Shown in pieces: positions 1 through 64,000 of a DNA stretch of 64,000 nt. The notes under the pieces were generated by a model that had not been told where the DNA came from, made no database searches, and saw nothing but the letters and a program-made list of their open reading frames with translations. The stretch is from Blastocatellia bacterium. GTDB lineage: Bacteria > Acidobacteriota > Blastocatellia > RBC074. Location of the stretch: NCBI GenBank assembly GCA_016789725.1, contig JAEUQN010000009.1, positions 1 through 64,000 on the forward strand, given 5' to 3'. Numbering within the stretch: position 1 is the stretch's first letter; each line of letters begins with the position of its first letter. The position numbers and the translations under genes were made by a program.

Positions 1-232
1 CAGAAACATTTATTAGAAACGAAAGTTCAATATCCCGTTCCCTGATAGACAAGCGGTCTACTGTAATGTATCGGTGAGGCTCAAAAATGCGACCCCCTCC
101 TGCAATCTCTAGGGCCTGCATTGCTGTGCTTTTCCCGCTTCCATTCGGCCCAACAATCAACGTAAACCTCCCCAGCGGCAACGTCGTATCGCGCAAGGCC
201 TTGAAGTTCTTAAATTCGATAGATTCAATCAT
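1..232 (-). CDS. AAA family ATPase, N-terminal part only
   Basis: The 77 visible codons begin with ATG at 232 on the minus strand and run off the left edge. They read as an SMC/RecF-like ATPase N-terminus: a short beta strand with the typical IESIEFKNFKAL opening, then a Walker A motif GPNGSGKST at about residues 25-33. Proteins that start this way bind ATP through a composite site and act in DNA repair, in defence systems such as OLD-type nucleases, or as orphan ATPases. The fragment is too short to tell which. It is divergent from the acyl-CoA dehydrogenase gene, with 115 bp between the two starts. Family assignment is firm; specific function is unknown. Confidence 0.8.
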   Translation of the reverse strand, partial: MIESIEFKNFKALRDTTLPLGRFTLIVGPNGSGKSTAMQALEIAGGGRIFEPHRYITVDRLSIRERDIELSFLINVS

Positions 233-253
233 ACACACCTCATAATCGCTGAA

Positions 254-282
254 TTGGCAAAGCGACGGGGCTATTGTAAGAT
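254..282 (+). promoter_or_regulatory. Sigma70-type promoter of the acyl-CoA dehydrogenase gene
   Basis: TTGGCA at 254-259 and TAAGAT at 277-282 are separated by exactly 17 bp. They lie about 65 bp upstream of the ATG at 348, in the divergent gap. The -35 matches consensus at five of six positions and the -10 at four of six. Read by eye only. Confidence 0.5.
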
Positions 283-347
283 TAGCCATCGTTTCTACCA
301 AACCGATAACGGCTTTATTTCTCCATCAACCTGCGAAAGGAATTCTC

Positions 348-1508
348 ATGTCAGACCCCATCATTAACGCACTTACTACCTTCACAGAAGAAGAACAATT
401 ATTTGCCAACAGCGTCCGCGAATTTGCTGAAGCGGAAATCAAACCTTATGTCCGCGAAATGGACGCGGCAGGCAAAATGCGCCCGGAAATCCTCAGCAAA
501 GCGTTTGAGCTTGGGCTGATGGGCATTGAAGTTCCCGACGAATACGGTGGCTCCGGCGGCACGTTTTTTATGGCCTGCGTAGCGATTGAAGAACTCGCGC
601 GCGTGGACGCTTCGGTCAGCGTGTGCGTGGACGTGAACAACACGCTGGTCGCCAATGCGTTCTTGAATTACGGCACGGAAGAGCAACGCAAAAAGTATCT
701 ACAGATGCTCAGCACGACGACCGTCGGCGCGTATGCCTTGAGCGAGGCGGCCTCAGGTTCCGACGCTTTCGCCTTACAGACCAAAGCCGAAGACAAAGGC
801 GATCATTACGTGCTGAACGGACGCAAGCTGTGGATCACGAACGGCAACGAAGCGGGCATTTTTATTGTGTTTGCGACGCTTGATTCCAGCAAAGGCTACA
901 AAGGCATCACGGCGTTCATCGTCGAAAAAGACTTCCCCGGATTTTCGGTCGGACACAAAGAAGACAAGCTCGGCATCCGCGCTTCTTCGACGACGGAATT
1001 GATTCTGGAAGATTGCCGCGTGCCGAAAGATTGCGTGCTCGGCGAAGTCGGCAAAGGCTACAAGATTGCGATTGAAACGCTGAACGAAGGCCGCATCGGC
1101 ATCGGCGCGCAAATGATCGGTATCGCGCGCGGAGCTTATGAATACGCGCTGGCGTACACGAAAGAACGCAAACAATTCGGACAAGCACTGAGCGAGTTCC
1201 AAGGCGTGCAATTCCAGCTCGCCGAAATGGCCGTCAAAGTCGAAGCCGCACGCCTGATGGTCTACAATGCGGCGCGCCTGAAAGACGCAAAACAACCGTT
1301 CATCAAACAGGCCGCAATGGCGAAATTGTTTTCGTCCGAAGTCGCAGAGGAAGTCTCATCGCTCGCGGTGAATTTGTATGGCGGCTATGGCTATGTGAAA
1401 GATTATCCGGTCGAAAAATATTACCGCGATTGCAAGATCGGACAGATTTACGAAGGCACGTCGAACATGCAAAAACAGACGATTGCCAAATTGGTGTTAG
1501 CTGAATAG
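348..1508 (+). CDS. Acyl-CoA dehydrogenase (short-chain/butyryl-CoA type)
   Basis: A 386-residue FAD-dependent acyl-CoA dehydrogenase, normal length for the family. It oxidises acyl-CoA to trans-2-enoyl-CoA and passes electrons to electron-transfer flavoprotein in beta-oxidation. The N-terminal helical domain (about 1-125) is followed by the central beta domain with the substrate/FAD segments YALSEAASGSDA (about 127-138) and LWITNG (about 162-167). The C-terminal helical domain ends in IYEGTSNMQ, whose Glu at about 369 is the expected catalytic base, placed as in short-chain and butyryl-CoA enzymes. The ATG at 348 has AGGAA upstream. The gene stands alone, with its own promoter and a heptamer-repeat hairpin after its stop. 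Chain-length preference is inferred from the Glu position only. Confidence 0.93.
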   Translation: MSDPIINALTTFTEEEQLFANSVREFAEAEIKPYVREMDAAGKMRPEILSKAFELGLMGIEVPDEYGGSGGTFFMACVAIEELARVDASVSVCVDVNNTLVANAFLNYGTEEQRKKYLQMLSTTTVGAYALSEAASGSDAFALQTKAEDKGDHYVLNGRKLWITNGNEAGIFIVFATLDSSKGYKGITAFIVEKDFPGFSVGHKEDKLGIRASSTTELILEDCRVPKDCVLGEVGKGYKIAIETLNEGRIGIGAQMIGIARGAYEYALAYTKERKQFGQALSEFQGVQFQLAEMAVKVEAARLMVYNAARLKDAKQPFIKQAAMAKLFSSEVAEEVSSLAVNLYGGYGYVKDYPVEKYYRDCKIGQIYEGTSNMQKQTIAKLVLAE

Positions 1509-1517
1509 AACGAACAG

Positions 1518-1641
1518 AAATCAAAAGGCAAAAGGCAAATATCAAAAATCAAAAGGGCGGCACTTTATTTTTTTCTTTCTGAAAAATAAAAAAATCTTCC
1601 GACCTTTTGCCTTTTGCCTTTTGATATTTGCCTTTTGATTT
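1518..1641. repeat. Heptamer-repeat hairpin, GGCAAAA type, copy 1
   Basis: From 1520 the left arm reads in strict 7-bp steps: ATCAAAA, GGCAAAA, GGCAAAT, ATCAAAA, ATCAAAA. The right arm (1605-1639) is five heptamers on the other strand: TTTTGCC twice, TTTTGAT, ATTTGCC, TTTTGAT. The loop (1555-1604) starts GGGCGGCACTTTATT. A second copy at 37371-37485 has the same arms and nearly the same loop start. The element lies between the acyl-CoA dehydrogenase stop and the pcrA start. Confidence 0.9.
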
Positions 1642-1652
1642 AGGAACTTATT

Positions 1653-4103
1653 GTGAGCAATTGGACGATTTCAACCGCAACGCCGAACTACTTGGCCGGA
1701 CTCAATGAACCACAACGCGAAGCCGCCGCGACTGCCGAAGGGCCGTTATTGATTTTAGCCGGAGCGGGTTCGGGTAAGACGCGCGTCATCACGTATCGCA
1801 TCGCGCATTTGATTGCGAACTGTAATGTGCGCCCAGAAAACATCCTCGCCGTCACCTTCACGAACAAAGCCGCAGGCGAAATGAAAGAGCGTGTGGAGAA
1901 GCTGTTGACTGATTACTTCAAGGACACACAACGCACTGGCTCGCCCTTGCTTTCGACGTTTCACTCGTTGTGTGTACGGATTCTGCGACGCGACATCGAA
2001 CGACTGGGACGCGGCTACACGCGGTCGTTCACGATTTATGACACGGACGATCAGCAAAAAGTCGTGCGCAACATCATGAAAGATTTGGGCTACGACGACA
2101 AAGCCCAAACGCCGCGCGCCGTGCAAAGTGCGATCAGTGCCGCGAAAAACAAAGGCGAAGACCCAAAGATGTATGCCGCGCGCTACGAGTTTCAAGACGA
2201 ACGCAAAGCGCGCATCGCTCGTGTGTACGCCCGCTACGAACAACAACTGCAAAACGCGAACGCTGTAGATTTCGACGACTTGCTGATTCGCACCGTGCAA
2301 TTGTTGCGGCACGATCTGGACACGCGCGATTACTACCACAAACGCTTTCGTCATGTGATGGTGGATGAATTTCAAGACACGAACGGCATTCAATACGAAC
2401 TCGTGCGTCTGCTGGTCGAAGGCCGTGAATACGGAAATAGTTTAGCGGAAGATCATTGGAATAATCGCAGCTTATGTGTGGTGGGAGATGACGGGCAATC
2501 AATTTACGCCTTTCGCGGTTCAGATTTCCGCATCCTGCTCGGCTATCAAAAGGACTACAAAAACGCGAAGGTCGTAAAGCTCGAAGAGAATTATCGCTCG
2601 ACCAAACATATTCTCGAAGCGGCGAACAAAGTCATTGCCAACAATAAAGACCGCATCGAAAAAACGCTCTATACCAACAGCGGCGAAGGCGCGAAGATTC
2701 GCTATTCTCAAGTCTACGACGGCGATGCCGAAGCGCGCTTTGTCGTCTCCAAAATCGAAGAGCATCAATTGCGCGAACCGAATCTCAAGACCGCGATTTT
2801 GTATCGCACGAATGCGCAATCGCGCTTGTTTGAAGAGGCGTGTCGGCGTGCAGGCTTGCGCTACAACCTGGTCGGCGGTTTCAGTTTCTATGATCGCGCT
2901 GAAGTCAAAGATGTGATCGCGTATTTGAAACTGGCGATGAATACGGCGGATTCAATTGCGCTGTCGCGCATCATCAACGTACCGACGCGTGCTATCGGCA
3001 AAACGACGATGGATGAAGTCGAACGCCGCGCGGCGGAGTTGGGCGTGTCGTTGTGGGAAGCAATTGCCTACGTGATTGACAATCAAACACTGCCCGCGCG
3101 TGCGACCACGGCACTGCAAAGCTTCCGCGACATCGTCACGAATCTTGTTTCCAAAACCCAAACCGAACCGCTTTCGGAAATCGTCAAAGCTGCCGTGATT
3201 GACACTGGCTACGAACGCGCGCTGAAAATGGAAGGCACAGAAGAAGCTGAAGCGCGTTTGCTCAACCTGGAAGAACTGGTCAACGCTGCTGCCGAAGCCG
3301 AAGAGCAAGGCGAAACGTTGCGCGACTTCCTCGATCACGCGGCGCTCGTGTCCGACGCCGATCAATACAAAGAAGAAGCGCAAGTGACGTTGATGACGAT
3401 GCACGCGGCGAAAGGCTTGGAATTCCCCCTCGTCTTCATTGCCGGGCTGGAGGAAAACTTGTTTCCGCACTCGCGCGTGCGCGACAATGCGGCGGAGTTG
3501 GAAGAAGAGCGTCGTCTTTGTTATGTGGCGATTACCCGAGCGGAAAGATTTTTGTACCTGACGCACGCGCTGAAACGCCGTGTGTACGGTGAGGAGCTGC
3601 CTGCGGAACCGTCGCGCTTTCTGATGGAGTTCCCAATTGAGATTATTGAAGATGTGAGCAAAGGCCCCAGTTGGCTGAGTTTTTCCTACAAAAATCCAAC
3701 CGCTAAAGATCACACAAATTCCGGCGATTTGCGATATGAGTATGACGAGCCGTATCAATCCAAACGGACGAGCAATTATTCGGGGCGAACTTACAATAAC
3801 ACCGACAGTGTCCGTGATTTTTTTGCCCGCAAGGATAAACCTGCCAATCCGCCATCTTTCCAGCGACCCTCTTCCAGCAGCGCACCACGCCTTGTGCCTT
3901 CTTCGCCCAATCGCGGCACAAGCAGTGATTCTGGCAGTAAATCCGGCTTCACCGTTGGCACGCGCGTGCGGCACGCAAAATACGGGCAAGGCTTGATTAT
4001 CAAGCGCGAAGGCGATGGCGAAGACGCGAAGTTGACGATTAACTTTCCAGGGTTTGGCACCAAAAAAATGATTGCGAAGTTTGCGGGATTGGAGAAGTTG
4101 TAA
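1653..4103 (+). CDS. pcrA: ATP-dependent 3'-5' DNA helicase, UvrD/PcrA family
   Basis: An 816-residue superfamily 1A helicase that unwinds DNA in nucleotide-excision and mismatch repair and clears recombinase or stalled polymerase. Motif I GAGSGKT is at residues 37-43. Motif II is VDEFQDT (about 236), motif III GDDGQSIYAFRG (about 280), and the late motifs MTMHAAKGLEF and YVAITRAE follow. A serine/proline-rich linker (about 725-770) leads to a C-terminal Tudor-like domain GTRVRHAKYGQGLI, a PcrA hallmark that contacts RNA polymerase in Firmicutes. It is longer than the usual 720-740 residues because of that linker. The start is GTG at 1653, with AGGA seven bases upstream. It converges with the ZIP transporter gene, 21 bp away. 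PcrA versus UvrD naming is a choice; the function is secure. Confidence 0.95.
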   Translation: MSNWTISTATPNYLAGLNEPQREAAATAEGPLLILAGAGSGKTRVITYRIAHLIANCNVRPENILAVTFTNKAAGEMKERVEKLLTDYFKDTQRTGSPLLSTFHSLCVRILRRDIERLGRGYTRSFTIYDTDDQQKVVRNIMKDLGYDDKAQTPRAVQSAISAAKNKGEDPKMYAARYEFQDERKARIARVYARYEQQLQNANAVDFDDLLIRTVQLLRHDLDTRDYYHKRFRHVMVDEFQDTNGIQYELVRLLVEGREYGNSLAEDHWNNRSLCVVGDDGQSIYAFRGSDFRILLGYQKDYKNAKVVKLEENYRSTKHILEAANKVIANNKDRIEKTLYTNSGEGAKIRYSQVYDGDAEARFVVSKIEEHQLREPNLKTAILYRTNAQSRLFEEACRRAGLRYNLVGGFSFYDRAEVKDVIAYLKLAMNTADSIALSRIINVPTRAIGKTTMDEVERRAAELGVSLWEAIAYVIDNQTLPARATTALQSFRDIVTNLVSKTQTEPLSEIVKAAVIDTGYERALKMEGTEEAEARLLNLEELVNAAAEAEEQGETLRDFLDHAALVSDADQYKEEAQVTLMTMHAAKGLEFPLVFIAGLEENLFPHSRVRDNAAELEEERRLCYVAITRAERFLYLTHALKRRVYGEELPAEPSRFLMEFPIEIIEDVSKGPSWLSFSYKNPTAKDHTNSGDLRYEYDEPYQSKRTSNYSGRTYNNTDSVRDFFARKDKPANPPSFQRPSSSSAPRLVPSSPNRGTSSDSGSKSGFTVGTRVRHAKYGQGLIIKREGDGEDAKLTINFPGFGTKKMIAKFAGLEKL

Positions 4104-4124
4104 GAATGTTGAGAGGTCTTTTTC

Positions 4125-4868
4125 TCAGCCTCCAATTGCGTGCAAAAGCAAATGCGTGAGGTAAAACAGCGCCACACCTGCAAAAATGGAGAGGGAAGCT
4201 TTCCACCCACCTTCGCGGTTAATTTCAGGAATTAAATCGGACGCTGCAATGTATAGCGTGGCTCCGGCAGACAACGGCAGAGCGACGATCAGCGCTCGCT
4301 CAACAATCACCACACAAAAGATTCCGGCAAGGGTGGCTATCGAAATAAGTAATGTCGCGGTGATGGCGGTGCGCCCTGTCTTTCCTGCACTCATCATAAT
4401 CGAGGCGACCGTGAAGCCTTCGGGGACCTTGTGGATTAATACGGCGAGAAACAGTAGCAATCCCAATCGCAAGTTAACAAGTAATCCCGACGCAATCGTC
4501 ACGCCGTCGAAAAAGGCATGAATCGCCAGCGCCACAACCGCAGTAACGGCGACTCCGTGGCGATGCATTTCTTCTGTGTGGGTCTCTTCGCCAAAATGAA
4601 AATGCGGGGCAATCGTGTGTTCAAATAACTGAATGATCAAATATCCTGCCAAGAGCCAAATCGCTGTAGCGCCGCCTCCTGCTTGCTCGAAACTCTCAGG
4701 AATCATTTCCAGTACCACCGCCGCCAGCATAAATCCTGCGCCAAATCCCAATATGTATTTCAATCGCCCACGATCTGTTTCAGGTGACCTGGAAACCAGC
4801 CACCCTCCCAGCAGGTTTCCAGCGGCAGCCATTAGGCCAAAGAGAAGCAATTGAAAAGATTGGGTCAT
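4125..4868 (-). CDS. ZIP family divalent metal transporter
   Basis: A 247-residue polytopic membrane protein with about eight predicted helices, the usual size for bacterial ZIP importers such as ZupT. The two metal-site helices are visible: [12 protein letters not shown] (about 145-156) and HKVPEGF (about 176-182). Their His, Asp and Glu residues line the transport path. The short His-rich stretch [17 protein letters not shown] (about 115-131) is the cytoplasmic loop typical of the family. It probably imports zinc or a similar divalent ion across the inner membrane. ATG at 4868 is chosen; in-frame TTG codons up to 4877 would add three residues. It stands alone, convergent with pcrA. Metal specificity cannot be read from sequence. 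Confidence 0.88.
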
Positions 4869-5099
4869 CAAGAGCAAGGTGGAAAAAGTTGAAATTTACC
4901 AGGAACTGGCAAGATACAAGGAAGTCATAGAAATTCCAAGCCTCGACGTCGGAAAAGAGCGTGCCCAGTAAAGCGTTTAGGTTAAACAGCTATTGAGAGA
5001 TACTGAGTTCGTAAAGCGTTTTGCTTGTCCAATTCAATCAAGCACTTAGCTGATTTGACTTGAGAAAATAATTTAGCTTCAAAAATGTCATAAAATAGC

Positions 5100-5128
5100 T
5101 TGACATCCACTGATTGCTACAATAGTAT
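5100..5128 (+). promoter_or_regulatory. Promoter of the dcw cluster (Pmra)
   Basis: A perfect -35 box TTGACA (5100-5105) is followed after exactly 17 bp by TAGTAT (5123-5128). It lies about 200 bp before mraZ and directly upstream of the MraZ-type repeats, the arrangement known from other dcw clusters. Transcription would start near 5135, so the operator overlaps or just follows the start site, which fits autorepression. Confidence 0.75.
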
Positions 5129-5139
5129 GCGGCTATCCA

Positions 5140-5169
5140 GTGGGACAAAGTGGTCTAAAGTGGTATGTG
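5140..5169 (+). promoter_or_regulatory. MraZ operator, three direct repeats
   Basis: Three adjacent 10-bp units GTGGGACAAA, GTGGTCTAAA and GTGGTATGTG share a GTGG core repeated at 10-bp intervals. MraZ is known to bind several TGGGN-like repeats separated by 5 nt, that is one helical turn apart, upstream of its own gene. Placement just downstream of the -10 box predicts that MraZ represses the cluster. Confidence 0.75.
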
Positions 5170-5327
5170 AGAGTAACTTAGCGTTTTAATTTCAACTTCT
5201 ACTTGAGGCCATAAGCGTTTGATTAAAAAAGGGCTTAGCCGAAAAAGCTAGTCAAAAAGCATTTTGAACCTCCGAATATTGGACCTGTCCCAACGCTAGT
5301 TGCCGCAATGTGGATATTGAGAATCAG

Positions 5328-5771
5328 ATGCTACGTGGAAGTTATACAGCAACGGTGGATGATAAGGGGCGGGTCAAGATTCCCGCAAGCTTCAAAAGAT
5401 ACCTGGAGCAGCATTACGGCAATCCCGAATTTTATGTGACGAGTTTGGATGGAGAGAGTGCCCGGATTTACCCACTTTCGGAGTGGGAAGAGATTGAAAA
5501 CAAGTTATCGTTGCTGCCCTCGTTGGACCCGGTCAAGCGAAAATTTCTGGATCGCGTGAATTATTACGGGCAAACGCAATCGTTGGACGCCAATGGGCGA
5601 ATCCTGATTCACCCGTTGCTGCGCGGTGCGGCAGAATTGTTGGGCGAGGTAATGATCTTTGGATATTTGACTTATCTGGAAATTTGGAGCGCGGATCGTT
5701 TCCGGCGTTCGAGGTTGGCGGAACCGTTCACTGATGAAGATGCTGACCGGATTGCTCGCCTGGGAATTTGA
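5328..5771 (+). CDS. mraZ: Transcriptional regulator MraZ
   Basis: A 147-residue DNA-binding regulator with two tandem SpoVT/AbrB-like halves. The first contains [15 protein letters not shown] (about residues 5-19) and the second [18 protein letters not shown] (about 84-101). It controls the dcw operon and forms a ring-shaped oligomer in characterised species. ATG at 5328 gives the family's usual M-(L/F)-x-G-x-Y start; an in-frame GTG at 5310 would add six residues. It is first gene of the division cluster, with a matching operator upstream. Its stop codon falls inside a 7-bp repeat array shared with the rsmH leader. Confidence 0.93.
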
Positions 5772-5791
5772 GATTTGAAGTTTGAGAGTTG
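5764..5791 (+). repeat. Heptamer array, AGATTTG type, at the mraZ/rsmH junction
   Basis: Four consecutive 7-mers: GAATTTG, AGATTTG, AAGTTTG, AGAGTTG. The mraZ stop TGA (5769-5771) lies inside it and the rsmH ATG follows three bases later. The first two units recur identically at 48879-48892. Confidence 0.75.
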
Positions 5792-5793
5792 CC

Positions 5794-6744
5794 ATGTCGC
5801 TTGAATCTCCGCATGACCTGCATCTTCCGGTGATGCTGGCTGAATCCCTGGAAGCCTTGAATGCTACCAAGGGAGGTTTGTTTATTGATGCGACCTTGGG
5901 AATGGGTGGTCACAGTGAGGGGATTTTGCAGGCCTCGCCAGGCAATCGCGTGATCGGGCTGGATCGGGACGCAGAGGCCATTGAGTTGGCGCAACAGCGG
6001 CTCGCAAGATTTGGTGAAAGGTTTTCGGCGATTCATACGGACTATCGCCAGATAAAACAATCGTTACTTGAAAAAGGAATCGCCTCAGTCAACGGCATCA
6101 TCGCTGATTTGGGTATTTCGTCCTTTCAGTTGGATACGCCAGAGCGAGGCTTCAGTTTTCGCTTCACGGATGATTCGCCGCTGGATATGCGGATGAATCG
6201 CGCCGACCCGACAACCGCTGCGGACATCGTCACTCACTGGAGTGAGCGCGATCTGGCGGATTTGATTTTTGAATATGGTGAAGAACGGGCTTCCCGCAGG
6301 ATTGCGCACCGCATCGTGCAAGCCCGAACCAAAGAACCTTTTCGCACGACGAAGCAATTAGCAGACCTAGTCATCGCTGCGGTCCATCAAAAGGGCCACT
6401 GGAAGATTCATCCTGCGACCAAAACGTTTCAGGCTTTACGAATTGCGGTCAATCAGGAATTAGACGGGCTAGATCAGTTCGTCGTGGATGCGGTTGATTT
6501 ATTGGCTGTGGATGGAAGGATGGTGGTGATTACGTTTCATTCGCTTGAAGACAGGCTCATCAAGCAGGCTTTGAAGTTTCAATCTGGTCACTGCGTTTGC
6601 CCTCCTCAGCTACCAGACTGTCGTTGTGGAACCGCGCGGCGTGTTGAGCTTCTCACCAGCAAGCCCGCTCAACCGTGCGAGAGTGAATTGCTTGCAAATC
6701 CTCGTGCCCGGAGCGCCAAACTCCGCGCTTGTCGAAAGCTGTAG
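5794..6744 (+). CDS. rsmH: 16S rRNA (cytosine1402-N4)-methyltransferase RsmH
   Basis: A 316-residue SAM-dependent methyltransferase (formerly MraW) that N4-methylates C1402 in the 16S rRNA decoding centre. The SAM-binding motif [14 protein letters not shown] is near residues 32-45. [10 protein letters not shown] and the family signature DMRMNRAD lie near 105-135, and [10 protein letters not shown] is near 250. A C-terminal stretch with [12 protein letters not shown] holds four cysteines, as in many RsmH proteins. ATG at 5794 has GAGAG upstream; the frame also opens at TTG 5782, which is less likely. It lies 22 bp after mraZ, the canonical dcw order. Confidence 0.95.
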
Positions 6745-6796
6745 CCCTTCACTCAGAACTAAAAATCCCCAATTCCCTTTGCCGGAGGAATTGATC

Positions 6797-7381
6797 ATGA
6801 ACATGCATTTTCGCCCAAAGATCCAGAATGGCCCGGTGGCCAAAAGATCGCGGACTGGATCTACAACTCAATCCATGCCACGTCCTGCTAAGCCTTTTTC
6901 CTTTGCTGCTGTCGCACCAATTTGGTCGGGGGCTTCGGTTGGGGAACTGACTCAGAGTGGATTGGCCGCAATAGGTTTAGATGGACGCCTGCAATCCACG
7001 AAAGTGATGACCAAAGAAAAAGCGACCTCGCGCTCTCGGGTGTTGCTGGGATTGATTGGCTGTGGCGTTTTGCTGACAAGTGGGTTTATGTTCAGTCTAC
7101 GCGATCATTTCACGGCGTATGCTTTTGGACGTGACGAAGTGAAGTTGAAGTCAAAGATTGAGCAAGCCGAGACCGAACAGCAGCACCTTGATGTCAAATT
7201 AAAGCGTGCGGGAAATCCGCAAGCTCTGGAGCAAGCCGCGCGTGAAGCCGGGCTTCTGCCGCTGGGGTTGGAGCGGAAAAAAGTTGTAATCGCATCAACG
7301 AGAGTAACTGCTGCCGAAAAAGCAAAGACTTCTCCATCAGCAAAAAAACCTGCTTCAAAAAGTAAAGCAGCGGAACATTAA
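6797..7381 (+). CDS. ftsL: FtsL-like cell division protein
   Basis: A 194-residue bitopic membrane protein between rsmH and ftsI, where ftsL always sits. The cytoplasmic N-terminus (about 1-77) is long and basic, with SRSRV just before a single membrane helix (about 78-97). A periplasmic heptad-rich coiled coil follows (EVKLKSKIEQAETEQQHLDVKLKRAG, split over about 112-137), then a Lys/Ala/Ser-rich tail. FtsL pairs with FtsB and FtsQ to activate the FtsW-FtsI synthase at the septum. The start is ATG 6797 with GGAGGA seven bases upstream; the frame is open further upstream inside rsmH, but that part is not convincing. Sequence conservation in FtsL is weak, so the call rests on topology and position. 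Confidence 0.8.
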   Translation: MNMHFRPKIQNGPVAKRSRTGSTTQSMPRPAKPFSFAAVAPIWSGASVGELTQSGLAAIGLDGRLQSTKVMTKEKATSRSRVLLGLIGCGVLLTSGFMFSLRDHFTAYAFGRDEVKLKSKIEQAETEQQHLDVKLKRAGNPQALEQAAREAGLLPLGLERKKVVIASTRVTAAEKAKTSPSAKKPASKSKAAEH

Positions 7382-7420
7382 ACGACCTCAGCAGAGACCA
7401 CGAGATAGAAAGCAAATGTA

Positions 7421-9559
7421 ATGGCATCCAGAAGTAGTAAAAAACAAAGAAGCATCACCGGTCGGCACATTTTTATTGCGTGTCTCTTTGTGGCCTGGAT
7501 GGGGGTGATCATTTGGCGACTGGCATATTTGCAGATTGCCCGACACGAAGAGTTGGCCGAAAAATCGGCGCGGCAAAGGCAGGAAACACAAACGATCACT
7601 GCTGTGCGCGGCACGATTGTGGATCGGAACAATGCTGTGCTGGTCACCAGTATCGAAACCGATTCGGTGATGGCGGATTTGTATCAAATCAAGGACAACA
7701 TCAAAGCTGAGATCATAAAAACTTTGGCACCTCCGTTACGGACGACCGAAGCCGCACTCGCCAGCAAACTGAACTCCGGGAATAAAGCACCGGTTTTAGG
7801 TGCGAAACTGGATTGGGAAGCTGCTGACCAGATTCGGAAAGCTATCGAAGCCAATAAACTCACGGGGGTGAAGGTGCTGCGCGATACACAACGCCACTAC
7901 CCCAATGGCTCGCTGGCTGCGCATATCCTTGGAACTGTAAACGCAGAAGAAAAAGGCGTTTCTGGTTTGGAGATGCGCCTGGACAAATTTTTGCGTGGGC
8001 AAGACGGGAAACTAGAGTTTGAAAAAGATGCAGTGGGGCGAGCATATTCACAAGAAGAACGCGCTGCCCTGGCAGGCGGACGCATCGTCACAACACTCGA
8101 TATTGTCCTGCAACACAAAGTCGAACAAGCGCTCGCACAAGCACTGGAAGAAACCAAAGCCGATAGTATCAGCGCGATTGTGATGGACCCGGCGACAGGT
8201 GATGTTCTGGCAATGGCAAATGCGCCGACCTTTGAACCAACCGCTCGTTGGCAAGGCACTGAGCAGGAAAAAATCGTCCGCCGCAACCGCGCCATTGTGG
8301 ATGTGTACGAACCTGGCTCTGTGATGAAAATGGTGACGTACTCTGCGGTGATTGAAGAAGGCCTGGCAAGCCCTGACGATAAAATTAATTGTCGCGGGCC
8401 GTATATGAATGGGCCGCATCCTATCTCGGATACACATTCTTATGGTGATTTAACTGTCCGGGATGCGTTGGCCAAATCGTCGAATGTTGGCACGATTCGG
8501 CTTGCACTACGCCTGGGGAAGGATCGGTTTGCTGATTACGTGACGCGCTTTGGCTTCGGACAAAAAACCGGCGTTGATTTGCCGGCAGAAGAAATTGGTT
8601 TGGTACGGAAGGCGGAAAATTACGAGCCGACTTCATTGCCGTCTATGTCTATCGGGTACAGCGTCGGTGTGACGGCAATTCAGGCTGTTTCTGCGATGGC
8701 TTCGATTGCCAATCGTGGTTTATGGGTGCAACCGCACATCTTGAAAAAGATTGTCTCCGCCGATGCAAGCCAGCGCGTGCTGTATGAATTCGAGCCGAAA
8801 ACCCGACGTGTCTTGCGCGAAGAAACGGCGGATGTGATCAAAAGCATGTTGGCCGGAGTCGTTGAACATGGAACTGCGCGCAATGCCATTCAACTGGCGA
8901 GTTACACCGCAGCAGGCAAGACCGGAACCGCAAAAAAAGTTGTCAATGGACGCTATTCAGATTCGGCTTACAACGCTTCGTTTGCAGGGTTTGTTCCGGC
9001 CACGAATCCGCGCTTTGCCATTATCGTTGTACTCGACACCCCGAAAGGTGCGCATCAAGGCGGTCAGGTCGCCGCGCCAATCTTCAATCAAATTGCGCAA
9101 GCAGCTTTGGGGGATTATGGCGTGTTGCCTGACGTGGATGAATTCCGGCAAAAAATGGTGGCGACGGAAGATGATCTGCGTGCGAAGCCTGCCAAACAAC
9201 CAGATGCTGCGCTGACGGCAATCAAGGCTGTAGCCGCACCTGTGTCATCTACATCGCCGACACCGAAGGCGAGCGTGAAACCGACCGCAACGCCAGTGTC
9301 AGCAAAAGCCAAAGCGACGCCGACTCCCAAAGCGACGCCGATTTTGAAATTGCCTGTTGCCAAATCATCGGTTCGCGTTGAAGCCGCAACAAAACCGGAA
9401 CCGGCGAAGTCATCCAATGCACCGAACGTCATCGGGCGTAGCCTGCGTGAAGTGGCAAGTCTGTGCAGTCAGGCGGGTTTGAAATTGAAAGCAGTCGGCT
9501 CCGGCGTGGCGAAAAGCCAGCGCCGCGTCGGCGACACATTGATCGTTGAATTTCGCTAG
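7421..9559 (+). CDS. ftsI: Septal peptidoglycan transpeptidase (PBP2/3 family) with PASTA domain
   Basis: A 712-residue class B penicillin-binding protein that cross-links septal peptidoglycan with FtsW. An N-terminal membrane helix (about 13-32) is followed by the PBP dimerisation domain and the transpeptidase domain. The active-site serine motif SxxK appears in EPGSVMKMV (about 299-307), SxN in KSSNVG (about 354), and KTGTA (about 500). A Pro/Ala/Thr/Lys-rich linker (about 590-665) leads to one C-terminal PASTA-like domain starting NVIGRSLREVASLCSQAGL. PASTA on the division PBP is known from SpoVD/PBP2x-like proteins. It lies between ftsL and murE. Confidence 0.94.
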   Translation: MASRSSKKQRSITGRHIFIACLFVAWMGVIIWRLAYLQIARHEELAEKSARQRQETQTITAVRGTIVDRNNAVLVTSIETDSVMADLYQIKDNIKAEIIKTLAPPLRTTEAALASKLNSGNKAPVLGAKLDWEAADQIRKAIEANKLTGVKVLRDTQRHYPNGSLAAHILGTVNAEEKGVSGLEMRLDKFLRGQDGKLEFEKDAVGRAYSQEERAALAGGRIVTTLDIVLQHKVEQALAQALEETKADSISAIVMDPATGDVLAMANAPTFEPTARWQGTEQEKIVRRNRAIVDVYEPGSVMKMVTYSAVIEEGLASPDDKINCRGPYMNGPHPISDTHSYGDLTVRDALAKSSNVGTIRLALRLGKDRFADYVTRFGFGQKTGVDLPAEEIGLVRKAENYEPTSLPSMSIGYSVGVTAIQAVSAMASIANRGLWVQPHILKKIVSADASQRVLYEFEPKTRRVLREETADVIKSMLAGVVEHGTARNAIQLASYTAAGKTGTAKKVVNGRYSDSAYNASFAGFVPATNPRFAIIVVLDTPKGAHQGGQVAAPIFNQIAQAALGDYGVLPDVDEFRQKMVATEDDLRAKPAKQPDAALTAIKAVAAPVSSTSPTPKASVKPTATPVSAKAKATPTPKATPILKLPVAKSSVRVEAATKPEPAKSSNAPNVIGRSLREVASLCSQAGLKLKAVGSGVAKSQRRVGDTLIVEFR

Positions 9560-9592
9560 TTTCTTGTGGTGAACCGTCAGGGATTAGTTGCG

Positions 9593-11143
9593 ATGCAACT
9601 GATCACCGACCACCGACCACCGACCACTATGGTTTTACTGAGTGACATCGCGCGTGAACTAAATGCGCAGGCCAGCGGCGAAGGGCTAAGCGCCTCAGTT
9701 GGTGTCAACGTTGCCGCAGTTCATTCGCCCGATGGTTCTGTCGTCACTCACGATTCGCGCCGCGTTGTGCCGGGGGGCATATTCGTAGCCATCAAGGGCG
9801 CATCAACTGACGGAAACAACTTCGTCAATCAGGCTACGCAACGCGGCGCGCTCGCCATTATTTCCGATAACCCGCGTCCCGCTAATTTTCATGGCGCGTG
9901 GTTACAGGTTGCGGATGCGCGTGCTTCACTGGCGCGCACCGCAGCCCTTGTTTACGGGCATCCTTCACGCTCCTTGAAATTGGTCGGCATCACCGGCACG
10001 AACGGTAAAACGACGACGGCGCATTTGTGCGAATCCATTTTTCGAGCTGCCGGAGCCCTGCCTGCAATGATGGGAACCATCGCGCACCGCATCGGCGATC
10101 ACGAAGAAGTCGCGGCTCATACGACGCCCGAAGCTTCCGAGATTCAAGCGTTCCTGCATCGCGCCGTCGAAGCCAAAGTGAAATATGCCGTGATGGAAGT
10201 GTCATCTATCGCGTTGGATTTGCACCGCGCCGATTGTTTGGAATTTGCGGTCGCGGCATTCACGAATTTGACGCAAGACCATTTGGATTATCACGGCACG
10301 ATGGAAGCGTATGCGGCAGCGAAACGGAAGCTGTTTGAAATGACCAATAGTTACGCAGTCGTCAATATTGATGATGCGTTTGGCGCAACGTTGCCGCAAG
10401 CAACCCGCGCACAGGTACTGAGTTATGCGATTGATCGAGGTGCTGATCTTACCCCTGATAAAACTGATTTTGGCATTGCTGGGCTGTCTTTCACGGCTCG
10501 CACTCCTGTCGGTGCAATCGAAATTCGCTCGCCTCTCGTCGGGCGTCCGCACGCTTACAACATCCTGTGCGCAGTGGGCATCGGCATCGCGCTTGGCATT
10601 GAAACCGAAGCAATCGCGCGTGGCATCAACGCCAGTCACGGCGCGGCTGGCCGATTTGAATGCGCCTCCGACGCGAGCGATGACATCACTGTCGTAGTGG
10701 ATTACGCACACACGCCCGACGCGCTCGTGAACGTTTTGAAAATTGCGCGCGATGCGGCGAAGGCAAGCGGAGGCCGCGTCATTACAGTGTTTGGTTGCGG
10801 TGGCGACAGAGATAAAACCAAACGCCCGTTGATGGGCGAAGACGCTGCAAAGATGAGCGAGGTTGTGATTGCCACGTCTGACAATCCACGCAGCGAGGAC
10901 CCGGAAGCAATTCTGGCCGACATCGAAGTCGGATTGAAACGCGCGAACGGAACTTATGAATTGATCGTGGATCGGCGCACGGCTATTACAAAAGCCATTA
11001 CCGAAGCCACACCAAATGATGTGATTGTGATCGCTGGCAAGGGCCACGAGGATTACCAAATCTTAGCCAGCGGCAAAATTCACTTTGATGACCGTGAAGT
11101 AGCACGGGAAGCACTTGAACTAAGGAGGGGCGCTGCGAAGTAA
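9593..11143 (+). CDS. murE: UDP-MurNAc-tripeptide synthetase, meso-DAP-adding MurE
   Basis: A cytoplasmic Mur ligase that adds the third residue to UDP-MurNAc-L-Ala-D-Glu using ATP. The P-loop [12 protein letters not shown] lies in the first third and the UDP-binding N-domain carries [16 protein letters not shown]. The DNPR motif (in [13 protein letters not shown]) is the marker for meso-diaminopimelate rather than lysine, so Gram-negative-type peptidoglycan is expected. ATG at 9593 is chosen because AGGGA lies nine bases upstream, giving 516 residues. GTG 9566 and ATG 9629 are alternatives. With 9593 the heptamer array at 9602-9629 is translated as a short N-terminal extension; with 9629 it would be leader. 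Confidence 0.93.
9602..9629 (+). repeat. Heptamer array, ACCACCG type, at the ftsI/murE junction
   Basis: Four exact-phase 7-mers: ATCACCG, ACCACCG, ACCACCG, ACCACTA. The last one overlaps a candidate murE ATG at 9629. No inverted partner was seen nearby. Confidence 0.75.
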
Positions 11144-11247
11144 GAGGAATTAGCACGTCATTGGACTCATACGGGGTGAGTCACAGGTTGTTCACACAGA
11201 GGCGATCCAAAACCTGACAATACGTGCTAATTCCTGTTCCTTCGCAG
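11133..11247. repeat. Long inverted repeat between murE and murF
   Basis: Two 26-bp arms, 11133-11158 and 11222-11247, match as reverse complements at 24 of 26 positions around a 63-bp loop. The left arm begins CTGCGAAG inside the last codons of murE and covers its stop. The loop holds a further short pairing (AGGTT with AACCT). It could fold in RNA as one large hairpin inside the mur operon. No U-run follows, so an ordinary terminator is unlikely. Confidence 0.85.
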
Positions 11248-11256
11248 TGAACAAAA

Positions 11257-12687
11257 ATGCAGTTAAGCGAAATCGCAACGCTCTGTGGTGCTACGCATCG
11301 CCTGAATCCGGCGATAGCTGAAACTGTGCCCACAGGCTTTGCGATTGATTCGCGCGCAGTGAAGCCCGGTGAAGTCTTCGTTGCGATTCCCGGCGAGCGC
11401 GTGGACGGGCATCAATTCGTTGCTGAAGTTTTGGACCAAGGTGCGCTGGCGGCATTGGTTGTGCATCATCGCTTGCCGTTTGCGAAAACGTTAGCGCCGT
11501 ACACAGACCGTTTGCTGTTTGTGACCGACACGGCGTGCGCGTTTCAGCAAATGGCGCAGAAGATTTTGACTGCGTGGAATAAGCCAATTGTGGCTGTGAC
11601 TGGCAGCGCAGGCAAAACGACGATGAAGGATTTGACGGCGCATGTGTTGGAAGGTGTTACCTCAAAAGGCTTCAAATCGCTCGGTAATTTGAACACGAGC
11701 TATGGATTACCCCTCACAGTCGGTCGGATGATTTCGGCAGGCGCTGATCCACGAGATTTTGATCTCGCCGTGTTGGAATTCGGCATGAGTTCTTACGGTG
11801 AAATCAAACGCCTGACCGAAATCGCTCCGCCGACGGCTGCCATTGTTGGCAATGTCGGAACGGCGCACATTGAGTTCTTCGGCAATAGTGACGGCATCGC
11901 TGAAGCCAAAGCCGAAATCGTGGACGGCCTGCAACCAGGCGGCTTGGCGATTCTGAACGCGGATGATCCCCGCGTGAGCAAGATGCGTGAGCGCCGCAGC
12001 GATATTTCGATTTTGACCTTTGGCATTGACGCCGACGCTGATGTTCGAGCCGTCAGCATCAACAATGACACCCTGGGCGCGACAAGCTTTGAGTTGCGCA
12101 CGCCGCGTGGTGACGTTTCGGTAAATTTGCCATTACTAGGTAAGCACAACGTGTACAACGCGCTGGCCGCTGCCGCCGCCGGTCATCATTTCGGAATGAG
12201 CGCCAGACAGATCGCGCGGCAGCTTAAAACCGCCGCGCCGTCAAAGATGCGCGGCGAACTCATCAAATTCGCTAACGGTGTGACCGTGATTGATGATTCG
12301 TACAACTCAAATCCACCGGCTTTGATTCAGGCTGTGCAAGCGATGGCGAACGCGAAAGGTTTCGTGCGTCGCATCGTTGTCGCTGGCGAAATGCTGGAAC
12401 TGGGTGAGCAGGGCGCGAGCCTACATCGCAGTTGCGGACAACAGATTGCAGACGCCGGGATTCAGCGTGTGATCGGTGTGCGCGGTTTGTCCAGGTATTT
12501 AGTCGCAGGCGCAATGGACGCGGGTGTGCGCGACTCCACGTTTTGCGAAACACCGGAACAAGCTGCCGAACAATTGCTCGGTGAATTACAGGCGGGCGAT
12601 TTGGTGCTGGTCAAAGGCTCGCGTGGTGTGCGCACTGAGCGTGTGGTCGAGCGACTGAAAGCGGCATTAGGAGGAAATGAGCAATGA
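11257..12687 (+). CDS. murF: UDP-MurNAc-tripeptide:D-Ala-D-Ala ligase MurF
   Basis: A 476-residue Mur ligase that attaches D-Ala-D-Ala to the UDP-MurNAc-tripeptide, completing the cytoplasmic pentapeptide. The N-domain carries [19 protein letters not shown] (about residues 28-46). The P-loop [12 protein letters not shown] is near 112-123 and [11 protein letters not shown] near 200. DDSYNSNP, a MurF signature in the ATP-binding to C-terminal region, is near 346. It follows murE after the large inverted repeat and overlaps the first possible mraY start. No clear ribosome site precedes ATG 11257, so translation may depend on coupling or on the preceding RNA structure. Confidence 0.95.
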
Positions 12688-12706
12688 GGGATCATTGCGC
12701 GGCATA

Positions 12707-13825
12707 ATGCTCTACTACTTATTCTACAAACTTTTGTTCGAGCAGTATGCACATGCCTACCCGGTGCTGAAGGCTTTCAATGTTTTCCAGTACGTCACAT
12801 TTCGCACGGCGTACGCGACGATCTCAGCGTTCTTAATCACCCTGGTGGTGGGTCCGTGGATGATTCGCAAATTGCGCGAATTCAAATTCGGGCAGGAAAT
12901 TCGAGAAGAAGGCCCGGCACATCACCAGGCCAAGAAAGGCACGCCCACGATGGGCGGCGTGCTTGTCATCGGTTCGGTCGTCGTCTCTGCGCTGTTATGG
13001 GCGGATTTGAAAAATCGGTATTTGTGGATTGCGCTGGTTGGCACCTTAGGCTTTTCGCTGGTTGGCTTTTTGGATGATTACATCAAGATCAAAAAGAAAC
13101 GAAGCCTGGGCTTAACCGGGCGACAAAAGCTGGTCGGGCAATTTGGAACAGCACTGATCGTGGGTCTGATGCTTAAGCAATTGACAAATTATAGCTGGGT
13201 GCTGAGTGTTCCGTTTTTCAAGGAATTTCAGCCTGTTTTGCCGTTCATTGTCTATCTGGGCTTCATCATGCTGTTCACTGTGTTTTGCTCGAATGCTGTG
13301 AATTTGACAGATGGATTGGATGGTCTGGCGATTAGTGTGACGGTGGTGGCGGCATCGGCCTTGACTGCATTGGTCTACGTCACTGGCCACGCAAAGTTTG
13401 CGGAATATCTGGATTTGGTGCGCAGCACGGGAACTGGTGAATTGACCATCTCGGAATTAACGATTGTCGGAGGTGCGTTGATCGGGGCGAGCCTGGGGTT
13501 TCTCTGGTTCAATGCACCGCCCGCCGAAGTTTTCATGGGGGATGTTGGTGCGCTTGGCATCGGCGGAGCCTTGGCAACAATCGCCGTCATCATCAAACAG
13601 GAAATCGTGCTCACTATCATTGGCGGCGTATTTATGATTGAGGCGTTATCCGTGATGATTCAGGTAGCGTCGTTCAAGTTGACGAAGAAACGGGTTTTCA
13701 AGATGTCGCCGCTGCATCATCACTTTGAATTATCGGGCTGGAAAGAATCGAAGATCGTCTTTCGCTTTTTGATCGCGTCGTTGCTCTTTGCATTGCTGGC
13801 GCTTTCGACGTTGAAGCTGAGGTAA
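12707..13825 (+). CDS. mraY: Phospho-N-acetylmuramoyl-pentapeptide transferase MraY
   Basis: An integral membrane enzyme of about ten helices that moves phospho-MurNAc-pentapeptide from UDP to undecaprenyl phosphate, forming lipid I. The catalytic signatures are visible: [11 protein letters not shown] with the Asp pair (about 123-133), [13 protein letters not shown] (about 200-212), and the cytoplasmic histidine motif [11 protein letters not shown] near the end. ATG 12707 ([10 protein letters not shown]) matches the family's usual start and gives 372 residues. An in-frame ATG at 12677 overlaps the end of murF and would add ten residues; AGGAGG lies too close to it for ideal spacing. Its stop overlaps the murD start. 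Confidence 0.95.
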
Positions 13826-15174
13826 TGGAACTCGCAGGCAAAAAAACTCTGGTTGTTGGCCTTGGTAAAAGTGGCATCGCTGCTGCCGGGTTTTTGCGCG
13901 CACGCGGGGCACACGTGATCGCAAACGATGCGCAACCTGAAGAGAAAATTGCTGCCGCCGCGCAATTGAAAGAGCAGGGAATTGAACTGGTTGCTGGATC
14001 GCACCCCATCTCGCTTTTTGAAAATGTAGATTTGATTGTTGCCAGTCCCGGCGTGCCGCTTGCACTTGAATGCTTCCAGAGAGCCAAAACCGCAGGCGTA
14101 CCGATCATCAGCGAAATCGAATTGGCCGCGCGTTTCCTGCGGGGGCGATTGGTGGGCATCACCGGCTCCAACGGCAAGACGACAACCACGACCTTGATTG
14201 GTAAAGTGCTGAAGAACGCGGGCTTGCCCGCGCAAGTCGGCGGCAACATCGGCACACCCCTGATTTCATTGGTCGAAACGTCAAGTGACGATGGATTCAC
14301 CGTAATTGAACTCAGCAGTTTTCAATTGGAAGCGGTTGAATCGTTGCACTTGTTCGCTGCCGTCTTGCTGAACATCACACCGGATCATTTGGATCGTTAC
14401 GATTCGATGGATGCTTACGCCGCCGCCAAAGCCAACATCTTTCGCAATCAGACATCCGAAGATTTGGCCGTGCTGAATGCGGATGACACGCGCGTCGCAG
14501 CGATGACAACCAACGCGCACAAGACGTTTTTTAGCTGCAAACGTGAATTGGAAGAGGGCCTGTTCTTGCGCGGCGATGAAGTGGTTGCACGGGCGAATGG
14601 CGTTGAGAGAACTCTGATTTCACGCCCTGAAATTGGGATTCGCGGCGCGCACAATTTGGAAAACGTGATGGCCACGCTGGCGGTTGGTTTGGCCTGTGGC
14701 GCAGGACCGGATTCGATGCGTCACACGATTCATGAATTCAAAGGCGTCGAGCATCGTTTGGAATTTGTGGTCGAAATCAACGGCGTGAAGTTTTACAACG
14801 ACTCGAAGGCCACGAATGTAGATTCGACGATCAAGGCTCTCGAAGCTTTTGACAGCGGCGTGATCGTGATTTTAGGTGGCAAGGATAAGGGCGGGGATTA
14901 TGCGCCCCTCGTGCCGCTGATCCAATCGCGCTGCGAACACGTGATTTTGATTGGCGCTGCGGCGAACAAAATTGCTACGGCCTTGGAAAACACGAAGCCG
15001 TTGCAGCGCGCAACAACAATGCCCGATGCCGTCCGGCTTGGGTACGAATTGGCGAGAGCTGGCGATGTTGTTTTGCTCGCTCCCGCGTGTGCGAGCTTCG
15101 ATATGTTCGATAATTACGAACATCGCGGGCGAGTTTTCAAGGACGCTGTGCGGCAGTTGAGAATTGAACATTGA
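13825..15174 (+). CDS. murD: UDP-MurNAc-L-alanine:D-glutamate ligase MurD
   Basis: A 449-residue Mur ligase that adds D-glutamate to UDP-MurNAc-L-Ala. It opens with a Rossmann-type [15 protein letters not shown] (about residues 10-24). The ATP P-loop [15 protein letters not shown] is near 112-126, [10 protein letters not shown] near 185, and the C-terminal [11 protein letters not shown] near 347. The ATG shares a base with the mraY stop (TAATG), so the two are translationally coupled. The last codons and the stop fall inside an ATTGAGA-type heptamer array, so the C-terminal residues LRIEH are repeat-derived. Confidence 0.95.
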
Positions 15175-15216
15175 GAACCAGTAATGTGAAGCAAATGAGA
15201 ATTGCGAGTTGAGTAA
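15157..15216 (+). repeat. Heptamer arrays, TTGAGAA type, at the murD/ftsW junction
   Basis: The first array is TTGAGAA, TTGAACA, TTGAGAA (15157-15177) and contains the murD stop codon. A second looser array, AATGAGA, ATTGCGA, GTTGAGT, lies at 15195-15215 in the same orientation. The ftsW ATG follows ten bases later. Confidence 0.65.
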
Positions 15217-15225
15217 CACAAACGT

Positions 15226-16362
15226 ATGGCAGCGAAAACAACGAACAAATTGTTTGATGCAATCGAAGAAGCACAGTGGGACATGCTGCTGGCGTGTTCG
15301 GCTGTGGGCCTGGCGTTGTTTGGCTTGGTGATGGTTTACAGCGCATCAGGGGCCATCACAACCGACAAGTTTGGCGGCTCATTTCACTTTGTCTTTCGGC
15401 AAGCCGCGTGGGCCGTCGCAGGCATTGTGGCAATGCTGGTTCTGATGCGGATTGATTATCAACGCTATGCGTCACCGATGTTGATTTTACTATTGCTGGT
15501 CGTAAGTGTGGCGTTGTTGATTGCAGTGTTTTTCTTCAATCCGCGCAACGGCGCACGACGATGGATTGCGATAGGGCCGCTTTCCGGGCAACCGTCTGAA
15601 TTAGCTAAACTCGCATTCATCGCCTTTATGGCGTACTTCCTGACGCGACGAAACGAAGAGGGGGAACAAGGCAGCTTTCAGTCCACATTTTTGCCCGCTG
15701 TGGTTGTGGCCGGAATTCTGATGGCGTTGATCGTGAAAGAGCCTGACCTCGGCACCGCATTAATGATCGGCATTATTTTTGTTGTGATGATGTGGATTGG
15801 GCGCGTGCCAACGTGGCATTTGTTGTCATTAGCATTGCCTGTGATTCCAATCGGTTGGTACTTGCTCTGGCACGTGGGCTTTCGTCAAAAACGACTGCTG
15901 GCATTCTTGAATCCTGAATCCGATCCGCAAGGTGCGGGCTATCAGATTTTGCAATCACTCTATGCGGTTGGTTCGGGTGGATTGTCCGGCGCAGGCTTGG
16001 GCAGTGGCAAACAAAAGCTCGGTTATTTGCCCGAAGCGCGCACCGATTTCATCTTCGCCGTGATTGGCGAAGAGCTGGGTTTTATGGGCACCGTTTTAGT
16101 TGTGGTCGTTTTCGGTTTGTTGATGTGGCGTTGCCTCAAAGCTAGTTTTCGTGCGCCCGATCAGTTTGGACAATTGCTTGGCATCGGCCTAACAACGATG
16201 CTGATTGCACAGGCGTTTTTCAATATGAGCGTGGTGCTGAGCCTGGTGCCGACGAAAGGAATTCCGCTGCCGTTCGTGAGCGCAGGCGGATCGTCATTGC
16301 TGTTTGCATTAGCGGCAGTGGGCGTCTTGCTCAATATCTCAGAGCAAGCGAGGCAGGAATGA
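15226..16362 (+). CDS. ftsW: Peptidoglycan glycosyltransferase FtsW (SEDS family)
   Basis: A 378-residue polytopic SEDS protein with about ten membrane helices that polymerises lipid II at the septum with its partner FtsI. Visible family segments are VYSASGA in the first helix region, [21 protein letters not shown] (around residues 105-125), VKEPDLGTA (about 166-174), where the conserved acidic residue lies, and [13 protein letters not shown] near the C-terminus. It lies between murD and murG and overlaps murG by four bases. It is preceded by a heptamer array rather than a strong ribosome site. Confidence 0.94.
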
Positions 16363-17447
16363 GTAGCTCCGTCATCGGCTCTGTCATTATTGCGGGCGGT
16401 GGCACTGGCGGCCACATTTTTCCGGGCATTGCGATTGCGCAGGAGTTCAAGCGGCGCAATCCGAATTGCGAGATTGTTTTTGTTGGGACAGCGCGCGGAT
16501 TGGAAACCAAAATCGTCCCGCGCGAAGGCTTCAAGCTGGAGCTGATTGAAATTGCGGCATTGAAAGGTGTGAGCGTCATCAAGCGCATCAAGTCGCTGCT
16601 GATGTTGCCCAAAAGTTTTTTAGCCGTTCGTTCTTTGATTCAGAAATATAAACCTGACGTTGTGATCGGCGTGGGTGGTTATGCTTCGGGACCAATGCTG
16701 TTGATTGCCTCGCTAATGAATGTGCCAACGATGGTCGCAGAACAAAATGCGTTACCAGGCTTTACGAATCGTGTGTTGGCGCGGTTCGTCAAAGCGGCTG
16801 CCGTCTCGTTTGCCGAAGCGCAATCGTTCTTTCGTGGCAAGGCCGAAATCACCGGCAATCCAGTGCGCACGGAGTTTTTCAATGTACCCGCGCGAACACC
16901 GAGCAACGTCACAAACGTGTTGATTACCGGTGGCAGTCAGGGCGCGCGTGCTGTGAATGAAGCGTTCATCGCGGCTTTGCCGTTACTTGAAGCATATAAA
17001 GACAAACTGGCAATTGTGCATCAGACCGGCGAACTGGATTTTGAAAAGGTCAAAGCGGCTTATGCGAAATCGTCGTTGCAAGCAGAAGTAAAGCAGTTCA
17101 TTGAAAAGATTGTGGATGAATTTGCCAAAGCGGATTTGGTGATTTCACGCGCCGGCGCAACGACGGTGGCCGAACTCGCCGCAGCGAGTCGCCCTGCCGT
17201 GATGGTTCCGCTTCCGTGGGCGGCGGACGATCATCAACGCAAGAACGCTGAAGCGGTCGAACGAGCCGGAGCGGGCCGCATGATTTTGCAATCTGAATTG
17301 AGCGGCGAACGATTAGCAAGCGAATTGTTAGCTTTGATAAATGCCCCACAAACATTAGCTGCAATGAGTGCGGCGAGCAAAACGCTTGCACATCCTGATG
17401 CGGCGGCGAGAGTGGTGAATATCGCAGAAAGTATCGTGAAAAGATGA
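16359..17447 (+). CDS. murG: UDP-GlcNAc:undecaprenyl-PP-MurNAc-pentapeptide GlcNAc transferase MurG
   Basis: A 362-residue GT-B glycosyltransferase on the inner face of the membrane that converts lipid I to lipid II. The N-terminal glycine-rich loop [20 protein letters not shown] is at about residues 9-28. [12 protein letters not shown] (about 99-110), [13 protein letters not shown] (about 188-200) and the donor-site region [13 protein letters not shown] (about 263-275) follow. ATG 16359 overlaps the ftsW stop (ATGA), indicating coupling. The gene is followed by an imperfect inverted repeat before murC. Confidence 0.95.
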
Positions 17448-17526
17448 ACCACAGAGCACAGCGGACACGGAGACAAAATAGCGATGACGATTTGTGATTT
17501 CTCTGCGCTTTGTGTTCTCTGTGGTT
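17447..17526. repeat. Inverted repeat with ACCACAGAG ends, murG/murC junction
   Basis: The outer ends are AACCACAGAG (17447-17457) and CTCTGTGGTT (17517-17526). Inside, related 7-bp units such as CACAGAG, CACAGCG and GACACGG run in one strand and their degenerate complements in the other. The element fills almost the whole gap between the murG stop and the murC ATG. Confidence 0.75.
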
Positions 17527-17539
17527 AAGAATTGATTTT

Positions 17540-18907
17540 ATGTTTTCCAAGTTTCAGCACATTCATTTCGTTGGCATCGGTGGCATTGGTATGAGCGGTA
17601 TCGCGGAGGTGCTGCTTAATCTTGGCTATCGAGTGTCCGGCTCGGATGTGAAACGCACCGCCATTACAGATCGGTTGGAGAAGCTCGGCGGCATTATTTG
17701 TGAAGGCCACGCGGCGACCAATATTGACGGGGCGAATGTCATCGTTACTTCAACTGCCGTGCGTTCGGATAATCCCGAAGTTGTTGAAGCTGTGCGCAAA
17801 CAAATTCCCGTGATTCCGCGTGCGGAAATGCTGGCCGAATTGATGCGCTTGAAATACGGCATTGCCATCGCCGGTTCGCACGGCAAGACGACGACGACTT
17901 CAATGACGGCATTCGTGCTGACGCAAGGTGGTTTGGACCCCACAGTTGTTGTCGGCGGTCGTCTGAATGCGTGGGGCAGCAATGCGAAGCTCGGCAAAGG
18001 CGATTTCATTCTGGTCGAAGCGGACGAAAGCGATAAGAGCTTTTTGAAACTTTCACCGACGATTGCGGTGGTCACGAATATAGACCGCGAGCATCTGGAC
18101 TTCTACAAAGACCTCGATGAAATCAAGGATCACTTTATTCAGTTCGTGAATAAAGTCCCGTTTTACGGCGCGGTTATTATTTGTCTGGATGATCCGAACG
18201 TGCAGGCGATCATTCCAAATATTACGCGCCGCATGATTACTTACGGAATGACAGCGCAAGCAGACATCTCGGCTTCGCAGGTCGAAGTCATGCACGACCG
18301 CTTTGGCTCGGCCTTCAATGTCAAATACCGGGGCCAGGATTTAGGTCGTGTGCGATTGAACGTTCCGGGTATGCACAACGTCAGCAACGCGCTGGCTGCG
18401 GTCTCGATTGGCCTTGATTTGGAACTCTCGTTTGAAATCATCGCTTCGGCGCTCGAAACTTTTCGTGGAGCAGAACGGCGATTTCAAATCAAAGGTGAAC
18501 ACCCCGATAACATTTTGGTCATTGACGATTATGGACATCATCCGACGGAAATTCGGGCTACGTTGGCGGCGGCGAAATCAAGCGGACGGCGGCTCGTCAC
18601 GCTCTTCCAACCGCATCGCTACACGCGGACTGCGGCCTTACGCGAAGACTTCGCGCGAAGTTTCTATGATGCAGACGTGGTGCTGCTGACGGATATTTAC
18701 GCGGCGAGCGAAGAGCCCATAGAAGGCATTACCGCGCAAGCCTTAGCCGAAGACATCGAACGCTTCGGCCATCGCAACGTGCGTTACATCGGCAGCGTTG
18801 AGCAAGGCGCAAAAGCGATTGCGGACGTCGTGCAGCCGAATGATTTGGTGCTGACGCTTGGCGCGGGCAGTGTGTGGAAGGCAGGCGAGGAGTTTTTAGC
18901 AACGTAA
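17540..18907 (+). CDS. murC: UDP-N-acetylmuramate:L-alanine ligase MurC
   Basis: A 455-residue Mur ligase that adds the first amino acid, L-alanine, to UDP-MurNAc. It starts with the UDP-binding [17 protein letters not shown] (about residues 8-24). The P-loop [12 protein letters not shown] is near 108-119, VEADESD near 166, and [10 protein letters not shown], a MurC signature, near 334. ATG 17540 fits the family start; in-frame upstream codons lie in the inverted repeat. In many bacteria murB and ddl lie between murC and ftsQ, but here ftsQ follows after seven bases, so those functions must be elsewhere. Confidence 0.95.
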
Positions 18908-18914
18908 CTTTTTT

Positions 18915-20009
18915 ATGAGCGTACCCCCCAAGAACGAAAACCAGAGTTATAGCAATATGGCACAGCGTCATCATCGTCGCGCCGCAGGAGGAACATCTGT
19001 TGTCGCCGATGTGAAGACCCCTGCCGGGCGGCGACGTGGTTTGCCGGAAGACTATCAGCGAGAAGCGGAAGAACAAGATTATCAAGCTCGCTATGAACGT
19101 GAGTTACAAGAACGCCGTCAACAACGCGCGGCTGAGCGACGCGGAACACGACAGCGCGAAATTCTATCTGGGCGCGTCGAAAAACGCCCTCGTACTCAAC
19201 CCGTCAGTGAGGCGACGAAGCGATGGGTTTACATTACGCTAATCTCGCTCGTTGCCCTGATTGTATTGGTTGGGAGCGTGATGGCGTACAGTAAAGTTAC
19301 GGGTTCGCAGTTGTTCGTTCTAAAAGAAATTGAATTGCAGGGAGCCAAGCGGGCTGCACCGAAAGAGTTGTTGCGAGTCCTGGAGCCGTACAAGTCGAAG
19401 AACCTTTGGCAACTGGATTTGCAAATAATTCGTGAGGCCATCGAAAAAAATCCCTGGGTGTTTGAAGCGGACGTGTCGCGTGTGTTGCCTGATTCTTTAC
19501 GTGTGACGGTTCACGAGCGCGAACCAGTGGCTCCCTGGCACTCTCCGCAAGGTGCGATTGTGTGGGTAGATCGTGAAGCGCGCAGTTTAGGCGAGCTTGA
19601 TTTCAATCAAGTTCAGAATGTCCCGCCAATTATTAATGGATTGGAAGAAGGTACGGACGAGGATGTGAAGGCCTTGAATCAGCGCCGCATGGAAGTCTAT
19701 CAACTTTTACTCAATGAACTCGATCAGAATGGTGCGAAGCTCTCAGAGCAAATTGACGAAGTGGATTTGAAAGAAGTGCAAGCAGTCAGATTCCATTTGC
19801 TGAAACGTAATGTGAGTGTGATGGTTGGTGACACCGAGTATCGATCCCGCTTGGAGATCGCGCTCAAAGTTCTGGATGCCATTGAGCGCAAAGACCTCTC
19901 GGCGCTCGGCTTCTATAAGATTGCAGATGCCCAAAGGGTCATCGAAAGTCGCATCTCCTATCTCAACGTCATTCGCCCGGAACAAGTCATTGTCGGGCTG
20001 GCGGAATAA
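18915..20009 (+). CDS. ftsQ: Cell division protein FtsQ
   Basis: A 364-residue bitopic divisome protein. The cytoplasmic N-terminus is unusually long (about 100 residues), rich in Arg, Glu and Gln and probably disordered. One membrane helix (about 104-124) is followed by the POTRA domain: FVLKEIELQGAKRAAPKELL, then NPWVFEADVSRVLPDSLRVTVHERE (about 178-200), whose xxVxxxxPxxLxxxxxER form is the FtsQ/DivIB hallmark. The FtsQ beta domain completes the protein. It recruits FtsL/FtsB and regulates FtsW-FtsI. ATG 18915 is used; ATG 18957 is an alternative that would remove 14 residues. Confidence 0.92.
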   Translation: MSVPPKNENQSYSNMAQRHHRRAAGGTSVVADVKTPAGRRRGLPEDYQREAEEQDYQARYERELQERRQQRAAERRGTRQREILSGRVEKRPRTQPVSEATKRWVYITLISLVALIVLVGSVMAYSKVTGSQLFVLKEIELQGAKRAAPKELLRVLEPYKSKNLWQLDLQIIREAIEKNPWVFEADVSRVLPDSLRVTVHEREPVAPWHSPQGAIVWVDREARSLGELDFNQVQNVPPIINGLEEGTDEDVKALNQRRMEVYQLLLNELDQNGAKLSEQIDEVDLKEVQAVRFHLLKRNVSVMVGDTEYRSRLEIALKVLDAIERKDLSALGFYKIADAQRVIESRISYLNVIRPEQVIVGLAE

Positions 20010-20039
20010 TAACTCCTCACCGAAAGAGGGTACTGAACT

Positions 20040-21296
20040 ATGGCAAGAAAATACTCAAATCACATTGTTGGTCTTGATATTGGCACGACCAATGTGCGCG
20101 CCGTTTTTGCTGAGCCGTTGGATGGCAAATTAGAAGTCGTCGGCATTGGCGAAGCAGAATCGAAAGGCTTGCGCAAAGGCGTGATTGTTAATCCTGATGC
20201 TGCGGTGGATTCCATCAAGCGTGCGATTGAATTGGCGGAGCGGACTTCGGGGTTACATGCAGAAGAAGCATATGTTGCATTGGGTGGATCGCACATTAAA
20301 GGCCACAATAGCCAAGGCGTGATTGCTGTTTCCTCGCGGCATCGTGAAATCACCCGTGAAGATGTGCAGCGCGTGATTGATGGCGCATGCGCGGTATCCA
20401 TCCCTTCAGGCCGAGAAATCGCAGACGTATTGCCGCAGGAATATACCGTTGACGATCAAGATGGCATTGGGGACCCGCTCGGTATGCTTGGCTCTCGCCT
20501 GGCTGTTTCGGTGCGTATTATTACCAGTCCAATTGCCGCCAAACAAAACATCGTAACCAGTGTCAACCGCGCTGGATTGATGGTCGCTGATATGTTGCTT
20601 GCGCCCTTAGCTGCTGCCGAAGCGATATTAAATGACGAGGATCGTGAATTCGGTACAGCCTTGGTTGACATCGGTGGAGAAACGACTAATCTGGCGATCT
20701 ATCAACGCGGTTCCATCTGGCATACTGCGGTGTTCCCGATAGGTGGAAATCACTTCACGAATGACATTGCATTTGGATTACGTACTCCCATTCCAGAAGC
20801 TGAGCGCATCAAGCGAGAATTCGGTTGCACATATCGGCAATTGTTGGATCAAAACAGCGCCGCTGAAATGATTGAGGTGCCAAGCGTTGGAGGACGTGAG
20901 CCTCGATTGCTTTCCCGCGACATCTTGTGCGGGATTCTGGAACCTCGCGCTGAGGAATTACTCACGCAAGTGCAGGATGAGATTCGCGCCTCCGGGTTTG
21001 ATCGCCAATTATCCAGCGGAATCATTTTGACAGGTGGCGGCTCTTTGTTAACCGGTCTGGTGGAAGTTGCTGAGCAGATCTTTGATGCGCCTGTCCGATG
21101 CAGTGGGGCAAATGATGTCGGTAGTCCTTTCGATGAGATTACAACGCCTGGCTATGCCACCGCTGTTGGCTTGGCCATTTATGGTTCGCGGCGTGGCGGG
21201 CAATTTCATCAGGCAAAATTGGGACGAAGCCAAGCCGCCAGCGTATCAATGGCGGCTAAAGTCAAAAGCATGTTTGGCAGTTTTTTGAACCTTTAA
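20040..21296 (+). CDS. ftsA: Cell division protein FtsA
   Basis: A 418-residue actin-like ATPase that tethers FtsZ filaments to the membrane. Phosphate loop 1 [12 protein letters not shown] is at about residues 11-22, and the SHS2 (1C) domain lies around 85-165. Phosphate loop 2 [14 protein letters not shown] is near 207-220 and the adenosine motif [13 protein letters not shown] near 328-340. The C-terminal [14 protein letters not shown] is the expected amphipathic membrane-targeting helix. GAAAGAGGG lies upstream of ATG 20040. It is separated from ftsZ by a 450-bp gap with its own likely promoter. Confidence 0.95.
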
Positions 21297-21746
21297 GAAC
21301 ACTCTTTTGGAAGGGGACCACAGGGCTTTTTTGAAGTATTCATACGCTAAAATCATTTTTTTAAGCGAATGATTAAAAAAAGTTGCAAAGAAGGGGTGAG
21401 ATTGCTTGCGCAGCACTTGGCAAATCAAGATGTTGTGCTAAAATCCGCAATCGCATACAAGATGACGCATCAATTTCAAATTCGACAATTGCTCGCGTAT
21501 CAGTGCGATTGGCCTGTTTACAGCCACTCTTTCTCACGAAGTAGTACTTCAAATTGAAAGCCTCATTATAAGAATTCTTTCCGCAGCGAGTGCTTACGGT
21601 CAGGTTATGAAGAGCAATTTCACCAAACAGGAATCCTGTTCTAAATATGTCGTAAGTGTTCAGTTCACCGAGTCGGAGAGAGGTAACAAACAAAATAATC
21701 AGGTGAGGCATGTTTTCCAACTTGCTATACAAGCAGGAGGCGCAGG
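21297..21746 (+). other. ftsA-ftsZ intergenic region
   Basis: A 450-base gap with no convincing gene. It is AT-rich, especially around 21345-21390 with runs of A and T. It contains a probable promoter (separate entry), which would leave ftsZ with an untranslated leader of about 295 bases. An extra promoter here would allow ftsZ to be expressed more strongly than the upstream wall genes. An antisense reading frame in this region was examined and rejected. Confidence 0.5.
21417..21444 (+). promoter_or_regulatory. Candidate ftsZ promoter
   Basis: TTGGCA (21417-21422) and TAAAAT (21439-21444) are separated by 16 bp. Both boxes match sigma70 consensus at five of six positions. The site lies in the ftsA-ftsZ gap, about 300 bp before the ftsZ ATG. 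Confidence 0.5.
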
Positions 21747-22883
21747 ATGGCAATAGATGATCGCCAAGAACTAGACCTCAGATTTGTTGAAGATCCTCCC
21801 ACTTCAGGAGCACGAATCAAAGTGGTCGGTGTGGGCGGTGGAGGCGGCAACGCTGTCAACCACATGATAGATGCTCATATTGAGGGCATTGATTTTTTAG
21901 TGGCGAACACAGACGCACAAGCTTTGAAACGTTCCCTTGCGCCGATCAAATTACAGATCGGCTCACGGTTAACGAAAGGGCTTGGTGCTGGAGCCAACCC
22001 GGAAATCGGGCGCGATGCTGCGCTTGAAGACACAGATAAAATCCTTGAAGCACTCGAAGGCGCAGACATGGTTTTCGTGACAGTAGGCATGGGTGGCGGC
22101 ACTGGCACTGGAGCTGCACCAATTATTGCCTCGCTGGCCGCCGAGTTAGGCGCGCTCACCGTTGCGGTCGTTACGAAGCCTTTTCCTTTTGAGGGGCGTC
22201 GTCGTATGCATCAGGCTGATCTGGGCTTACAGGAACTGCGTTCGGTAGTGGATACGCTGATTACAATTCCCAACGAACGGCTTAAACAAACTGTGGATCG
22301 TAACATGACCCTGGCGGATTCTTTCCGTATGGCAGATGATGTGTTGCGACAGGCAGTGCAAGGCATTTCGGATTTGATTACTGTCCCTGGCTTTATCAAT
22401 GTGGATTTTGCAGACGTCAAATCTATTATGAGGGGGATGGGAATTGCCCTCATGGGAACTGGACACGCGCTGGGAGACAATCGTGCCCAAGAGGCAACTC
22501 AGCGAGCGATTTCCAGCCCGCTGCTGGAAGAGGCTACCATCGAAGGTGCCAAAGGTGTCTTAGTTAATATCACAGGCGGAGCCGACTTGACACTGTTTGA
22601 AGTGGATGAGGCTATGCACATTATCCATGATGCGGCAGACCCCGATGCCAACATCATTTTCGGAACTGTGACGGATGAACGATTACAAAATGAAATGAAG
22701 ATTACTGTGATTGCTACAGGGTTCGAGAAAGCGAAAGCTGCCGAAAATCTTCATAACTTCCCGGTGCGGCAAAATTCGACATCATCCACCTCACCGAGAG
22801 TTGTAGGAACCACGAACCCTGCTCCCTCTATGCGTCAGGAAGACTACGAAACTCCGGCGTATCTCCGCAAAAAGGCTGACTAA
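21747..22883 (+). CDS. ftsZ: Cell division GTPase FtsZ
   Basis: A 378-residue tubulin homologue that forms the Z ring. [15 protein letters not shown] is at about residues 26-40. The tubulin signature GGGTGTG is at 116-122 and the T7-loop region with [11 protein letters not shown] is near 218-228. After the core, a short linker (about 330-360) ends in [12 protein letters not shown], the C-terminal conserved peptide that binds FtsA. The ribosome site AGGAGG lies a few bases before ATG 21747. It is the last gene of the division cluster, followed by a strong hairpin. Confidence 0.97.
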
Positions 22884-22922
22884 CCAAATAGTTTTAATTT
22901 TTTTATTAGCGGTCACGAATTA

Positions 22923-22954
22923 AAGCCGCAAGCTAAAATCCCAGCTTGCGGCTT
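22923..22954 (+). terminator. Hairpin after ftsZ, probable end of the dcw transcript
   Basis: AAGCCGCAAGCT (22923-22934) pairs perfectly with AGCTTGCGGCTT (22943-22954) around an 8-base loop. No T-run follows on the plus strand, so intrinsic termination may be weak; it may instead protect the 3' end. TTTAATT follows it on the minus strand. Confidence 0.5.
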
Positions 22955-23321
22955 GCACTCAATGTTTAATGTGATATAGCATACGCCTACCCATTGAACA
23001 GCAGTGCTGAATATCTGTCATCTTGGCGCGGGGCTTGGCGTCAAACATGATTCCCGCATCTTGCCTTTACAGATGCTTATAGCAAGAGTTTCTTGCGATG
23101 CCTTGAAGTAACCTTCAGGCCTGCGGTCAGTTTGCCTCACTCACTACCGAAAGCAGCAAAGCTTCTGTCGTAATCAAGCGCGGCTTAGTACAGATCAAGC
23201 AAAATCTCTGGGGATTCAGAGCACAAGATTGAGCGTTGCAAGCGATTCCTGAAGGAAGCTTTGCAGCTAGTTCATTTGCCTATTCCGACCAATAAATAAG
23301 TCTACATAAGGAGACCTAAAA
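22955..23321. other. Gap between ftsZ and the hfq-like gene
   Basis: No protein gene was recognised in these 367 bases. Small structures are visible: a direct repeat CTTGGCG at about 23023 and 23034, and a short hairpin around GCCTTGAAG...CTTCAGGC near 23100-23119. A small RNA or a long hfq leader is possible, but nothing decisive can be read. The last bases carry the AAGGAG ribosome site of the next gene. Confidence 0.4.
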
Positions 23322-23678
23322 TTGAATAGAAAGTTAATTCGCACCACATTAGCTGAAGTCAAAGAACGCGAGGCACAGGTACATGCCGCGCGAACGGCCC
23401 AACAATCGGCCCAACAATCGGCCCAACAGCAAGCCGCTGCGCAGCGGAAGAAAGTTCCGCCTGAGCAAACGAATGCTGAAAGCTTCTATTACAAAAAGCA
23501 GATGGATGCTCATACGCCGATGGTTATTGTTCTCCAGGATGGGGAAACCTTACACGGTTCGATTGAATGGTATGACAAAAACAGCATCAAGCTGCACCGT
23601 CCAGACGGCCCAAATTTGTTGATTCTCAAACATAATATCAAGTACTTGTATAAAGATTCTGAATCTTCCAAAAAGTAA
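23322..23678 (+). CDS. hfq: Hfq-like RNA chaperone with N-terminal extension
   Basis: A 118-residue protein whose C-terminal 65 residues form an Sm fold. Sm1 is [19 protein letters not shown] (about residues 68-86) with [10 protein letters not shown] after it, and Sm2 is [12 protein letters not shown] (about 100-111). Here KHNI stands where Hfq proteins have YKHAIS-type residues. Hfq hexamers match small RNAs to mRNAs. The first 50 residues are unusual: charged, then [15 protein letters not shown] encoded by a 12-bp repeat. Most Hfq proteins have tails at the C-terminus instead. The start is TTG 23322, decided by AAGGAG eight bases upstream. It is followed 45 bp later by pdxA. Confidence 0.8.
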
Positions 23679-23723
23679 TCTTCAAGTTTGTTGAGAATCT
23701 GCCGATTAGTGGCGCGTCCCGTC

Positions 23724-24758
23724 ATGACTTTGTCCAGCAGTAACGAAAGTACCTCGCTACGCCCGCGTGTCGGAATCACAATTGGTGATCCGGCAGGTAT
23801 TGGCCCAGAAGTTGCCCTGAAGGCTGCGAGCCACCACGACGTCCTTGCGATTTGTCTTCCTATACTCATTGGTGACGCCAACTATCTCCTCAAACAGGCA
23901 GACGCTTTGGGACTTCCAAAGCTCTTCCATATTGTCTATTCAGGTGATCCTATCCCTCTCCGCGCGGAGAGGCCTGTCCTCTACGATCTGCCGAATCTTC
24001 CCTCTTCGCTCATTCTTGGTCAGGAGCAGGCTGTAGCCGGGCGTGCCGCTGGTGAGTATATTGAAGCGGCAGTTCAGTTATGTTTGGCAGGGCAGATTGA
24101 GGCTATGACAACAGCACCCATCAATAAAAAAGCTTTGCATTTAGGAGGCTATCAATATCCAGGTCATACCGAAATGCTGGCACAGCTCGCCGGTGTAAAA
24201 GAGGTAGCCATGTCATTTATTGCGCCAAAGCTACGAGTCGCCTTATTGACAACTCATCTTCCGCTTTCTGCGGTTTCTGGACAGGTCAAAAAAGAGGCGA
24301 TTGAAAGGTTAATCCGGTTGGTGCAACGAGAGATGATTCGATTCGGTCTGGCGCATCCGCGCATTGCTGTTGCAGCGCTTAACCCGCACGGCGGCGAAGC
24401 GGGTTTGTTTGGCACTGAAGAATCGACAGAAATGAAGCCGGCCATTGAAACCTGTCAAGTGGATGGGATTGATGTAAGTGGACCGTATGCGGGCGATACC
24501 ATCTTTTTGCGTGCCGCACGAGGCGAATTTGACATCGTCATTTCCTGCTATCACGATCAGGGGCTAATTCCGATCAAGTGTTTTTCGTTTGGTGAAGCGG
24601 TCAATGTTACGTTGGGGCTGCCGTTTATTCGGACCTCCGTAGATCATGGCACTGGCTTCGACATTGCCGGGCAAGGGAAAGCCGACCCGGCCAGCATGAT
24701 CGTGGCGATTAAATTAGCCGCCGAAATGGCACTTCACGTGAGACTCACATCATCGTAA
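23724..24758 (+). CDS. pdxA: 4-hydroxythreonine-4-phosphate dehydrogenase PdxA
   Basis: A 344-residue NAD-dependent enzyme of the DXP-dependent pyridoxal phosphate pathway. It oxidises 4-phosphohydroxy-threonine, which then loses CO2 to give 3-amino-2-oxopropyl phosphate. The N-terminal GITIGDPAGIGPEVALKA (about residues 16-33) is the family signature. The metal-binding histidines are in GHTEMLAQLAG and TTHLPLSAV, and the third site is YHDQGLIPIKCFSFGEAVN. Its length is normal. ATG 23724 is preferred; the frame also opens at TTG 23688. It lies between hfq and a GNAT gene, probably co-transcribed. Confidence 0.94.
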   Translation: MTLSSSNESTSLRPRVGITIGDPAGIGPEVALKAASHHDVLAICLPILIGDANYLLKQADALGLPKLFHIVYSGDPIPLRAERPVLYDLPNLPSSLILGQEQAVAGRAAGEYIEAAVQLCLAGQIEAMTTAPINKKALHLGGYQYPGHTEMLAQLAGVKEVAMSFIAPKLRVALLTTHLPLSAVSGQVKKEAIERLIRLVQREMIRFGLAHPRIAVAALNPHGGEAGLFGTEESTEMKPAIETCQVDGIDVSGPYAGDTIFLRAARGEFDIVISCYHDQGLIPIKCFSFGEAVNVTLGLPFIRTSVDHGTGFDIAGQGKADPASMIVAIKLAAEMALHVRLTSS

Positions 24759-24769
24759 GATTCCAAGCT

Positions 24770-25543
24770 ATGTCTGCATCACCCACTTATCAAATTCGTG
24801 ATTGCCTGAGCCTGGACGATTTTGCCGCCTGCATCAATTTGCAGCGCGAGGTATGGCAGTTTTCGGATTTGGATATCACCCCGTTGCGGTCTTTCGTGAT
24901 TACCAGAAATAGCGGTGGTTTTACGCTCGGTGCCTTTGCCGAAAGTGATGGGAGTTTGTTGGGCTTTGCTCATGCGCTCGCCGCGTTTGATGAACGGCGG
25001 CAGCCGTTTTTCTATTCGCACATGCTTGCTGTTTCGCCGCAACTGCAAAACTCTGGGATTGGCGTCGAACTAAAATTTGCCCAGCGACGTCGAGCTTTGG
25101 ATCGAGGTGTTCCTTTAATGGTTTGGACCTTTGACCCATTGCAATCGCGCAACGCCTACCTAAATATCATCAAGCTCGGCGCGGTTGTACGCAAATACAA
25201 GGTTAATTACTACGGCAATCAAAGCACCAGCGCACTGCATCGCGGGTTGGACACGGATCGGTTGTTGGCGGAATGGTGGGTGGCTTCATCTCGTGTTGGC
25301 ACGGTTGCCGAAGCCACGGGAAAAGTCGAAACCCCGACGGCTGTCATCGCGTCTGTGGAAGTGCCTTTTGATATTGAGCAAATCAAAGCTCGTAGCCTGG
25401 ATGAGGCGCGCACCTGGCAATTGAAAATTCGCGCTGAATTTGAGCAACACCTTGCGGCAGGCTTGTATTGCGCCGATTTTGTACGTGGCAACGTGGAGAC
25501 GCCGAGCCGGTATTTATTTTTCCAAGACGAAGGGAATCCATAG
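24770..25543 (+). CDS. GNAT superfamily acetyltransferase-like protein
   Basis: A 257-residue protein with a GNAT fold in the first 170 residues. RDCLSLDDFAACINLQREVW is the opening strand and helix. FYSHMLAVSPQLQNSGIGVELK (about 83-104) holds the strand-4 and acetyl-CoA pyrophosphate loop in the usual Q/R-x-x-G-x-G/A form, here QNSGIG. The remainder resembles an uncharacterised group of large GNAT-like proteins (COG3375) with a second C-terminal segment. The substrate is unknown. It starts 11 bp after pdxA and ends three bases before the DUF1080 gene, so it bridges two functional groups. Confidence 0.75.
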   Translation: MSASPTYQIRDCLSLDDFAACINLQREVWQFSDLDITPLRSFVITRNSGGFTLGAFAESDGSLLGFAHALAAFDERRQPFFYSHMLAVSPQLQNSGIGVELKFAQRRRALDRGVPLMVWTFDPLQSRNAYLNIIKLGAVVRKYKVNYYGNQSTSALHRGLDTDRLLAEWWVASSRVGTVAEATGKVETPTAVIASVEVPFDIEQIKARSLDEARTWQLKIRAEFEQHLAAGLYCADFVRGNVETPSRYLFFQDEGNP

Positions 25544-25546
25544 ATT

Positions 25547-26275
25547 ATGCGAACAAGTTTTCTACTTCTATTCATTACTCTATTTACGGTTTCGGCCCTG
25601 GCGCAAAAACCGAATGAACTCACGAAAGCTGAAAAGAAGGCCGGCTGGAAATTGTTATTTGACGGTAAAACCTTGAATGGCTGGCGCGGTTTTCATCAAG
25701 ACAGCGTTCCTGGTGATTGGACCGTTGAAGATGGTTCGATCACCAAAGTCAAAGCTGACGGTGGAAAGCGGCCTTCCGGCGGAGACATCATCACCGTCGA
25801 GCAGTTCGATAACTTTGAATTCTCGTTTGAATGGAAGCTTAACAAAGGTGGTAACAGCGGCGTTAAATATTTAGTTTCTGAAAGCTTGCCTCCAACGGGT
25901 AAATCGGGCGTGAGCTTTGAATATCAAGTGCTTGATGATGATAATCATCCTGATGCCAAAATGGGCATTGCAGGCAATCGCAAAGCGGGTTCGCTTTACG
26001 ATTTGATTCCTGCTCCCAGCAACAAAATCATCAAACCTGTTGGCGAATTCAATCAATCCAAAGTCATCGTCAAAGGCAATCACATCGAACATTGGCTCAA
26101 TGGCGTGAAGATGTTGGAATTTGAACGCGGCAGTGAAAAATTCAAACAGCTCATTGCACAAAGCAAATTCAAAAACAACAAAGGGTTTGGTGAAATCGCC
26201 AAAGGCCACGTTTTGCTGCAAGATCACGGCGACCAGATTTGGTATCGCAATCTAAAAATCAGAGAACTAAAGTAG
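25547..26275 (+). CDS. Exported DUF1080 (3-keto-disaccharide hydrolase-type) protein
   Basis: A 242-residue secreted protein with a signal peptide (about 1-19, cleavage after ALA). The DUF1080 beta-sandwich begins WKLLFDGKTLNGWRGF (about 33-48), continues DWTVEDGSITK, and ends with the typical ILLQDHGDQIWYRNLKIREL-like terminus. Members fold like concanavalin lectins/glucanases, and some cleave 3-keto-glycosides. It heads the set HUMPS decarboxylase, zinc dehydrogenase, TIM-barrel isomerase and SDR, which supports a role in breaking down an oxidised sugar outside the cytoplasm. The exact substrate is not deducible. It is followed by a heptamer hairpin. Confidence 0.88.
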   Translation: MRTSFLLLFITLFTVSALAQKPNELTKAEKKAGWKLLFDGKTLNGWRGFHQDSVPGDWTVEDGSITKVKADGGKRPSGGDIITVEQFDNFEFSFEWKLNKGGNSGVKYLVSESLPPTGKSGVSFEYQVLDDDNHPDAKMGIAGNRKAGSLYDLIPAPSNKIIKPVGEFNQSKVIVKGNHIEHWLNGVKMLEFERGSEKFKQLIAQSKFKNNKGFGEIAKGHVLLQDHGDQIWYRNLKIRELK

Positions 26276-26284
26276 GCGGCATTT

Positions 26285-26355
26285 GGTAGTCGGTAGGCAG
26301 TAGGCGCTTCGCGTGTCCAAACTACCGACTACCGACTACCGACTACCGACTACTC
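26285..26355. repeat. Heptamer-repeat hairpin, ACTACCG type
   Basis: The right arm is four perfect copies of ACTACCG (26321-26348) plus a partial fifth, ending four bases before the next ATG. The left arm (about 26285-26305) carries the complementary units TAGTCGG, TAGGCAG, TAGGCGC. The element fills the gap between the DUF1080 and HUMPS genes. Confidence 0.9.
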
Positions 26356-26358
26356 CCA

Positions 26359-27039
26359 ATGAATCCAATTGTACAAATTTCCCTTGACCTCACTGACATC
26401 AACGAAGCTATCGAAACTGCCCGGATCGCGTTGGAAGCAGGTGTAGACTGGCTCGAAGCCGGAACACCGCTCATCCTTGCTGAAGGCTTACACGGCGTGC
26501 GCGCCTTGCGCCAGGAATTTCCTGACACGCCCATCGTAGCGGATTTAAAAACGATGGACGGCGGCTATCTCGAAGCCGAAATGATGGCGAAAGCGGGCGC
26601 CACACATGTCGTAGTGATGGCACGCGCGCATCCTGAAACCATCAAATGTGTTGTCAAAGCCGGACGCGATTTCGGCGTCAAAGTGATGGGCGACAACATG
26701 GTGTTCGAAGACAAAGCGGCAGCCAGCAAAATGCTGGAAGACTTAGGCTGTGATTACATCGTGCATCATACGGGCTACGATGAACGCAATGGGATTTTCG
26801 CGGAGACGGGCAAAATGCTCAGCCCGCTGGATGATTTGGATGCGGTCGTCAAAGCGGTCAGCATTCCCGTCCAAGCCGTTGGCGGGCTTTCGATTGAGCA
26901 AGCGATTTCGATGCCGAAACGCGGCGCTCCGCTCGTGGTGATTGGCGCACCGTTAGCGATAGATGCGCATTCATTCGCCGTCGCCAGCAACGACCTAAAA
27001 ACTGTTTTGACTGAAATTACTCGAAGGATTCGAGAGTAA
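26359..27039 (+). CDS. HUMPS/KGPDC-family decarboxylase or aldolase
   Basis: A 226-residue TIM barrel of the orotidine-monophosphate decarboxylase suprafamily. The characteristic strand-3 motif VADLKTMDGGY (about residues 60-70) matches 3-hexulose-6-phosphate synthase (DxKTxDGG) more closely than ketogulonate-phosphate decarboxylase (DxKxxDxG). AVGGLSIEQA (about 173-182) is the phosphate-binding end. Known members are hexulose-phosphate synthase (formaldehyde fixation) and 3-keto-L-gulonate-6-phosphate decarboxylase. No partner isomerase (PHI) is adjacent, so a sugar-acid decarboxylase role or an unknown reaction is equally likely. It lies in the sugar-catabolic set between two inverted repeats. 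Confidence 0.8.
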   Translation: MNPIVQISLDLTDINEAIETARIALEAGVDWLEAGTPLILAEGLHGVRALRQEFPDTPIVADLKTMDGGYLEAEMMAKAGATHVVVMARAHPETIKCVVKAGRDFGVKVMGDNMVFEDKAAASKMLEDLGCDYIVHHTGYDERNGIFAETGKMLSPLDDLDAVVKAVSIPVQAVGGLSIEQAISMPKRGAPLVVIGAPLAIDAHSFAVASNDLKTVLTEITRRIRE

Positions 27040-27041
27040 TT

Positions 27042-27112
27042 GATGACGCTAACTATTAGTTTGTGTCATCTCGCAATGATCCATTTGTCCGCAAGCTAAT
27101 AGTTTGCGTTAC
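27042..27112. repeat. Double hairpin between the HUMPS and dehydrogenase genes
   Basis: The first hairpin, 27042-27070, pairs GATGACGCTAAC with GTTTGTGTCATC around TATTA (10 of 12). The second unit, about 27090-27112, contains CTAATAGTTTGCGTTAC. This is the near reverse complement of the first unit's inner part (ACGCTAACTATTAG), so the two can also pair with each other. It directly follows the HUMPS stop. Confidence 0.75.
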
Positions 27113-27128
27113 TTTGTTCGGAGTATTC

Positions 27129-28178
27129 ATGAATTCATCAATGGCTGCTGTTGTGCAGTACGACTTAACTCCCGGCGCGGTGGAAGTCCGCGAAATGCCG
27201 ATCCCGGAAATCGGCGAAGACGAAGTGTTATTAAAAGTTGGCGGCGTCAGCGTTTGCGGCAGTGATGTGCATCAATATCACGGCTCGCAGAGTTGGCCTG
27301 TCAACACACCTGTGATTTTAGGCCACGAATTCGGCGGCACGGTCGCAGCACTCGGCAAGCGCGTCAAAAGCTTCAAAGAAGGCGACCGCGTCGTGTCGGA
27401 AACGGCAGCGTACATCTGTGGCAAATGCATGATGTGTCGCACCGGCGCGTACAATTTGTGCCCGCAGCGTAAAGGCTTCGGCTACGGCATTCACGGCGCG
27501 ATGGCCGGTTATGTGCGCGTGCCGGAACGGTGTCTGCATCCGATTCCCGATCATTTGCCGTTTGAAAAAGCGGCTCTGACGGAGCCGTGTTGTGTGGGCT
27601 ATAACTGCGTCATTGAAAAAAGCAACGTCAAACCGGGCGATACGGTCGTCGTGATGGGGCCGGGGCCAATTGGTTTGCTGTGCGCAGAAATGGCGCGACT
27701 CGCGGGCGCAGGGAATCTGATTGTTGCGGGAATGGCAAGTGATGCTTCGCGCCTGGAAGCCGCAAAAGCGTTAGGCGTTACGCACGCGGTCAACCTGCAG
27801 GAAACAGATTTGAAAGAATTAGTCATGGGCATTGGCGACGGCCTCGGCGCACATCTTGTTGTAGATGCGGCGGGCGCTTCGGCTGCGCTGAAATCAGCAT
27901 TAGAGATCGTGCGACCTGGTGGCCAAATCACCAAAGTTGGTTGGGGGCCGCAACCGCTCGGCTTTTCGCTTGACCCGCTGGTGCAAAAGGCCGTCCGCCT
28001 GCAAGGCAGTTTCAGCCACACGTTTGAAAATTGGGAAATGGTCGTTTCGATGTTGGCTTCAGGGCAGATCAATCTGAAGCCTATCATTAGCGTTGTTTCT
28101 GCGATTGAAGATTGGAAAGATTGTTTCGATGGCATGCACAATGGGAAGTATGTGAAAGCCGTTTTGCAGCCGCAATAA
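27129..28178 (+). CDS. Zinc-dependent alcohol/sugar dehydrogenase (MDR family)
   Basis: A 349-residue medium-chain dehydrogenase that would oxidise a secondary alcohol of a sugar or polyol with NAD(P). The catalytic zinc ligands are in VCGSDVHQYHG (Cys at about 36) and GHEFGG (about 60-65). The structural zinc site is the four-cysteine set CGKCMMCRTGAYNLC (about 92-106), and the nucleotide fold is VMGPGPIGLLCAEMARLAGA (about 172-191). It resembles sorbitol/threonine dehydrogenases and YcjQ-type guloside 3-dehydrogenases. ATG 27129 has GGAG upstream; the frame is open from 27063 but that part overlaps the double hairpin. Being within a DUF1080/TIM-barrel set suggests it handles a 3-keto-sugar. 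Confidence 0.87.
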   Translation: MNSSMAAVVQYDLTPGAVEVREMPIPEIGEDEVLLKVGGVSVCGSDVHQYHGSQSWPVNTPVILGHEFGGTVAALGKRVKSFKEGDRVVSETAAYICGKCMMCRTGAYNLCPQRKGFGYGIHGAMAGYVRVPERCLHPIPDHLPFEKAALTEPCCVGYNCVIEKSNVKPGDTVVVMGPGPIGLLCAEMARLAGAGNLIVAGMASDASRLEAAKALGVTHAVNLQETDLKELVMGIGDGLGAHLVVDAAGASAALKSALEIVRPGGQITKVGWGPQPLGFSLDPLVQKAVRLQGSFSHTFENWEMVVSMLASGQINLKPIISVVSAIEDWKDCFDGMHNGKYVKAVLQPQ

Positions 28179-28184
28179 AGGTTA

Positions 28185-28238
28185 TTGGTGGTTGGTGGCT
28201 GGCAAAACCGCCAATCACCAACCACTAACCACCAACAT
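28185..28238. repeat. Heptamer-repeat hairpin, CCAACCA type
   Basis: The right arm is CCAATCA, CCAACCA, CTAACCA, CCAACAT (28211-28238). The left arm, TTGGTGG twice followed by CTGGC (28185-28203), is complementary. The element spans almost all of the gap between the dehydrogenase and the TIM-barrel gene, ending three bases before its ATG. Confidence 0.85.
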
Positions 28239-28240
28239 TT

Positions 28241-29119
28241 ATGCCTAAATTAAGTGCTTTTCCGAAATGTTACATGGATGATTTGTGCGTCACCAAAACG
28301 ATGACGCTGTTTGATTGGATTGACCTCGCGGCTACGCTGGGCGTGGATGGAGTAGAAATGTATCCCGGATTTTTTGCGAACTTTGAGCCGGAATACGTAG
28401 CGCAAATCAAACAACACGCGGACGCCAAAGGTTTGGAAATTCCGATGATGTGTTGCTCGCCGGATTTCACGCAGCACGATGCAGCCGCACGCGCTGCCGA
28501 ACTGGAAAAAGAAAAATTCTGGATTGATTTGACCGCACAACTCGGCGGCAAATTCTGTCGCGTGTTGACAGGTCAACGCCGCGAAGACGTTTCGCGTGCG
28601 GACGGCGTGCGTTATTCCGTCGAAGGCATCAACGCTGCGATTCCCTACGCTGCCGAACGCGGTATCGTCCTGAATATGGAAAACCATTACAAAGACGGTT
28701 ACTGGAAATATCCCGAATTCGCGCAGCATCTGGACGTATTTCTGGAAATCATCAACCAGATTGATTCGCCGTGGTTCGGCGTGAATTTCGATCCGTCGAA
28801 TTCAATTATTTGTGGCGAAGACCCGTTGGACGTGCTTGCCGCCGTCAAGCACCGCGTTGTCACAATGCACGCGTCAGATCGCTATTTGATTAGCGGCACA
28901 ATTGAAGATTTGAAATCGCAGGACGGCTCGCTGGGCTATGCGAAAAACCTCAAGCATGGTGTAATCGGCAAAGGCTTGAACGATTACGACGCAATTTTTT
29001 CGACGCTAAAAGCCGAAGGATTTGACGGCTGGATTTCGATTGAAGACGGCGAGAATGGAATGGACGAATTGCGCGAGTCGGTACAGTTCTTACGTGAGAA
29101 AATCGCACAGCATTTTTAA
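28241..29119 (+). CDS. Sugar phosphate isomerase/epimerase, TIM barrel
   Basis: A 292-residue cytoplasmic protein of the xylose isomerase-like/AP endonuclease 2 superfamily. Metal-site acidic and histidine positions are visible: GVDGVEMYPG (about 35-44), NMENHYKD (about 146-153), FGVNFDPSNS (about 181-190), VVTMHASDRY (about 207-216) and the late GWISIEDGENG (about 262-272). Such enzymes isomerise or epimerise keto-sugars; YcjR, a 3-keto-glucoside epimerase, and tagatose epimerases are relatives. Coupled with a zinc dehydrogenase and DUF1080, an epimerisation of a 3-keto-sugar is a reasonable inference, not proven. Its stop codon begins the next inverted repeat. Confidence 0.85.
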   Translation: MPKLSAFPKCYMDDLCVTKTMTLFDWIDLAATLGVDGVEMYPGFFANFEPEYVAQIKQHADAKGLEIPMMCCSPDFTQHDAAARAAELEKEKFWIDLTAQLGGKFCRVLTGQRREDVSRADGVRYSVEGINAAIPYAAERGIVLNMENHYKDGYWKYPEFAQHLDVFLEIINQIDSPWFGVNFDPSNSIICGEDPLDVLAAVKHRVVTMHASDRYLISGTIEDLKSQDGSLGYAKNLKHGVIGKGLNDYDAIFSTLKAEGFDGWISIEDGENGMDELRESVQFLREKIAQHF

Positions 29120-29188
29120 TGTACGACAGGCAGGCCGCCTGTCATAGCAAGGACCAATTCACCGACAGGCGGCCTGCCTGTTGTACAT
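29119..29188. repeat. Long near-perfect inverted repeat before the SDR gene
   Basis: Two 25-bp arms (29119-29143 and 29164-29188) are reverse complements at 24 of 25 positions around a 20-base loop. Each arm itself contains a partial palindrome GACAGGCAGGCCGCCTGTC. The left arm starts on the last base of the preceding stop codon and the right arm ends four bases before the SDR ATG. Confidence 0.9.
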
Positions 29189-29192
29189 CAAT

Positions 29193-29969
29193 ATGAGTCG
29201 CTTACAAAACAAAGTCGCAGTTATCACCGCCTCCACCGCTGGCATGGGCGAAGGCATTGCTCGCTTATTTGCCAGCGAAGGGGCAAGTGTTGTGATCTCC
29301 GGTCGCAACGAAAACAATGGACACGCTATCGTCGAAAGCATCATCAGCGATGGTGGACAGGCAATTTATCATCGCGCGGATGTTACCAATGAGACGGATT
29401 GCCGCAGTCTGATTGATCGTGCGGTCCAAGCCTTTGGCAAAGTGGATGTGCTTGTCAATAACGCAGGCGACAGCACACGCTGCACGATTGAAGACGCTAC
29501 GGTCGAACTGTGGGATCGTCTCTTCGCCGTTAATGTGCGCGGTGCATTTATTTGCTCGCAACAGTTTTTCAATCACAACAAAGACCGCCGCACCGGTTCG
29601 ATCATCAACATCGGTTCAGTGAATGCGTATATCGGTGAGCCGGCGTTGTTGGCCTATTCGGCGGCGAAAGGCGGCTTGATGACGTTTACGAAAAACCTCG
29701 CCAGCTATCTGACCAAATACCAAATGCGCGTGAATCAATTGAATGTCGGCTGGACGGAAACGCCCAATGAACATGTCGTCAAACGGCTCGAAGGCAAGGG
29801 CGAGGATTGGCTCGAAGAAGCCTATAAAACCAGGCCGTTCGGACGATTGTTGTTGCCGCGCGACATTGCCTACGCTGCCACATATTTTGCCAGTGATGAA
29901 AGCGAGTGCATCACGGGGTCCGTGTTAGATTTGGAACAGCACCCGGTTGGCGCACCGCCCAAATTGTAA
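29193..29969 (+). CDS. SDR family NAD(P)-dependent oxidoreductase
   Basis: A 258-residue classical short-chain dehydrogenase. The cofactor motif here is TASTAGMGEGIA (about residues 13-24), a TGxxxGxG variant. NNAGDS (about 88-93) is the NNAG motif, the catalytic serine is in NIGSVNAYIG (about 139), and YSAAKGG (about 154-160) holds the Tyr and Lys. It reduces or oxidises a keto or hydroxyl group on a small molecule. ATG 29193 is chosen over TTG 29181, which lies inside the preceding inverted repeat. It is last of four sugar-type enzymes and likely regenerates or removes a keto-sugar intermediate. Confidence 0.9.
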   Translation: MSRLQNKVAVITASTAGMGEGIARLFASEGASVVISGRNENNGHAIVESIISDGGQAIYHRADVTNETDCRSLIDRAVQAFGKVDVLVNNAGDSTRCTIEDATVELWDRLFAVNVRGAFICSQQFFNHNKDRRTGSIINIGSVNAYIGEPALLAYSAAKGGLMTFTKNLASYLTKYQMRVNQLNVGWTETPNEHVVKRLEGKGEDWLEEAYKTRPFGRLLLPRDIAYAATYFASDESECITGSVLDLEQHPVGAPPKL

Positions 29970-29994
29970 ATCTCTCTCAATCAACTCATATTTT

Positions 29995-31656
29995 ATGCAC
30001 TCAATACGGCTCCGTTTACCGTTTTTTGTTTGGCTGTCTCTCCTATTGGTTGTTGCCCCTCTTTCGCCCAGCGCGCAGACAAGGAAACCTGCTGCACCAA
30101 AAATCAAACTTGTGGTCGGCATCGTCATAGATCAGTTTCGCTACGATTATTTGACGCGCTTTGAAGATCAGTTTGGCGAGGGTGGTTTCAAGCGATTTCT
30201 GCAAAGCGGCGCGGTATTCTCGAATGCGCATTATCCATACACGCCGACGGTTACTGCCTGTGGACATGCGGCTTTCATGAGCGGCGCAAGCCCATCACAT
30301 AACGGTATCATTGGCAATGATTGGTTCGACCGTGTGACAGGTAAGCGCACGACCAGCGTTGCAGATGCGAATACGAAGCTTCTGGGCGGTAAAGAGGACG
30401 CCTCCGGGATGTCGCCCGTGCGCCTGGTTGGTTCGACGATTGGCGATCAGCTAAAGCTCCATACCGTTGGGCAGACAAAGGTGATCGGAATGTCATACAA
30501 AGATCGTTCGGCGATACTGCCTGCGGGCAAACACCCGAATGGTGCTTATTGGTTCAGTGCCAGCAACGGTGCATTTGTTTCCAGCACGTATTATTTCAGT
30601 GAATTGCCCGCTTGGGTCAAGAAGTTCAATCAGGAACAAAATCCATCACGATACTTTGGCAAAGTCTGGGAGCGAATGTTGCCGGAAGCCGCGTATGCGC
30701 GGTCACTGCGCGATGAGTATCCACACGAAAAATGGACGTACGGCACGAAGTTCCCCTACACGATTAATGGCGGTGACACGCAACCGGGAACAAAGTTTTA
30801 CACGCAGTTTGAATACACTCCGTTTGCCAACGAACATTTGGTCGCGTTTGCCAAAGCTGCGATTGAAAACGAAAAACTAGGGCAAGATGATGTGCCGGAT
30901 TTGCTCACGGTTAGTTTCTCTGCCAACGATCTACTGGGTCATTCCTTTGGTCCCTACAGTCAGGAAGTGCAGGACATGACACTGCGAACAGATCGCGCGC
31001 TGGCTGATCTTTTTGCCTATCTTGAGCAAAAAATCGGATTGCAAAACGTGGTTGTTGCGATGACGGCTGACCACGGGGTCGGACCGATTCCTGAGTACGC
31101 GCAGGAGTATGGCCTTGGCGGACGCATTGAAGCCAAAGCCATTAGTGAAGTGGCAGAAGCGGCGCTCAACAAACGCTTTGGCGAAGATAAATGGATTTTA
31201 TCTCTAAGCAACGGCAATATCTATTTTGATTATGCTGCGCTGGAACGCCGCAAAGCTTCTCGTGAGGAGGCTGAAGCCATTGCGAGTGCTGCTATCCGAC
31301 AAGTCCCCGGCATTGCCGAATGCTTCACTCGTACGCAAATCACCTTCGGGAAAATGCCACAGACCGCAGTTGCGCGGAGCGTGGCGGAAGGCTTTTATCC
31401 CCATCGCAATGGCGATCTGGTGATCGTGCCGCAGCCATTTTTTCTCGCGGGCGAAACCATCGTGGCATCGCACGGCACACCCTACAGCTACGACACGCAT
31501 GTGCCTGTGATTTTTTATGGAGCGGGAGTTCAGGCGGGAATCTTTACGCGATTGAGCAGCCCCCTCGACATTGCGCCAACGCTGGCAGCAATTCTCAGGA
31601 TCGAACAGCCCAGCAATAGCGTGGGAACCATCTTAGGCGAAGCGATCAAGAAATAA
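29995..31656 (+). CDS. Exported alkaline phosphatase family protein (PafA-like)
   Basis: A 553-residue secreted enzyme of the alkaline phosphatase superfamily. A signal peptide covers about 1-26. The metal-binding VGIVIDQFRYDYLTRF (about 38-53) is followed by the nucleophile region YPYTPTVTACGHAAFMSG, where the Thr is the expected nucleophile as in PafA. Later ligands are in VSFSANDLLGHSFGP and MTADHGVGPIPEY. PafA-like enzymes hydrolyse phosphate monoesters in the periplasm. It lies 25 bp after the SDR, the last plus-strand gene of this group, and may supply the sugar from a phosphate ester. It ends eight bases from the convergent NTPase gene. Confidence 0.88.
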   Translation: MHSIRLRLPFFVWLSLLLVVAPLSPSAQTRKPAAPKIKLVVGIVIDQFRYDYLTRFEDQFGEGGFKRFLQSGAVFSNAHYPYTPTVTACGHAAFMSGASPSHNGIIGNDWFDRVTGKRTTSVADANTKLLGGKEDASGMSPVRLVGSTIGDQLKLHTVGQTKVIGMSYKDRSAILPAGKHPNGAYWFSASNGAFVSSTYYFSELPAWVKKFNQEQNPSRYFGKVWERMLPEAAYARSLRDEYPHEKWTYGTKFPYTINGGDTQPGTKFYTQFEYTPFANEHLVAFAKAAIENEKLGQDDVPDLLTVSFSANDLLGHSFGPYSQEVQDMTLRTDRALADLFAYLEQKIGLQNVVVAMTADHGVGPIPEYAQEYGLGGRIEAKAISEVAEAALNKRFGEDKWILSLSNGNIYFDYAALERRKASREEAEAIASAAIRQVPGIAECFTRTQITFGKMPQTAVARSVAEGFYPHRNGDLVIVPQPFFLAGETIVASHGTPYSYDTHVPVIFYGAGVQAGIFTRLSSPLDIAPTLAAILRIEQPSNSVGTILGEAIKK

Positions 31657-31664
31657 CGGCGGCG

Positions 31665-34148
31665 TTATCCCTCTTGGTTGGGTGGAATAATGCGCGTCAA
31701 TTCAACGCGCCAACCTGACTCAAGCTTGGTCAGTCGGACGAAATCCACAAGGCTGCGCAGGACATCCAAACGCCAGAGGCGATCCGGGTCCTCGACCACA
31801 ATGGTCCCTGTTGTTTCTGCGAATCCAGTTGCAACATTTGAGACCGTGATCGTCATCTTCTCTTTGTCTAAATGGTAATGCTGATAAATCTTGCCTTCTG
31901 GCGTTTCCTCAGCGGCGGCTAAACTCAGACAGGCTTCAATCAAGGCGGTCTTAATTTGGTTCACTGCCTCTGGAGCAAAACCGGCGCTGCGCGCCAACCG
32001 TTCGGCAACTCTCGCCGCAATGATTTCCTTGTCATCATTAATTGGAATCGCCATCTCAAGGTCGTTGACGGAGGTTATTTCCGGCTGAATTTGAACCGAT
32101 GCGTGGGGCGCAGTTTCTTCAATGACTGTATTTTCTGGAGCTTCAATGATGGATACCTCTGCTCCACCCAAAACCTCAATGGCGGCATCTTTAGTCTTGT
32201 CCTCTGGAAGTTCTGCTAACATTTGTGCAGGGGCCGCAGACGGCGGTACAAGCGAAGTTTCTGCATCGTCAACATTCGACAGTTCTTGCGCCTTAGTCTT
32301 TTTTTCCTCAGTTTCAAGAATCCGGGTCAACAATTCCAATTGCAGACTATCCGAAGCGGCAAAGCCACGTTCGAGCAACGCGATAGTGCCGTCGGGAGTG
32401 AAACCCATTTTGCTGATGGCCCAACGAATAAGTTTGGGAATAGGTTTTCCTTGCGCCTGGTTGGCAGTCAGCGCCGCTTGAATTTCGTTGAGTTGGTGAT
32501 CCAGCGATTGAACGACTTCGGCTGTGATTGCCGATGGAGAGTCAGCGACTGCCAACAACCAAATGATCTCGTGTTCCTGATCGTAAATGCCTTCCTCAAA
32601 GCCAAAGGCCAGCAAGTAACTCCAACTCGCGGGCAGGCTCAGATTCATAAAAAGATGACCTTCGACGACGTGAACAACCTGAGGCAATTGGATGCGTTCG
32701 ATTTCTGCGGCCAGCCCCGCCAGCATAATTTCGTAGGTAGCGTGACCATACCGAATAACAAACTCATCGTGAGCGAATAAGGAATGGGCAATGCTTTGTC
32801 CATCGAAGCGCCGCAGTAACGCTTCGATTTGTGTGTGTAAGGTGCGGCGCGCGCTGAGGGTCAACATCTGCGGCACCGATTTGATGCGGCGGCGCAAGAG
32901 GTCAAGCTTTACTTCTTCCAGCGACGCCCCTTCAAAACGCCGATGCGTAGCGGCAATCCAATCACAAAATACAGGGTCTTCAGAAGGCAGGATATGACCA
33001 TCCAAGAGTGTAATTAGCTCTTGACGATGCAACTCCGCCAATAAAGCGGACACATCAATCCGCCCGGCTAGACGCGATTGGATAAGTTCGACGGGCGCGC
33101 GTGACGCCATTGCTTCGGCACAGATATAAACGATTTCGATAGCCGCAAGCTCGCCGGATTGCCCCCGCATGGCATCCCCGGCCAATTGTCGCAGGAGCCG
33201 CGAAAAGTAATGCGCGATGCGACCTTGCAATAGTTCGGCAACATACAGCCGCTCAAAATCGGCTCCTTTGTCAAACCACATCTTGCGTTCGCTTGAAGCG
33301 GCAGTCATGGCCCGCAAGTAAAATAGATTGCTGTCAAGTTGATGCACCGCCAGCCTTCCGATTTCAGAATCGAAAGCCACATTGTCCTGTTCGCACCATT
33401 GCTTGACGAGGTTTTGCAGTGAAAACAAATCAGGCGTGGAAAAATGCAAAAGTTTGACATTGCCGATAATGCCTTCTTCTGCCGCCAGTTGATCGAGCAA
33501 TGCGCGCTGTTGTCCAGTCAAAATAAAAGACACCAAATGCGGTTGCTGTAAAACCTCGCCCAGGAGGTTCGCAATTTCTTCATCCGTCACAATGCGATCC
33601 AGCCATTGTGCCTCGTCTAGTAAGACAGTGATGTGATAGGGGCTGCGCGACGCCAATCGTTGGGGCAATCCCAACGTATAGCGCACCAGTGAGCGTTTAT
33701 CTGATCCTTGCGCCCGTGCCTCATAGCTATCCAGAAGCTCTTTAATCGCCGCATATTCATTGGCCGGGGCCAGGGCCAGCAACTCCTGCTCCGTCATTTC
33801 ATAGCGCGGCACCAGTGTCGCATCGTGGTTTACAAATGCGAGATATTGACGCAAAAGCGTTAGCAAAAAATCTCTGGCGAATTTATCCGGCGACAACCGA
33901 TCACGCCGCAGCGTGAAATAAATTGGTAACGTTCGCCCTTGTTCATTGAAGAGCCGGTCATAGGTCAGGCGTAGCAGCTCTGTTTTACCGGACCTGGGGC
34001 GACCGATAATCAGGACTGCGCGGGCGTTTTTCAAAACCGCTGCCTGATACACTTCATCTAATGCGGACGCCGTGCGGACCAAGATTTCGTCATCGGCAAG
34101 CTGGCTCAAGATAGATTGAGATGGTGAAGAATCTGAGGAAAACGACAT
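31665..34148 (-). CDS. P-loop NTPase fused to a degenerate RsbW-like domain
   Basis: An 827-residue cytoplasmic protein. An AAA/STAND-like NTPase module has Walker A GRPRSGKT (49-56), Walker B VLLDEAQWLD (175-184) and a sensor-like SFILTGQQR. A helical middle region follows, then an acidic, low-complexity linker (about 600-690). The last 130 residues resemble the HATPase fold of RsbW anti-sigma kinases: a helix with AVNQIKTALIEACLSLAAAE, strands MTITVSNVATGF and a final GWRVELTRI. The ATP-binding N box (EAxxNAxxH), G1 and G2 motifs are replaced, so this domain is probably not a kinase. Function is unknown. It is followed upstream by a diguanylate cyclase on the same strand. Confidence 0.7.
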   Translation of the reverse strand: MSFSSDSSPSQSILSQLADDEILVRTASALDEVYQAAVLKNARAVLIIGRPRSGKTELLRLTYDRLFNEQGRTLPIYFTLRRDRLSPDKFARDFLLTLLRQYLAFVNHDATLVPRYEMTEQELLALAPANEYAAIKELLDSYEARAQGSDKRSLVRYTLGLPQRLASRSPYHITVLLDEAQWLDRIVTDEEIANLLGEVLQQPHLVSFILTGQQRALLDQLAAEEGIIGNVKLLHFSTPDLFSLQNLVKQWCEQDNVAFDSEIGRLAVHQLDSNLFYLRAMTAASSERKMWFDKGADFERLYVAELLQGRIAHYFSRLLRQLAGDAMRGQSGELAAIEIVYICAEAMASRAPVELIQSRLAGRIDVSALLAELHRQELITLLDGHILPSEDPVFCDWIAATHRRFEGASLEEVKLDLLRRRIKSVPQMLTLSARRTLHTQIEALLRRFDGQSIAHSLFAHDEFVIRYGHATYEIMLAGLAAEIERIQLPQVVHVVEGHLFMNLSLPASWSYLLAFGFEEGIYDQEHEIIWLLAVADSPSAITAEVVQSLDHQLNEIQAALTANQAQGKPIPKLIRWAISKMGFTPDGTIALLERGFAASDSLQLELLTRILETEEKKTKAQELSNVDDAETSLVPPSAAPAQMLAELPEDKTKDAAIEVLGGAEVSIIEAPENTVIEETAPHASVQIQPEITSVNDLEMAIPINDDKEIIAARVAERLARSAGFAPEAVNQIKTALIEACLSLAAAEETPEGKIYQHYHLDKEKMTITVSNVATGFAETTGTIVVEDPDRLWRLDVLRSLVDFVRLTKLESGWRVELTRIIPPNQEG

Positions 34149-34333
34149 GCAAGTTATTTGGTTTTAGGGCTAACAATTCCAGACGGCACAAGCCTTGCGC
34201 GGGGTGGTTCCAGTTGGGGAGAGGCTTCAAGGTTGGATGAACGCGACCGGCCAATTGCGTTACTTGAGTGTCCCGAACGGCTTTCATTTCCAGCTTGGCG
34301 GCTGTGGTCTATTCTCAAAAAGCAAAACCGAAG

Positions 34334-36466
34334 TTATGCAAGGCCCGGAACCAGCTCCGTATTGTACACGACAACGCAATTTTTGCCGCGTTTTTTTGCA
34401 GCATAGAGCGCCTGGTCGGCGGCACGGATCACTTGATGGCGATTTTGTAGGGTTTTGCTAAGGCTGGAAACTCCGATGCTGACAGTAACCGGATGACGTG
34501 AGTTTTCGCCGGCAAAGTGTTGTTCGACTGCTTTGCGCAGGCGTTCGGCGAGGATCATGGCCGAAGTGACATCCGTTTCCGGCAGGACAACAATGAACTC
34601 TTCGCCGCCATAACGAGCCGCGACATCGAAATTACGCAGTGAGCGCCGAATGCAGTGCGCAGTTTCGCGTAAGACTTCATCGCCTGCCTGATGTCCGAAT
34701 GTGTCATTGAGCAATTTGAAGCTGTCAATGTCCATCATGACGAATGACAGCGGGAATTGATACCGCTTCGAGCGTTCGATCTCTTGTGAAAACCGTTCCT
34801 CAAGATAGCGGCGATTGAGCAATCCTGTCAGCGGATCAGTAATCGCCAGAAGTTGGAAGCGTTGTGCTTTTTCGTGGAGGTCAATTTTTTCCAGGGCTGC
34901 CGCTGCATAAGGCGCAAAGAGCTTGAGCCAATCCAAATCACTGGCAGTGAAACTTTCATTTCCACCGCGATCTGTCACATTGATGACACCTAATCGCTTG
35001 CCGCCACTAAGCAGTGGGAAGCTAATGAATGAATGCGAATGCGCATTACCGTGCGTGCGATCTGCCACCCAGGTTGGCTCATGCAAATCGCGCACAAGCA
35101 GTGGCTCACCTCGTTCCAACACGACACCCGCAATGCCCTCGCCAATTTTAGGGCCATTGGCAATCTCCGGTCGAAAGCCGCTGCCTAAACCACTGGACGC
35201 TTTGCAAATCAATTTCCCGGCATCTTCGTTGTAGGTGAGCAGCGAAACTCGATCTGCGCCCAATGCCGTCACAACTTTTTCGACAATGGCAGAGTAGGTT
35301 TCCGGCGCATTTGCGCGGGTTGCCAGCAGATGCGAGAAGTCCTGCCATTGTGCCAGCGAGCGGGTTTGATCGTTGACCGCATCGCGCAGCCGTGCCAGTT
35401 CCAAGGGCACGATCAGGCTCTGTCCCAGTCGGGCGATTTCCTGTTTGCTTGCTTTGTCCAATTCCGTTTCCAGGATCAACAAAATGCCCGCTAATTCCTC
35501 GCCAATAAACAGCGGGAACGCCTCCGCTTGGGAGCAATCAATGTTCAGGCCTAGCTGAATTTGTTCTTCTGCCGTCAGTAAAATGGAACTCTCTTCACTC
35601 GCGCGCATCTGTAAGCGGTTGAGTAATGGGGAATCAAGATTGAGTTGGAGTTCGATTAATTGGTCGCGCAACTCGCCACCTGCCGCGCAGGCGGCCATCC
35701 GTCTAGCTGTTCGCATCAACAGTACGCCGGAAGAAATATGAAACTGCGAACCAATCAAATGTAGTGCTTCGCTGCATCCTTGTTCGAAAGAACCCTTGAA
35801 AAAGGTTTCCAGTTGTTCAGCAGAAAGGATTGGCGCAAGTGATGATGACACGGGAAGGCGAATTTCTGTGGCGAGGCTCGGTTCAGTAAAATTGGCCGAA
35901 GCTTCTTCACCTGCGGTACTGAAATCATGGCTCAGAATTTCGCTCGCTGTCGTCAGGATCATTTGCTGATGACGGGCAAATTCTTCGGCTTCAGTGAACT
36001 TAATGTTGCTAAATAATTTGGGATCAGGTCGTTTTCCTCCCACTGTTTCGCGTTGCAGAAATTCGCGGTACTCGCTGACTGAAAGGAAGGTGCGTCCCCC
36101 AATCAAAACCAGCGATGGAGTTTCGCCGGGAACGTGTAACGGGGCTGCAAAGCAATGCAGATTGGCATCGCACCGATACGTAATCATGCGCCCGGCGGCA
36201 ATCGCGCGCTGACGAGCCTGGCCGCAAAATTCCGCGCACATTTTTGCTTTGACGGGGTTACTTAGGAAGGTTTGGCAAATGCTGGTTTCGTTGGCAACGT
36301 GTCCTTGCAAGTCATTGTTGGCATCCACCATCATCAGCGCCAGATTTGAGCTGGCGGCAAGAGTTTGTTGTGCGGCCAACCAATGAGGAGGCGTTTCGGA
36401 AGATGGCGTCTGGGCGCGCGCGTCCAGCGCGATCTGAGACTCAGAGATGTTTACTACGTCCACCAT
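34334..36466 (-). CDS. Diguanylate cyclase with PocR-like and GAF sensor domains
   Basis: A 710-residue signalling protein that would make cyclic di-GMP. The N-terminal region (about 40-165) has spaced cysteines in ETSICQTFLSN, MCAEFCGQ and RCDANLHCF, as in PocR sensory domains. A middle region leads to a GAF domain (about 365-520) with RVSLLTYNEDAG and IGEGIAGVVL. The GGDEF domain carries DPLTGLLNRRYLEERF and GGEEF (620-624). RNFD lies exactly five residues before GGEEF, matching the RxxD inhibitory site, so product feedback is expected. No membrane helix is seen. ATG 36466 is used. It shares strand with the NTPase/RsbW-like gene 185 bp downstream. Confidence 0.88.
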   Translation of the reverse strand: MVDVVNISESQIALDARAQTPSSETPPHWLAAQQTLAASSNLALMMVDANNDLQGHVANETSICQTFLSNPVKAKMCAEFCGQARQRAIAAGRMITYRCDANLHCFAAPLHVPGETPSLVLIGGRTFLSVSEYREFLQRETVGGKRPDPKLFSNIKFTEAEEFARHQQMILTTASEILSHDFSTAGEEASANFTEPSLATEIRLPVSSSLAPILSAEQLETFFKGSFEQGCSEALHLIGSQFHISSGVLLMRTARRMAACAAGGELRDQLIELQLNLDSPLLNRLQMRASEESSILLTAEEQIQLGLNIDCSQAEAFPLFIGEELAGILLILETELDKASKQEIARLGQSLIVPLELARLRDAVNDQTRSLAQWQDFSHLLATRANAPETYSAIVEKVVTALGADRVSLLTYNEDAGKLICKASSGLGSGFRPEIANGPKIGEGIAGVVLERGEPLLVRDLHEPTWVADRTHGNAHSHSFISFPLLSGGKRLGVINVTDRGGNESFTASDLDWLKLFAPYAAAALEKIDLHEKAQRFQLLAITDPLTGLLNRRYLEERFSQEIERSKRYQFPLSFVMMDIDSFKLLNDTFGHQAGDEVLRETAHCIRRSLRNFDVAARYGGEEFIVVLPETDVTSAMILAERLRKAVEQHFAGENSRHPVTVSIGVSSLSKTLQNRHQVIRAADQALYAAKKRGKNCVVVYNTELVPGLA

Positions 36467-36564
36467 CGTGTTGCCCAAAGCTTTCTGGCGGTGTTATCGA
36501 ATTCACCATCGCAAATGCAAGCGGTGGCGCTAGAGAAAGGAATAAGCCAGCGCCACCGCGCGAC

Positions 36565-36646
36565 GCGGCCTGTTTTTAACCCAGCCACCACGCCGGGGCA
36601 GGAAGTAGCGCCTGGGTGCGCGCGCAAGACCGAAGAAACAGGCCGC
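36565..36646. repeat. Inverted repeat upstream of the diguanylate cyclase
   Basis: GCGGCCTGTTT (36565-36575) and AAACAGGCCGC (36636-36646) are perfect 11-bp complements around a 60-base GC-rich loop. The element lies in the 269-base gap between coaE and the diguanylate cyclase start, which otherwise holds no recognisable gene. It could act as a terminator for coaE or as a leader structure. Confidence 0.65.
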
Positions 36647-36735
36647 GAATATTTGTTGAGACCAAACTACGCTTCTAAATCTTCATTCGCCTTTCGGTTG
36701 TCTAAAAGACCTAAAGGAAGACTTTTTCCAGAGCT

Positions 36736-37359
36736 TTAATCACTTCCTTGCTGTCGTTCAGCTTGTTTTTGTAATTCCGTGTGCAAGGCAATGACTTGTT
36801 GACGCGTACTTTCAAACCCACCTGATGTATCAATGGCGTAATCCGCATACGTCAGCTTTTCAGCCGATGGCATTTGGGCGGCAATCCGTTTGACCGCTTC
36901 TTCCTGAGAAAGCTGGTTGCGGGCGATTAACCGCTCAAGCTGAATTTCCGGCGTGCAGTAAACTACGATCAGTTTGTCAAAACGTTTGTAGCCGCCGGAT
37001 TCAATCATTAGCGCCGCATCAACGACGACAATCGCGGCGGGGTTTCGCTGGGCAACTTCGGCGATCCAACGGCTTTGTGCTTCGTGAACGCGAGGGTGAA
37101 CAATGGCGTTCATTTTGGCGCGTCGTGCCGCATCGGAAAAAATAATCGCGCTGAGTTTGGCGCGATCAATCATTCCATTGGCCTGTAAGTTTTCCGGGCC
37201 GAACTCCTGGACAATGTCGTGATAGGCGGGTTGTCCAGGCTCTACCACTGCGCGCGCGATCTGATCGGCATCTGTGACTTCGCAGCCCAATTCACGAAGC
37301 AAGTTCGTTACGTAAGTTTTGCCACAGGCAATGCCGCCCGTTAGTCCAACCTTGAGCAT
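36736..37359 (-). CDS. coaE: Dephospho-CoA kinase CoaE
   Basis: A 207-residue P-loop kinase performing the last step of coenzyme A synthesis, phosphorylation of the ribose 3'-OH of dephospho-CoA. It starts MLKVGLTGGIACGKT, with Walker A at residues 8-15. The DADQIARAVVEPGQPAYHDI segment (about 32-51) binds CoA, VVVDAALMIESGGYKRFD is the central strand with the Asp, and YCTPEIQLERLIARNQLSQEEA covers the lid region. Its length is normal. ATG 37359 is chosen; upstream TTG codons fall in the repeat. It lies downstream of folD, with a heptamer hairpin between them. Confidence 0.94.
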   Translation of the reverse strand: MLKVGLTGGIACGKTYVTNLLRELGCEVTDADQIARAVVEPGQPAYHDIVQEFGPENLQANGMIDRAKLSAIIFSDAARRAKMNAIVHPRVHEAQSRWIAEVAQRNPAAIVVVDAALMIESGGYKRFDKLIVVYCTPEIQLERLIARNQLSQEEAVKRIAAQMPSAEKLTYADYAIDTSGGFESTRQQVIALHTELQKQAERQQGSD

Positions 37360-37370
37360 AAAAATCAACA

Positions 37371-37485
37371 ATCAAAAGGCAAAAGGCAAAAGGCAAAAGT
37401 GGGATACAGAAGGCTCCGCCGCTCTTCATAAAAACAATAATGTGCCGCCCTTCTGGTTTTTGCCTTTTGCCTTTTGCCTTTTGAT
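37371..37485. repeat. Heptamer-repeat hairpin, GGCAAAA type, copy 2
   Basis: The left arm is ATCAAAA then GGCAAAA three times (37371-37398). The right arm is TTTTGCC three times then TTTTGAT (37458-37485). On the minus strand the loop begins AGAAGGGCGGCACATTATT, closely matching the loop of copy 1 at 1555. The element occupies the folD-coaE gap, running up to the folD stop codon. Confidence 0.92.
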
Positions 37486-37486
37486 T

Positions 37487-38416
37487 TCATAGGAGTCTCC
37501 GCCGTTCCGCCGCCTTCACCGTGTTTTGCATCAGCATCGCAATGGTCAGCGGCCCAACACCACCGGGGACGGGCGTCAAATAGCTGGCGCGTTCGACAAC
37601 ACTCCTTGGCTCGACATCGCCCACTAGGGTAGAGCCGCGTTTTTGCAGGGCTTCCAACCGCTTCGGAATTTCTTCATCGGGGAAAATGTGGCGCACTTCT
37701 TCTTCCGTTGACGCGCTGTTCATCCCAACATCTACAACGACCGCGCCTTCGCCAATGTAATCGCCCGTAATCATGGCTTTACGTCCGATAGCAGCAATCA
37801 CAATGTCCGCACGGCGTGTGACTTCGGGCAGATTTTTGGTGCGGGAGTGGCAAATCGTAACCGTTGCGTGGCGATGTAGCAGGAGCATCGCCATCGGCTT
37901 GCCAACGATGTCGCTGCGCCCGATGACGACAGCGTTCGCGCCTGCAATCGGGATTTGATAATGATCCAGCATTTCGATGACGCCTGCTGGAGTGCAGGGA
38001 ATCAACGCTTCCGAGCTGCCCTGCATTAACAATCCGGCATTGATTTTGTGAAAGCCGTCCACATCTTTGGCCGGATCAATAGCTTCGATAATTCGTCGCT
38101 CGTTGATATGGGCTGGAGGTGGAGATTGCACCAGAATTCCGTCAATTTCATCCCGCTGATTGAGCTGCTCGACCAGCGCCAATAATTGTTCGGTAGTAGT
38201 TTCTTCCGGCAGCGTATGCTTTTCAGAATACAGGCCCAGAGCTTCGCAGGTTTTGACTTTGCTGCCGACATACACCTGCGAGGCCGGATCTGAGCCGACG
38301 ATAACGACGGCTAAGCCGGGTTTCAAATTACGCTCCGCTAGTTCAGCGACACGCGTAGCAACACGTTGCTTAATTTGCTGCGCAACCGCAGCACCATTCA
38401 AAATTTTTGCTGTCAT
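37487..38416 (-). CDS. folD: Methylenetetrahydrofolate dehydrogenase/cyclohydrolase FolD
   Basis: A 309-residue bifunctional enzyme that interconverts 5,10-methylene-THF, methenyl-THF and 10-formyl-THF using NADP. The catalytic lysine is in YVGSKVKTCE (about residues 49-58) and the folate-site motif is ILVQSPPPAHI (about 94-104). VDGFHKINAG (about 119-128) and the Rossmann segment VVIGRSDIVGKPMAMLLL (about 164-181) follow. TPVPGGVGPLTIAMLMQNT closes the family pattern. It is slightly longer than the usual 280-300 because of a charged insertion around 225-260 (STEEEVRHIFPDEEIPKR). It provides one-carbon units for purines and formyl-methionine. It is upstream of coaE. Confidence 0.95.
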   Translation of the reverse strand: MTAKILNGAAVAQQIKQRVATRVAELAERNLKPGLAVVIVGSDPASQVYVGSKVKTCEALGLYSEKHTLPEETTTEQLLALVEQLNQRDEIDGILVQSPPPAHINERRIIEAIDPAKDVDGFHKINAGLLMQGSSEALIPCTPAGVIEMLDHYQIPIAGANAVVIGRSDIVGKPMAMLLLHRHATVTICHSRTKNLPEVTRRADIVIAAIGRKAMITGDYIGEGAVVVDVGMNSASTEEEVRHIFPDEEIPKRLEALQKRGSTLVGDVEPRSVVERASYLTPVPGGVGPLTIAMLMQNTVKAAERRRLL

Positions 38417-38688
38417 GAATCACCGCTATAAAAACGTTGTGAGATAAGATGCCCGTTATCTTAACAAGACTTGGCTAAAGCGCAAGAGGCAGCTCTGCGG
38501 ATGAAGATAAACTCCGCCTGAAGGCCGGTTATAACTATTAAGAACTCTATCCATACGGAGGGAGAAAAAAGGATTGGACGGGCTGCGAGGGAGAATCTGG
38601 GCAATTGCCTTCCTCGCCGGGGAACTGTTGCGGCATCTATGGGGCTGTTGCGCGGTATAGATGTCGACGCTGTAGATTAAGAAAGCTA

Positions 38689-40965
38689 TCAATTCACAAT
38701 TTCAAAATTCATCCATTGTGTTACGGTGCGCTGTTTTTCTTTCGCCAATAGGTCATTAACCACGACTTGCAAAATATACTCGCCCGGTTTCAGATTGGCC
38801 CCTAAATCTATTGCCCCACCCGCTAAAATGCGTTTTGTGTTAGGTGGTTGTGGCTCAGCGAGAGCGGCCTCTTTGCCTGTGAATACTTCCTTTCCGTCGC
38901 AAAATAATTTGACCTGCGTCGTCAGTTGAGGGCGCTGACCCGTGGCGAGTCTCGCGTTATAAACGGCATAGCCATAATTCAAAACCATTCCCCGTCGCAT
39001 CCGTCTCAGGACGGGACTCGCCTGCACGACAGCTTCTGGTTTCCCACCTTTGTCATACGAACCGTTCATTGAGATTCCTGACAGCGAGAGGCGATCTTTT
39101 TTGAGATCAGGAACCTCGATAAACTGCGTTGCGGAGCCTAATCGCTGCGAGTTCTCATCTCGTACCGCGAGCCGCAATTGATAGGCCCCCGGCTTTTTGA
39201 TGGGAACATCCAGGGCATACATGATTCCATCTCGCAGCGCGGTTTCATACTCTGTTGCTTTGACGCGTAGACTGTAAGAACGCGCGCCGCGATCAATGGT
39301 CAACCCATTTTCATCATGTGTTGTGGCTGCGATGTCCACCACCGTTGTGTAGTCGCCATTAGCTTGTTGCGTGAACGTCAGATCACGCGAATTGATATGA
39401 ATTAGGGAGCGCACCATGGGTTTTTCCGTCTCACCTCCAAATAAAGAAGTCAACATTACTTCGACTCCGTTCTTGGTAAACGGCGAAGCCAGTGCCGCTG
39501 ATAATTGTTGCTCGCGTGTTTCCAGCGGGCGTTTGGTCTCTTCATCCGAAATGCCAAAGAACCCCGTCCGCGAACGTACCCGTAAGCCAGGCTTGGTGAC
39601 TGTAACTTTTAGTTGGTGAAAGGTGCGCCGTCCCAATTCATCAAAGGTCGCATCATCCGGCTCGTATCCGATCAGGTAATATCCGCGCTGATCGTCTACG
39701 ATTTTCTGAATACCGCCAGCAAAATCGTTGTTGTCGTGGATGAGAAAGCCTCCGGTTTGTAAGGCCATATAATTCAGCCCGTCTTGCGTGCGGAAGTATT
39801 CATTGGCAAGACCGCGTTTGCGGTTCACGATCATGTTTGTTCCGGCAGCGGAGGCTGAGCCGGAGGACGCTTGCAGCATATCAAACGTTGCTTGCGTATC
39901 GTCTGCCGCGTTGAGTCCTAAAGTTTGCAACCCGCGCATGTCCATTGTGTAAATAACAACTGATGCGCGATTGGCTTTTTCCGTGAGGTTGCGCAAGGCA
40001 TTGACGATGTCACGGCTGCTCCGATCAACTGTGTTGCGATTGCCCATGATCGAACCGACTTCAGGAAAGATTGGCAGGCCATCCGATAGTAACACCACCG
40101 ATTTTCGTCCAGGCAGTTCGCGCAAGCCATCTACTACATACCGAATCGCCCCGATGGTTCCTACCGAAGAAATCTGTTCACGGGAATTTCTGAATTCCCC
40201 ATCAGCGTCGCTGTCTTTCAGTACGTCTTTGTCAGCCACGCTGACTGCTCCGCCCCCCGGAGTCGTGTTCGCCGCAATGGCTTTTAAGTGTTCTATCGAA
40301 CCGCGCCCGCCCATCGGTTCAAATGCGCCGATGCGGTTGCGTCCGAATGGGTACCAACGCAGGCGTTCGATGGCAGCGTGTAGCAGGCGTTTGTCGGATG
40401 TGAATTGTTGTAAGGCACCATTGCCTGCACTGCTGCGAATAATGGCGACCAAATCACCGGGCTGCATCTGTTCATCTACGAATTTTTTTAGTGCTTGCCG
40501 GACATAGGCGGTGCTTTCAAACGACAACCCTAAATCATCGGCAATCAAGGCAATCGTGCGACGCACCTGTTCCGGCTTGATCCGCGCGGGCGGTAGAGGA
40601 GGTGTCGTCTTATTCGCAATAATCGTGGGGGTGTTTTCAGCCTTGGGCGTTTCTCGTTGTAATGCGATGTAAGAGAAATTGGAAATGGATTGTTCTTTGC
40701 CGTCCTCGAAAATCTTAAAATCTTCGGGCTTCAAATTCGTTACCTGTTTGCCATCCTTGTCCACGACCACCGCATCAATCTGGATCAATCGCGTTGTAAT
40801 GCGCACGACCGCCTCAGGAGTTGCGGAGTCTTGCTTTGGTTGTTGCGAATTTGGCTGTGAGGTAATGGACTTTTGCCCTTGTGGTGTTTGGGAAAGGGCG
40901 AATGGCGCAAGAACCTGAGACATGAGCAACGCCAGGATGTGAATGGGAAGAAAACGCTTACGCAT
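38689..40965 (-). CDS. Exported VWFA-related protein of the acidobacterial type
   Basis: A 758-residue secreted protein. The signal peptide (about 1-26, ending FALSQ) is followed by a proline/glutamine linker and a short region VDAVVVDKDGKQVTNLKPED typical of VWFA-related proteins of Acidobacteriota. The VWA fold starts RTIALIADDLGLSF; the MIDAS DxSxS is replaced by DDLGLS, as in that group. LLSDGLPIFPEVG is another VWA strand. The C-terminal half is beta-rich, with Ig-like or carboxypeptidase-regulatory-like segments. Function is unknown; extracellular adhesion or protein binding is likely. ATG 40965 has AGGAG upstream. It is divergent from the TonB-domain gene. Confidence 0.85.
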   Translation of the reverse strand: MRKRFLPIHILALLMSQVLAPFALSQTPQGQKSITSQPNSQQPKQDSATPEAVVRITTRLIQIDAVVVDKDGKQVTNLKPEDFKIFEDGKEQSISNFSYIALQRETPKAENTPTIIANKTTPPLPPARIKPEQVRRTIALIADDLGLSFESTAYVRQALKKFVDEQMQPGDLVAIIRSSAGNGALQQFTSDKRLLHAAIERLRWYPFGRNRIGAFEPMGGRGSIEHLKAIAANTTPGGGAVSVADKDVLKDSDADGEFRNSREQISSVGTIGAIRYVVDGLRELPGRKSVVLLSDGLPIFPEVGSIMGNRNTVDRSSRDIVNALRNLTEKANRASVVIYTMDMRGLQTLGLNAADDTQATFDMLQASSGSASAAGTNMIVNRKRGLANEYFRTQDGLNYMALQTGGFLIHDNNDFAGGIQKIVDDQRGYYLIGYEPDDATFDELGRRTFHQLKVTVTKPGLRVRSRTGFFGISDEETKRPLETREQQLSAALASPFTKNGVEVMLTSLFGGETEKPMVRSLIHINSRDLTFTQQANGDYTTVVDIAATTHDENGLTIDRGARSYSLRVKATEYETALRDGIMYALDVPIKKPGAYQLRLAVRDENSQRLGSATQFIEVPDLKKDRLSLSGISMNGSYDKGGKPEAVVQASPVLRRMRRGMVLNYGYAVYNARLATGQRPQLTTQVKLFCDGKEVFTGKEAALAEPQPPNTKRILAGGAIDLGANLKPGEYILQVVVNDLLAKEKQRTVTQWMNFEIVN

Positions 40966-41160
40966 AAACCTGCTCCTAAAAAACATAGGCTCTGAACAAT
41001 GGCTGAAACTGAAGAGCGTCTGACGGCTCAGACCGGCGACATCATAGCAAATTGCTCAAATGGCGCAAAGATTTTTGCCAGGAGACGTCTAACCCACTTG
41101 ACTCGCTATGGTAGCATCAGCGGTGTCCTCACTTTTGTCAGGAAAGGAACTTCAGCCTGC

Positions 41161-41985
41161 ATGCAGTTTGTTTATTACCTCATACTTTTTCTTATCCTGG
41201 GGAATTCGTTGTCTCTGGCGCAGGCGCGCGATCCCAAGGAACTGCACACTTCACTCGCTATTACAGAAATCTCAGGCCTCGGACATTCAGCGCCTGATTT
41301 TGCTTTGCAGGTGACACATCATCCTCTTCCCAAATATAGCAATGAAGCTTTGGAAAAAGCAGTTTCAGGGCAGGTGATTCTCCAGGCTATATTTGGTGAA
41401 GATGGCAAGGTTACGGATATTCAGGTTCTTAAGGGGCTACCTGACGGATTAACCGAACGCGCCAGAGAATCGCTGCAAAAAACCAGGTTTGAACCAGCAA
41501 GAAAAAACGGCAAACCGATTCCGATGCGCGCGAAAATTGTTTACTCGTTTCATTGTCTGAGGTTAACGCCTAAACGCATCAAAGCGGTCTTGCAGAAAGA
41601 GCAGCCCTGGCTGAGTAATGACTCACTGGTTTGGCTGGCGAATCGTTTGTCCCTTGTGAACGACGTCAGTTATTACGATGTCATTCGCTTTGCCCCAGAG
41701 CTTATCAAAGACGGCGTCAATTGGTTGTCGGCTGAGGAGCGCAAGGAATATTTGGAGTTAGCCGCTCAAATGGAAGCTTTGCTTACGCCCGCTCAGCAAG
41801 AAATATTACAACGCGTCCCGCTTTTATCTGGCAAAGAAGTCGCTGTTCATGATCGTCAGCAAAGCAACGCAATCGTGAAAAAGGGGTGGGAAATACTGCC
41901 TTCGTCGGCGCAACAACGCTGGCGCGAACTGCACAATCGAATTGTAGAATTAGGATTATTTCGGCGTCGTAGTAGCGCCTCTTAA
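41161..41985 (+). CDS. Exported TonB C-terminal domain protein
   Basis: A 274-residue protein with a signal peptide (about 1-21, ending LAQA). One TonB-C domain follows at about 50-125: HPLPKYSNEALEKAVSGQVILQ, then FGEDGKVTDIQVLKGLPDGL and TRFEPARKNGKPIPMRAKIVYSF. It has no proline-rich spacer and no uncleaved N-terminal anchor, so it is not a classical TonB; such secreted TonB-C proteins are common in Acidobacteriota. The C-terminal 150 residues are mainly helical and unrecognised. ATG 41161 is chosen because it creates the signal peptide; an in-frame start at 40999 would hide it. Confidence 0.78.
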   Translation: MQFVYYLILFLILGNSLSLAQARDPKELHTSLAITEISGLGHSAPDFALQVTHHPLPKYSNEALEKAVSGQVILQAIFGEDGKVTDIQVLKGLPDGLTERARESLQKTRFEPARKNGKPIPMRAKIVYSFHCLRLTPKRIKAVLQKEQPWLSNDSLVWLANRLSLVNDVSYYDVIRFAPELIKDGVNWLSAEERKEYLELAAQMEALLTPAQQEILQRVPLLSGKEVAVHDRQQSNAIVKKGWEILPSSAQQRWRELHNRIVELGLFRRRSSAS

Positions 41986-41988
41986 ACT

Positions 41989-42032
41989 CGGCGTCCGGCA
42001 AACAAGCCATTGGCAAAATTTGCTGGACGCCG
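41989..42032. terminator. Bidirectional hairpin between convergent genes
   Basis: CGGCGTCCGGCAAA (41989-42002) pairs with TTTGCTGGACGCCG (42019-42032) at 13 of 14 positions, with a 16-base loop. It lies just after the TonB-domain stop and 14 bases from the stop of the convergent membrane-protein gene. No strong T-run is visible. Confidence 0.6.
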
Positions 42033-42046
42033 AAGGTGGCACATGG

Positions 42047-42835
42047 TTACTGCCACGAGGAGGGTGGCGGTGGCGGTGGTGGTTCATAGCCACCGTAGCT
42101 TGGAGGTGGAGGCGGCTGGTACGCATCGTAACTGCCTGGTGAGCCGAAGCACTCACGATACGCACAGGAAACGGTCGTGATTAATAATGGGGCCGTAAAA
42201 ATTACGCCCACACAGCACACAATGATCCCGATGCCTCCAATCAAGTGGGCGACGATCCCAAACAAAATGAACATGACGGCGTTTTGTTTGGTAAAGTCCA
42301 GGCTGGTTTTGATTGCTTCAATGGGGCTTAGGTGCCGATCTGCAATCAAAGGGTAGGTGAACATCAATAAGCCTAAAGCCACAAGTGTTGCTAACGAGCC
42401 GAGACAGCAAACCAAGTTCCCAATAAACTGAACGCCTGCCAGAATCCCAGTTACCACCAGCATAGGGACAAAATTATTCATTCCCGCAAAGAAATCCCCG
42501 ACGGAAAACTGCTCGCCGCGCAATTGCTTCATTGCCACATGGTAGTAGCCGCTGTAAGAAAATGCCTGTACCAGTGCGGTGATCACTGCCGAAAGAAAAG
42601 TTGCAATGATCGAGATTCCAGAAGATTGGATCGCCGCGATAATGTCTTTTGGATCAGAATTGCTTCCGACTCCCAAGGACGCAAAAATAAACGCGTAAAG
42701 CGGGCCAATCGGGATCAGCGAAATTAGTGTTACGATCAGCGAAATCAAAAGCCAGTTCGCCATTTGTTGCGAATACATCTCCCAGCCTTGATTGATCCAT
42801 TCCCATCGAACCTCAACTCTTCTTGGTTGCTGCAT
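42047..42835 (-). CDS. Polytopic membrane protein with proline-rich tail, paralogue 1
   Basis: A 262-residue membrane protein with about six helices. It begins MQQPRRVEVRWEWINQGWEM and has the segment SGYYHVAMKQLRGEQFSVGDFF (about 98-119). Its long C-terminal tail of prolines and tyrosines ends PPPPPPPSSWQ. The neighbour at 42891-43640 has the same start, the same middle motif and the same SSWQ end, so they are tandem duplicates. The fold resembles DUF975-like or glycerophosphodiesterase membrane-domain proteins, of unknown function. ATG 42835 is fixed by paralogue comparison. The exposed tail could recruit a partner; this is inferred only. Confidence 0.72.
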   Translation of the reverse strand: MQQPRRVEVRWEWINQGWEMYSQQMANWLLISLIVTLISLIPIGPLYAFIFASLGVGSNSDPKDIIAAIQSSGISIIATFLSAVITALVQAFSYSGYYHVAMKQLRGEQFSVGDFFAGMNNFVPMLVVTGILAGVQFIGNLVCCLGSLATLVALGLLMFTYPLIADRHLSPIEAIKTSLDFTKQNAVMFILFGIVAHLIGGIGIIVCCVGVIFTAPLLITTVSCAYRECFGSPGSYDAYQPPPPPSYGGYEPPPPPPPSSWQ

Positions 42836-42890
42836 GCAATAGCTCCTTTGCGAAAGGTTTAGCAGTTGATTGAACTGCGATCCGGTTGAT

Positions 42891-43640
42891 TTACTGCCAC
42901 GATGAAGGTGGTGGCGGATTCGCGCCGAAATCGGGCGGCGGCGGCGGGCTGTAGGTTTGTGGATTGCTCGCACCGGCGACACCGAACACATCTCGATAAG
43001 CGACGGACGTAATCAGAAATAGCAACGGATAACTAGCCAACAACCCCACATAACAAAGAATAGAGCCAGCCGAAGCGATCAGCCCCACGACGAGCGCGAA
43101 AGCTGTGAACATCAACCAGTCTTTTTTCGTGGCTTCAATACTGGCTTGAAGGGCAGCCACTGGTCCCATTCTACGTTCAACGACCAAGGGAATGGCGAAG
43201 AAGCATAACCCTTGGACAATAAACGCTGGAATGATGCACAGCATCGCGCCGATAGCTCCCAAAATCCCGACCAGAAATACCACGCCCAGGACGCGCAGAA
43301 AACAATCCGCGCCCGAAAACAAATCACCAACGCCGAAGGGGTCGCCACGCAATTGCTTCATCGCGGATTTGTAGGCCCCGGCCAGCAAAAATGCACTGAG
43401 CGCCATGATCAATGGAACAACGATCAGCATCAGCAAAAACATGAGGACGGACGGTGCTTCCGGGTTTTCCATTGAGGATGCGGCCACACTGCCTGCCAGG
43501 AGGATCACATAATTGGGGATGACCGGAATCAGAATAATCAAAACGAAAACGAGCATCTGAACAACCCACGCCGCCCAACGTTGTGTAAACAGATTCCATC
43601 CTTCTCCAATCCATTCCCACCGTACAGTCGCTTGTTGCAT
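42891..43640 (-). CDS. Polytopic membrane protein with proline-rich tail, paralogue 2
   Basis: A 249-residue membrane protein with about six hydrophobic helices. It starts MQQATVRWEWIGEGWNLF and contains GAYKSAMKQLRGDPFGVGDLF (about 97-117), followed by paired helices and VAYRDVFGVAG. Its tail SPPPPPDFGANPPPPSSWQ ends with the same SSWQ as its downstream paralogue, from which it is separated by 55 bases. Shared features show a recent or functionally maintained duplication. It probably resides in the inner membrane with both ends in the same compartment. No enzymatic motif is visible. Confidence 0.72.
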   Translation of the reverse strand: MQQATVRWEWIGEGWNLFTQRWAAWVVQMLVFVLIILIPVIPNYVILLAGSVAASSMENPEAPSVLMFLLMLIVVPLIMALSAFLLAGAYKSAMKQLRGDPFGVGDLFSGADCFLRVLGVVFLVGILGAIGAMLCIIPAFIVQGLCFFAIPLVVERRMGPVAALQASIEATKKDWLMFTAFALVVGLIASAGSILCYVGLLASYPLLFLITSVAYRDVFGVAGASNPQTYSPPPPPDFGANPPPPSSWQ

Positions 43641-43825
43641 AAAATTTGGCTCCGATGTTGTTGAGGTTCATCCTTGGCCGACATCCTGTTCAGACGCGGC
43701 TGCTATCGAAGTGGTGATAAAAGAACTGCTCAAGCTATACTTTCATTGGCGCAACCCACACGCGCTGTTGATCCATTTCAGCAGTGAGCACGAATTGTTC
43801 GAGAAATTCGCGGAGGTCGAGGTCT

Positions 43826-44782
43826 TCACCTTTCATTCACAACCTCCTTGCTTGGTGTTTCGGTCAGATATTCACGGATGGTTTTGGCGTAATGCGGAAA
43901 CGCCGCTTCCGGTTCCTCAATTTCGGGATGCCATCGCTTTTCCCATTCCAGACAATAATAGCCTTTGTATCCAGCGGCCTTGAGTGTTTGCACTGTTTCT
44001 TTCACCGCAACCTGGCCTGTTCCAGTCAGCACGTAACGACGATCCTTGCCGTTTGCGACAGAGTCTTTTAAGTGGGTGTGGCGCACAAATTTTCCAAGCA
44101 TCTTGAACGTTTCTTCCGGCTTCTCTTTGCTATACACATTCGTGTGATGCGCATCCCACAACAAGCCAGTGGTGGTCATTTGCGAGCCTTTCAGAATTTG
44201 TAGGAGCGTGGGCGAATCGGTGAAGTCGCCGTGTGATTCCAGAATTACTGTGACGTTTGCGCCGCGTGCATATTTGCCAAGTTCGCGCATTCCTTCGATG
44301 ATGCGCTCGACCGTCACGCGACGTTCTTCGCCCGCTACCAACTTATCGGGGAATACGCGTACATACGGAACATTTAAGCTGTACGCCAAATCAATGAAAC
44401 GTTTCGCTTCGTCCATTTGTTCGGCGCGTTTTTTGGGATCAGGTTCATGCATCCGTGCTGACGCTCCGAGGTCGGAGATTTTCAAGCCCAAGGCTTTCAA
44501 GTCCCGCTGACTTGCTTTGATATTATCGCCCATAAATTGTGGGCTTTTCGGCAAGTCCATTTGATCCTGAAGCCCGCGCATTTCAATGGCGGAAAAGCCC
44601 CATTCGGCGGCGTTCTTGAGAATCGTTTTCCAATCCCATTTCGGACAACCAAGCGTCGAAAACGCAATCGGCGCACGCGGCGCATTGCCTGCGGCCAAAA
44701 CACTGGAATGAACAATCGCAGGCGCGGCGACGACAGCGGACGACAAAGATTTGATGAACGTTCGGCGAGGTAGTTGGATCAT
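43826..44782 (-). CDS. Tat-exported sugar isomerase/epimerase-like TIM barrel
   Basis: A 318-residue xylose isomerase-like TIM barrel with an N-terminal Tat-type signal: PRRTFIKSL followed by a hydrophobic stretch ending LAAG (about 1-33). Barrel motifs include FSAIEMRGL (about 67-75), YVRVFPDKL (about 146-154), VILESHGDFTDS (about 179-190), LLWDAHHTNVY (about 207-217), FVRHTHLKDS and YYCLEWEKRW. The Glu, Asp and His residues fit a divalent metal site. Export of such enzymes is common in Acidobacteriota and Planctomycetes, where they act on sugars in the periplasm. ATG 44782 has GGAG upstream. It is unlinked to, but of the same superfamily as, the cytoplasmic enzyme at 28241. Confidence 0.83.
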   Translation of the reverse strand: MIQLPRRTFIKSLSSAVVAAPAIVHSSVLAAGNAPRAPIAFSTLGCPKWDWKTILKNAAEWGFSAIEMRGLQDQMDLPKSPQFMGDNIKASQRDLKALGLKISDLGASARMHEPDPKKRAEQMDEAKRFIDLAYSLNVPYVRVFPDKLVAGEERRVTVERIIEGMRELGKYARGANVTVILESHGDFTDSPTLLQILKGSQMTTTGLLWDAHHTNVYSKEKPEETFKMLGKFVRHTHLKDSVANGKDRRYVLTGTGQVAVKETVQTLKAAGYKGYYCLEWEKRWHPEIEEPEAAFPHYAKTIREYLTETPSKEVVNER

Positions 44783-44879
44783 TTGTAATTTCTCCACAAA
44801 CTGCCAGTAGGCGATAAATTATGACTCAATGCTGATGGTCGAGGGCGCGCGTCAGCAGGATGGCTGACACGCTATTGAT

Positions 44880-45350
44880 TTACAGAATTTCGATTGCGTC
44901 ACCTGCGTGAATCGTACCGCCCGTGATTACACGCCCGAATTGTCCGCACCGTAAATATGTCGCTTTGGGGAGCCGTTTGTCAATTTTGGTAAGTGACCCG
45001 CACGGTTTGCGGGCTTCACTAATTTCGATGATTGCTGCACCGATTTTCAATTTCGTGCCTGCGGTCAAAGTATCAATTGCAATGCCTTCGGTGAGCAGGT
45101 TCGTACTCAGTTCTTCCGCCGTGACCTCAATACCAGCGGCCTGAATTTCCTGCAAGGTTTCGTTGGCAAACAAACTCACTTGGCGATGCGGCTTCGTCCC
45201 CGCGTGATGATCGCCGCTGACGCCGTGATCGGGAATCAATTCAACACTGGCAATCGCATGTTTGCTCGCGCCTTTGTTTGAGCCGATGAAGGTGGTGATA
45301 AGTTTGCCAAATTGATTGCTCAAAACGACCTCAGTCGGAGTTGATCTCAA
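44880..45350 (-). CDS. MOSC domain protein
   Basis: A 156-residue MOSC-domain protein (molybdenum cofactor sulfurase C-terminal fold). DHGVSGDHHAGTKPHRQVSLF (about residues 41-61) contains the conserved GDxHxG-type pattern with histidines. The conserved cysteine lies in ISEARKPCGSL (about 109-119). MOSC proteins are thought to bind a sulfur-carrying cysteine and work on metal-sulfur cofactors. The start is TTG 45350, overlapping the end of the DUF5615 gene by 20 bases. Target pathway unknown. Confidence 0.85.
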   Translation of the reverse strand: MRSTPTEVVLSNQFGKLITTFIGSNKGASKHAIASVELIPDHGVSGDHHAGTKPHRQVSLFANETLQEIQAAGIEVTAEELSTNLLTEGIAIDTLTAGTKLKIGAAIIEISEARKPCGSLTKIDKRLPKATYLRCGQFGRVITGGTIHAGDAIEIL

Positions 45351-45669
45351 CCAAATCTTCGCCAGAGTCTAATAGCTCAATCGCTTTGTTCAAGGTCACG
45401 AAGAAAATCTGTTTGAGTCGCGCGTTGGAAGTGTTACCGCAAGTCAGCCAAATCACTTTAGGAGGAGAACCGTTCTGCTCCAACAACTTGACGAAATCAC
45501 TATCCTTCGTCATCACTACGGCGTTCTCGTTTCTTGCAGTAAAGAAAATCAATCGGTCAGTTGCATCACGCAATCCCAATTCGCGCAAAGAAAATGCCGT
45601 CATATCAAAGTTGGCGGTGATCCACGCCGCAAGAGCAGGCGAAAGTTGCGCATCAAGCCAGATAATCAT
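45331..45669 (-). CDS. DUF5615 PIN-like putative toxin
   Basis: A 112-residue protein with the DUF5615/Mut7-C-like PIN fold. The acidic residues that would hold the metal are visible: IIWLDAQLSPALA (Asp at about 6), LRDATDRLIFFTA and VVMTKDSDFVKLL (Asp pair at about 56-58). VIWLTCGNTSNA is the late strand. Such proteins are typical partners of DUF433 antitoxins, and PIN domains are RNases. It overlaps the upstream DUF433 gene by four bases (ATGA), the expected toxin-antitoxin layout. Toxicity is not shown. Confidence 0.85.
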   Translation of the reverse strand: MIIWLDAQLSPALAAWITANFDMTAFSLRELGLRDATDRLIFFTARNENAVVMTKDSDFVKLLEQNGSPPKVIWLTCGNTSNARLKQIFFVTLNKAIELLDSGEDLVEINSD

Positions 45670-45896
45670 GCTGCCAAAACCGGATGATCCAATCGCCGCG
45701 AGGCATAAGCCAGCGCCGCTTTGATGTCATCCATTTCGAGATCAGGCATTTCTTCCAAAATCTCTTCTGCCGTCAGCCCCGCTGAAAATAAATCCAGTAC
45801 GTCAATCACGCGAATCCGCATGCCGCGAATACACGGACGTCCGCCGCATTGCTCAGGATTGATAGTAATTCGACTTATCAGGTCTATGGATGACAT
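45666..45896 (-). CDS. DUF433 putative antitoxin
   Basis: A 76-residue DUF433 protein. It reads MSSIDLISRITINPEQCGGRPCIRGMRIRV in two parts: the I-x-x-x-P-x-x-x-G-G-R-P-x-I-R-G-x-R-I pattern (about 10-30), then the helix-turn-helix-like DVLDLFSAGLTAEEILEEMPDLEMDDIKAAL. Members often precede a DUF5615 toxin, here overlapping by four bases. It probably binds its own promoter and neutralises the partner. ATG 45896 is chosen for family fit; upstream in-frame codons have no support. Confidence 0.86.
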   Translation of the reverse strand: MSSIDLISRITINPEQCGGRPCIRGMRIRVIDVLDLFSAGLTAEEILEEMPDLEMDDIKAALAYASRRLDHPVLAA

Positions 45897-45898
45897 AC

Positions 45899-46129
45899 TT
45901 ATTCGTATCTTTTGCCTGCTAGAAGAAGATGCGCGAAATCGCGCCAACTGGGATCGTCTCGCAGCCTTTGTGCATCAGTTGCCCACGCGTGCATTGCTTC
46001 GAGAAAGTGTTCAATTGAGGTGTTTTCCCATTCATCAGTCGAGTTGCCGTAATCTGCAATCAACGCTTCCAGGAACCGCATGAAATCTTCGCGCGACGAA
46101 ATGGACTCAAACAATTCTTCTGGCCTCAT
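45899..46129 (-). CDS. Small DUF7660-like protein
   Basis: A 76-residue acidic, helical protein. The segments SREDFMRFLEALIADYGNS and WENTSIEHFLEAMHAWATD, then PSWRDFAHLLLAGKRYE at the end, match a widespread small family whose function is unknown (DUF7660, from memory). Its ATG shares one base with the stop of the E1 gene (TGATG), so it is translationally coupled to it, and its stop lies two bases before the DUF433 start. It is thus wedged between a metabolic gene and a toxin-antitoxin pair. Confidence 0.75.
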   Translation of the reverse strand: MRPEELFESISSREDFMRFLEALIADYGNSTDEWENTSIEHFLEAMHAWATDAQRLRDDPSWRDFAHLLLAGKRYE

Positions 46130-48255
46130 CAGTATTTCGCCAAATCGTTCACCGCTTTCAGCACATCTTCCGTCTGCGGCAGAATCGCGTCTTCGACTTC
46201 AGGCGCGTAGGCGACGAAGGTGTCCAACGACGCGACGCGCTTGACCGGGGCGTCCAGATATTCAAACAACTCGTCGGCAATCCGCGCGGCGATCTCTGCG
46301 CCGTAGCCCCACGAAATCGCATCTTCGTAAGCGACGACAACTTTGCTGGTTTTCTTGACGCTCGCTGCAATCGCGTTCCAGTCGTAAGGATTCAGGCTGC
46401 GCAAATCAATGACTTCGACGCTCAACCCATTTTTCGCGGCTTCACGCGCGGCGACGACCGAACGTTGCACGAGTGCGCCGTAGGTTACGACCGTCACGTC
46501 TGTGCCTTCATTCACGACTTTCGCTTTGCCAAACGGAATGCAGAAATCTGCGCCGGGATATGGGCTTTTGTTGTACGTCTGGCGATAGAGATGTTTGTGT
46601 TCAAGAAACAACACCGGATCGTCACAACGAATTGCCGTGCGCAGCAAGCCGTTTGCATCCAGTGCAGTCGCGGGCGCTACGACGCGCCAGCCCGGAATCG
46701 AAGTGAACAACTGCGCGCCGGTCATACTGTGATAGATCGCGCCGCCTTTTAAGTAACCGCCAAACGGCACGCGCACGACCAGCGGGCATTTCCATGCATT
46801 GTTCGAGCGCCAACGCAAGAGCGGCACTTCGTTGTGCATTTGCATGTACGCCGGCCAGATGTAATCGAAGAATTGAATTTCGGCAACAGGTTTCAATCCA
46901 CGCGTTGCCATGCCCATCGCGCGCCCGATGACGTTCGCCTCGGCCAGCGGCGAATTGAAGACACGCGTATCGCCAAAATTGCGTTGCAGGTTATGCGTGA
47001 CTTTGAAAACGCCACCTTTGCCTTTGACGTCTTTCAGGTACTCGGAACGCGAGACATCGGCCACGTCTTCGCCGAGCACGATGATGCGCGAATTGCGCTG
47101 CATTTCTTCGTGCAGGCAGCGATTGATGTGATCCACCATCGTGCCTTCTCCGCCCTGAAATTGGGCCTGGGCTTCGGTGTCAAAATCGGACGAGGTTGGA
47201 TCAACGTCGGGCGAGTACACATACAACGTCGCCGTATCTTTCGATGGTTGCCCAACAGCCAGAGCGTGGTCGGTTGCCTCGTTGATTTCCTGATTCACTT
47301 CGGCTTCGATCCGTTCGAGTTGCGCCCGCGACGCGATGCGATTTTTCAGGAGGTGATTCGCCAGCTTCAGGATGGGATCGCGGCGTGCGTCGGCTTCACG
47401 CTCCTCTGTCGGGCGATAGTTTTGTTCGTCGTCAGATTGCGAATGTGAATACGGACGAATGACGTGCGCATGAACCAGCGCCGGGCCGCGCCGTTGTCGG
47501 CAATAATTGGCTGCGCGCGTGATCGCCTCGTAGCTGGCAAAAATATCTGTGCCGTCGCATTCCTCAATGTACAAATCCGGGAAGCCCGTGACGAGCATCG
47601 AAATGCTGCCGCCTGCGGTTTGCACCTCGACGGGCGTCGAAATCGCGTAGCCGTTGTCTTCAATTACATAGAGGACAGGCAGCTTCAAATTGCACGCCGT
47701 GTTGAGCGACTCCCAAAATTCGCCTTCGCTGGTGGTGCCATCCCCGGAAGTTACTAACACCACTTCATCTTCAGCAAACAGCGTCGCGCGATCCTGAATT
47801 TCTTCGATCAACGAAAAACGATGTCCCGCTTCAGCCGCACCTACCGCCTGCAAAAACTGCATTCCTGTGCAAGACGAGCGTGACACGATGTGAAGGCGCG
47901 GATCGCTCCAATGATTTGGCATTTGCCGTGCGCCGGAGCTTGGGTCGGTTTTGGCGGCGACTGCGGCCAATAAGTGGTCAATCGGCGGAATGCCGAGTTG
48001 GAGGCACAACGCGCGATCACGATAGTACGGGTAAAACCAATCGTAGCCAGGGCGCAACACCGAACCGGCGGCGACTTGTACTGCTTCGTGACCAGCCGCG
48101 CTGATTTGGAAATAGATCAGGTTTTGGCGTTTCAGTTGGAGTTCTTTGTCATCAATGCGCCGCGATGTGTACATCGTGCGGTAGAACTCTAATAATGTCG
48201 CGCGGTCTAACTTAACACGGGGTTCAATCGTTTGGTCGCTAACTTTCGTAGCCAT
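46129..48255 (-). CDS. 2-oxoacid dehydrogenase E1, alpha and beta subunits fused
   Basis: A 708-residue thiamine diphosphate enzyme that decarboxylates a branched-chain or similar 2-oxoacid and passes the acyl group to E2 lipoamide. The alpha half (about 1-340) carries the TPP motif [20 protein letters not shown] (starting at 170) and ending IEDNGYAIS. The beta half (about 370-708) has [36 protein letters not shown] and a transketolase C-terminal domain [15 protein letters not shown]. Fusion of both subunits is known in Bacteroidota and Acidobacteriota-type enzymes. No E2 or E3 gene is adjacent. It precedes the DUF7660-like gene, coupled to it. Confidence 0.92.
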
Positions 48256-48376
48256 TGGGGGTATCCAATCTCCTTACCGAGAGTTTCATTGGCAGCAACG
48301 TGGCGCATAGTCTAGCCGCTCGGTCAGGATTGCACAAGTTTGCGCTGGCATGCGAAACTGCGACTTGGTTAATGCT

Positions 48377-48877
48377 ATGGATAATCCACTCAGTTTGCTC
48401 AGCGCCATGATTACGCCCGCCGTCTTAATTTCAGCTTGCGGAACCTTGATAATGTCCACGTCTATGCGATTAGCTCGCATCGTGGATCGCGTGCGTGATC
48501 TCAGCTCTCAGATCGAAGAATTATTTATCGGTGACAGCACCGATTTTGCCGAACAACGACGCGCCGAAGTCGAGCGGCAACTTTCGGTTCACGCGCGACG
48601 TGGCAAAATCATCCAAAATGCGCTAACGGGTTTTTATATTTCGCTTGGGTTATTGGTAGCCGCAACGGTCAGTATTGGTTTTACTGCGATTATCCAGCAG
48701 GCGGCCTGGCTGCCTGCAGTGTTAGGAATTTTGGGAACTATTTCGCTGTTTTACGGCTCTGTTTTGTTGATTGCAGAAACGCGACTGGCGCTGCGGTCGG
48801 TGAATTCTGAGATGCAATTTACGCTGCACTTGCGCGATTTATATCGGCAACGCTCCGATGACAATAACTTGCCGTGA
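48377..48877 (+). CDS. DUF2721 membrane protein
   Basis: A 166-residue membrane protein. An N-terminal helix SLLSAMITPAVLISACGTLIM is followed by a conserved amphipathic segment SMRLARIVDRVRDL (about 28-41), the DUF2721 hallmark. Two further helices (about 85-107 and 112-134) and a charged C-terminus follow. Function is unknown. ATG 48377 is chosen for family fit. It is divergent from the E1 gene, 121 bp away, and ends just before a heptamer array in the next gene's leader. Confidence 0.82.
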   Translation: MDNPLSLLSAMITPAVLISACGTLIMSTSMRLARIVDRVRDLSSQIEELFIGDSTDFAEQRRAEVERQLSVHARRGKIIQNALTGFYISLGLLVAATVSIGFTAIIQQAAWLPAVLGILGTISLFYGSVLLIAETRLALRSVNSEMQFTLHLRDLYRQRSDDNNLP

Positions 48878-48878
48878 A

Positions 48879-48906
48879 GAATTTGAGATTTGAGATTGGA
48901 ACTTGG
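48879..48906 (+). repeat. Heptamer array, AGATTTG type, in the RNase H leader
   Basis: Four in-phase 7-mers: GAATTTG, AGATTTG, AGATTGG, AACTTGG. The first 14 bases are identical to those at 5764-5777 in the mraZ/rsmH junction. It lies between the DUF2721 stop and the RNase H-like ATG at 48916. Confidence 0.75.
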
Positions 48907-48915
48907 AACGAACGG

Positions 48916-49353
48916 ATGAAAGAAATTACGATTGTTTGTGACGGTAGCAGTTTGGGGAATGGCAAAGGCGAAACGCGAGCGGCGGCGGTCGCTATTTTGG
49001 AATATCGTGGCAAGCGCAAAATTTGCGGCGAATATTTAGGCAATTGCACCAATCAACAAGCCGAAGTCATTGCTGCTTGCCTGGGCCTTGAAGCCTTGAA
49101 AGAACCCTGCCAGGTCAAACTTATTTCCGATTCGCAATATGTCATCAAAACGATGAAGGGTGAGTTCCGACGCAAAACCAATCACGAGTTTTGGGAACGT
49201 CTGGACGCCGCGAAAAAGCCGCACAAAGTTCTGTGGGAATGGACGCGCGGACATGCTGGACACGCTGTGCAGGAAATCTGCGACGAAGCGGCGCGCACCA
49301 TTGCGTCGGAAGGCACGGTAGATCAGAAGAAAATGGAAGACTTGTTGAAGTGA
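48916..49353 (+). CDS. RNase H-like protein
   Basis: A 145-residue RNase H fold protein of the RnhA/reverse-transcriptase-like group. All four acidic catalytic positions are visible: VCDGSSLGNGKG (first Asp), NQQAEVIAACLGLEAL (Glu), LISDSQYVIKTM (second Asp) and EICDEAARTIA (last Asp). It would cleave RNA in RNA-DNA hybrids. ATG 48916 places the first strand at the N-terminus as usual; a GTG at 48874 would add 14 residues encoded by the heptamer array. It is convergent with the acyltransferase gene, six bases away. Confidence 0.87.
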   Translation: MKEITIVCDGSSLGNGKGETRAAAVAILEYRGKRKICGEYLGNCTNQQAEVIAACLGLEALKEPCQVKLISDSQYVIKTMKGEFRRKTNHEFWERLDAAKKPHKVLWEWTRGHAGHAVQEICDEAARTIASEGTVDQKKMEDLLK

Positions 49354-49359
49354 CACGGA

Positions 49360-49998
49360 TTAATCTGGAATAGCACCGATTTCCCGGCACGGATTACCGC
49401 CTGCGATCACGTTGGCTGGAATGTCTTTGATCACGACAGAGCCAAAAGCAATTACGGAATTTTCGCCTATCGTCACGCCTTTCAGCACCGCCGAACCTGC
49501 CGCAATCCAAACATTATTTTTGATTTGAATGGGAGCAATGCCGACCGGTGCATCTTTTTGTTGACGGCGTTGGCTCAGCGAATGAAAGTCCGTATCCATC
49601 ATTCGTACATCTGCCAGCGTGGCATCGTTACCGACTTCAATGTATTTCACCGCGCTGATGCGTGTGCCATTCAGGAAGCTGCGATGCCCAACGCGCACAA
49701 CGGCGTGGTGATCGTGCGTGAAGATGTCCGTCTTGGTGCCGACGATCACATCATCGCCGAAGATAACTTGCCCTGCTCCGCGCAACCGCAATCCGCCTTG
49801 CACCGAAAAACGTTTGCCTGCCCTCAGGGCGGTGCCGCCGAACAGTTGGCGAACGCGATAGTAAAGCAAGCACCAACGAGCACGCAGCCAACCCCAGCGC
49901 CACCGCAAATGCAGTCCCTGAGTTAGATATTGTGGATGTTGCGGGGCAGGGAAGACGGCGAGAGCCGCCGATAACATTCCCTTCAACAATCGTTTCAT
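49360..49998 (-). CDS. Hexapeptide-repeat acyltransferase
   Basis: A 212-residue left-handed beta-helix acyltransferase. A basic hydrophobic N-terminus (about 1-60) precedes hexapeptide-like turns: VIFGDDVIVGTKTDIFTHDH, then SAVKYIEVGNDATLADVRMMDTDFHS. The closing coils are IQIKNNVWIAAGSAVLKGVTIG and ENSVIAFGSVVIKDIPANVIAGGNP, typical of the CysE/LacA/NodL superfamily. The FTHDHH and DTDFHS histidines fit the active site. The acceptor is probably a sugar or a surface polysaccharide precursor. Its ATG lies three bases after the response-regulator stop, so it belongs to the kinase operon. Confidence 0.85.
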   Translation of the reverse strand: MKRLLKGMLSAALAVFPAPQHPQYLTQGLHLRWRWGWLRARWCLLYYRVRQLFGGTALRAGKRFSVQGGLRLRGAGQVIFGDDVIVGTKTDIFTHDHHAVVRVGHRSFLNGTRISAVKYIEVGNDATLADVRMMDTDFHSLSQRRQQKDAPVGIAPIQIKNNVWIAAGSAVLKGVTIGENSVIAFGSVVIKDIPANVIAGGNPCREIGAIPD

Positions 49999-50001
49999 CT
50001 C

Positions 50002-50625
50002 TTAAAAATCAATATCCGCTAACAAGGCAGACGGCTTTTTGTGAAAGGCGCGGCTGATGGTGATCAGACCTTCCAGGCTTGGCAGATGAATCCCGCGCTC
50101 AATTGAACTCAGTTGTGAAACGCTGATGCTGGTTGCCGCTGCTAATTCTTTTAATCCCCAATCGCGTTCGGCGCGCAGGGCTTTGATCCGTTGTCCTAAT
50201 CGTTCGCGCAATCGCTCCACGTCGCTTTGCCCTAAGCCAAGCGTGTTGACCGCACGCTCTAATGCTTCGCGTAGTTGTGAGAGCGAAAATGGTTTCGTCA
50301 AGTAATCGAAACTGCGGAGTCGAAAGGCCGCGCGCATATCGTCCAAATCGGGATAACCCGTGATAATGATGACGCACAATTCCGGCCAACGGGCGCGCAA
50401 CTGATCCAGAATCTGTTCTCCCGTCACCGTCCCCATTTTCATGTCCAGCAAAACAACATCCGGCAATCTCTCGGCATTCGTCGCCCAGATTTCATCGGGC
50501 GTCGCACACAGACGGACCTGATGCCCGTCGTCTTTTAAGATATCTTCGAGGTATTGGCGGAAATCGGCATCATCGTCGAGGACGACAATATCCAGGGGGG
50601 GCAATGGGCGGGCAACAGTTTCCAT
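50002..50625 (-). CDS. Response regulator with REC and XRE-type HTH domains
   Basis: A 207-residue response regulator. The receiver domain (about 10-125) has the acidic pair VVLDDDADF (about 14-22), the phospho-acceptor Asp61 in VVLLDMKMG, Thr in IIITGYP and Lys in YLTKPF. A short linker leads to a C-terminal XRE/Cro-type HTH (about 145-200) with WGLKELAAATSISVSQLSSIERG. REC fused to XRE is uncommon compared with the OmpR, NarL or NtrC outputs. It begins four bases after the histidine kinase stop and is followed by the acyltransferase. ATG 50625 is chosen because it puts the receiver domain near the N-terminus. Confidence 0.9.
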   Translation of the reverse strand: METVARPLPPLDIVVLDDDADFRQYLEDILKDDGHQVRLCATPDEIWATNAERLPDVVLLDMKMGTVTGEQILDQLRARWPELCVIIITGYPDLDDMRAAFRLRSFDYLTKPFSLSQLREALERAVNTLGLGQSDVERLRERLGQRIKALRAERDWGLKELAAATSISVSQLSSIERGIHLPSLEGLITISRAFHKKPSALLADIDF

Positions 50626-50629
50626 GAAG

Positions 50630-52117
50630 CTATGTGGGCATCGGTAATGTGATTTCAAATCTCGCGCCGCTCTGCGATGGACGATTATTGGCAACGATCA
50701 AGCCGCCGTGCTGGTCAATGATACCAGCGGTGACGGCCAGACCTAAACCCGTTCCATTCGCATCCAATCGACTGGTTACAAATGGCTCAAAGATGCGGGG
50801 CAAAAGGTCGGGCGAAATGCCTGCGCCATTATCTTCAATCGTCAACTCCAGCCACTGTTTTTCGTCTTGCTGCACGTGGCGTGTGTACACGCATAACTTA
50901 CCAGAAGCGCCATTTGTGTGACCAGCTTCTAACCGGTCTTTGATCGCATAAACGCCGTTTTTGAAAAGATTCACGAAGACTTGCAACAAGCGACCGGCAT
51001 TGCCGATTACCATATCATCGTCGGACGCTTGATTCACGAATTCAATCTGCAATTTGCGAGCTTCCATGCTAACCAGGGACCACGCTTCGTCGAGCAATGG
51101 TTTGAGCTGAACCGCTTCCATTGTTTGCGTCCGTGCGCGGGCAAAATCGGTCAGGCTTTCGCTGATGCCTCGCAACCGTTCGGTCACGCGCAGCATGCGA
51201 TGTAGGCGATTTTCGTTGCTGGGTTGGTCGCAGGTCTCAATCATCTTTTCCAAGGAACCGTGCAACACCGCCAGCGGTGTGTTGATTTCGTGGGCGACGC
51301 CTGCGCTCATCAACCCTAAGCTCACGAGCCGATCCTGACTGGCTAAATTTTGTTTCGCGGTTTCCAGCAAGTGATTTTTGCGCTTGAGGTCGTTCGCCAT
51401 TTCCTCGACTTGTTCGAGCGCCGTTTGGAGTTGATCTTCATGTTGGCGCAGCAGCGTCACAATGGCGTTGCGCGAGGCCATGATTTGCCCCAATTCATCG
51501 CCGGAGATAAATCGCTGTTCGATCAGTTCGTGTTTTTTCGCGCCGGACTGGAGCGCTTCATCCGCGCGCAGGATGCGTTGCAACGGATAATAGACATAGC
51601 GCGGTAAAATAAACATTTCCAGCGCAATCACGGCTAAGGCATAAACACCGAGCAACGCCAATCCCAACATCCATCGCAGGCGGCGCGAAAGCTGCACATA
51701 TTGCTCGGCATTGAGCGCAATGACCTGAAACGAATTGTCAGTTGTATCCAAACGAATGAGACGAAAAGTTGGAATCGCCGAACTCTGAATCATCACGCGA
51801 TCCTGCCACACGCGCCCCGGATTGTTATTCAACCAGTCGCGCATCTCCGGCCTGATGATTAACTCGGCATCCTTGTTATCCAAAATTGTGAAGCGGTCGG
51901 ATTGCACGCTACGCACCGCACCGGGATACCGCTCGAAGATTTGGGCCATCAATTCGGCTTCCTGTTGCGCTGACCGCGCCGCGATTTGCGTCAATGGAGT
52001 GCGCAAGGCGATATACAAACTCAACACCAGAATCACAAAGAACAGGTTATGAAACACGATCAGCTTGCGCCGAATTGGCAAGCCTGCAATAAATTTACTG
52101 ATGCTGCGAAATCTCAT
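50630..52117 (-). CDS. Membrane sensor histidine kinase
   Basis: A 495-residue sensor kinase. Two membrane helices (about 20-40 and 149-172) flank a periplasmic sensor of about 105 residues with no recognisable ligand motif. A HAMP-like region and a coiled coil with VEEMANDLKRKNHLLETAK (about 237-255) follow. The phospho-acceptor His276 is in SAGVAHEINTPLAVL. The ATPase domain has the N box QVFVNLFKNGVYAI, G1 IEDNGAGI, F box FEPFVTS and G2 GTGLGLAV. It probably phosphorylates the adjacent REC-XRE protein. The signal is unknown. Confidence 0.93.
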   Translation of the reverse strand: MRFRSISKFIAGLPIRRKLIVFHNLFFVILVLSLYIALRTPLTQIAARSAQQEAELMAQIFERYPGAVRSVQSDRFTILDNKDAELIIRPEMRDWLNNNPGRVWQDRVMIQSSAIPTFRLIRLDTTDNSFQVIALNAEQYVQLSRRLRWMLGLALLGVYALAVIALEMFILPRYVYYPLQRILRADEALQSGAKKHELIEQRFISGDELGQIMASRNAIVTLLRQHEDQLQTALEQVEEMANDLKRKNHLLETAKQNLASQDRLVSLGLMSAGVAHEINTPLAVLHGSLEKMIETCDQPSNENRLHRMLRVTERLRGISESLTDFARARTQTMEAVQLKPLLDEAWSLVSMEARKLQIEFVNQASDDDMVIGNAGRLLQVFVNLFKNGVYAIKDRLEAGHTNGASGKLCVYTRHVQQDEKQWLELTIEDNGAGISPDLLPRIFEPFVTSRLDANGTGLGLAVTAGIIDQHGGLIVANNRPSQSGARFEITLPMPT

Positions 52118-52292
52118 ATGTGGGTTCCTGCCAGCCGTTGATGATACCGCATCGCCGCGTTTTTTAAGAACGACTTAGCAGGCCGGATGGCTCCTTGGCG
52201 ACGGAACCGCCTTTTATCTTTTTCCAAGTCTGGGTTAACATAGCCCATTCATCATTTAAGACAAATTCTATCTGACGCGGTAAACAGTCATT

Positions 52293-53297
52293 ATGAAAAC
52301 ATTGTCCCAAGCAAAACTATCGAGAATCGTGCGTGAGCGGAAGATGGCCGCCAAGGCGCTACTTTCGACCAAGCACACCCTGCTGGCCCATATCATCCCG
52401 ATGCGTCGTTGCAATTTGGCCTGTGGTTATTGCAACGAATATGACAAAGTCTCTGAGCCGGTGCCGCTCACGGAAATGAAGCGGCGCATTGATAAGCTGG
52501 CCTCGTTTGGCACATCGCTCATTGTCATCAGCGGCGGCGAGCCGATGCTGCATCCCCACATCTTTGAGATCATTAGCCATATTCGCAGCCACAACATGCT
52601 TTGTGGTTTGATTAGCAATGGCTATTACATGACCCGAGAAAATATTGCGAAGCTAAATGCGGCGAAGCTGGATTATTTGCAAATCAGCATTGATAACGTC
52701 ACGCCGGATGAGGTCTCGCAAAAAAGCCTGAAGGTTCTGGCTCCGCGCTACCTGCGCTATTTGTCCGAAGACGCCGAGTTTCACATCAATATCAACTCGG
52801 TCATTGGTGGAGGGATCAAGAATCCTGAAGATGCCCTGACAGTCGCCGAAAAAGCCGTTGAACTTGGCTTCTCGACGTCGCTTGGCATTATTCACGATGG
52901 CAGCGGACAACTGAAACCGCTGAGTGATCGGGAGATGGCGATTTACAGGCAATTGAAAAAAGTCGGCAAAAGCGGCTGGACACGATTCAATGGCTTTCAG
53001 GACGATTTGGCGGAAGGCAAGCCACACGAATGGCGGTGCCGCGCGGGCGCTCGGTATCTATACATTTGCGAAGACGGATTAGTCCATTACTGTTCGCAAC
53101 AACGTGGCTATCCGGCGGTTCCATTAGAAAAATATACGATGGAAGATGTGCGGCGGGAGTTTTACACCGAGAAACCATGCGCCAGCTTTTGCACGATTGC
53201 GTGTGTGCAACAAATCGCGTATTTCGATAATTGGCGCGCCCCGCAAACGTCCCAGAATCGCCCCTCGCTCGAAGGCGACCGGATTGGCGCGGCTTGA
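52293..53297 (+). CDS. Radical SAM protein
   Basis: A 334-residue radical SAM enzyme. The iron-sulfur triad is CNLACGYC with Cys40, Cys44 and Cys47, followed by the GGEP motif in [16 protein letters not shown] (about 75-90). A C-terminal part carries further cysteines ([38 protein letters not shown]), which resemble a SPASM-type or HpnH-like auxiliary cluster region. The substrate is unknown. It lies alone on the plus strand between the histidine kinase and pyruvate kinase, followed by an inverted repeat. Confidence 0.88.
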
Positions 53298-53336
53298 TTG
53301 ACGCAGAGAATTTAGGTGTATTGACAAATAGATTGG

Positions 53337-53401
53337 GAAGCACGTAGTGGCGAATTCATTCGCTTGCGTTTGAAGCAAATAAATTTGCTACTACGTGCTT
53401 C
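53337..53401. repeat. Inverted repeat between convergent radical SAM and pyk genes
   Basis: Two 29-bp arms (53337-53365 and 53373-53401) are reverse complements at 25 of 29 positions with a loop of only seven bases. The outer 12 bp GAAGCACGTAGT match perfectly; the four mismatches are all transitions. It can form a long hairpin on either strand and may terminate both converging genes. Confidence 0.85.
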
Positions 53402-53444
53402 TTGCCAACATCAGGTGTCAGTACAGATTTTGGCTTCACTCGCT

Positions 53445-54899
53445 TTATTCAACACCGTGCTTTGTCACCTCCAACTCACCCACCTTGTGCAATTTCATCA
53501 TTGATGACAGGCTGGGTTGTTCAGGCAAACGCCCAGCCATCGCAATCACCATTTGTCCATGCTGCACTAATCCCAGTCGAATCAACTCTTCATCGGCGCG
53601 TGACAATAATTCATAACCACGACAACTAAAGTCGAGCAAATGCGGCTCCAAACCCCATACGGCGGACAAAGCGTTGCGGCTGCGTTCGTGCGGCGTAAAC
53701 GCGAGGACGCGCGTTTTCGGGCGCAAGGCAGCCAGGTGCCGGGCCATGGTTCCCGATTTACTGTACACAATAATCAGTGGCGCTTGGATTTCCTGTGCGG
53801 CATACACTGCCGCTTCCGCAATCGCCCGACCTTCAGTTCCTTTTTGTAAATCGTGAATGGTTTCGCGGTGGCGGTCGAGTTGTGGCGCACAGGAGCTTTC
53901 CGTAAAACTGATGATGCGCGCCATCGTTTCGACCGCTTCGACCGGATAATCACCGACCGCTGTTTCTGCTGAAAGCATCACGGCATCGGTGCCATCAATG
54001 ATGGCGTTGGCTACGTCAGAGGCTTCGGCACGTGTCGGACGCGGCTCACTTTTCATGGATTCGAGCATCTGCGTCGCGGTGATGACAATGCGTTCGGCAG
54101 CATTGGCTTTGGCGATGATTTGCTTTTGGTAAAACGGCACGCTTTCGACGGACGCTTCAACGCCCAAATCCCCACGCGCCACCATCACACCGTCACACGC
54201 TTCGATGATGGCATCTAAATCTTTCAACGCTTCGAGCTTTTCGATTTTGGCGATGAGCGGCGTATTGGCACCGAGAAACTCAATCAGCGTTTTGGCTCCG
54301 ATGCAATCGCGCGCACTGCGCACAAATGATAACGCGATGTAATCCACTCCCTGCTCAATGCCAAAGCGCAAATCGGAGTGGTCTTTTTCGGTCATTGAAG
54401 GCGCAGAGATTTTGACACCCGGCAAATTGATCCCTTTGTTTTCACCCAACTCGCCGCCATTGATAATGCGACATAAAACATCCGTTGAATCAACGCGCTC
54501 GACACGCAATTCAATCATTCCATCAGCCAGCAAAACGCGGTCGCCGCTGCTGACATCTTTGGGCAAATGGGTATAGGTTGTCGAAACCAACCCCGGCTCG
54601 CCCAATACGTCGCGGGTTGTGATCGTCAGCGTTTCGCCCTGATTCAGGCGGATTGGCGCGCCCTCGCGCAGCTTGCCGGTGCGAATTTTCGGGCCGCTGA
54701 GGTCGAGCAGGATCGCCAGCGGACGATTCAATTCGGCGGCGATTTCTCTAGCTAATCGGATGGTTTCGGCATGTCGTTCATAAGCTCCGTGGGACATGTT
54801 GACACGGGCTACATCCATTCCGGCCAACAGTAAGGCGCGCAGTTTTTCGGGTGAACTTGACGCTGGCCCCAGCGTCGCAACAATTTTCGCTTTTCGCAT
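53445..54899 (-). CDS. pyk: Pyruvate kinase
   Basis: A 484-residue glycolytic enzyme that converts phosphoenolpyruvate and ADP to pyruvate and ATP. The N-terminus [14 protein letters not shown] is followed by VARVNMSHG (about 31-39) and the phosphate-binding [12 protein letters not shown] (about 64-75). The metal and substrate site is [10 protein letters not shown] (about 232-241), then [10 protein letters not shown] (about 268-277), and the C-terminal allosteric domain [19 protein letters not shown]. Length is as expected. It may share transcription with the TlpA-like genes upstream, but a 94-base gap with two hairpins lies between. Confidence 0.96.
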
Positions 54900-54913
54900 A
54901 ATCTCCCAACAAA

Positions 54914-54989
54914 AATGCGGTCAGCATCAAACGGCTACTTGTACAGCAGGTTGATGTGACCGCGTTGTGATTTGGTTTGCAACGCAAAC
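54914..54989 (-). repeat. Two hairpins upstream of pyk
   Basis: On the minus strand, GTTTGC pairs with GCAAAC around a three-base loop (54975-54989). A second structure pairs the GCGGTCA(G)CATCAA region at 54917-54931 with TTGATGTGACCGC at 54951-54963. They lie between the TlpA-like stop and the pyk start and may be a weak terminator or a leader structure. Confidence 0.5.
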
Positions 54990-54993
54990 TCCG

Positions 54994-55575
54994 TTATTGC
55001 TTATCGAGTGCTTTTTGCACAGCGGCACGAATCGCCGCTTCGTTTTGCGCACTATGGCCGTTGGTGTGCAAGAGCAACTTGCCATCGCGTCCGAATACCA
55101 ATGTTTGTGGAGCGGACAAATCGCGCGAGTTTACAAATTGAATGAACGTGGGTTCATCAATCTGCGCCACTGGATAATTGAGCTTTTGAGCTTGGATATA
55201 TTCTCGAACCTGATTGGCGCTGGATGATTCTGATTCGATGCCAATGAGTTGCAGCCCCTTGCTGATTTGCTCTTCAGAAAACTGCGTCATCGTCTCTTTG
55301 ATGTGATCGCGGGAATGTGCGCAACGCATGCCGAAAAAATCCAACACGACCACTTTGCCCCGCAAACTAGCCAGCGAGAATTGTTGCCCATCTACTGTGA
55401 TCAACTTGATCTGGGCGACCGCTTCTTTGGGCATTTTGCCAACATTAGTCACTGCTTCCGTCTGAAAAAAAGTAGCTGGTGTGAACACAAATAAGGTGAG
55501 GAGTCCAACCGTGGCGACAGCCAGTCTCGCGTTTCGCATAGATAAGGTTTTGAAAAACTGATTAGCCAATTTCAT
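54994..55575 (-). CDS. Thioredoxin-fold (TlpA/redoxin-like) exported protein, CxxC-deficient
   Basis: A 193-residue protein with an N-terminal signal or anchor helix (about 16-38) and a thioredoxin fold: LITVDGQQFSLASLRGKVVVLDFFG, split over about 58-82, then the active-site region MRCAHSRDH. The usual WCxxC is replaced by RCAHS, so only the first cysteine remains and the second is Ser. Peroxiredoxin- or AhpC-like chemistry, or loss of reductase activity, is possible. It is the most downstream of three tandem TlpA-like genes. ATG 55575 has AGGAG upstream. Confidence 0.82.
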   Translation of the reverse strand: MKLANQFFKTLSMRNARLAVATVGLLTLFVFTPATFFQTEAVTNVGKMPKEAVAQIKLITVDGQQFSLASLRGKVVVLDFFGMRCAHSRDHIKETMTQFSEEQISKGLQLIGIESESSSANQVREYIQAQKLNYPVAQIDEPTFIQFVNSRDLSAPQTLVFGRDGKLLLHTNGHSAQNEAAIRAAVQKALDKQ

Positions 55576-55609
55576 ACATCTCCTGTTAATGGTCTTTATG
55601 ATCCGGGCG

Positions 55610-56302
55610 TTATTTTTTGCGACGAACAGGGGCTTTCGGGGAGGCTGGTTTAGCCGTAGTTTCTTTGACGGTGGTAGTTGTAGCCTTCGTTTCCGGCTTG
55701 GTCTCAGTCGGCGCGGCGTTGCTGGAGGATGCCGCCCCATATTCGCCTTCGACCAGCGATGTCATTTCTTTCGTGCGTTCTTCTGACCAGCCGATCCAAC
55801 GTTTCAGCATCTTGCCGTTTTTGCCAAACAGTACGACCTGTGGCACGTTGTGATTATGGCTGTCCGCATAGTAGGCCATCACTTCATTGCTCAGGTATCC
55901 AACGGGGTAATTCAGGCCATAATCCTTGATGAATTTTTTGACATCCGCCACTTTATCCTTCTGGTCGGTTGCCAACGAAATAATGACAAAGCCCTGGGCT
56001 TTAAACTGGTTGTAGACCTTGACCATGTGCGGCGCATGTTCCTGACAGTGAATACACCAGGAAGCAAACATATCTATGACACAGACTTTGCCGCGCAGGC
56101 TGGAAAGCTTGAGTTTTTTGCCATCCAGCATGGTGACTTCGATTTCCGGTGTGTCGGATGAGCCATCGGGCGCGGGCAATTCGGGGATGTCTTCGTGAGC
56201 GTTCACAGCGTTGGCTGCCGCGCGACCTCGTCCTGGCAAAGCTGTCGCAACCAGCAACAAGGCCAAGCCTAAGACCAATGGCTTGAAATTTCTGAACAAC
56301 AT
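55610..56302 (-). CDS. TlpA-family periplasmic thiol-disulfide oxidoreductase
   Basis: A 230-residue exported thioredoxin-fold protein. A signal peptide covers about 1-28 (ending GRAAA). The fold begins EVTMLDGKKLKLSSLRGK, and the active site is intact as ASWCIHCQEHAP (about 87-98). The cis-Pro segment is VPQVVLFGKNG, in the expected place. A long C-terminal tail, rich in Thr, Lys, Pro and Ala (about 190-230), is unusual. It would reduce or exchange disulfides in the periplasm, for example in cytochrome c maturation. It is the middle gene of the TlpA-like trio, 34 bp from the next. Confidence 0.88.
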   Translation of the reverse strand: MLFRNFKPLVLGLALLLVATALPGRGRAAANAVNAHEDIPELPAPDGSSDTPEIEVTMLDGKKLKLSSLRGKVCVIDMFASWCIHCQEHAPHMVKVYNQFKAQGFVIISLATDQKDKVADVKKFIKDYGLNYPVGYLSNEVMAYYADSHNHNVPQVVLFGKNGKMLKRWIGWSEERTKEMTSLVEGEYGAASSSNAAPTETKPETKATTTTVKETTAKPASPKAPVRRKK

Positions 56303-56363
56303 AAACGCACTCCTTAAAAAATTGGAATTTGAAAAACTGTGAGGAAGATGCTGACAAGAATTG

Positions 56364-57002
56364 TCAATTGAGTTGCGCTGTAATGACTTCCTCTAAACGC
56401 GCGATGCTATGACGCGGATCATTGCCAATCAGATGCTCGACGACGCGACCATCTTTTCCAATCACGAACAATTGCGGAATCGGAGCCTGGCCGGTTTCAT
56501 CTTCCGTGCCATCCAGAAAGGCACCCGATACTCTGTCCGGGGCATAAGTAATCGTGTAATTCACGCCAGCCTCTTTCATGAATTTCAGCACCTCGGCTTC
56601 ATCGCTTTTTTCGTCCAGGCTCAGGCCGACAACCGCCAACCCTTTGTCACGATACTTTTGTTGCATGGCGGCGAGCTTCGGGGTTTGTTCGCGGCACGGA
56701 CCGCACCACGTCGCCCAGACGTCCACCAAAATCACTTTGCCTTTCAAACTGGCGAACTTGAATTTCTTGCCGTCGGGTTGTGTCATCTCCAGATCATTGA
56801 CGGCTTGAATCGAATTGTCGCGGATCACTGCGCCAGGACTTTTTGACTGCGCTTTGCGATTCGCCGAAACGGTTTTTGCCATTGCTTCTGGCGACATTAC
56901 CTCAGACACCGCTTTTGGAGGCGGTGCGCTGCTGCACGCGGAAAGTACCGCAGCCGCGAGCAAAAGCAAACAGATTTTTTTAGTGAACATAGCTCGGCTC
57001 AT
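56364..57002 (-). CDS. TlpA-family thioredoxin lipoprotein
   Basis: A 212-residue lipoprotein with signal [12 protein letters not shown] (lipobox at about 12-22, acylated Cys at about 22). A linker of about 50 residues leads to the thioredoxin fold with [12 protein letters not shown], the canonical WCGPC, at about 113-117. [16 protein letters not shown] holds the cis-Pro. It is anchored in a membrane and would act as a thiol reductase. ATG 57002 is chosen with GGGAG eight bases upstream; it overlaps the 3' end of yacG by 23 bases. MFTKKI at 56990 is an alternative start. Confidence 0.87.
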
Positions 57003-57195
57003 CTTCAAGCTCCCGATCAATAGCTTCATAATCAACCAATTCATCGTGGCCTGGTTGCGAGAGAGAATACTCCTCCGAGGCCCACTTTCCCAGATCAATC
57101 AATTGACAACGCTCCGAACAGAAAGGCCGCCACGGATTTTCTGTTCCATCCGCAGCACGCCAGAAAGTTTCTTTTCGACAAAGTGGGCATCTCAT
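56980..57195 (-). CDS. yacG: YacG family zinc-binding protein
   Basis: A 71-residue protein with the YacG signature: CPLC (about 3-6) and [22 protein letters not shown] (from about 23), giving four cysteines for one zinc. E. coli YacG binds the GyrB C-terminus and inhibits DNA gyrase. The acidic C-terminal tail [11 protein letters not shown] matches family members. It overlaps the start of the lipoprotein gene. The link between gyrase control and a thiol oxidoreductase trio is not explained. Confidence 0.88.
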
Positions 57196-57365
57196 AGGCT
57201 TGATCCGTCATCTGCATCTTCAGTATTTAAGTCGTCATTTGGATTATTTGGGACGAAGCGCAATGATACCGAAATTCGTGGCAAAATCGAAATCAGAATC
57301 AAAGCGTGCCATAATGTTTTCGGATTACGCAATTCGCGGCTACAGTTTCTTACAGGATTAGCACT

Positions 57366-60300
57366 ATGAGAGCAGGATTTGTTTTCGTCGTTATTTTCGC
57401 CCTTTTGTTGGACGTTTCCACGATTGCGCAAAGCGGTCGAGGAAAAAATCCGCCGCCACCGCCCAAGCCACCCGCGCAACAACCGCCACCCGCTACGACT
57501 AAAATTCTGAATCTGCCTGAAGGCGGCAAAGTCGTGAAATATGACACGGATGGCATCTCATCGCGGTTCACTCTGAAAAATGGCTTGATCGTCATTATTC
57601 GGGAACGGCATTCAATGCCTTTGGCAGCGGTCACAACCTACGTCAAAGCAGGTCATTTCAACGAACCGGATGAAGCGGTTGGCGTTGCGCAATTGGTGGA
57701 GCGCCTGCTTTTGAAGGGAACTGCGACGCGCCCGGCGGATACGATAGCGACTGAAACCGCGCGACTCGGCGGCGTTCTTCAATCTGAAACCACTTACGAG
57801 AAAACTTCCTACGCTGCCGTCGCCCCTGCTGAAAGCCTGCCAAAGATTTTGGAGATTCAGGCGGACCTCCTGCAAAATCCGGCGTTCGATATCGAAGAGC
57901 TGAAAAAAGAATCGCTTGCCCTGGCGCAGGAAAACCGACGTCAGCAGGATAATGTGGCCGCGTTTGCGCTGGGAAAAATGTACGCGACCGCTTTTACCGC
58001 TCATCGGCTGAAACGTTGGCGCAGTAGTTCCGATGAGCTTTTGAAAGCCATCACGCGTGAGCAGTTGCAAACGTTCTATCAAACATTTTATCGCCCCGAA
58101 AATACGGTGCTGGTGATTATGGGCGATGTCAACACCAATCAGGTCATCCCACAAATCCAACAGCTTTATGCGAATTTCGGCACCGCACCCGTGCCCGAAC
58201 CCGTTGTCACCGAACCCAAGCCCGTAGCCACAAAACCTGAACCGGCGAAGCCGCAACCCAAATCGCCAACCGCAGTGGCAAAACCGACGACGACCGCACC
58301 TGCGCAAGCGGCGGCTGCGATCAATTCAGCGCCCGCTGATCCAAAATCTGCCGACTCCAAAGCTGTCGAGGCAACGGCTCCATCTCAAACCTCAAATTTC
58401 AAATCTCCCATGCCTGAAGAGCCACCGCAAACGATGCTGCGCTACAGCAACGAACGCGGGGACATTGGGCAAACGGTCGTGACCATTGGCTACCACGCGC
58501 CAGCCTTGACGAATACGCCCGAAGGATTGAAAGAACAGGCCGCGATGGAAGTGCTGGCCGCAACATTAGGCGTTGGACGTGGTTCACGATTAAATAGTGC
58601 GTTGCGCGAAAAGATGGGCGCGGTGTCGAGCGTGAGCGTGGATTACCTGCCGTTGCCAACTGTGGGCGTGTTCAGCGTGCAATTAAGAGTGACACCGGGT
58701 GGATTGGATCACGGCGAAGGCGAATATTTTCGGCAGGTCGAACGCTTTCGCCGCGAATTGTTGAGCGAAGGCGAATTGCAACGCGCGAAATCGTTGCTTG
58801 AAAAACGCTTTTATGACTCGGTCGCGGCGCTGCAAGATGAAGCTGAATTACTGGCGCATTATCAATCGCAGTACGGCGACTTTCGTTGGCTGAATTCACA
58901 CCTCAGTCGGCTGCGCGCCGTCACGGCAAAAGACGTGCAACAAATAGCCGCGCGAATTTTGTCTTTAGGCAAAACAACAGTGCATGAATATGAACCGCGC
59001 ACCGCGCCGCCGCGCACCTTCACCATCGAAAAATTCGCCGAAACCATCGCCATTTTAGCGCCCGCTTCGATGCAGCAAATCAAGCCCGAAGATGTGAAGC
59101 CTGCCGTTGCGCTGCGGCAAATCGCACAAGGCAAAGAGCGCAATCAAATCGCCGATGATGACAAAGTCATTGTCACGGCGATTCCATTGCCCATCAAAGA
59201 TTTCTCAATCTATCGCGGCCCGCGTGCCTACGTACGCGAAGACAAGTCGCAACCAACCTTAACCATCGGAGTGTTTTTTCAAGGCGGTCGCATCATCGAA
59301 GACCAATCCACTAGCGGTACAACCGAGATGATGTTGCGTGCGATGCTGAAAAGTACGATGACGCGCAAAGGTGATTTGATTGCGTTGGAGCTGGAAAATT
59401 ATGGCGGCGACATCAGCGTTGTGAACGAATCGGACTTCTTCGGCTTCACGCTGGATGTGCTATCGCGTAACGCGGAAAAGGCGCTGGCGGTCTTGCTGGA
59501 AATTATCGAGAACCCGTACTTCGACAAAGCTGAAATTGCCCGCGAACGCGATGGCGTGCTGGCGTCGCAATTGCAGCTACGCGATGACAGCGTGCAACGT
59601 TCAAAAGAATTGGCGCTGGCGTCAATCTATCCGAACCATCCGTATGGATTGCCGCGCTATGGATTGCCTACGGTTGTCAAAGCCGCGACCGACGAATCGC
59701 TGGAAGCGTGGTACAAAAAAACGATTCGCCGCCAATTTCCGATGGTAATTTTAGTAGGCGATACCGATGGCTCCGCGCTGGTGTCTAGCATTTTTGCTGA
59801 AGCCTTCAAGCGTAGTTCCGGCGAACTGGATCAATCGCTCAAAGTAAACTTGCCCCCGCTGACTGTCACGCCCGAAGAGAAGGTTGAAGCCCGCGCGCGT
59901 AAACAAACCACGCAGGCCATCGCGTTGCGCACCCCATCGCCCGCGCAAGCCAACAGCTACGTGTGGACGATTTTGCAGCAGTACGCCGCAGGACTTGGCG
60001 GCAGATTCGGTAAGGAATTGCGCGATCAGCAAAGCCTTGCTGACACCGTGTTGCTCCAACATCAACAAGGCCTCGCCAACGGCACATTGCTGGCGTACAT
60101 CGCCACGTCACCCGAAAACGAAGCCAAAGCCCAGGCCGCATTAGGCAAAGAGTTGGAAGCCCTCGCCAAAACGCCGCCGAGCGATAGCGAAATCGAACGC
60201 AGCCGCAATGCCGCCATCGGTTCTTACGCCGCCGCGTTGCAATCAAATTCCCTGCGTTTGTTGGAATACGCCCGCGCCGGAATGCTCGGTCGCAAAGTCA

Positions 60301-60437
60301 CCGAGGTCGAAACGCAACCCGACCTGCTACGTGCCGTCAAAAAAGACGACCTGAAAGCAGCAGCCGAAGCAGTCATCAAAATGACTACGGCAGGACGCGG
60401 CGTTGTGCGGGGTGAACAAGCGGCGAGTGCGAGATAG
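57366..60437 (+). CDS. Exported two-lobe M16-like protein lacking zinc histidines
   Basis: A 1023-residue secreted protein. After the signal peptide (about 1-21) and a proline-rich linker, the first M16 lobe pair begins FTLKNGLIVIIRERHSMPL. The zinc motif HxxEH is replaced: VAQLVERLL has Gln109 and Arg113 where histidines are expected, while the catalytic Glu112 remains. A Pro/Ala/Lys/Thr linker (about 275-355) divides the halves. The second pair (about 620-1023) also lacks the motif at TSGTTEMMLRAML. It is therefore probably a non-proteolytic partner or binding protein. Zinc peptidases of this family often pair an active with an inactive subunit. No active partner is adjacent. Confidence 0.8.
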   Translation: MRAGFVFVVIFALLLDVSTIAQSGRGKNPPPPPKPPAQQPPPATTKILNLPEGGKVVKYDTDGISSRFTLKNGLIVIIRERHSMPLAAVTTYVKAGHFNEPDEAVGVAQLVERLLLKGTATRPADTIATETARLGGVLQSETTYEKTSYAAVAPAESLPKILEIQADLLQNPAFDIEELKKESLALAQENRRQQDNVAAFALGKMYATAFTAHRLKRWRSSSDELLKAITREQLQTFYQTFYRPENTVLVIMGDVNTNQVIPQIQQLYANFGTAPVPEPVVTEPKPVATKPEPAKPQPKSPTAVAKPTTTAPAQAAAAINSAPADPKSADSKAVEATAPSQTSNFKSPMPEEPPQTMLRYSNERGDIGQTVVTIGYHAPALTNTPEGLKEQAAMEVLAATLGVGRGSRLNSALREKMGAVSSVSVDYLPLPTVGVFSVQLRVTPGGLDHGEGEYFRQVERFRRELLSEGELQRAKSLLEKRFYDSVAALQDEAELLAHYQSQYGDFRWLNSHLSRLRAVTAKDVQQIAARILSLGKTTVHEYEPRTAPPRTFTIEKFAETIAILAPASMQQIKPEDVKPAVALRQIAQGKERNQIADDDKVIVTAIPLPIKDFSIYRGPRAYVREDKSQPTLTIGVFFQGGRIIEDQSTSGTTEMMLRAMLKSTMTRKGDLIALELENYGGDISVVNESDFFGFTLDVLSRNAEKALAVLLEIIENPYFDKAEIARERDGVLASQLQLRDDSVQRSKELALASIYPNHPYGLPRYGLPTVVKAATDESLEAWYKKTIRRQFPMVILVGDTDGSALVSSIFAEAFKRSSGELDQSLKVNLPPLTVTPEEKVEARARKQTTQAIALRTPSPAQANSYVWTILQQYAAGLGGRFGKELRDQQSLADTVLLQHQQGLANGTLLAYIATSPENEAKAQAALGKELEALAKTPPSDSEIERSRNAAIGSYAAALQSNSLRLLEYARAGMLGRKVTEVETQPDLLRAVKKDDLKAAAEAVIKMTTAGRGVVRGEQAASAR
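58384..58411 (-). repeat. Heptamer array, AGATTTG type, inside the M16-like gene
   Basis: On the plus strand: CTCAAAC, CTCAAAT, TTCAAAT, CTCCCAT. The reverse strand reads ATGGGAG, ATTTGAA, ATTTGAG, GTTTGAG, the same family as at 5764 and 48879. It is translated in frame as SQTSNFKSPM within the low-complexity linker. Confidence 0.7.
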
Positions 60438-60478
60438 GTTGATTTGCCTGCGACTTCCAAAACAGGAGCCTGGGTTTT

Positions 60479-60889
60479 ATGCGTTTTTTCCACAACTTTT
60501 TTTGGTTAGCGGAACAAGCAGTGGGCTTCCTCTTTTATATTTGGCCAGTTACTTTTGCTTTACTCCTATTCATAGCAATTACAGGCATAATCACTTTCTT
60601 TGGACAGAAAAAAGAATTTCGCTTTAAATCTCTTTTGGGATTATTGGCACTCATTTTCCCCGTTTTGATTCTTGTGTGGGGAACTACGTTTGAACGTCAA
60701 ACAGGTACGATATTTATAAGCATTCTAGGCGGATTGCTATATTTCGGTCAGATTCCTGTCGGAGCATTGCTTGTTTATTTAGCTTCAGGATACAGATGGT
60801 TTGTATTCGCACAAATAGTCTTTGGAGCTTGGGTTTCTCTCAATGCAATGTTTCTGGCTGCCATGTCCATCACTGGAGATTGGATTTAA
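60479..60889 (+). CDS. Small polytopic membrane protein
   Basis: A 136-residue hydrophobic protein with four probable membrane helices (about 15-40, 50-67, 77-100 and 108-131) and a short FFGQKKEFRFK cytoplasmic loop. No family was recognised. It is clearly AT-richer than the genes on both sides and uses more A/T-ending codons, so it may be an acquired gene. ATG 60479 follows GGAGCC. It ends 33 bases before the mfd start and may be co-transcribed with it. Confidence 0.6.
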   Translation: MRFFHNFFWLAEQAVGFLFYIWPVTFALLLFIAITGIITFFGQKKEFRFKSLLGLLALIFPVLILVWGTTFERQTGTIFISILGGLLYFGQIPVGALLVYLASGYRWFVFAQIVFGAWVSLNAMFLAAMSITGDWI

Positions 60890-60922
60890 TTTTTCCTCTC
60901 GGTAAGGTCTGTTTATTTTCTC

Positions 60923-63900
60923 GTGAACTTCGCAAACATCGAATCCACCCCTCAACTCCAATCCCTCATCGCCGCCATTCGCGCGGGCAAACGGGTCGTG
61001 TCTATCGCAGGTTTGGGCAGCGGGGCAAAAGCTCTCGTCATCGCCGCGCTGCAAAAAGCGACGGGCAAGCGGTTCGCCTTTCTGAGCCTGCGCAATCGTG
61101 ATCTGGAAGATTTGGAGCGCGATCTGCGCTTTTTTTATTGCACGCTCAATAGTCGCAACGAATGCGAAGAGCAGGTCTTTACGCTGCCCGCGTCAGAAAG
61201 CAATCCCTACTCCGGCACATCGCCACATGCTGAAGTGCTGGAGCAGCGCGCGCTGGCATTGTGGCGTTTGGCTTCGGGCGCGGGCGACATCGTGATGCTG
61301 ACGGCGCGGTCGTTGATGCAACGCTTTGTGCCGCCGCAGGAAACGAAGCAGGCAACCGTCACGCTGAAAATCGGCGAAGAATTGCCGCTCGAAGATTTGC
61401 TGGATCACTTGCACAACGTTGGCTACGTGCGCAGCGATCCGGTCGGCAATGTGGGCGATTACTCTTCGCGCGGCGGCATCTTGGATGTGTATTCGCCGAG
61501 CGGCAGCGGCGACGCGCTGTATCCATTGCGAGTCGAATTCTTCGGCGACGAAATTGATTCGATCCGCGAATTCGACCCAGAAACGCAACGTTCGCTACGG
61601 CAAATTGATGAAGCCGTGATCGTTCCGATGCGCGATGAACGTTCGTCGGCGCAGGATTTCAAAAACTGGGCGCACATTGCACGTGAACATTGGCACGACG
61701 AAAAATATGATCGCGCGTTGCGAGATCGTTTGGTATTTGCCAATGAAGGCGAACCGTTTCCCGGCTGGGAATATTTGCTGCCGCTGGTAAAGCCGTTAAC
61801 CGCGTCGGTGTTTGATTATTTGCGCGACGCCGTACTCGTCGTAGATGAACCGTCCGAAACCGAGAAGCAGGTTAAATCCATCCTTGACGAATTGCAGTTG
61901 AATTATCAGCGCGCCGAAGACGCCGATGATTTGGGACTCACGCCCAACAAGTTGTTTTTGACGCCCGACGAATTGCGCGCAAAGTTGGAACGATTGCCGC
62001 GCCTCGAATTGCGTTTGCTCGGCAGTGCCGCACTTGGCTTTGAAGACGAACTCTCCACCGAAGACGTCAGCGCCAACACCGTACTGGTTGAATCCGCGCC
62101 CGAAGTTTTTACGCGCGACCGCTCGTCGTCGCCGTTGTTTTTGTTCCCGCCCGAACCCAATCAAACCGACATCGAACTCATCTCTCGCGCCGTCCGCAAA
62201 TGGCACGGACGCTTGAGCGACCTTGCGGCAGATCTGAAACAACGCGACGAACAAACCATCTTCGTCCTGCCCAGCACCGGCATCGCCGACCGCATCCGCG
62301 AATCTCTTAACGAGTACGACGTAACCCTAACCACCGCCACCGAAGGTCTACCGTCTACCGTCTACCGTCTACCGTCTACTCTTCTCGGCGATCTCTCCGT
62401 CGGCTTCTCCATCCCCGCCGCCCAACTCACGTTCTACATCGAACGCGACATTTTTGACGAAGCGATTCACGTCGAACGGCGCACGGGCAAGGCGAAAGCG
62501 GTGCGTTCGCAAGCCGCCGCGTTTCTCTCCGACTTCCGCGATTTGAAAATCGGCGATTACGTCGTTCACATAGATCACGGCATCGCGCAATTCCAGGGTT
62601 TGTTTCAACTGGACATGTCGGGCGGAACTAGCGCCGCCTCCGATAACTATGCACGCGCGATTGGAGCCGCCACGCAGGCGAAAGAAGCCAAACGCGAATT
62701 CATGTTGTTGGTGTATGCCGAAGGTACAAAGCTATACGTGCCGGTCGAACGCCTGGATTTGGTGCAAAAATTTTCGAGCGGCGAAAGCAGTGAACCGAAA
62801 CTTGATAAGCTCGGCGGCATCGCGTGGGCAAAGACCAAAGCCAAAGCCAAACGGGCGATGCGTGATATGGCGGAAGAGTTATTGAAGCTTTACGCCGAAC
62901 GCAAGCTCGCCGCGCGCAAACCGTTCAGCAGCGATTCGCATTGGCAGGCAGAGTTTGAAGCGGCCTTCCCCTATGAACTCACACCCGATCAGGCGACAGC
63001 CGTCGCGGACGTGAAGAAGAGTATGGAAGAGCCAATGCCGATGGATCGTTTGCTGTGCGGCGATGTCGGCTACGGCAAAACCGAAGTGGCGATGCGTGGG
63101 GCATTCAAAGCGGTAATGGACGGCAAGCAAGTCGCGCTACTGGCACCGACAACCGTGCTCGCATACCAGCATTTCCAAACCTTCAAATCGCGCTTTGCAC
63201 CGTTCCCGGTGACGGTGGAATTGCTCTCGCGGTTTCGCAATGCGAAGGAACAAAAAGAAGTCGTCGAAGCCATTGAAAAAGGCCGCGTGGACATCATCGT
63301 CGGCACGCATCGCATCCTGTCGCGCGACATGGTTTTCAAGGATTTGGGCCTCGTGATCGTGGACGAAGAGCAACGCTTCGGCGTCGCGCACAAGGAACGC
63401 TTGAAGCAGCTCAAGAAGCGCGTAGACGTGCTGACGATGAGTGCCACGCCGATTCCGCGCACGCTGAATATGTCGCTGATGGGTTTGCGCGATATGTCCG
63501 TGATCGAAACGCCGCCGCGTGATCGTTTGGCGATTCAAACCAACGTCGTTCCGTTCACCGAACAAATCGTGCGCGCCGCGATTGAGCAGGAGCTACAGCG
63601 CGAAGGGCAGGTTTTCTTTGTTCACAACCGCGTCGAATCCATTGATGAAATTGCCGCACTGATAAAACGCATCGTGCCGCAGGCCCGCATCGTCGTGGCA
63701 CACGGGCAAATGGGCGAAAAGGAAATGGAGCAAGCGGTGCTGGATTTCGTCGCGTACAAATTCGACGTGCTGGTGGCGACGACAATCATCGAAAACGGCA
63801 TAGACATTCCGCGCGCGAACACCATCATCATCAACCGCGCTGATGCTTATGGCCTGTCGCAACTGTATCAATTGCGCGGTCGCGTCGGTCGCTCCAATCG

Positions 63901-64000
63901 CCGCGCGTATGCCTATTTGTTGATTCCGGGCGAAGCCGCGCTGACACCAATTGCGCGCAAACGCCTCGCCGCAATTCGTGAATTTTCGGATTTGGGCGCA
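60923..64000 (+). CDS. mfd: Transcription-repair coupling factor Mfd (3' end missing)
   Basis: 1026 codons are visible; the usual length is about 1150, so roughly the last 120 residues are outside the window. The UvrB-homology region includes [11 protein letters not shown] and [12 protein letters not shown]. It is followed by the RNA polymerase-interacting region with [18 protein letters not shown]. The translocase has Walker A GDVGYGKT (713-720), DEEQ (814-817) and SATPIPRTL. Mfd removes stalled RNA polymerase and recruits UvrA. The start is GTG 60923. An in-frame heptamer array adds [11 protein letters not shown]-like residues near 475-487. Confidence 0.94.
62346..62380 (+). repeat. In-frame heptamer array, GTCTACC type, inside mfd
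   Basis: Four perfect copies of GTCTACC (62346-62373) plus GTCTACT (62374-62380). The 35 bases lie within coding sequence and are read through in frame, about residue 475, between the UvrB-homology region and the RNA polymerase-interacting domain. The unit is the ACTACCG-like class seen at 26321, with T and G shifted. Confidence 0.9.

Follow-up and report, generated by a model that had tools for sequence, protein, structure and literature searches.

A STAND NTPase–RsbW fusion that has lost its ATP-site motifs is a member of a protein family conserved in Blastocatellia

Introduction

What can a protein do that joins a STAND-type NTPase to a domain resembling an anti-sigma kinase, when the motifs with which such a kinase binds ATP have disappeared? 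This question is raised by a gene located in a stretch of 64,000 nucleotides of a Blastocatellia genome (hereafter the window). An initial annotation of this DNA proposed that the fusion, depending on NTP but not phosphorylating its target, could sequester a sigma factor or an anti-anti-sigma protein. The partner switches known so far chiefly control sigma factors; few have been tied to c-di-GMP. We report here that the fusion is not unique to the window but is a member of a conserved family, whose gene neighbourhood suggests another function.

Results

Domain organisation of the fusion protein

The gene is an open reading frame of the minus strand that starts with ATG, contains no internal stop and encodes 827 amino acids (Table 1). 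The N-terminal part is a STAND/AAA-type NTPase, as first supposed, both by its intact Walker A and Walker B motifs and by its likeness to solved STAND/AAA+ ATPases. Pfam detected AAA_22 at residues 41–216 (E 1.7e-9, over the gathering cut-off), and a Foldseek comparison of an AlphaFold2 model (24 aligned sequences, mean pLDDT 80) with the PDB retrieved the archaeal ATPases 2qen and 2fna, as well as ORC/Cdc6, the NLR protein RPP1 and CED-4. The middle domain produced weak Foldseek matches to MspJI, EndoMS and AF1548, and its catalytic (D/E)XK motif is incomplete, the K being missing from a sequence that reads ADSP versus DSK or NSK in relatives. The acidic linker described initially is real, with 12 D/E versus 2 K/R over 61 residues, and the model falls below a pLDDT of 50 both there and in the ATP-lid region. 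This linker is private to the window copy, in which it spans 87 residues (positions 611–697 of the protein) versus a median of 16 in relatives.

Promoter and terminator scans around the gene gave signals at chance level only, and no plasmid matches were found. A search for defence genes with PADLOC gave one weak match only (E 0.0019).

Table 1. Position of the fusion gene, its domains and motifs, and the neighbouring cyclase gene in the window.
Feature	Coordinates	Strand	Residues	Remarks
PocR-GAF-GGDEF diguanylate cyclase (upstream gene)	34334..36478	-		GGEEF and RxxD intact
STAND NTPase–RsbW fusion	31665..34148	-	827 aa	STAND-type NTPase, middle domain, acidic linker, RsbW-fold HATPase
NTPase domain	33279..34079	-	about 24–290	Pfam AAA_22; Foldseek 2qen, 2fna
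Walker A	33981..34004	-	49–56	GRPRSGKT, intact
Walker B	33612..33629	-	174–179	TVLLDE, intact
Middle domain	32253..32936	-	405–632	residues 460–600 weakly similar to PD-(D/E)XK nucleases
Acidic disordered linker	32082..32252	-	633–689	pLDDT <50; length comparison
RsbW-fold HATPase domain	31686..32081	-	690–821	
N-box position	31911..31937	-	738–746	EACLSLAAA; Glu738 kept; Asn742, Glu745, His746 lost
G1 position	31821..31841	-	770–776	SNVATGF; Gly773 lost
G2 position	31758..31787	-	788–797	PDRLWRLDVL; Gly791 and Gly793 lost

The RsbW-type domain and its lost ATP site

Pfam matched HATPase_c_2 at residues 711–778 with an E value of 4e-4 and 20.8 bits, under the cut-off of 27.4. Homologues of the same architecture score 64–75 bits, so that the weak score reflects decay of the window copy and not chance. 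In the AlphaFold2 model, the domain resembles B. subtilis RsbW in its complexes with RsbV (6m36 and 6m37; Foldseek probability 1.00, target-normalised TM 0.84–0.93) and thus adopts the GHKL/HATPase_c_2 fold. Structure prediction, which could have returned a fold of another kind, therefore upheld the anti-sigma-kinase-like assignment.

The loss of the three ATP-binding motifs, also noticed in the first reading of the sequence, was confirmed and results from real substitutions. The N box of the window copy reads EACLSLAAAE versus EACINAAEHS in relatives and departs from the EAxxNAxxH pattern; G1 reads SNVATGF versus SNKGK or SSRG; G2 reads PDRLWRLDV versus RRGWGLKLI and lacks the GxG. No other reading frame restores the N box, G1 or G2, and a frameshift is therefore not the cause. 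The N box (EAx[IL]NxxE[HY]) is kept in all 83 readable relatives and the RGxG of G2 in 82 out of 82, the window (DRLWRL at G2) being the sole exception in both cases. The DxGxG of G1, on the other hand, is lacking in the window and in every readable relative (0/83), where Asn or Ser replaces the adenine-binding Asp. The family as a whole thus lacks the G1 Asp, which makes kinase activity uncertain even in the relatives, and the window copy alone has lost the N box and G2 as well. The window copy may thus be called kinase-dead as regards its motifs, but this condition is an accident of one lineage and not a design of the fusion.

The window copy keeps 20 of the 37 highly conserved positions of the C-terminal domain, versus 33 of 42 in the rest of the protein. 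Within the domain, at the 95% conservation level, three of ten positions are kept in the ATP site versus 13 of 17 elsewhere. Substitutions are thus only modestly concentrated in the ATP site (Fisher p 0.04 at 95% conservation and 0.19 at 90%), and the RsbW-type domain has loosened throughout.

Distribution of the fusion

A search of 162 genomes of the class gave matches in 118; 11 of the weaker ones were checked and corresponded to ten stand-alone RsbW-like proteins and one NTPase alone. In the family to which the window belongs, ten further genomes yielded neither the fusion nor an orthologue of the cyclase. Scanning genome contigs with a single-sequence pattern recovered no relatives; an alignment-based scan added many, bringing the set to 85 non-redundant fusions, window included. 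Most of the fusions come from Blastocatellia, and a few outliers from other phyla. Records of these outliers are labelled Deltaproteobacteria, Sumerlaeota or Rokubacteria, labels that may be misassigned because the records are metagenome bins. Across 396 genomes of the phylum, the full-length fusions among the matches listed were confined to the class, the others being RsbW-like domains alone. The architecture had been presented as lacking any characterised protein; no open-access paper on the family was found, but with 84 other non-redundant homologues it is far from singular.

Of 81 sequences, 14 carry Walker A (GK[ST]), among them the window copy, family f9 and the outliers. When a tree was built from the N-terminal region, the sequences without this motif fell into a single clade (68 of 82 rows), which implies one loss. 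The window appears in this tree as a lone long branch, of uncertain placement, near the f9 group and the outliers. Members of the Pyrinomonadaceae-type clade have lost the Walker A lysine of the NTPase and have intact RsbW motifs, which makes them a mirror image of the window copy.

A four-gene operon in the relatives

The gene order recurrent around the relatives is PocR-GAF-GGDEF cyclase, NTPase–RsbW fusion, STAS protein and GAF-HD-GYP phosphodiesterase. Among the 67 loci in which the contig continues downstream of the fusion over at least 3 kb (window included), the cyclase was found upstream in 64, the STAS gene downstream in 48 and the HD-GYP gene downstream in 48. Carriers of the operon include a named strain, Pyrinomonas methylaliphatogenes K22.

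The partner STAS proteins match SpoIIAA (E 2.8e-10), and the family resembles both SpoIIAA and RsbV. They harbour an invariant Ser at the position of the SpoIIAA phosphosite (NS-I-G versus MDS-S-G), which we take to be Ser58 of SpoIIAA. A strong STAS match, 137–181 bits for the cognate proteins, was obtained in 38 of 40 relatives checked, even where the gene is unlinked. The two exceptions are G041 (73% complete) and G090 (94% complete), the latter having an intact N box, yet no STAS match at 1e-10. No phosphatase for the STAS protein was found within the operon. Ten conserved neighbour families were profiled around the operons; they include an oligopeptide ABC transporter, PknB, FHA and PP2C, and none is a sigma factor. 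The conserved partners of the fusion are thus a diguanylate cyclase, a STAS protein and an HD-GYP phosphodiesterase, which speaks against the proposed sequestration of a sigma factor.

Several loci show peculiarities. At L038–L040, L044 and L046, a group of PknB, PP2C and FHA genes is close and convergent to the operon. L091, L099, L116, L114, L131 and L156 carry the operon, or its last three genes at a contig end, with an intact Walker A; these bins are labelled Deltaproteobacteria, Sumerlaeota, Rokubacteria or unassigned, and may reflect either transfer or misbinning. In L043 (5678–10285) and L112, an open reading frame of 1536 amino acids joins PocR-GAF to the fusion, owing to a sequencing error or to a true frame change; because the GGDEF part lies in another frame, it was not taken as evidence of a gene fusion.

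The window locus lacks two partners

The window cyclase matches the first gene of the relatives' operon in both position and domains. Furthermore, the position is conserved, as folD-coaE lie ahead of the operon in L040 and ahead of the cyclase and the fusion in the window. Co-transcription of the two window genes is not certain, as 185 bp separate them. A cognate STAS or HD-GYP gene was not found at the window locus or elsewhere in the assembly (88.6% complete, 635 contigs) at cognate scores. The top STAS match reached 37 bits versus 137–181 for the relatives' cognate proteins, and the top HD-GYP match 210 bits over the HD domain versus 670 for a true HD-GYP protein. The 37-bit STAS gene sits in an ordinary RsbV-RsbW-GAF/SpoIIE operon on contig C93, and was rejected as a partner of the fusion on account of its low score and of its own canonical RsbW and SpoIIE neighbours.

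As the window lineage has lost both the N box and the cognate STAS, and nearly all relatives checked keep both, loss of the kinase site accompanies loss of the presumed substrate, an association that is based on this one lineage. The idea that the fusion holds a STAS partner in an NTP-dependent way suits the family, but the window genome has no cognate STAS gene. Elsewhere in the window, positions 5782–22883 carry an ordinary cluster of cell-wall and division genes (mraW to ftsZ, identified by eye), as is usual in bacteria.

Discussion

Taken from the sequences and the predicted structure, the most probable interpretation is that the window gene is a degenerate member of the conserved STAND NTPase–RsbW family, that the operon of this family forms a switch acting on c-di-GMP, and that the window retains a stripped-down copy left with the cyclase. 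In the relatives, the fusion would most likely act, gated by NTP, on the STAS protein of the adjacent gene, as its kinase, its binding partner or both. The phosphorylation or binding state of the STAS protein would in turn adjust the cyclase (PocR-GAF-GGDEF) and the phosphodiesterase (GAF-HD-GYP) encoded on either side, and thereby local c-di-GMP. The window lineage has lost the STAS and HD-GYP genes, its RsbW domain has a decayed ATP site, and a long acidic linker has arisen between the domains. What is left may be described as an NTPase with a switch domain, probably unable to phosphorylate and still beside the cyclase. Its present role would most likely be NTP-dependent control or scaffolding of this neighbouring cyclase, unless the domain is vestigial.

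A more speculative proposal, to which we give distinctly less credit, is that the family represents a partner switch of a kind not yet described: a STAND NTPase serving as sensor would directly gate the RsbW-type domain fused to it, and the balance between c-di-GMP synthesis and breakdown would be set by the STAS protein, the window variant being phosphorylation-free and acting directly on the cyclase. To judge from the operon, a c-di-GMP switch so far unstudied may be common in Blastocatellia. Two natural knock-outs are available in this family: the Pyrinomonadaceae clade has no Walker A lysine and keeps the kinase-type motifs, and the window copy shows the reverse, with its partners lost.

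Other explanations were weighed. The C-terminal domain could be a mere vestige, drifting now that its substrate is gone, with only the NTPase part still of importance. The lower retention of conserved positions in the C-terminal part (20/37 versus 33/42 in the N-terminal part), the long private linker and the missing STAS and HD-GYP partners agree with this explanation. A pure relic would nevertheless hardly be expected to have a frame open up to the ancestral C-terminus, to keep Glu738 and several core positions, and to be still modelled in the RsbW fold, even though the alignment guides the model; we regard a vestige as rather unlikely. Less likely again is that the domain binds, independently of any kinase activity, a different partner of STAS or RsbW type, supplied by one of the ordinary Rsb modules in the genome. 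Further STAS and RsbW-like genes do exist there, for instance in the C93 operon, with STAS proteins also encoded on C376 and C233, and kinase-inactive RsbW homologues can bind, as reported for RsbW1 and RsbW3 of M. smegmatis (PMC7693655), but the C93 STAS gene has a canonical RsbW of its own beside it, and cross-talk has left no sign in the sequence.

Sequestration of a sigma factor or of an anti-anti-sigma protein, NTP-dependent and without phosphorylation, draws on the fold shared with RsbW and SpoIIAB, which bind sigma factors and STAS proteins. This original proposal has become improbable, as the profiled set of conserved neighbour families includes no sigma factor, the window genome has no cognate STAS gene and the relatives have intact phosphorylation motifs. 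Finally, although the assembly is fragmented (635 contigs), we give almost no credence to an assembly or base-calling error behind the motif loss: no alternative frame restores the motifs, and the losses occur at three separate sites of an intact open reading frame and coincide with the absent partner genes.

The family that we favour as a c-di-GMP switch shares features with several known systems. With RsbW/SpoIIAB (6m36, 1l0o) it shares the C-terminal fold, the N box and G2 being kept in relatives, and an adjacent gene in relatives encoding a STAS protein with Ser at the phosphosite position. It differs from them by the fusion to a STAND NTPase, the absence of the G1 Asp and a conserved neighbourhood without a sigma factor; the window copy additionally lacks the N box and G2. 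The NTPase fold and Walker motifs are common to the STAND-type archaeal ATPases (2qen, 2fna; Pfam ATPase_2), to which the fusion adds a weakly nuclease-like middle domain and then the RsbW domain. To our knowledge, none of the kinase-inactive mycobacterial proteins RsbW1, RsbW3 and Rv1364c is fused to a STAND NTPase. RsbW1 and RsbW3 of M. smegmatis have RsbW-type domains without kinase activity, as the window copy probably has, but act in SigF control (PMC7693655). Rv1364c of M. tuberculosis is a multidomain protein whose RsbW-type domain is likewise without kinase activity (PMC7693655 and its reference list). In Pseudomonas aeruginosa, the STAS protein HsbA, when phosphorylated, binds the cyclase HsbD, a partner switch that would provide a precedent for the step from STAS protein to cyclase (PMC5085249). 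In that system, a response regulator, HsbR, serves as kinase/phosphatase (PMC5085249), whereas in the relatives an NTPase–RsbW fusion is encoded in one operon with the cyclase and the HD-GYP phosphodiesterase.

No description of the fusion or of the operon was found in open-access papers, and most subscription papers fall outside this coverage; the operon thus appears undescribed in the open-access literature, in which kinase-inactive RsbW-like proteins are already known. A close parallel within the same class is an RsbW-STAS-GAF-SpoIIE module of the f2 genomes. Its STAS protein shares the NSIG signature with that of the operon, and its first GAF region resembles that of the operon HD-GYP gene; the module differs from the operon by a stand-alone RsbW whose G1 is canonical (DFGQGF) and by a SpoIIE phosphatase where the operon has HD-GYP. 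The classic Rsb triple of these genomes (L198–L201) may be the source of the parts of the switch.
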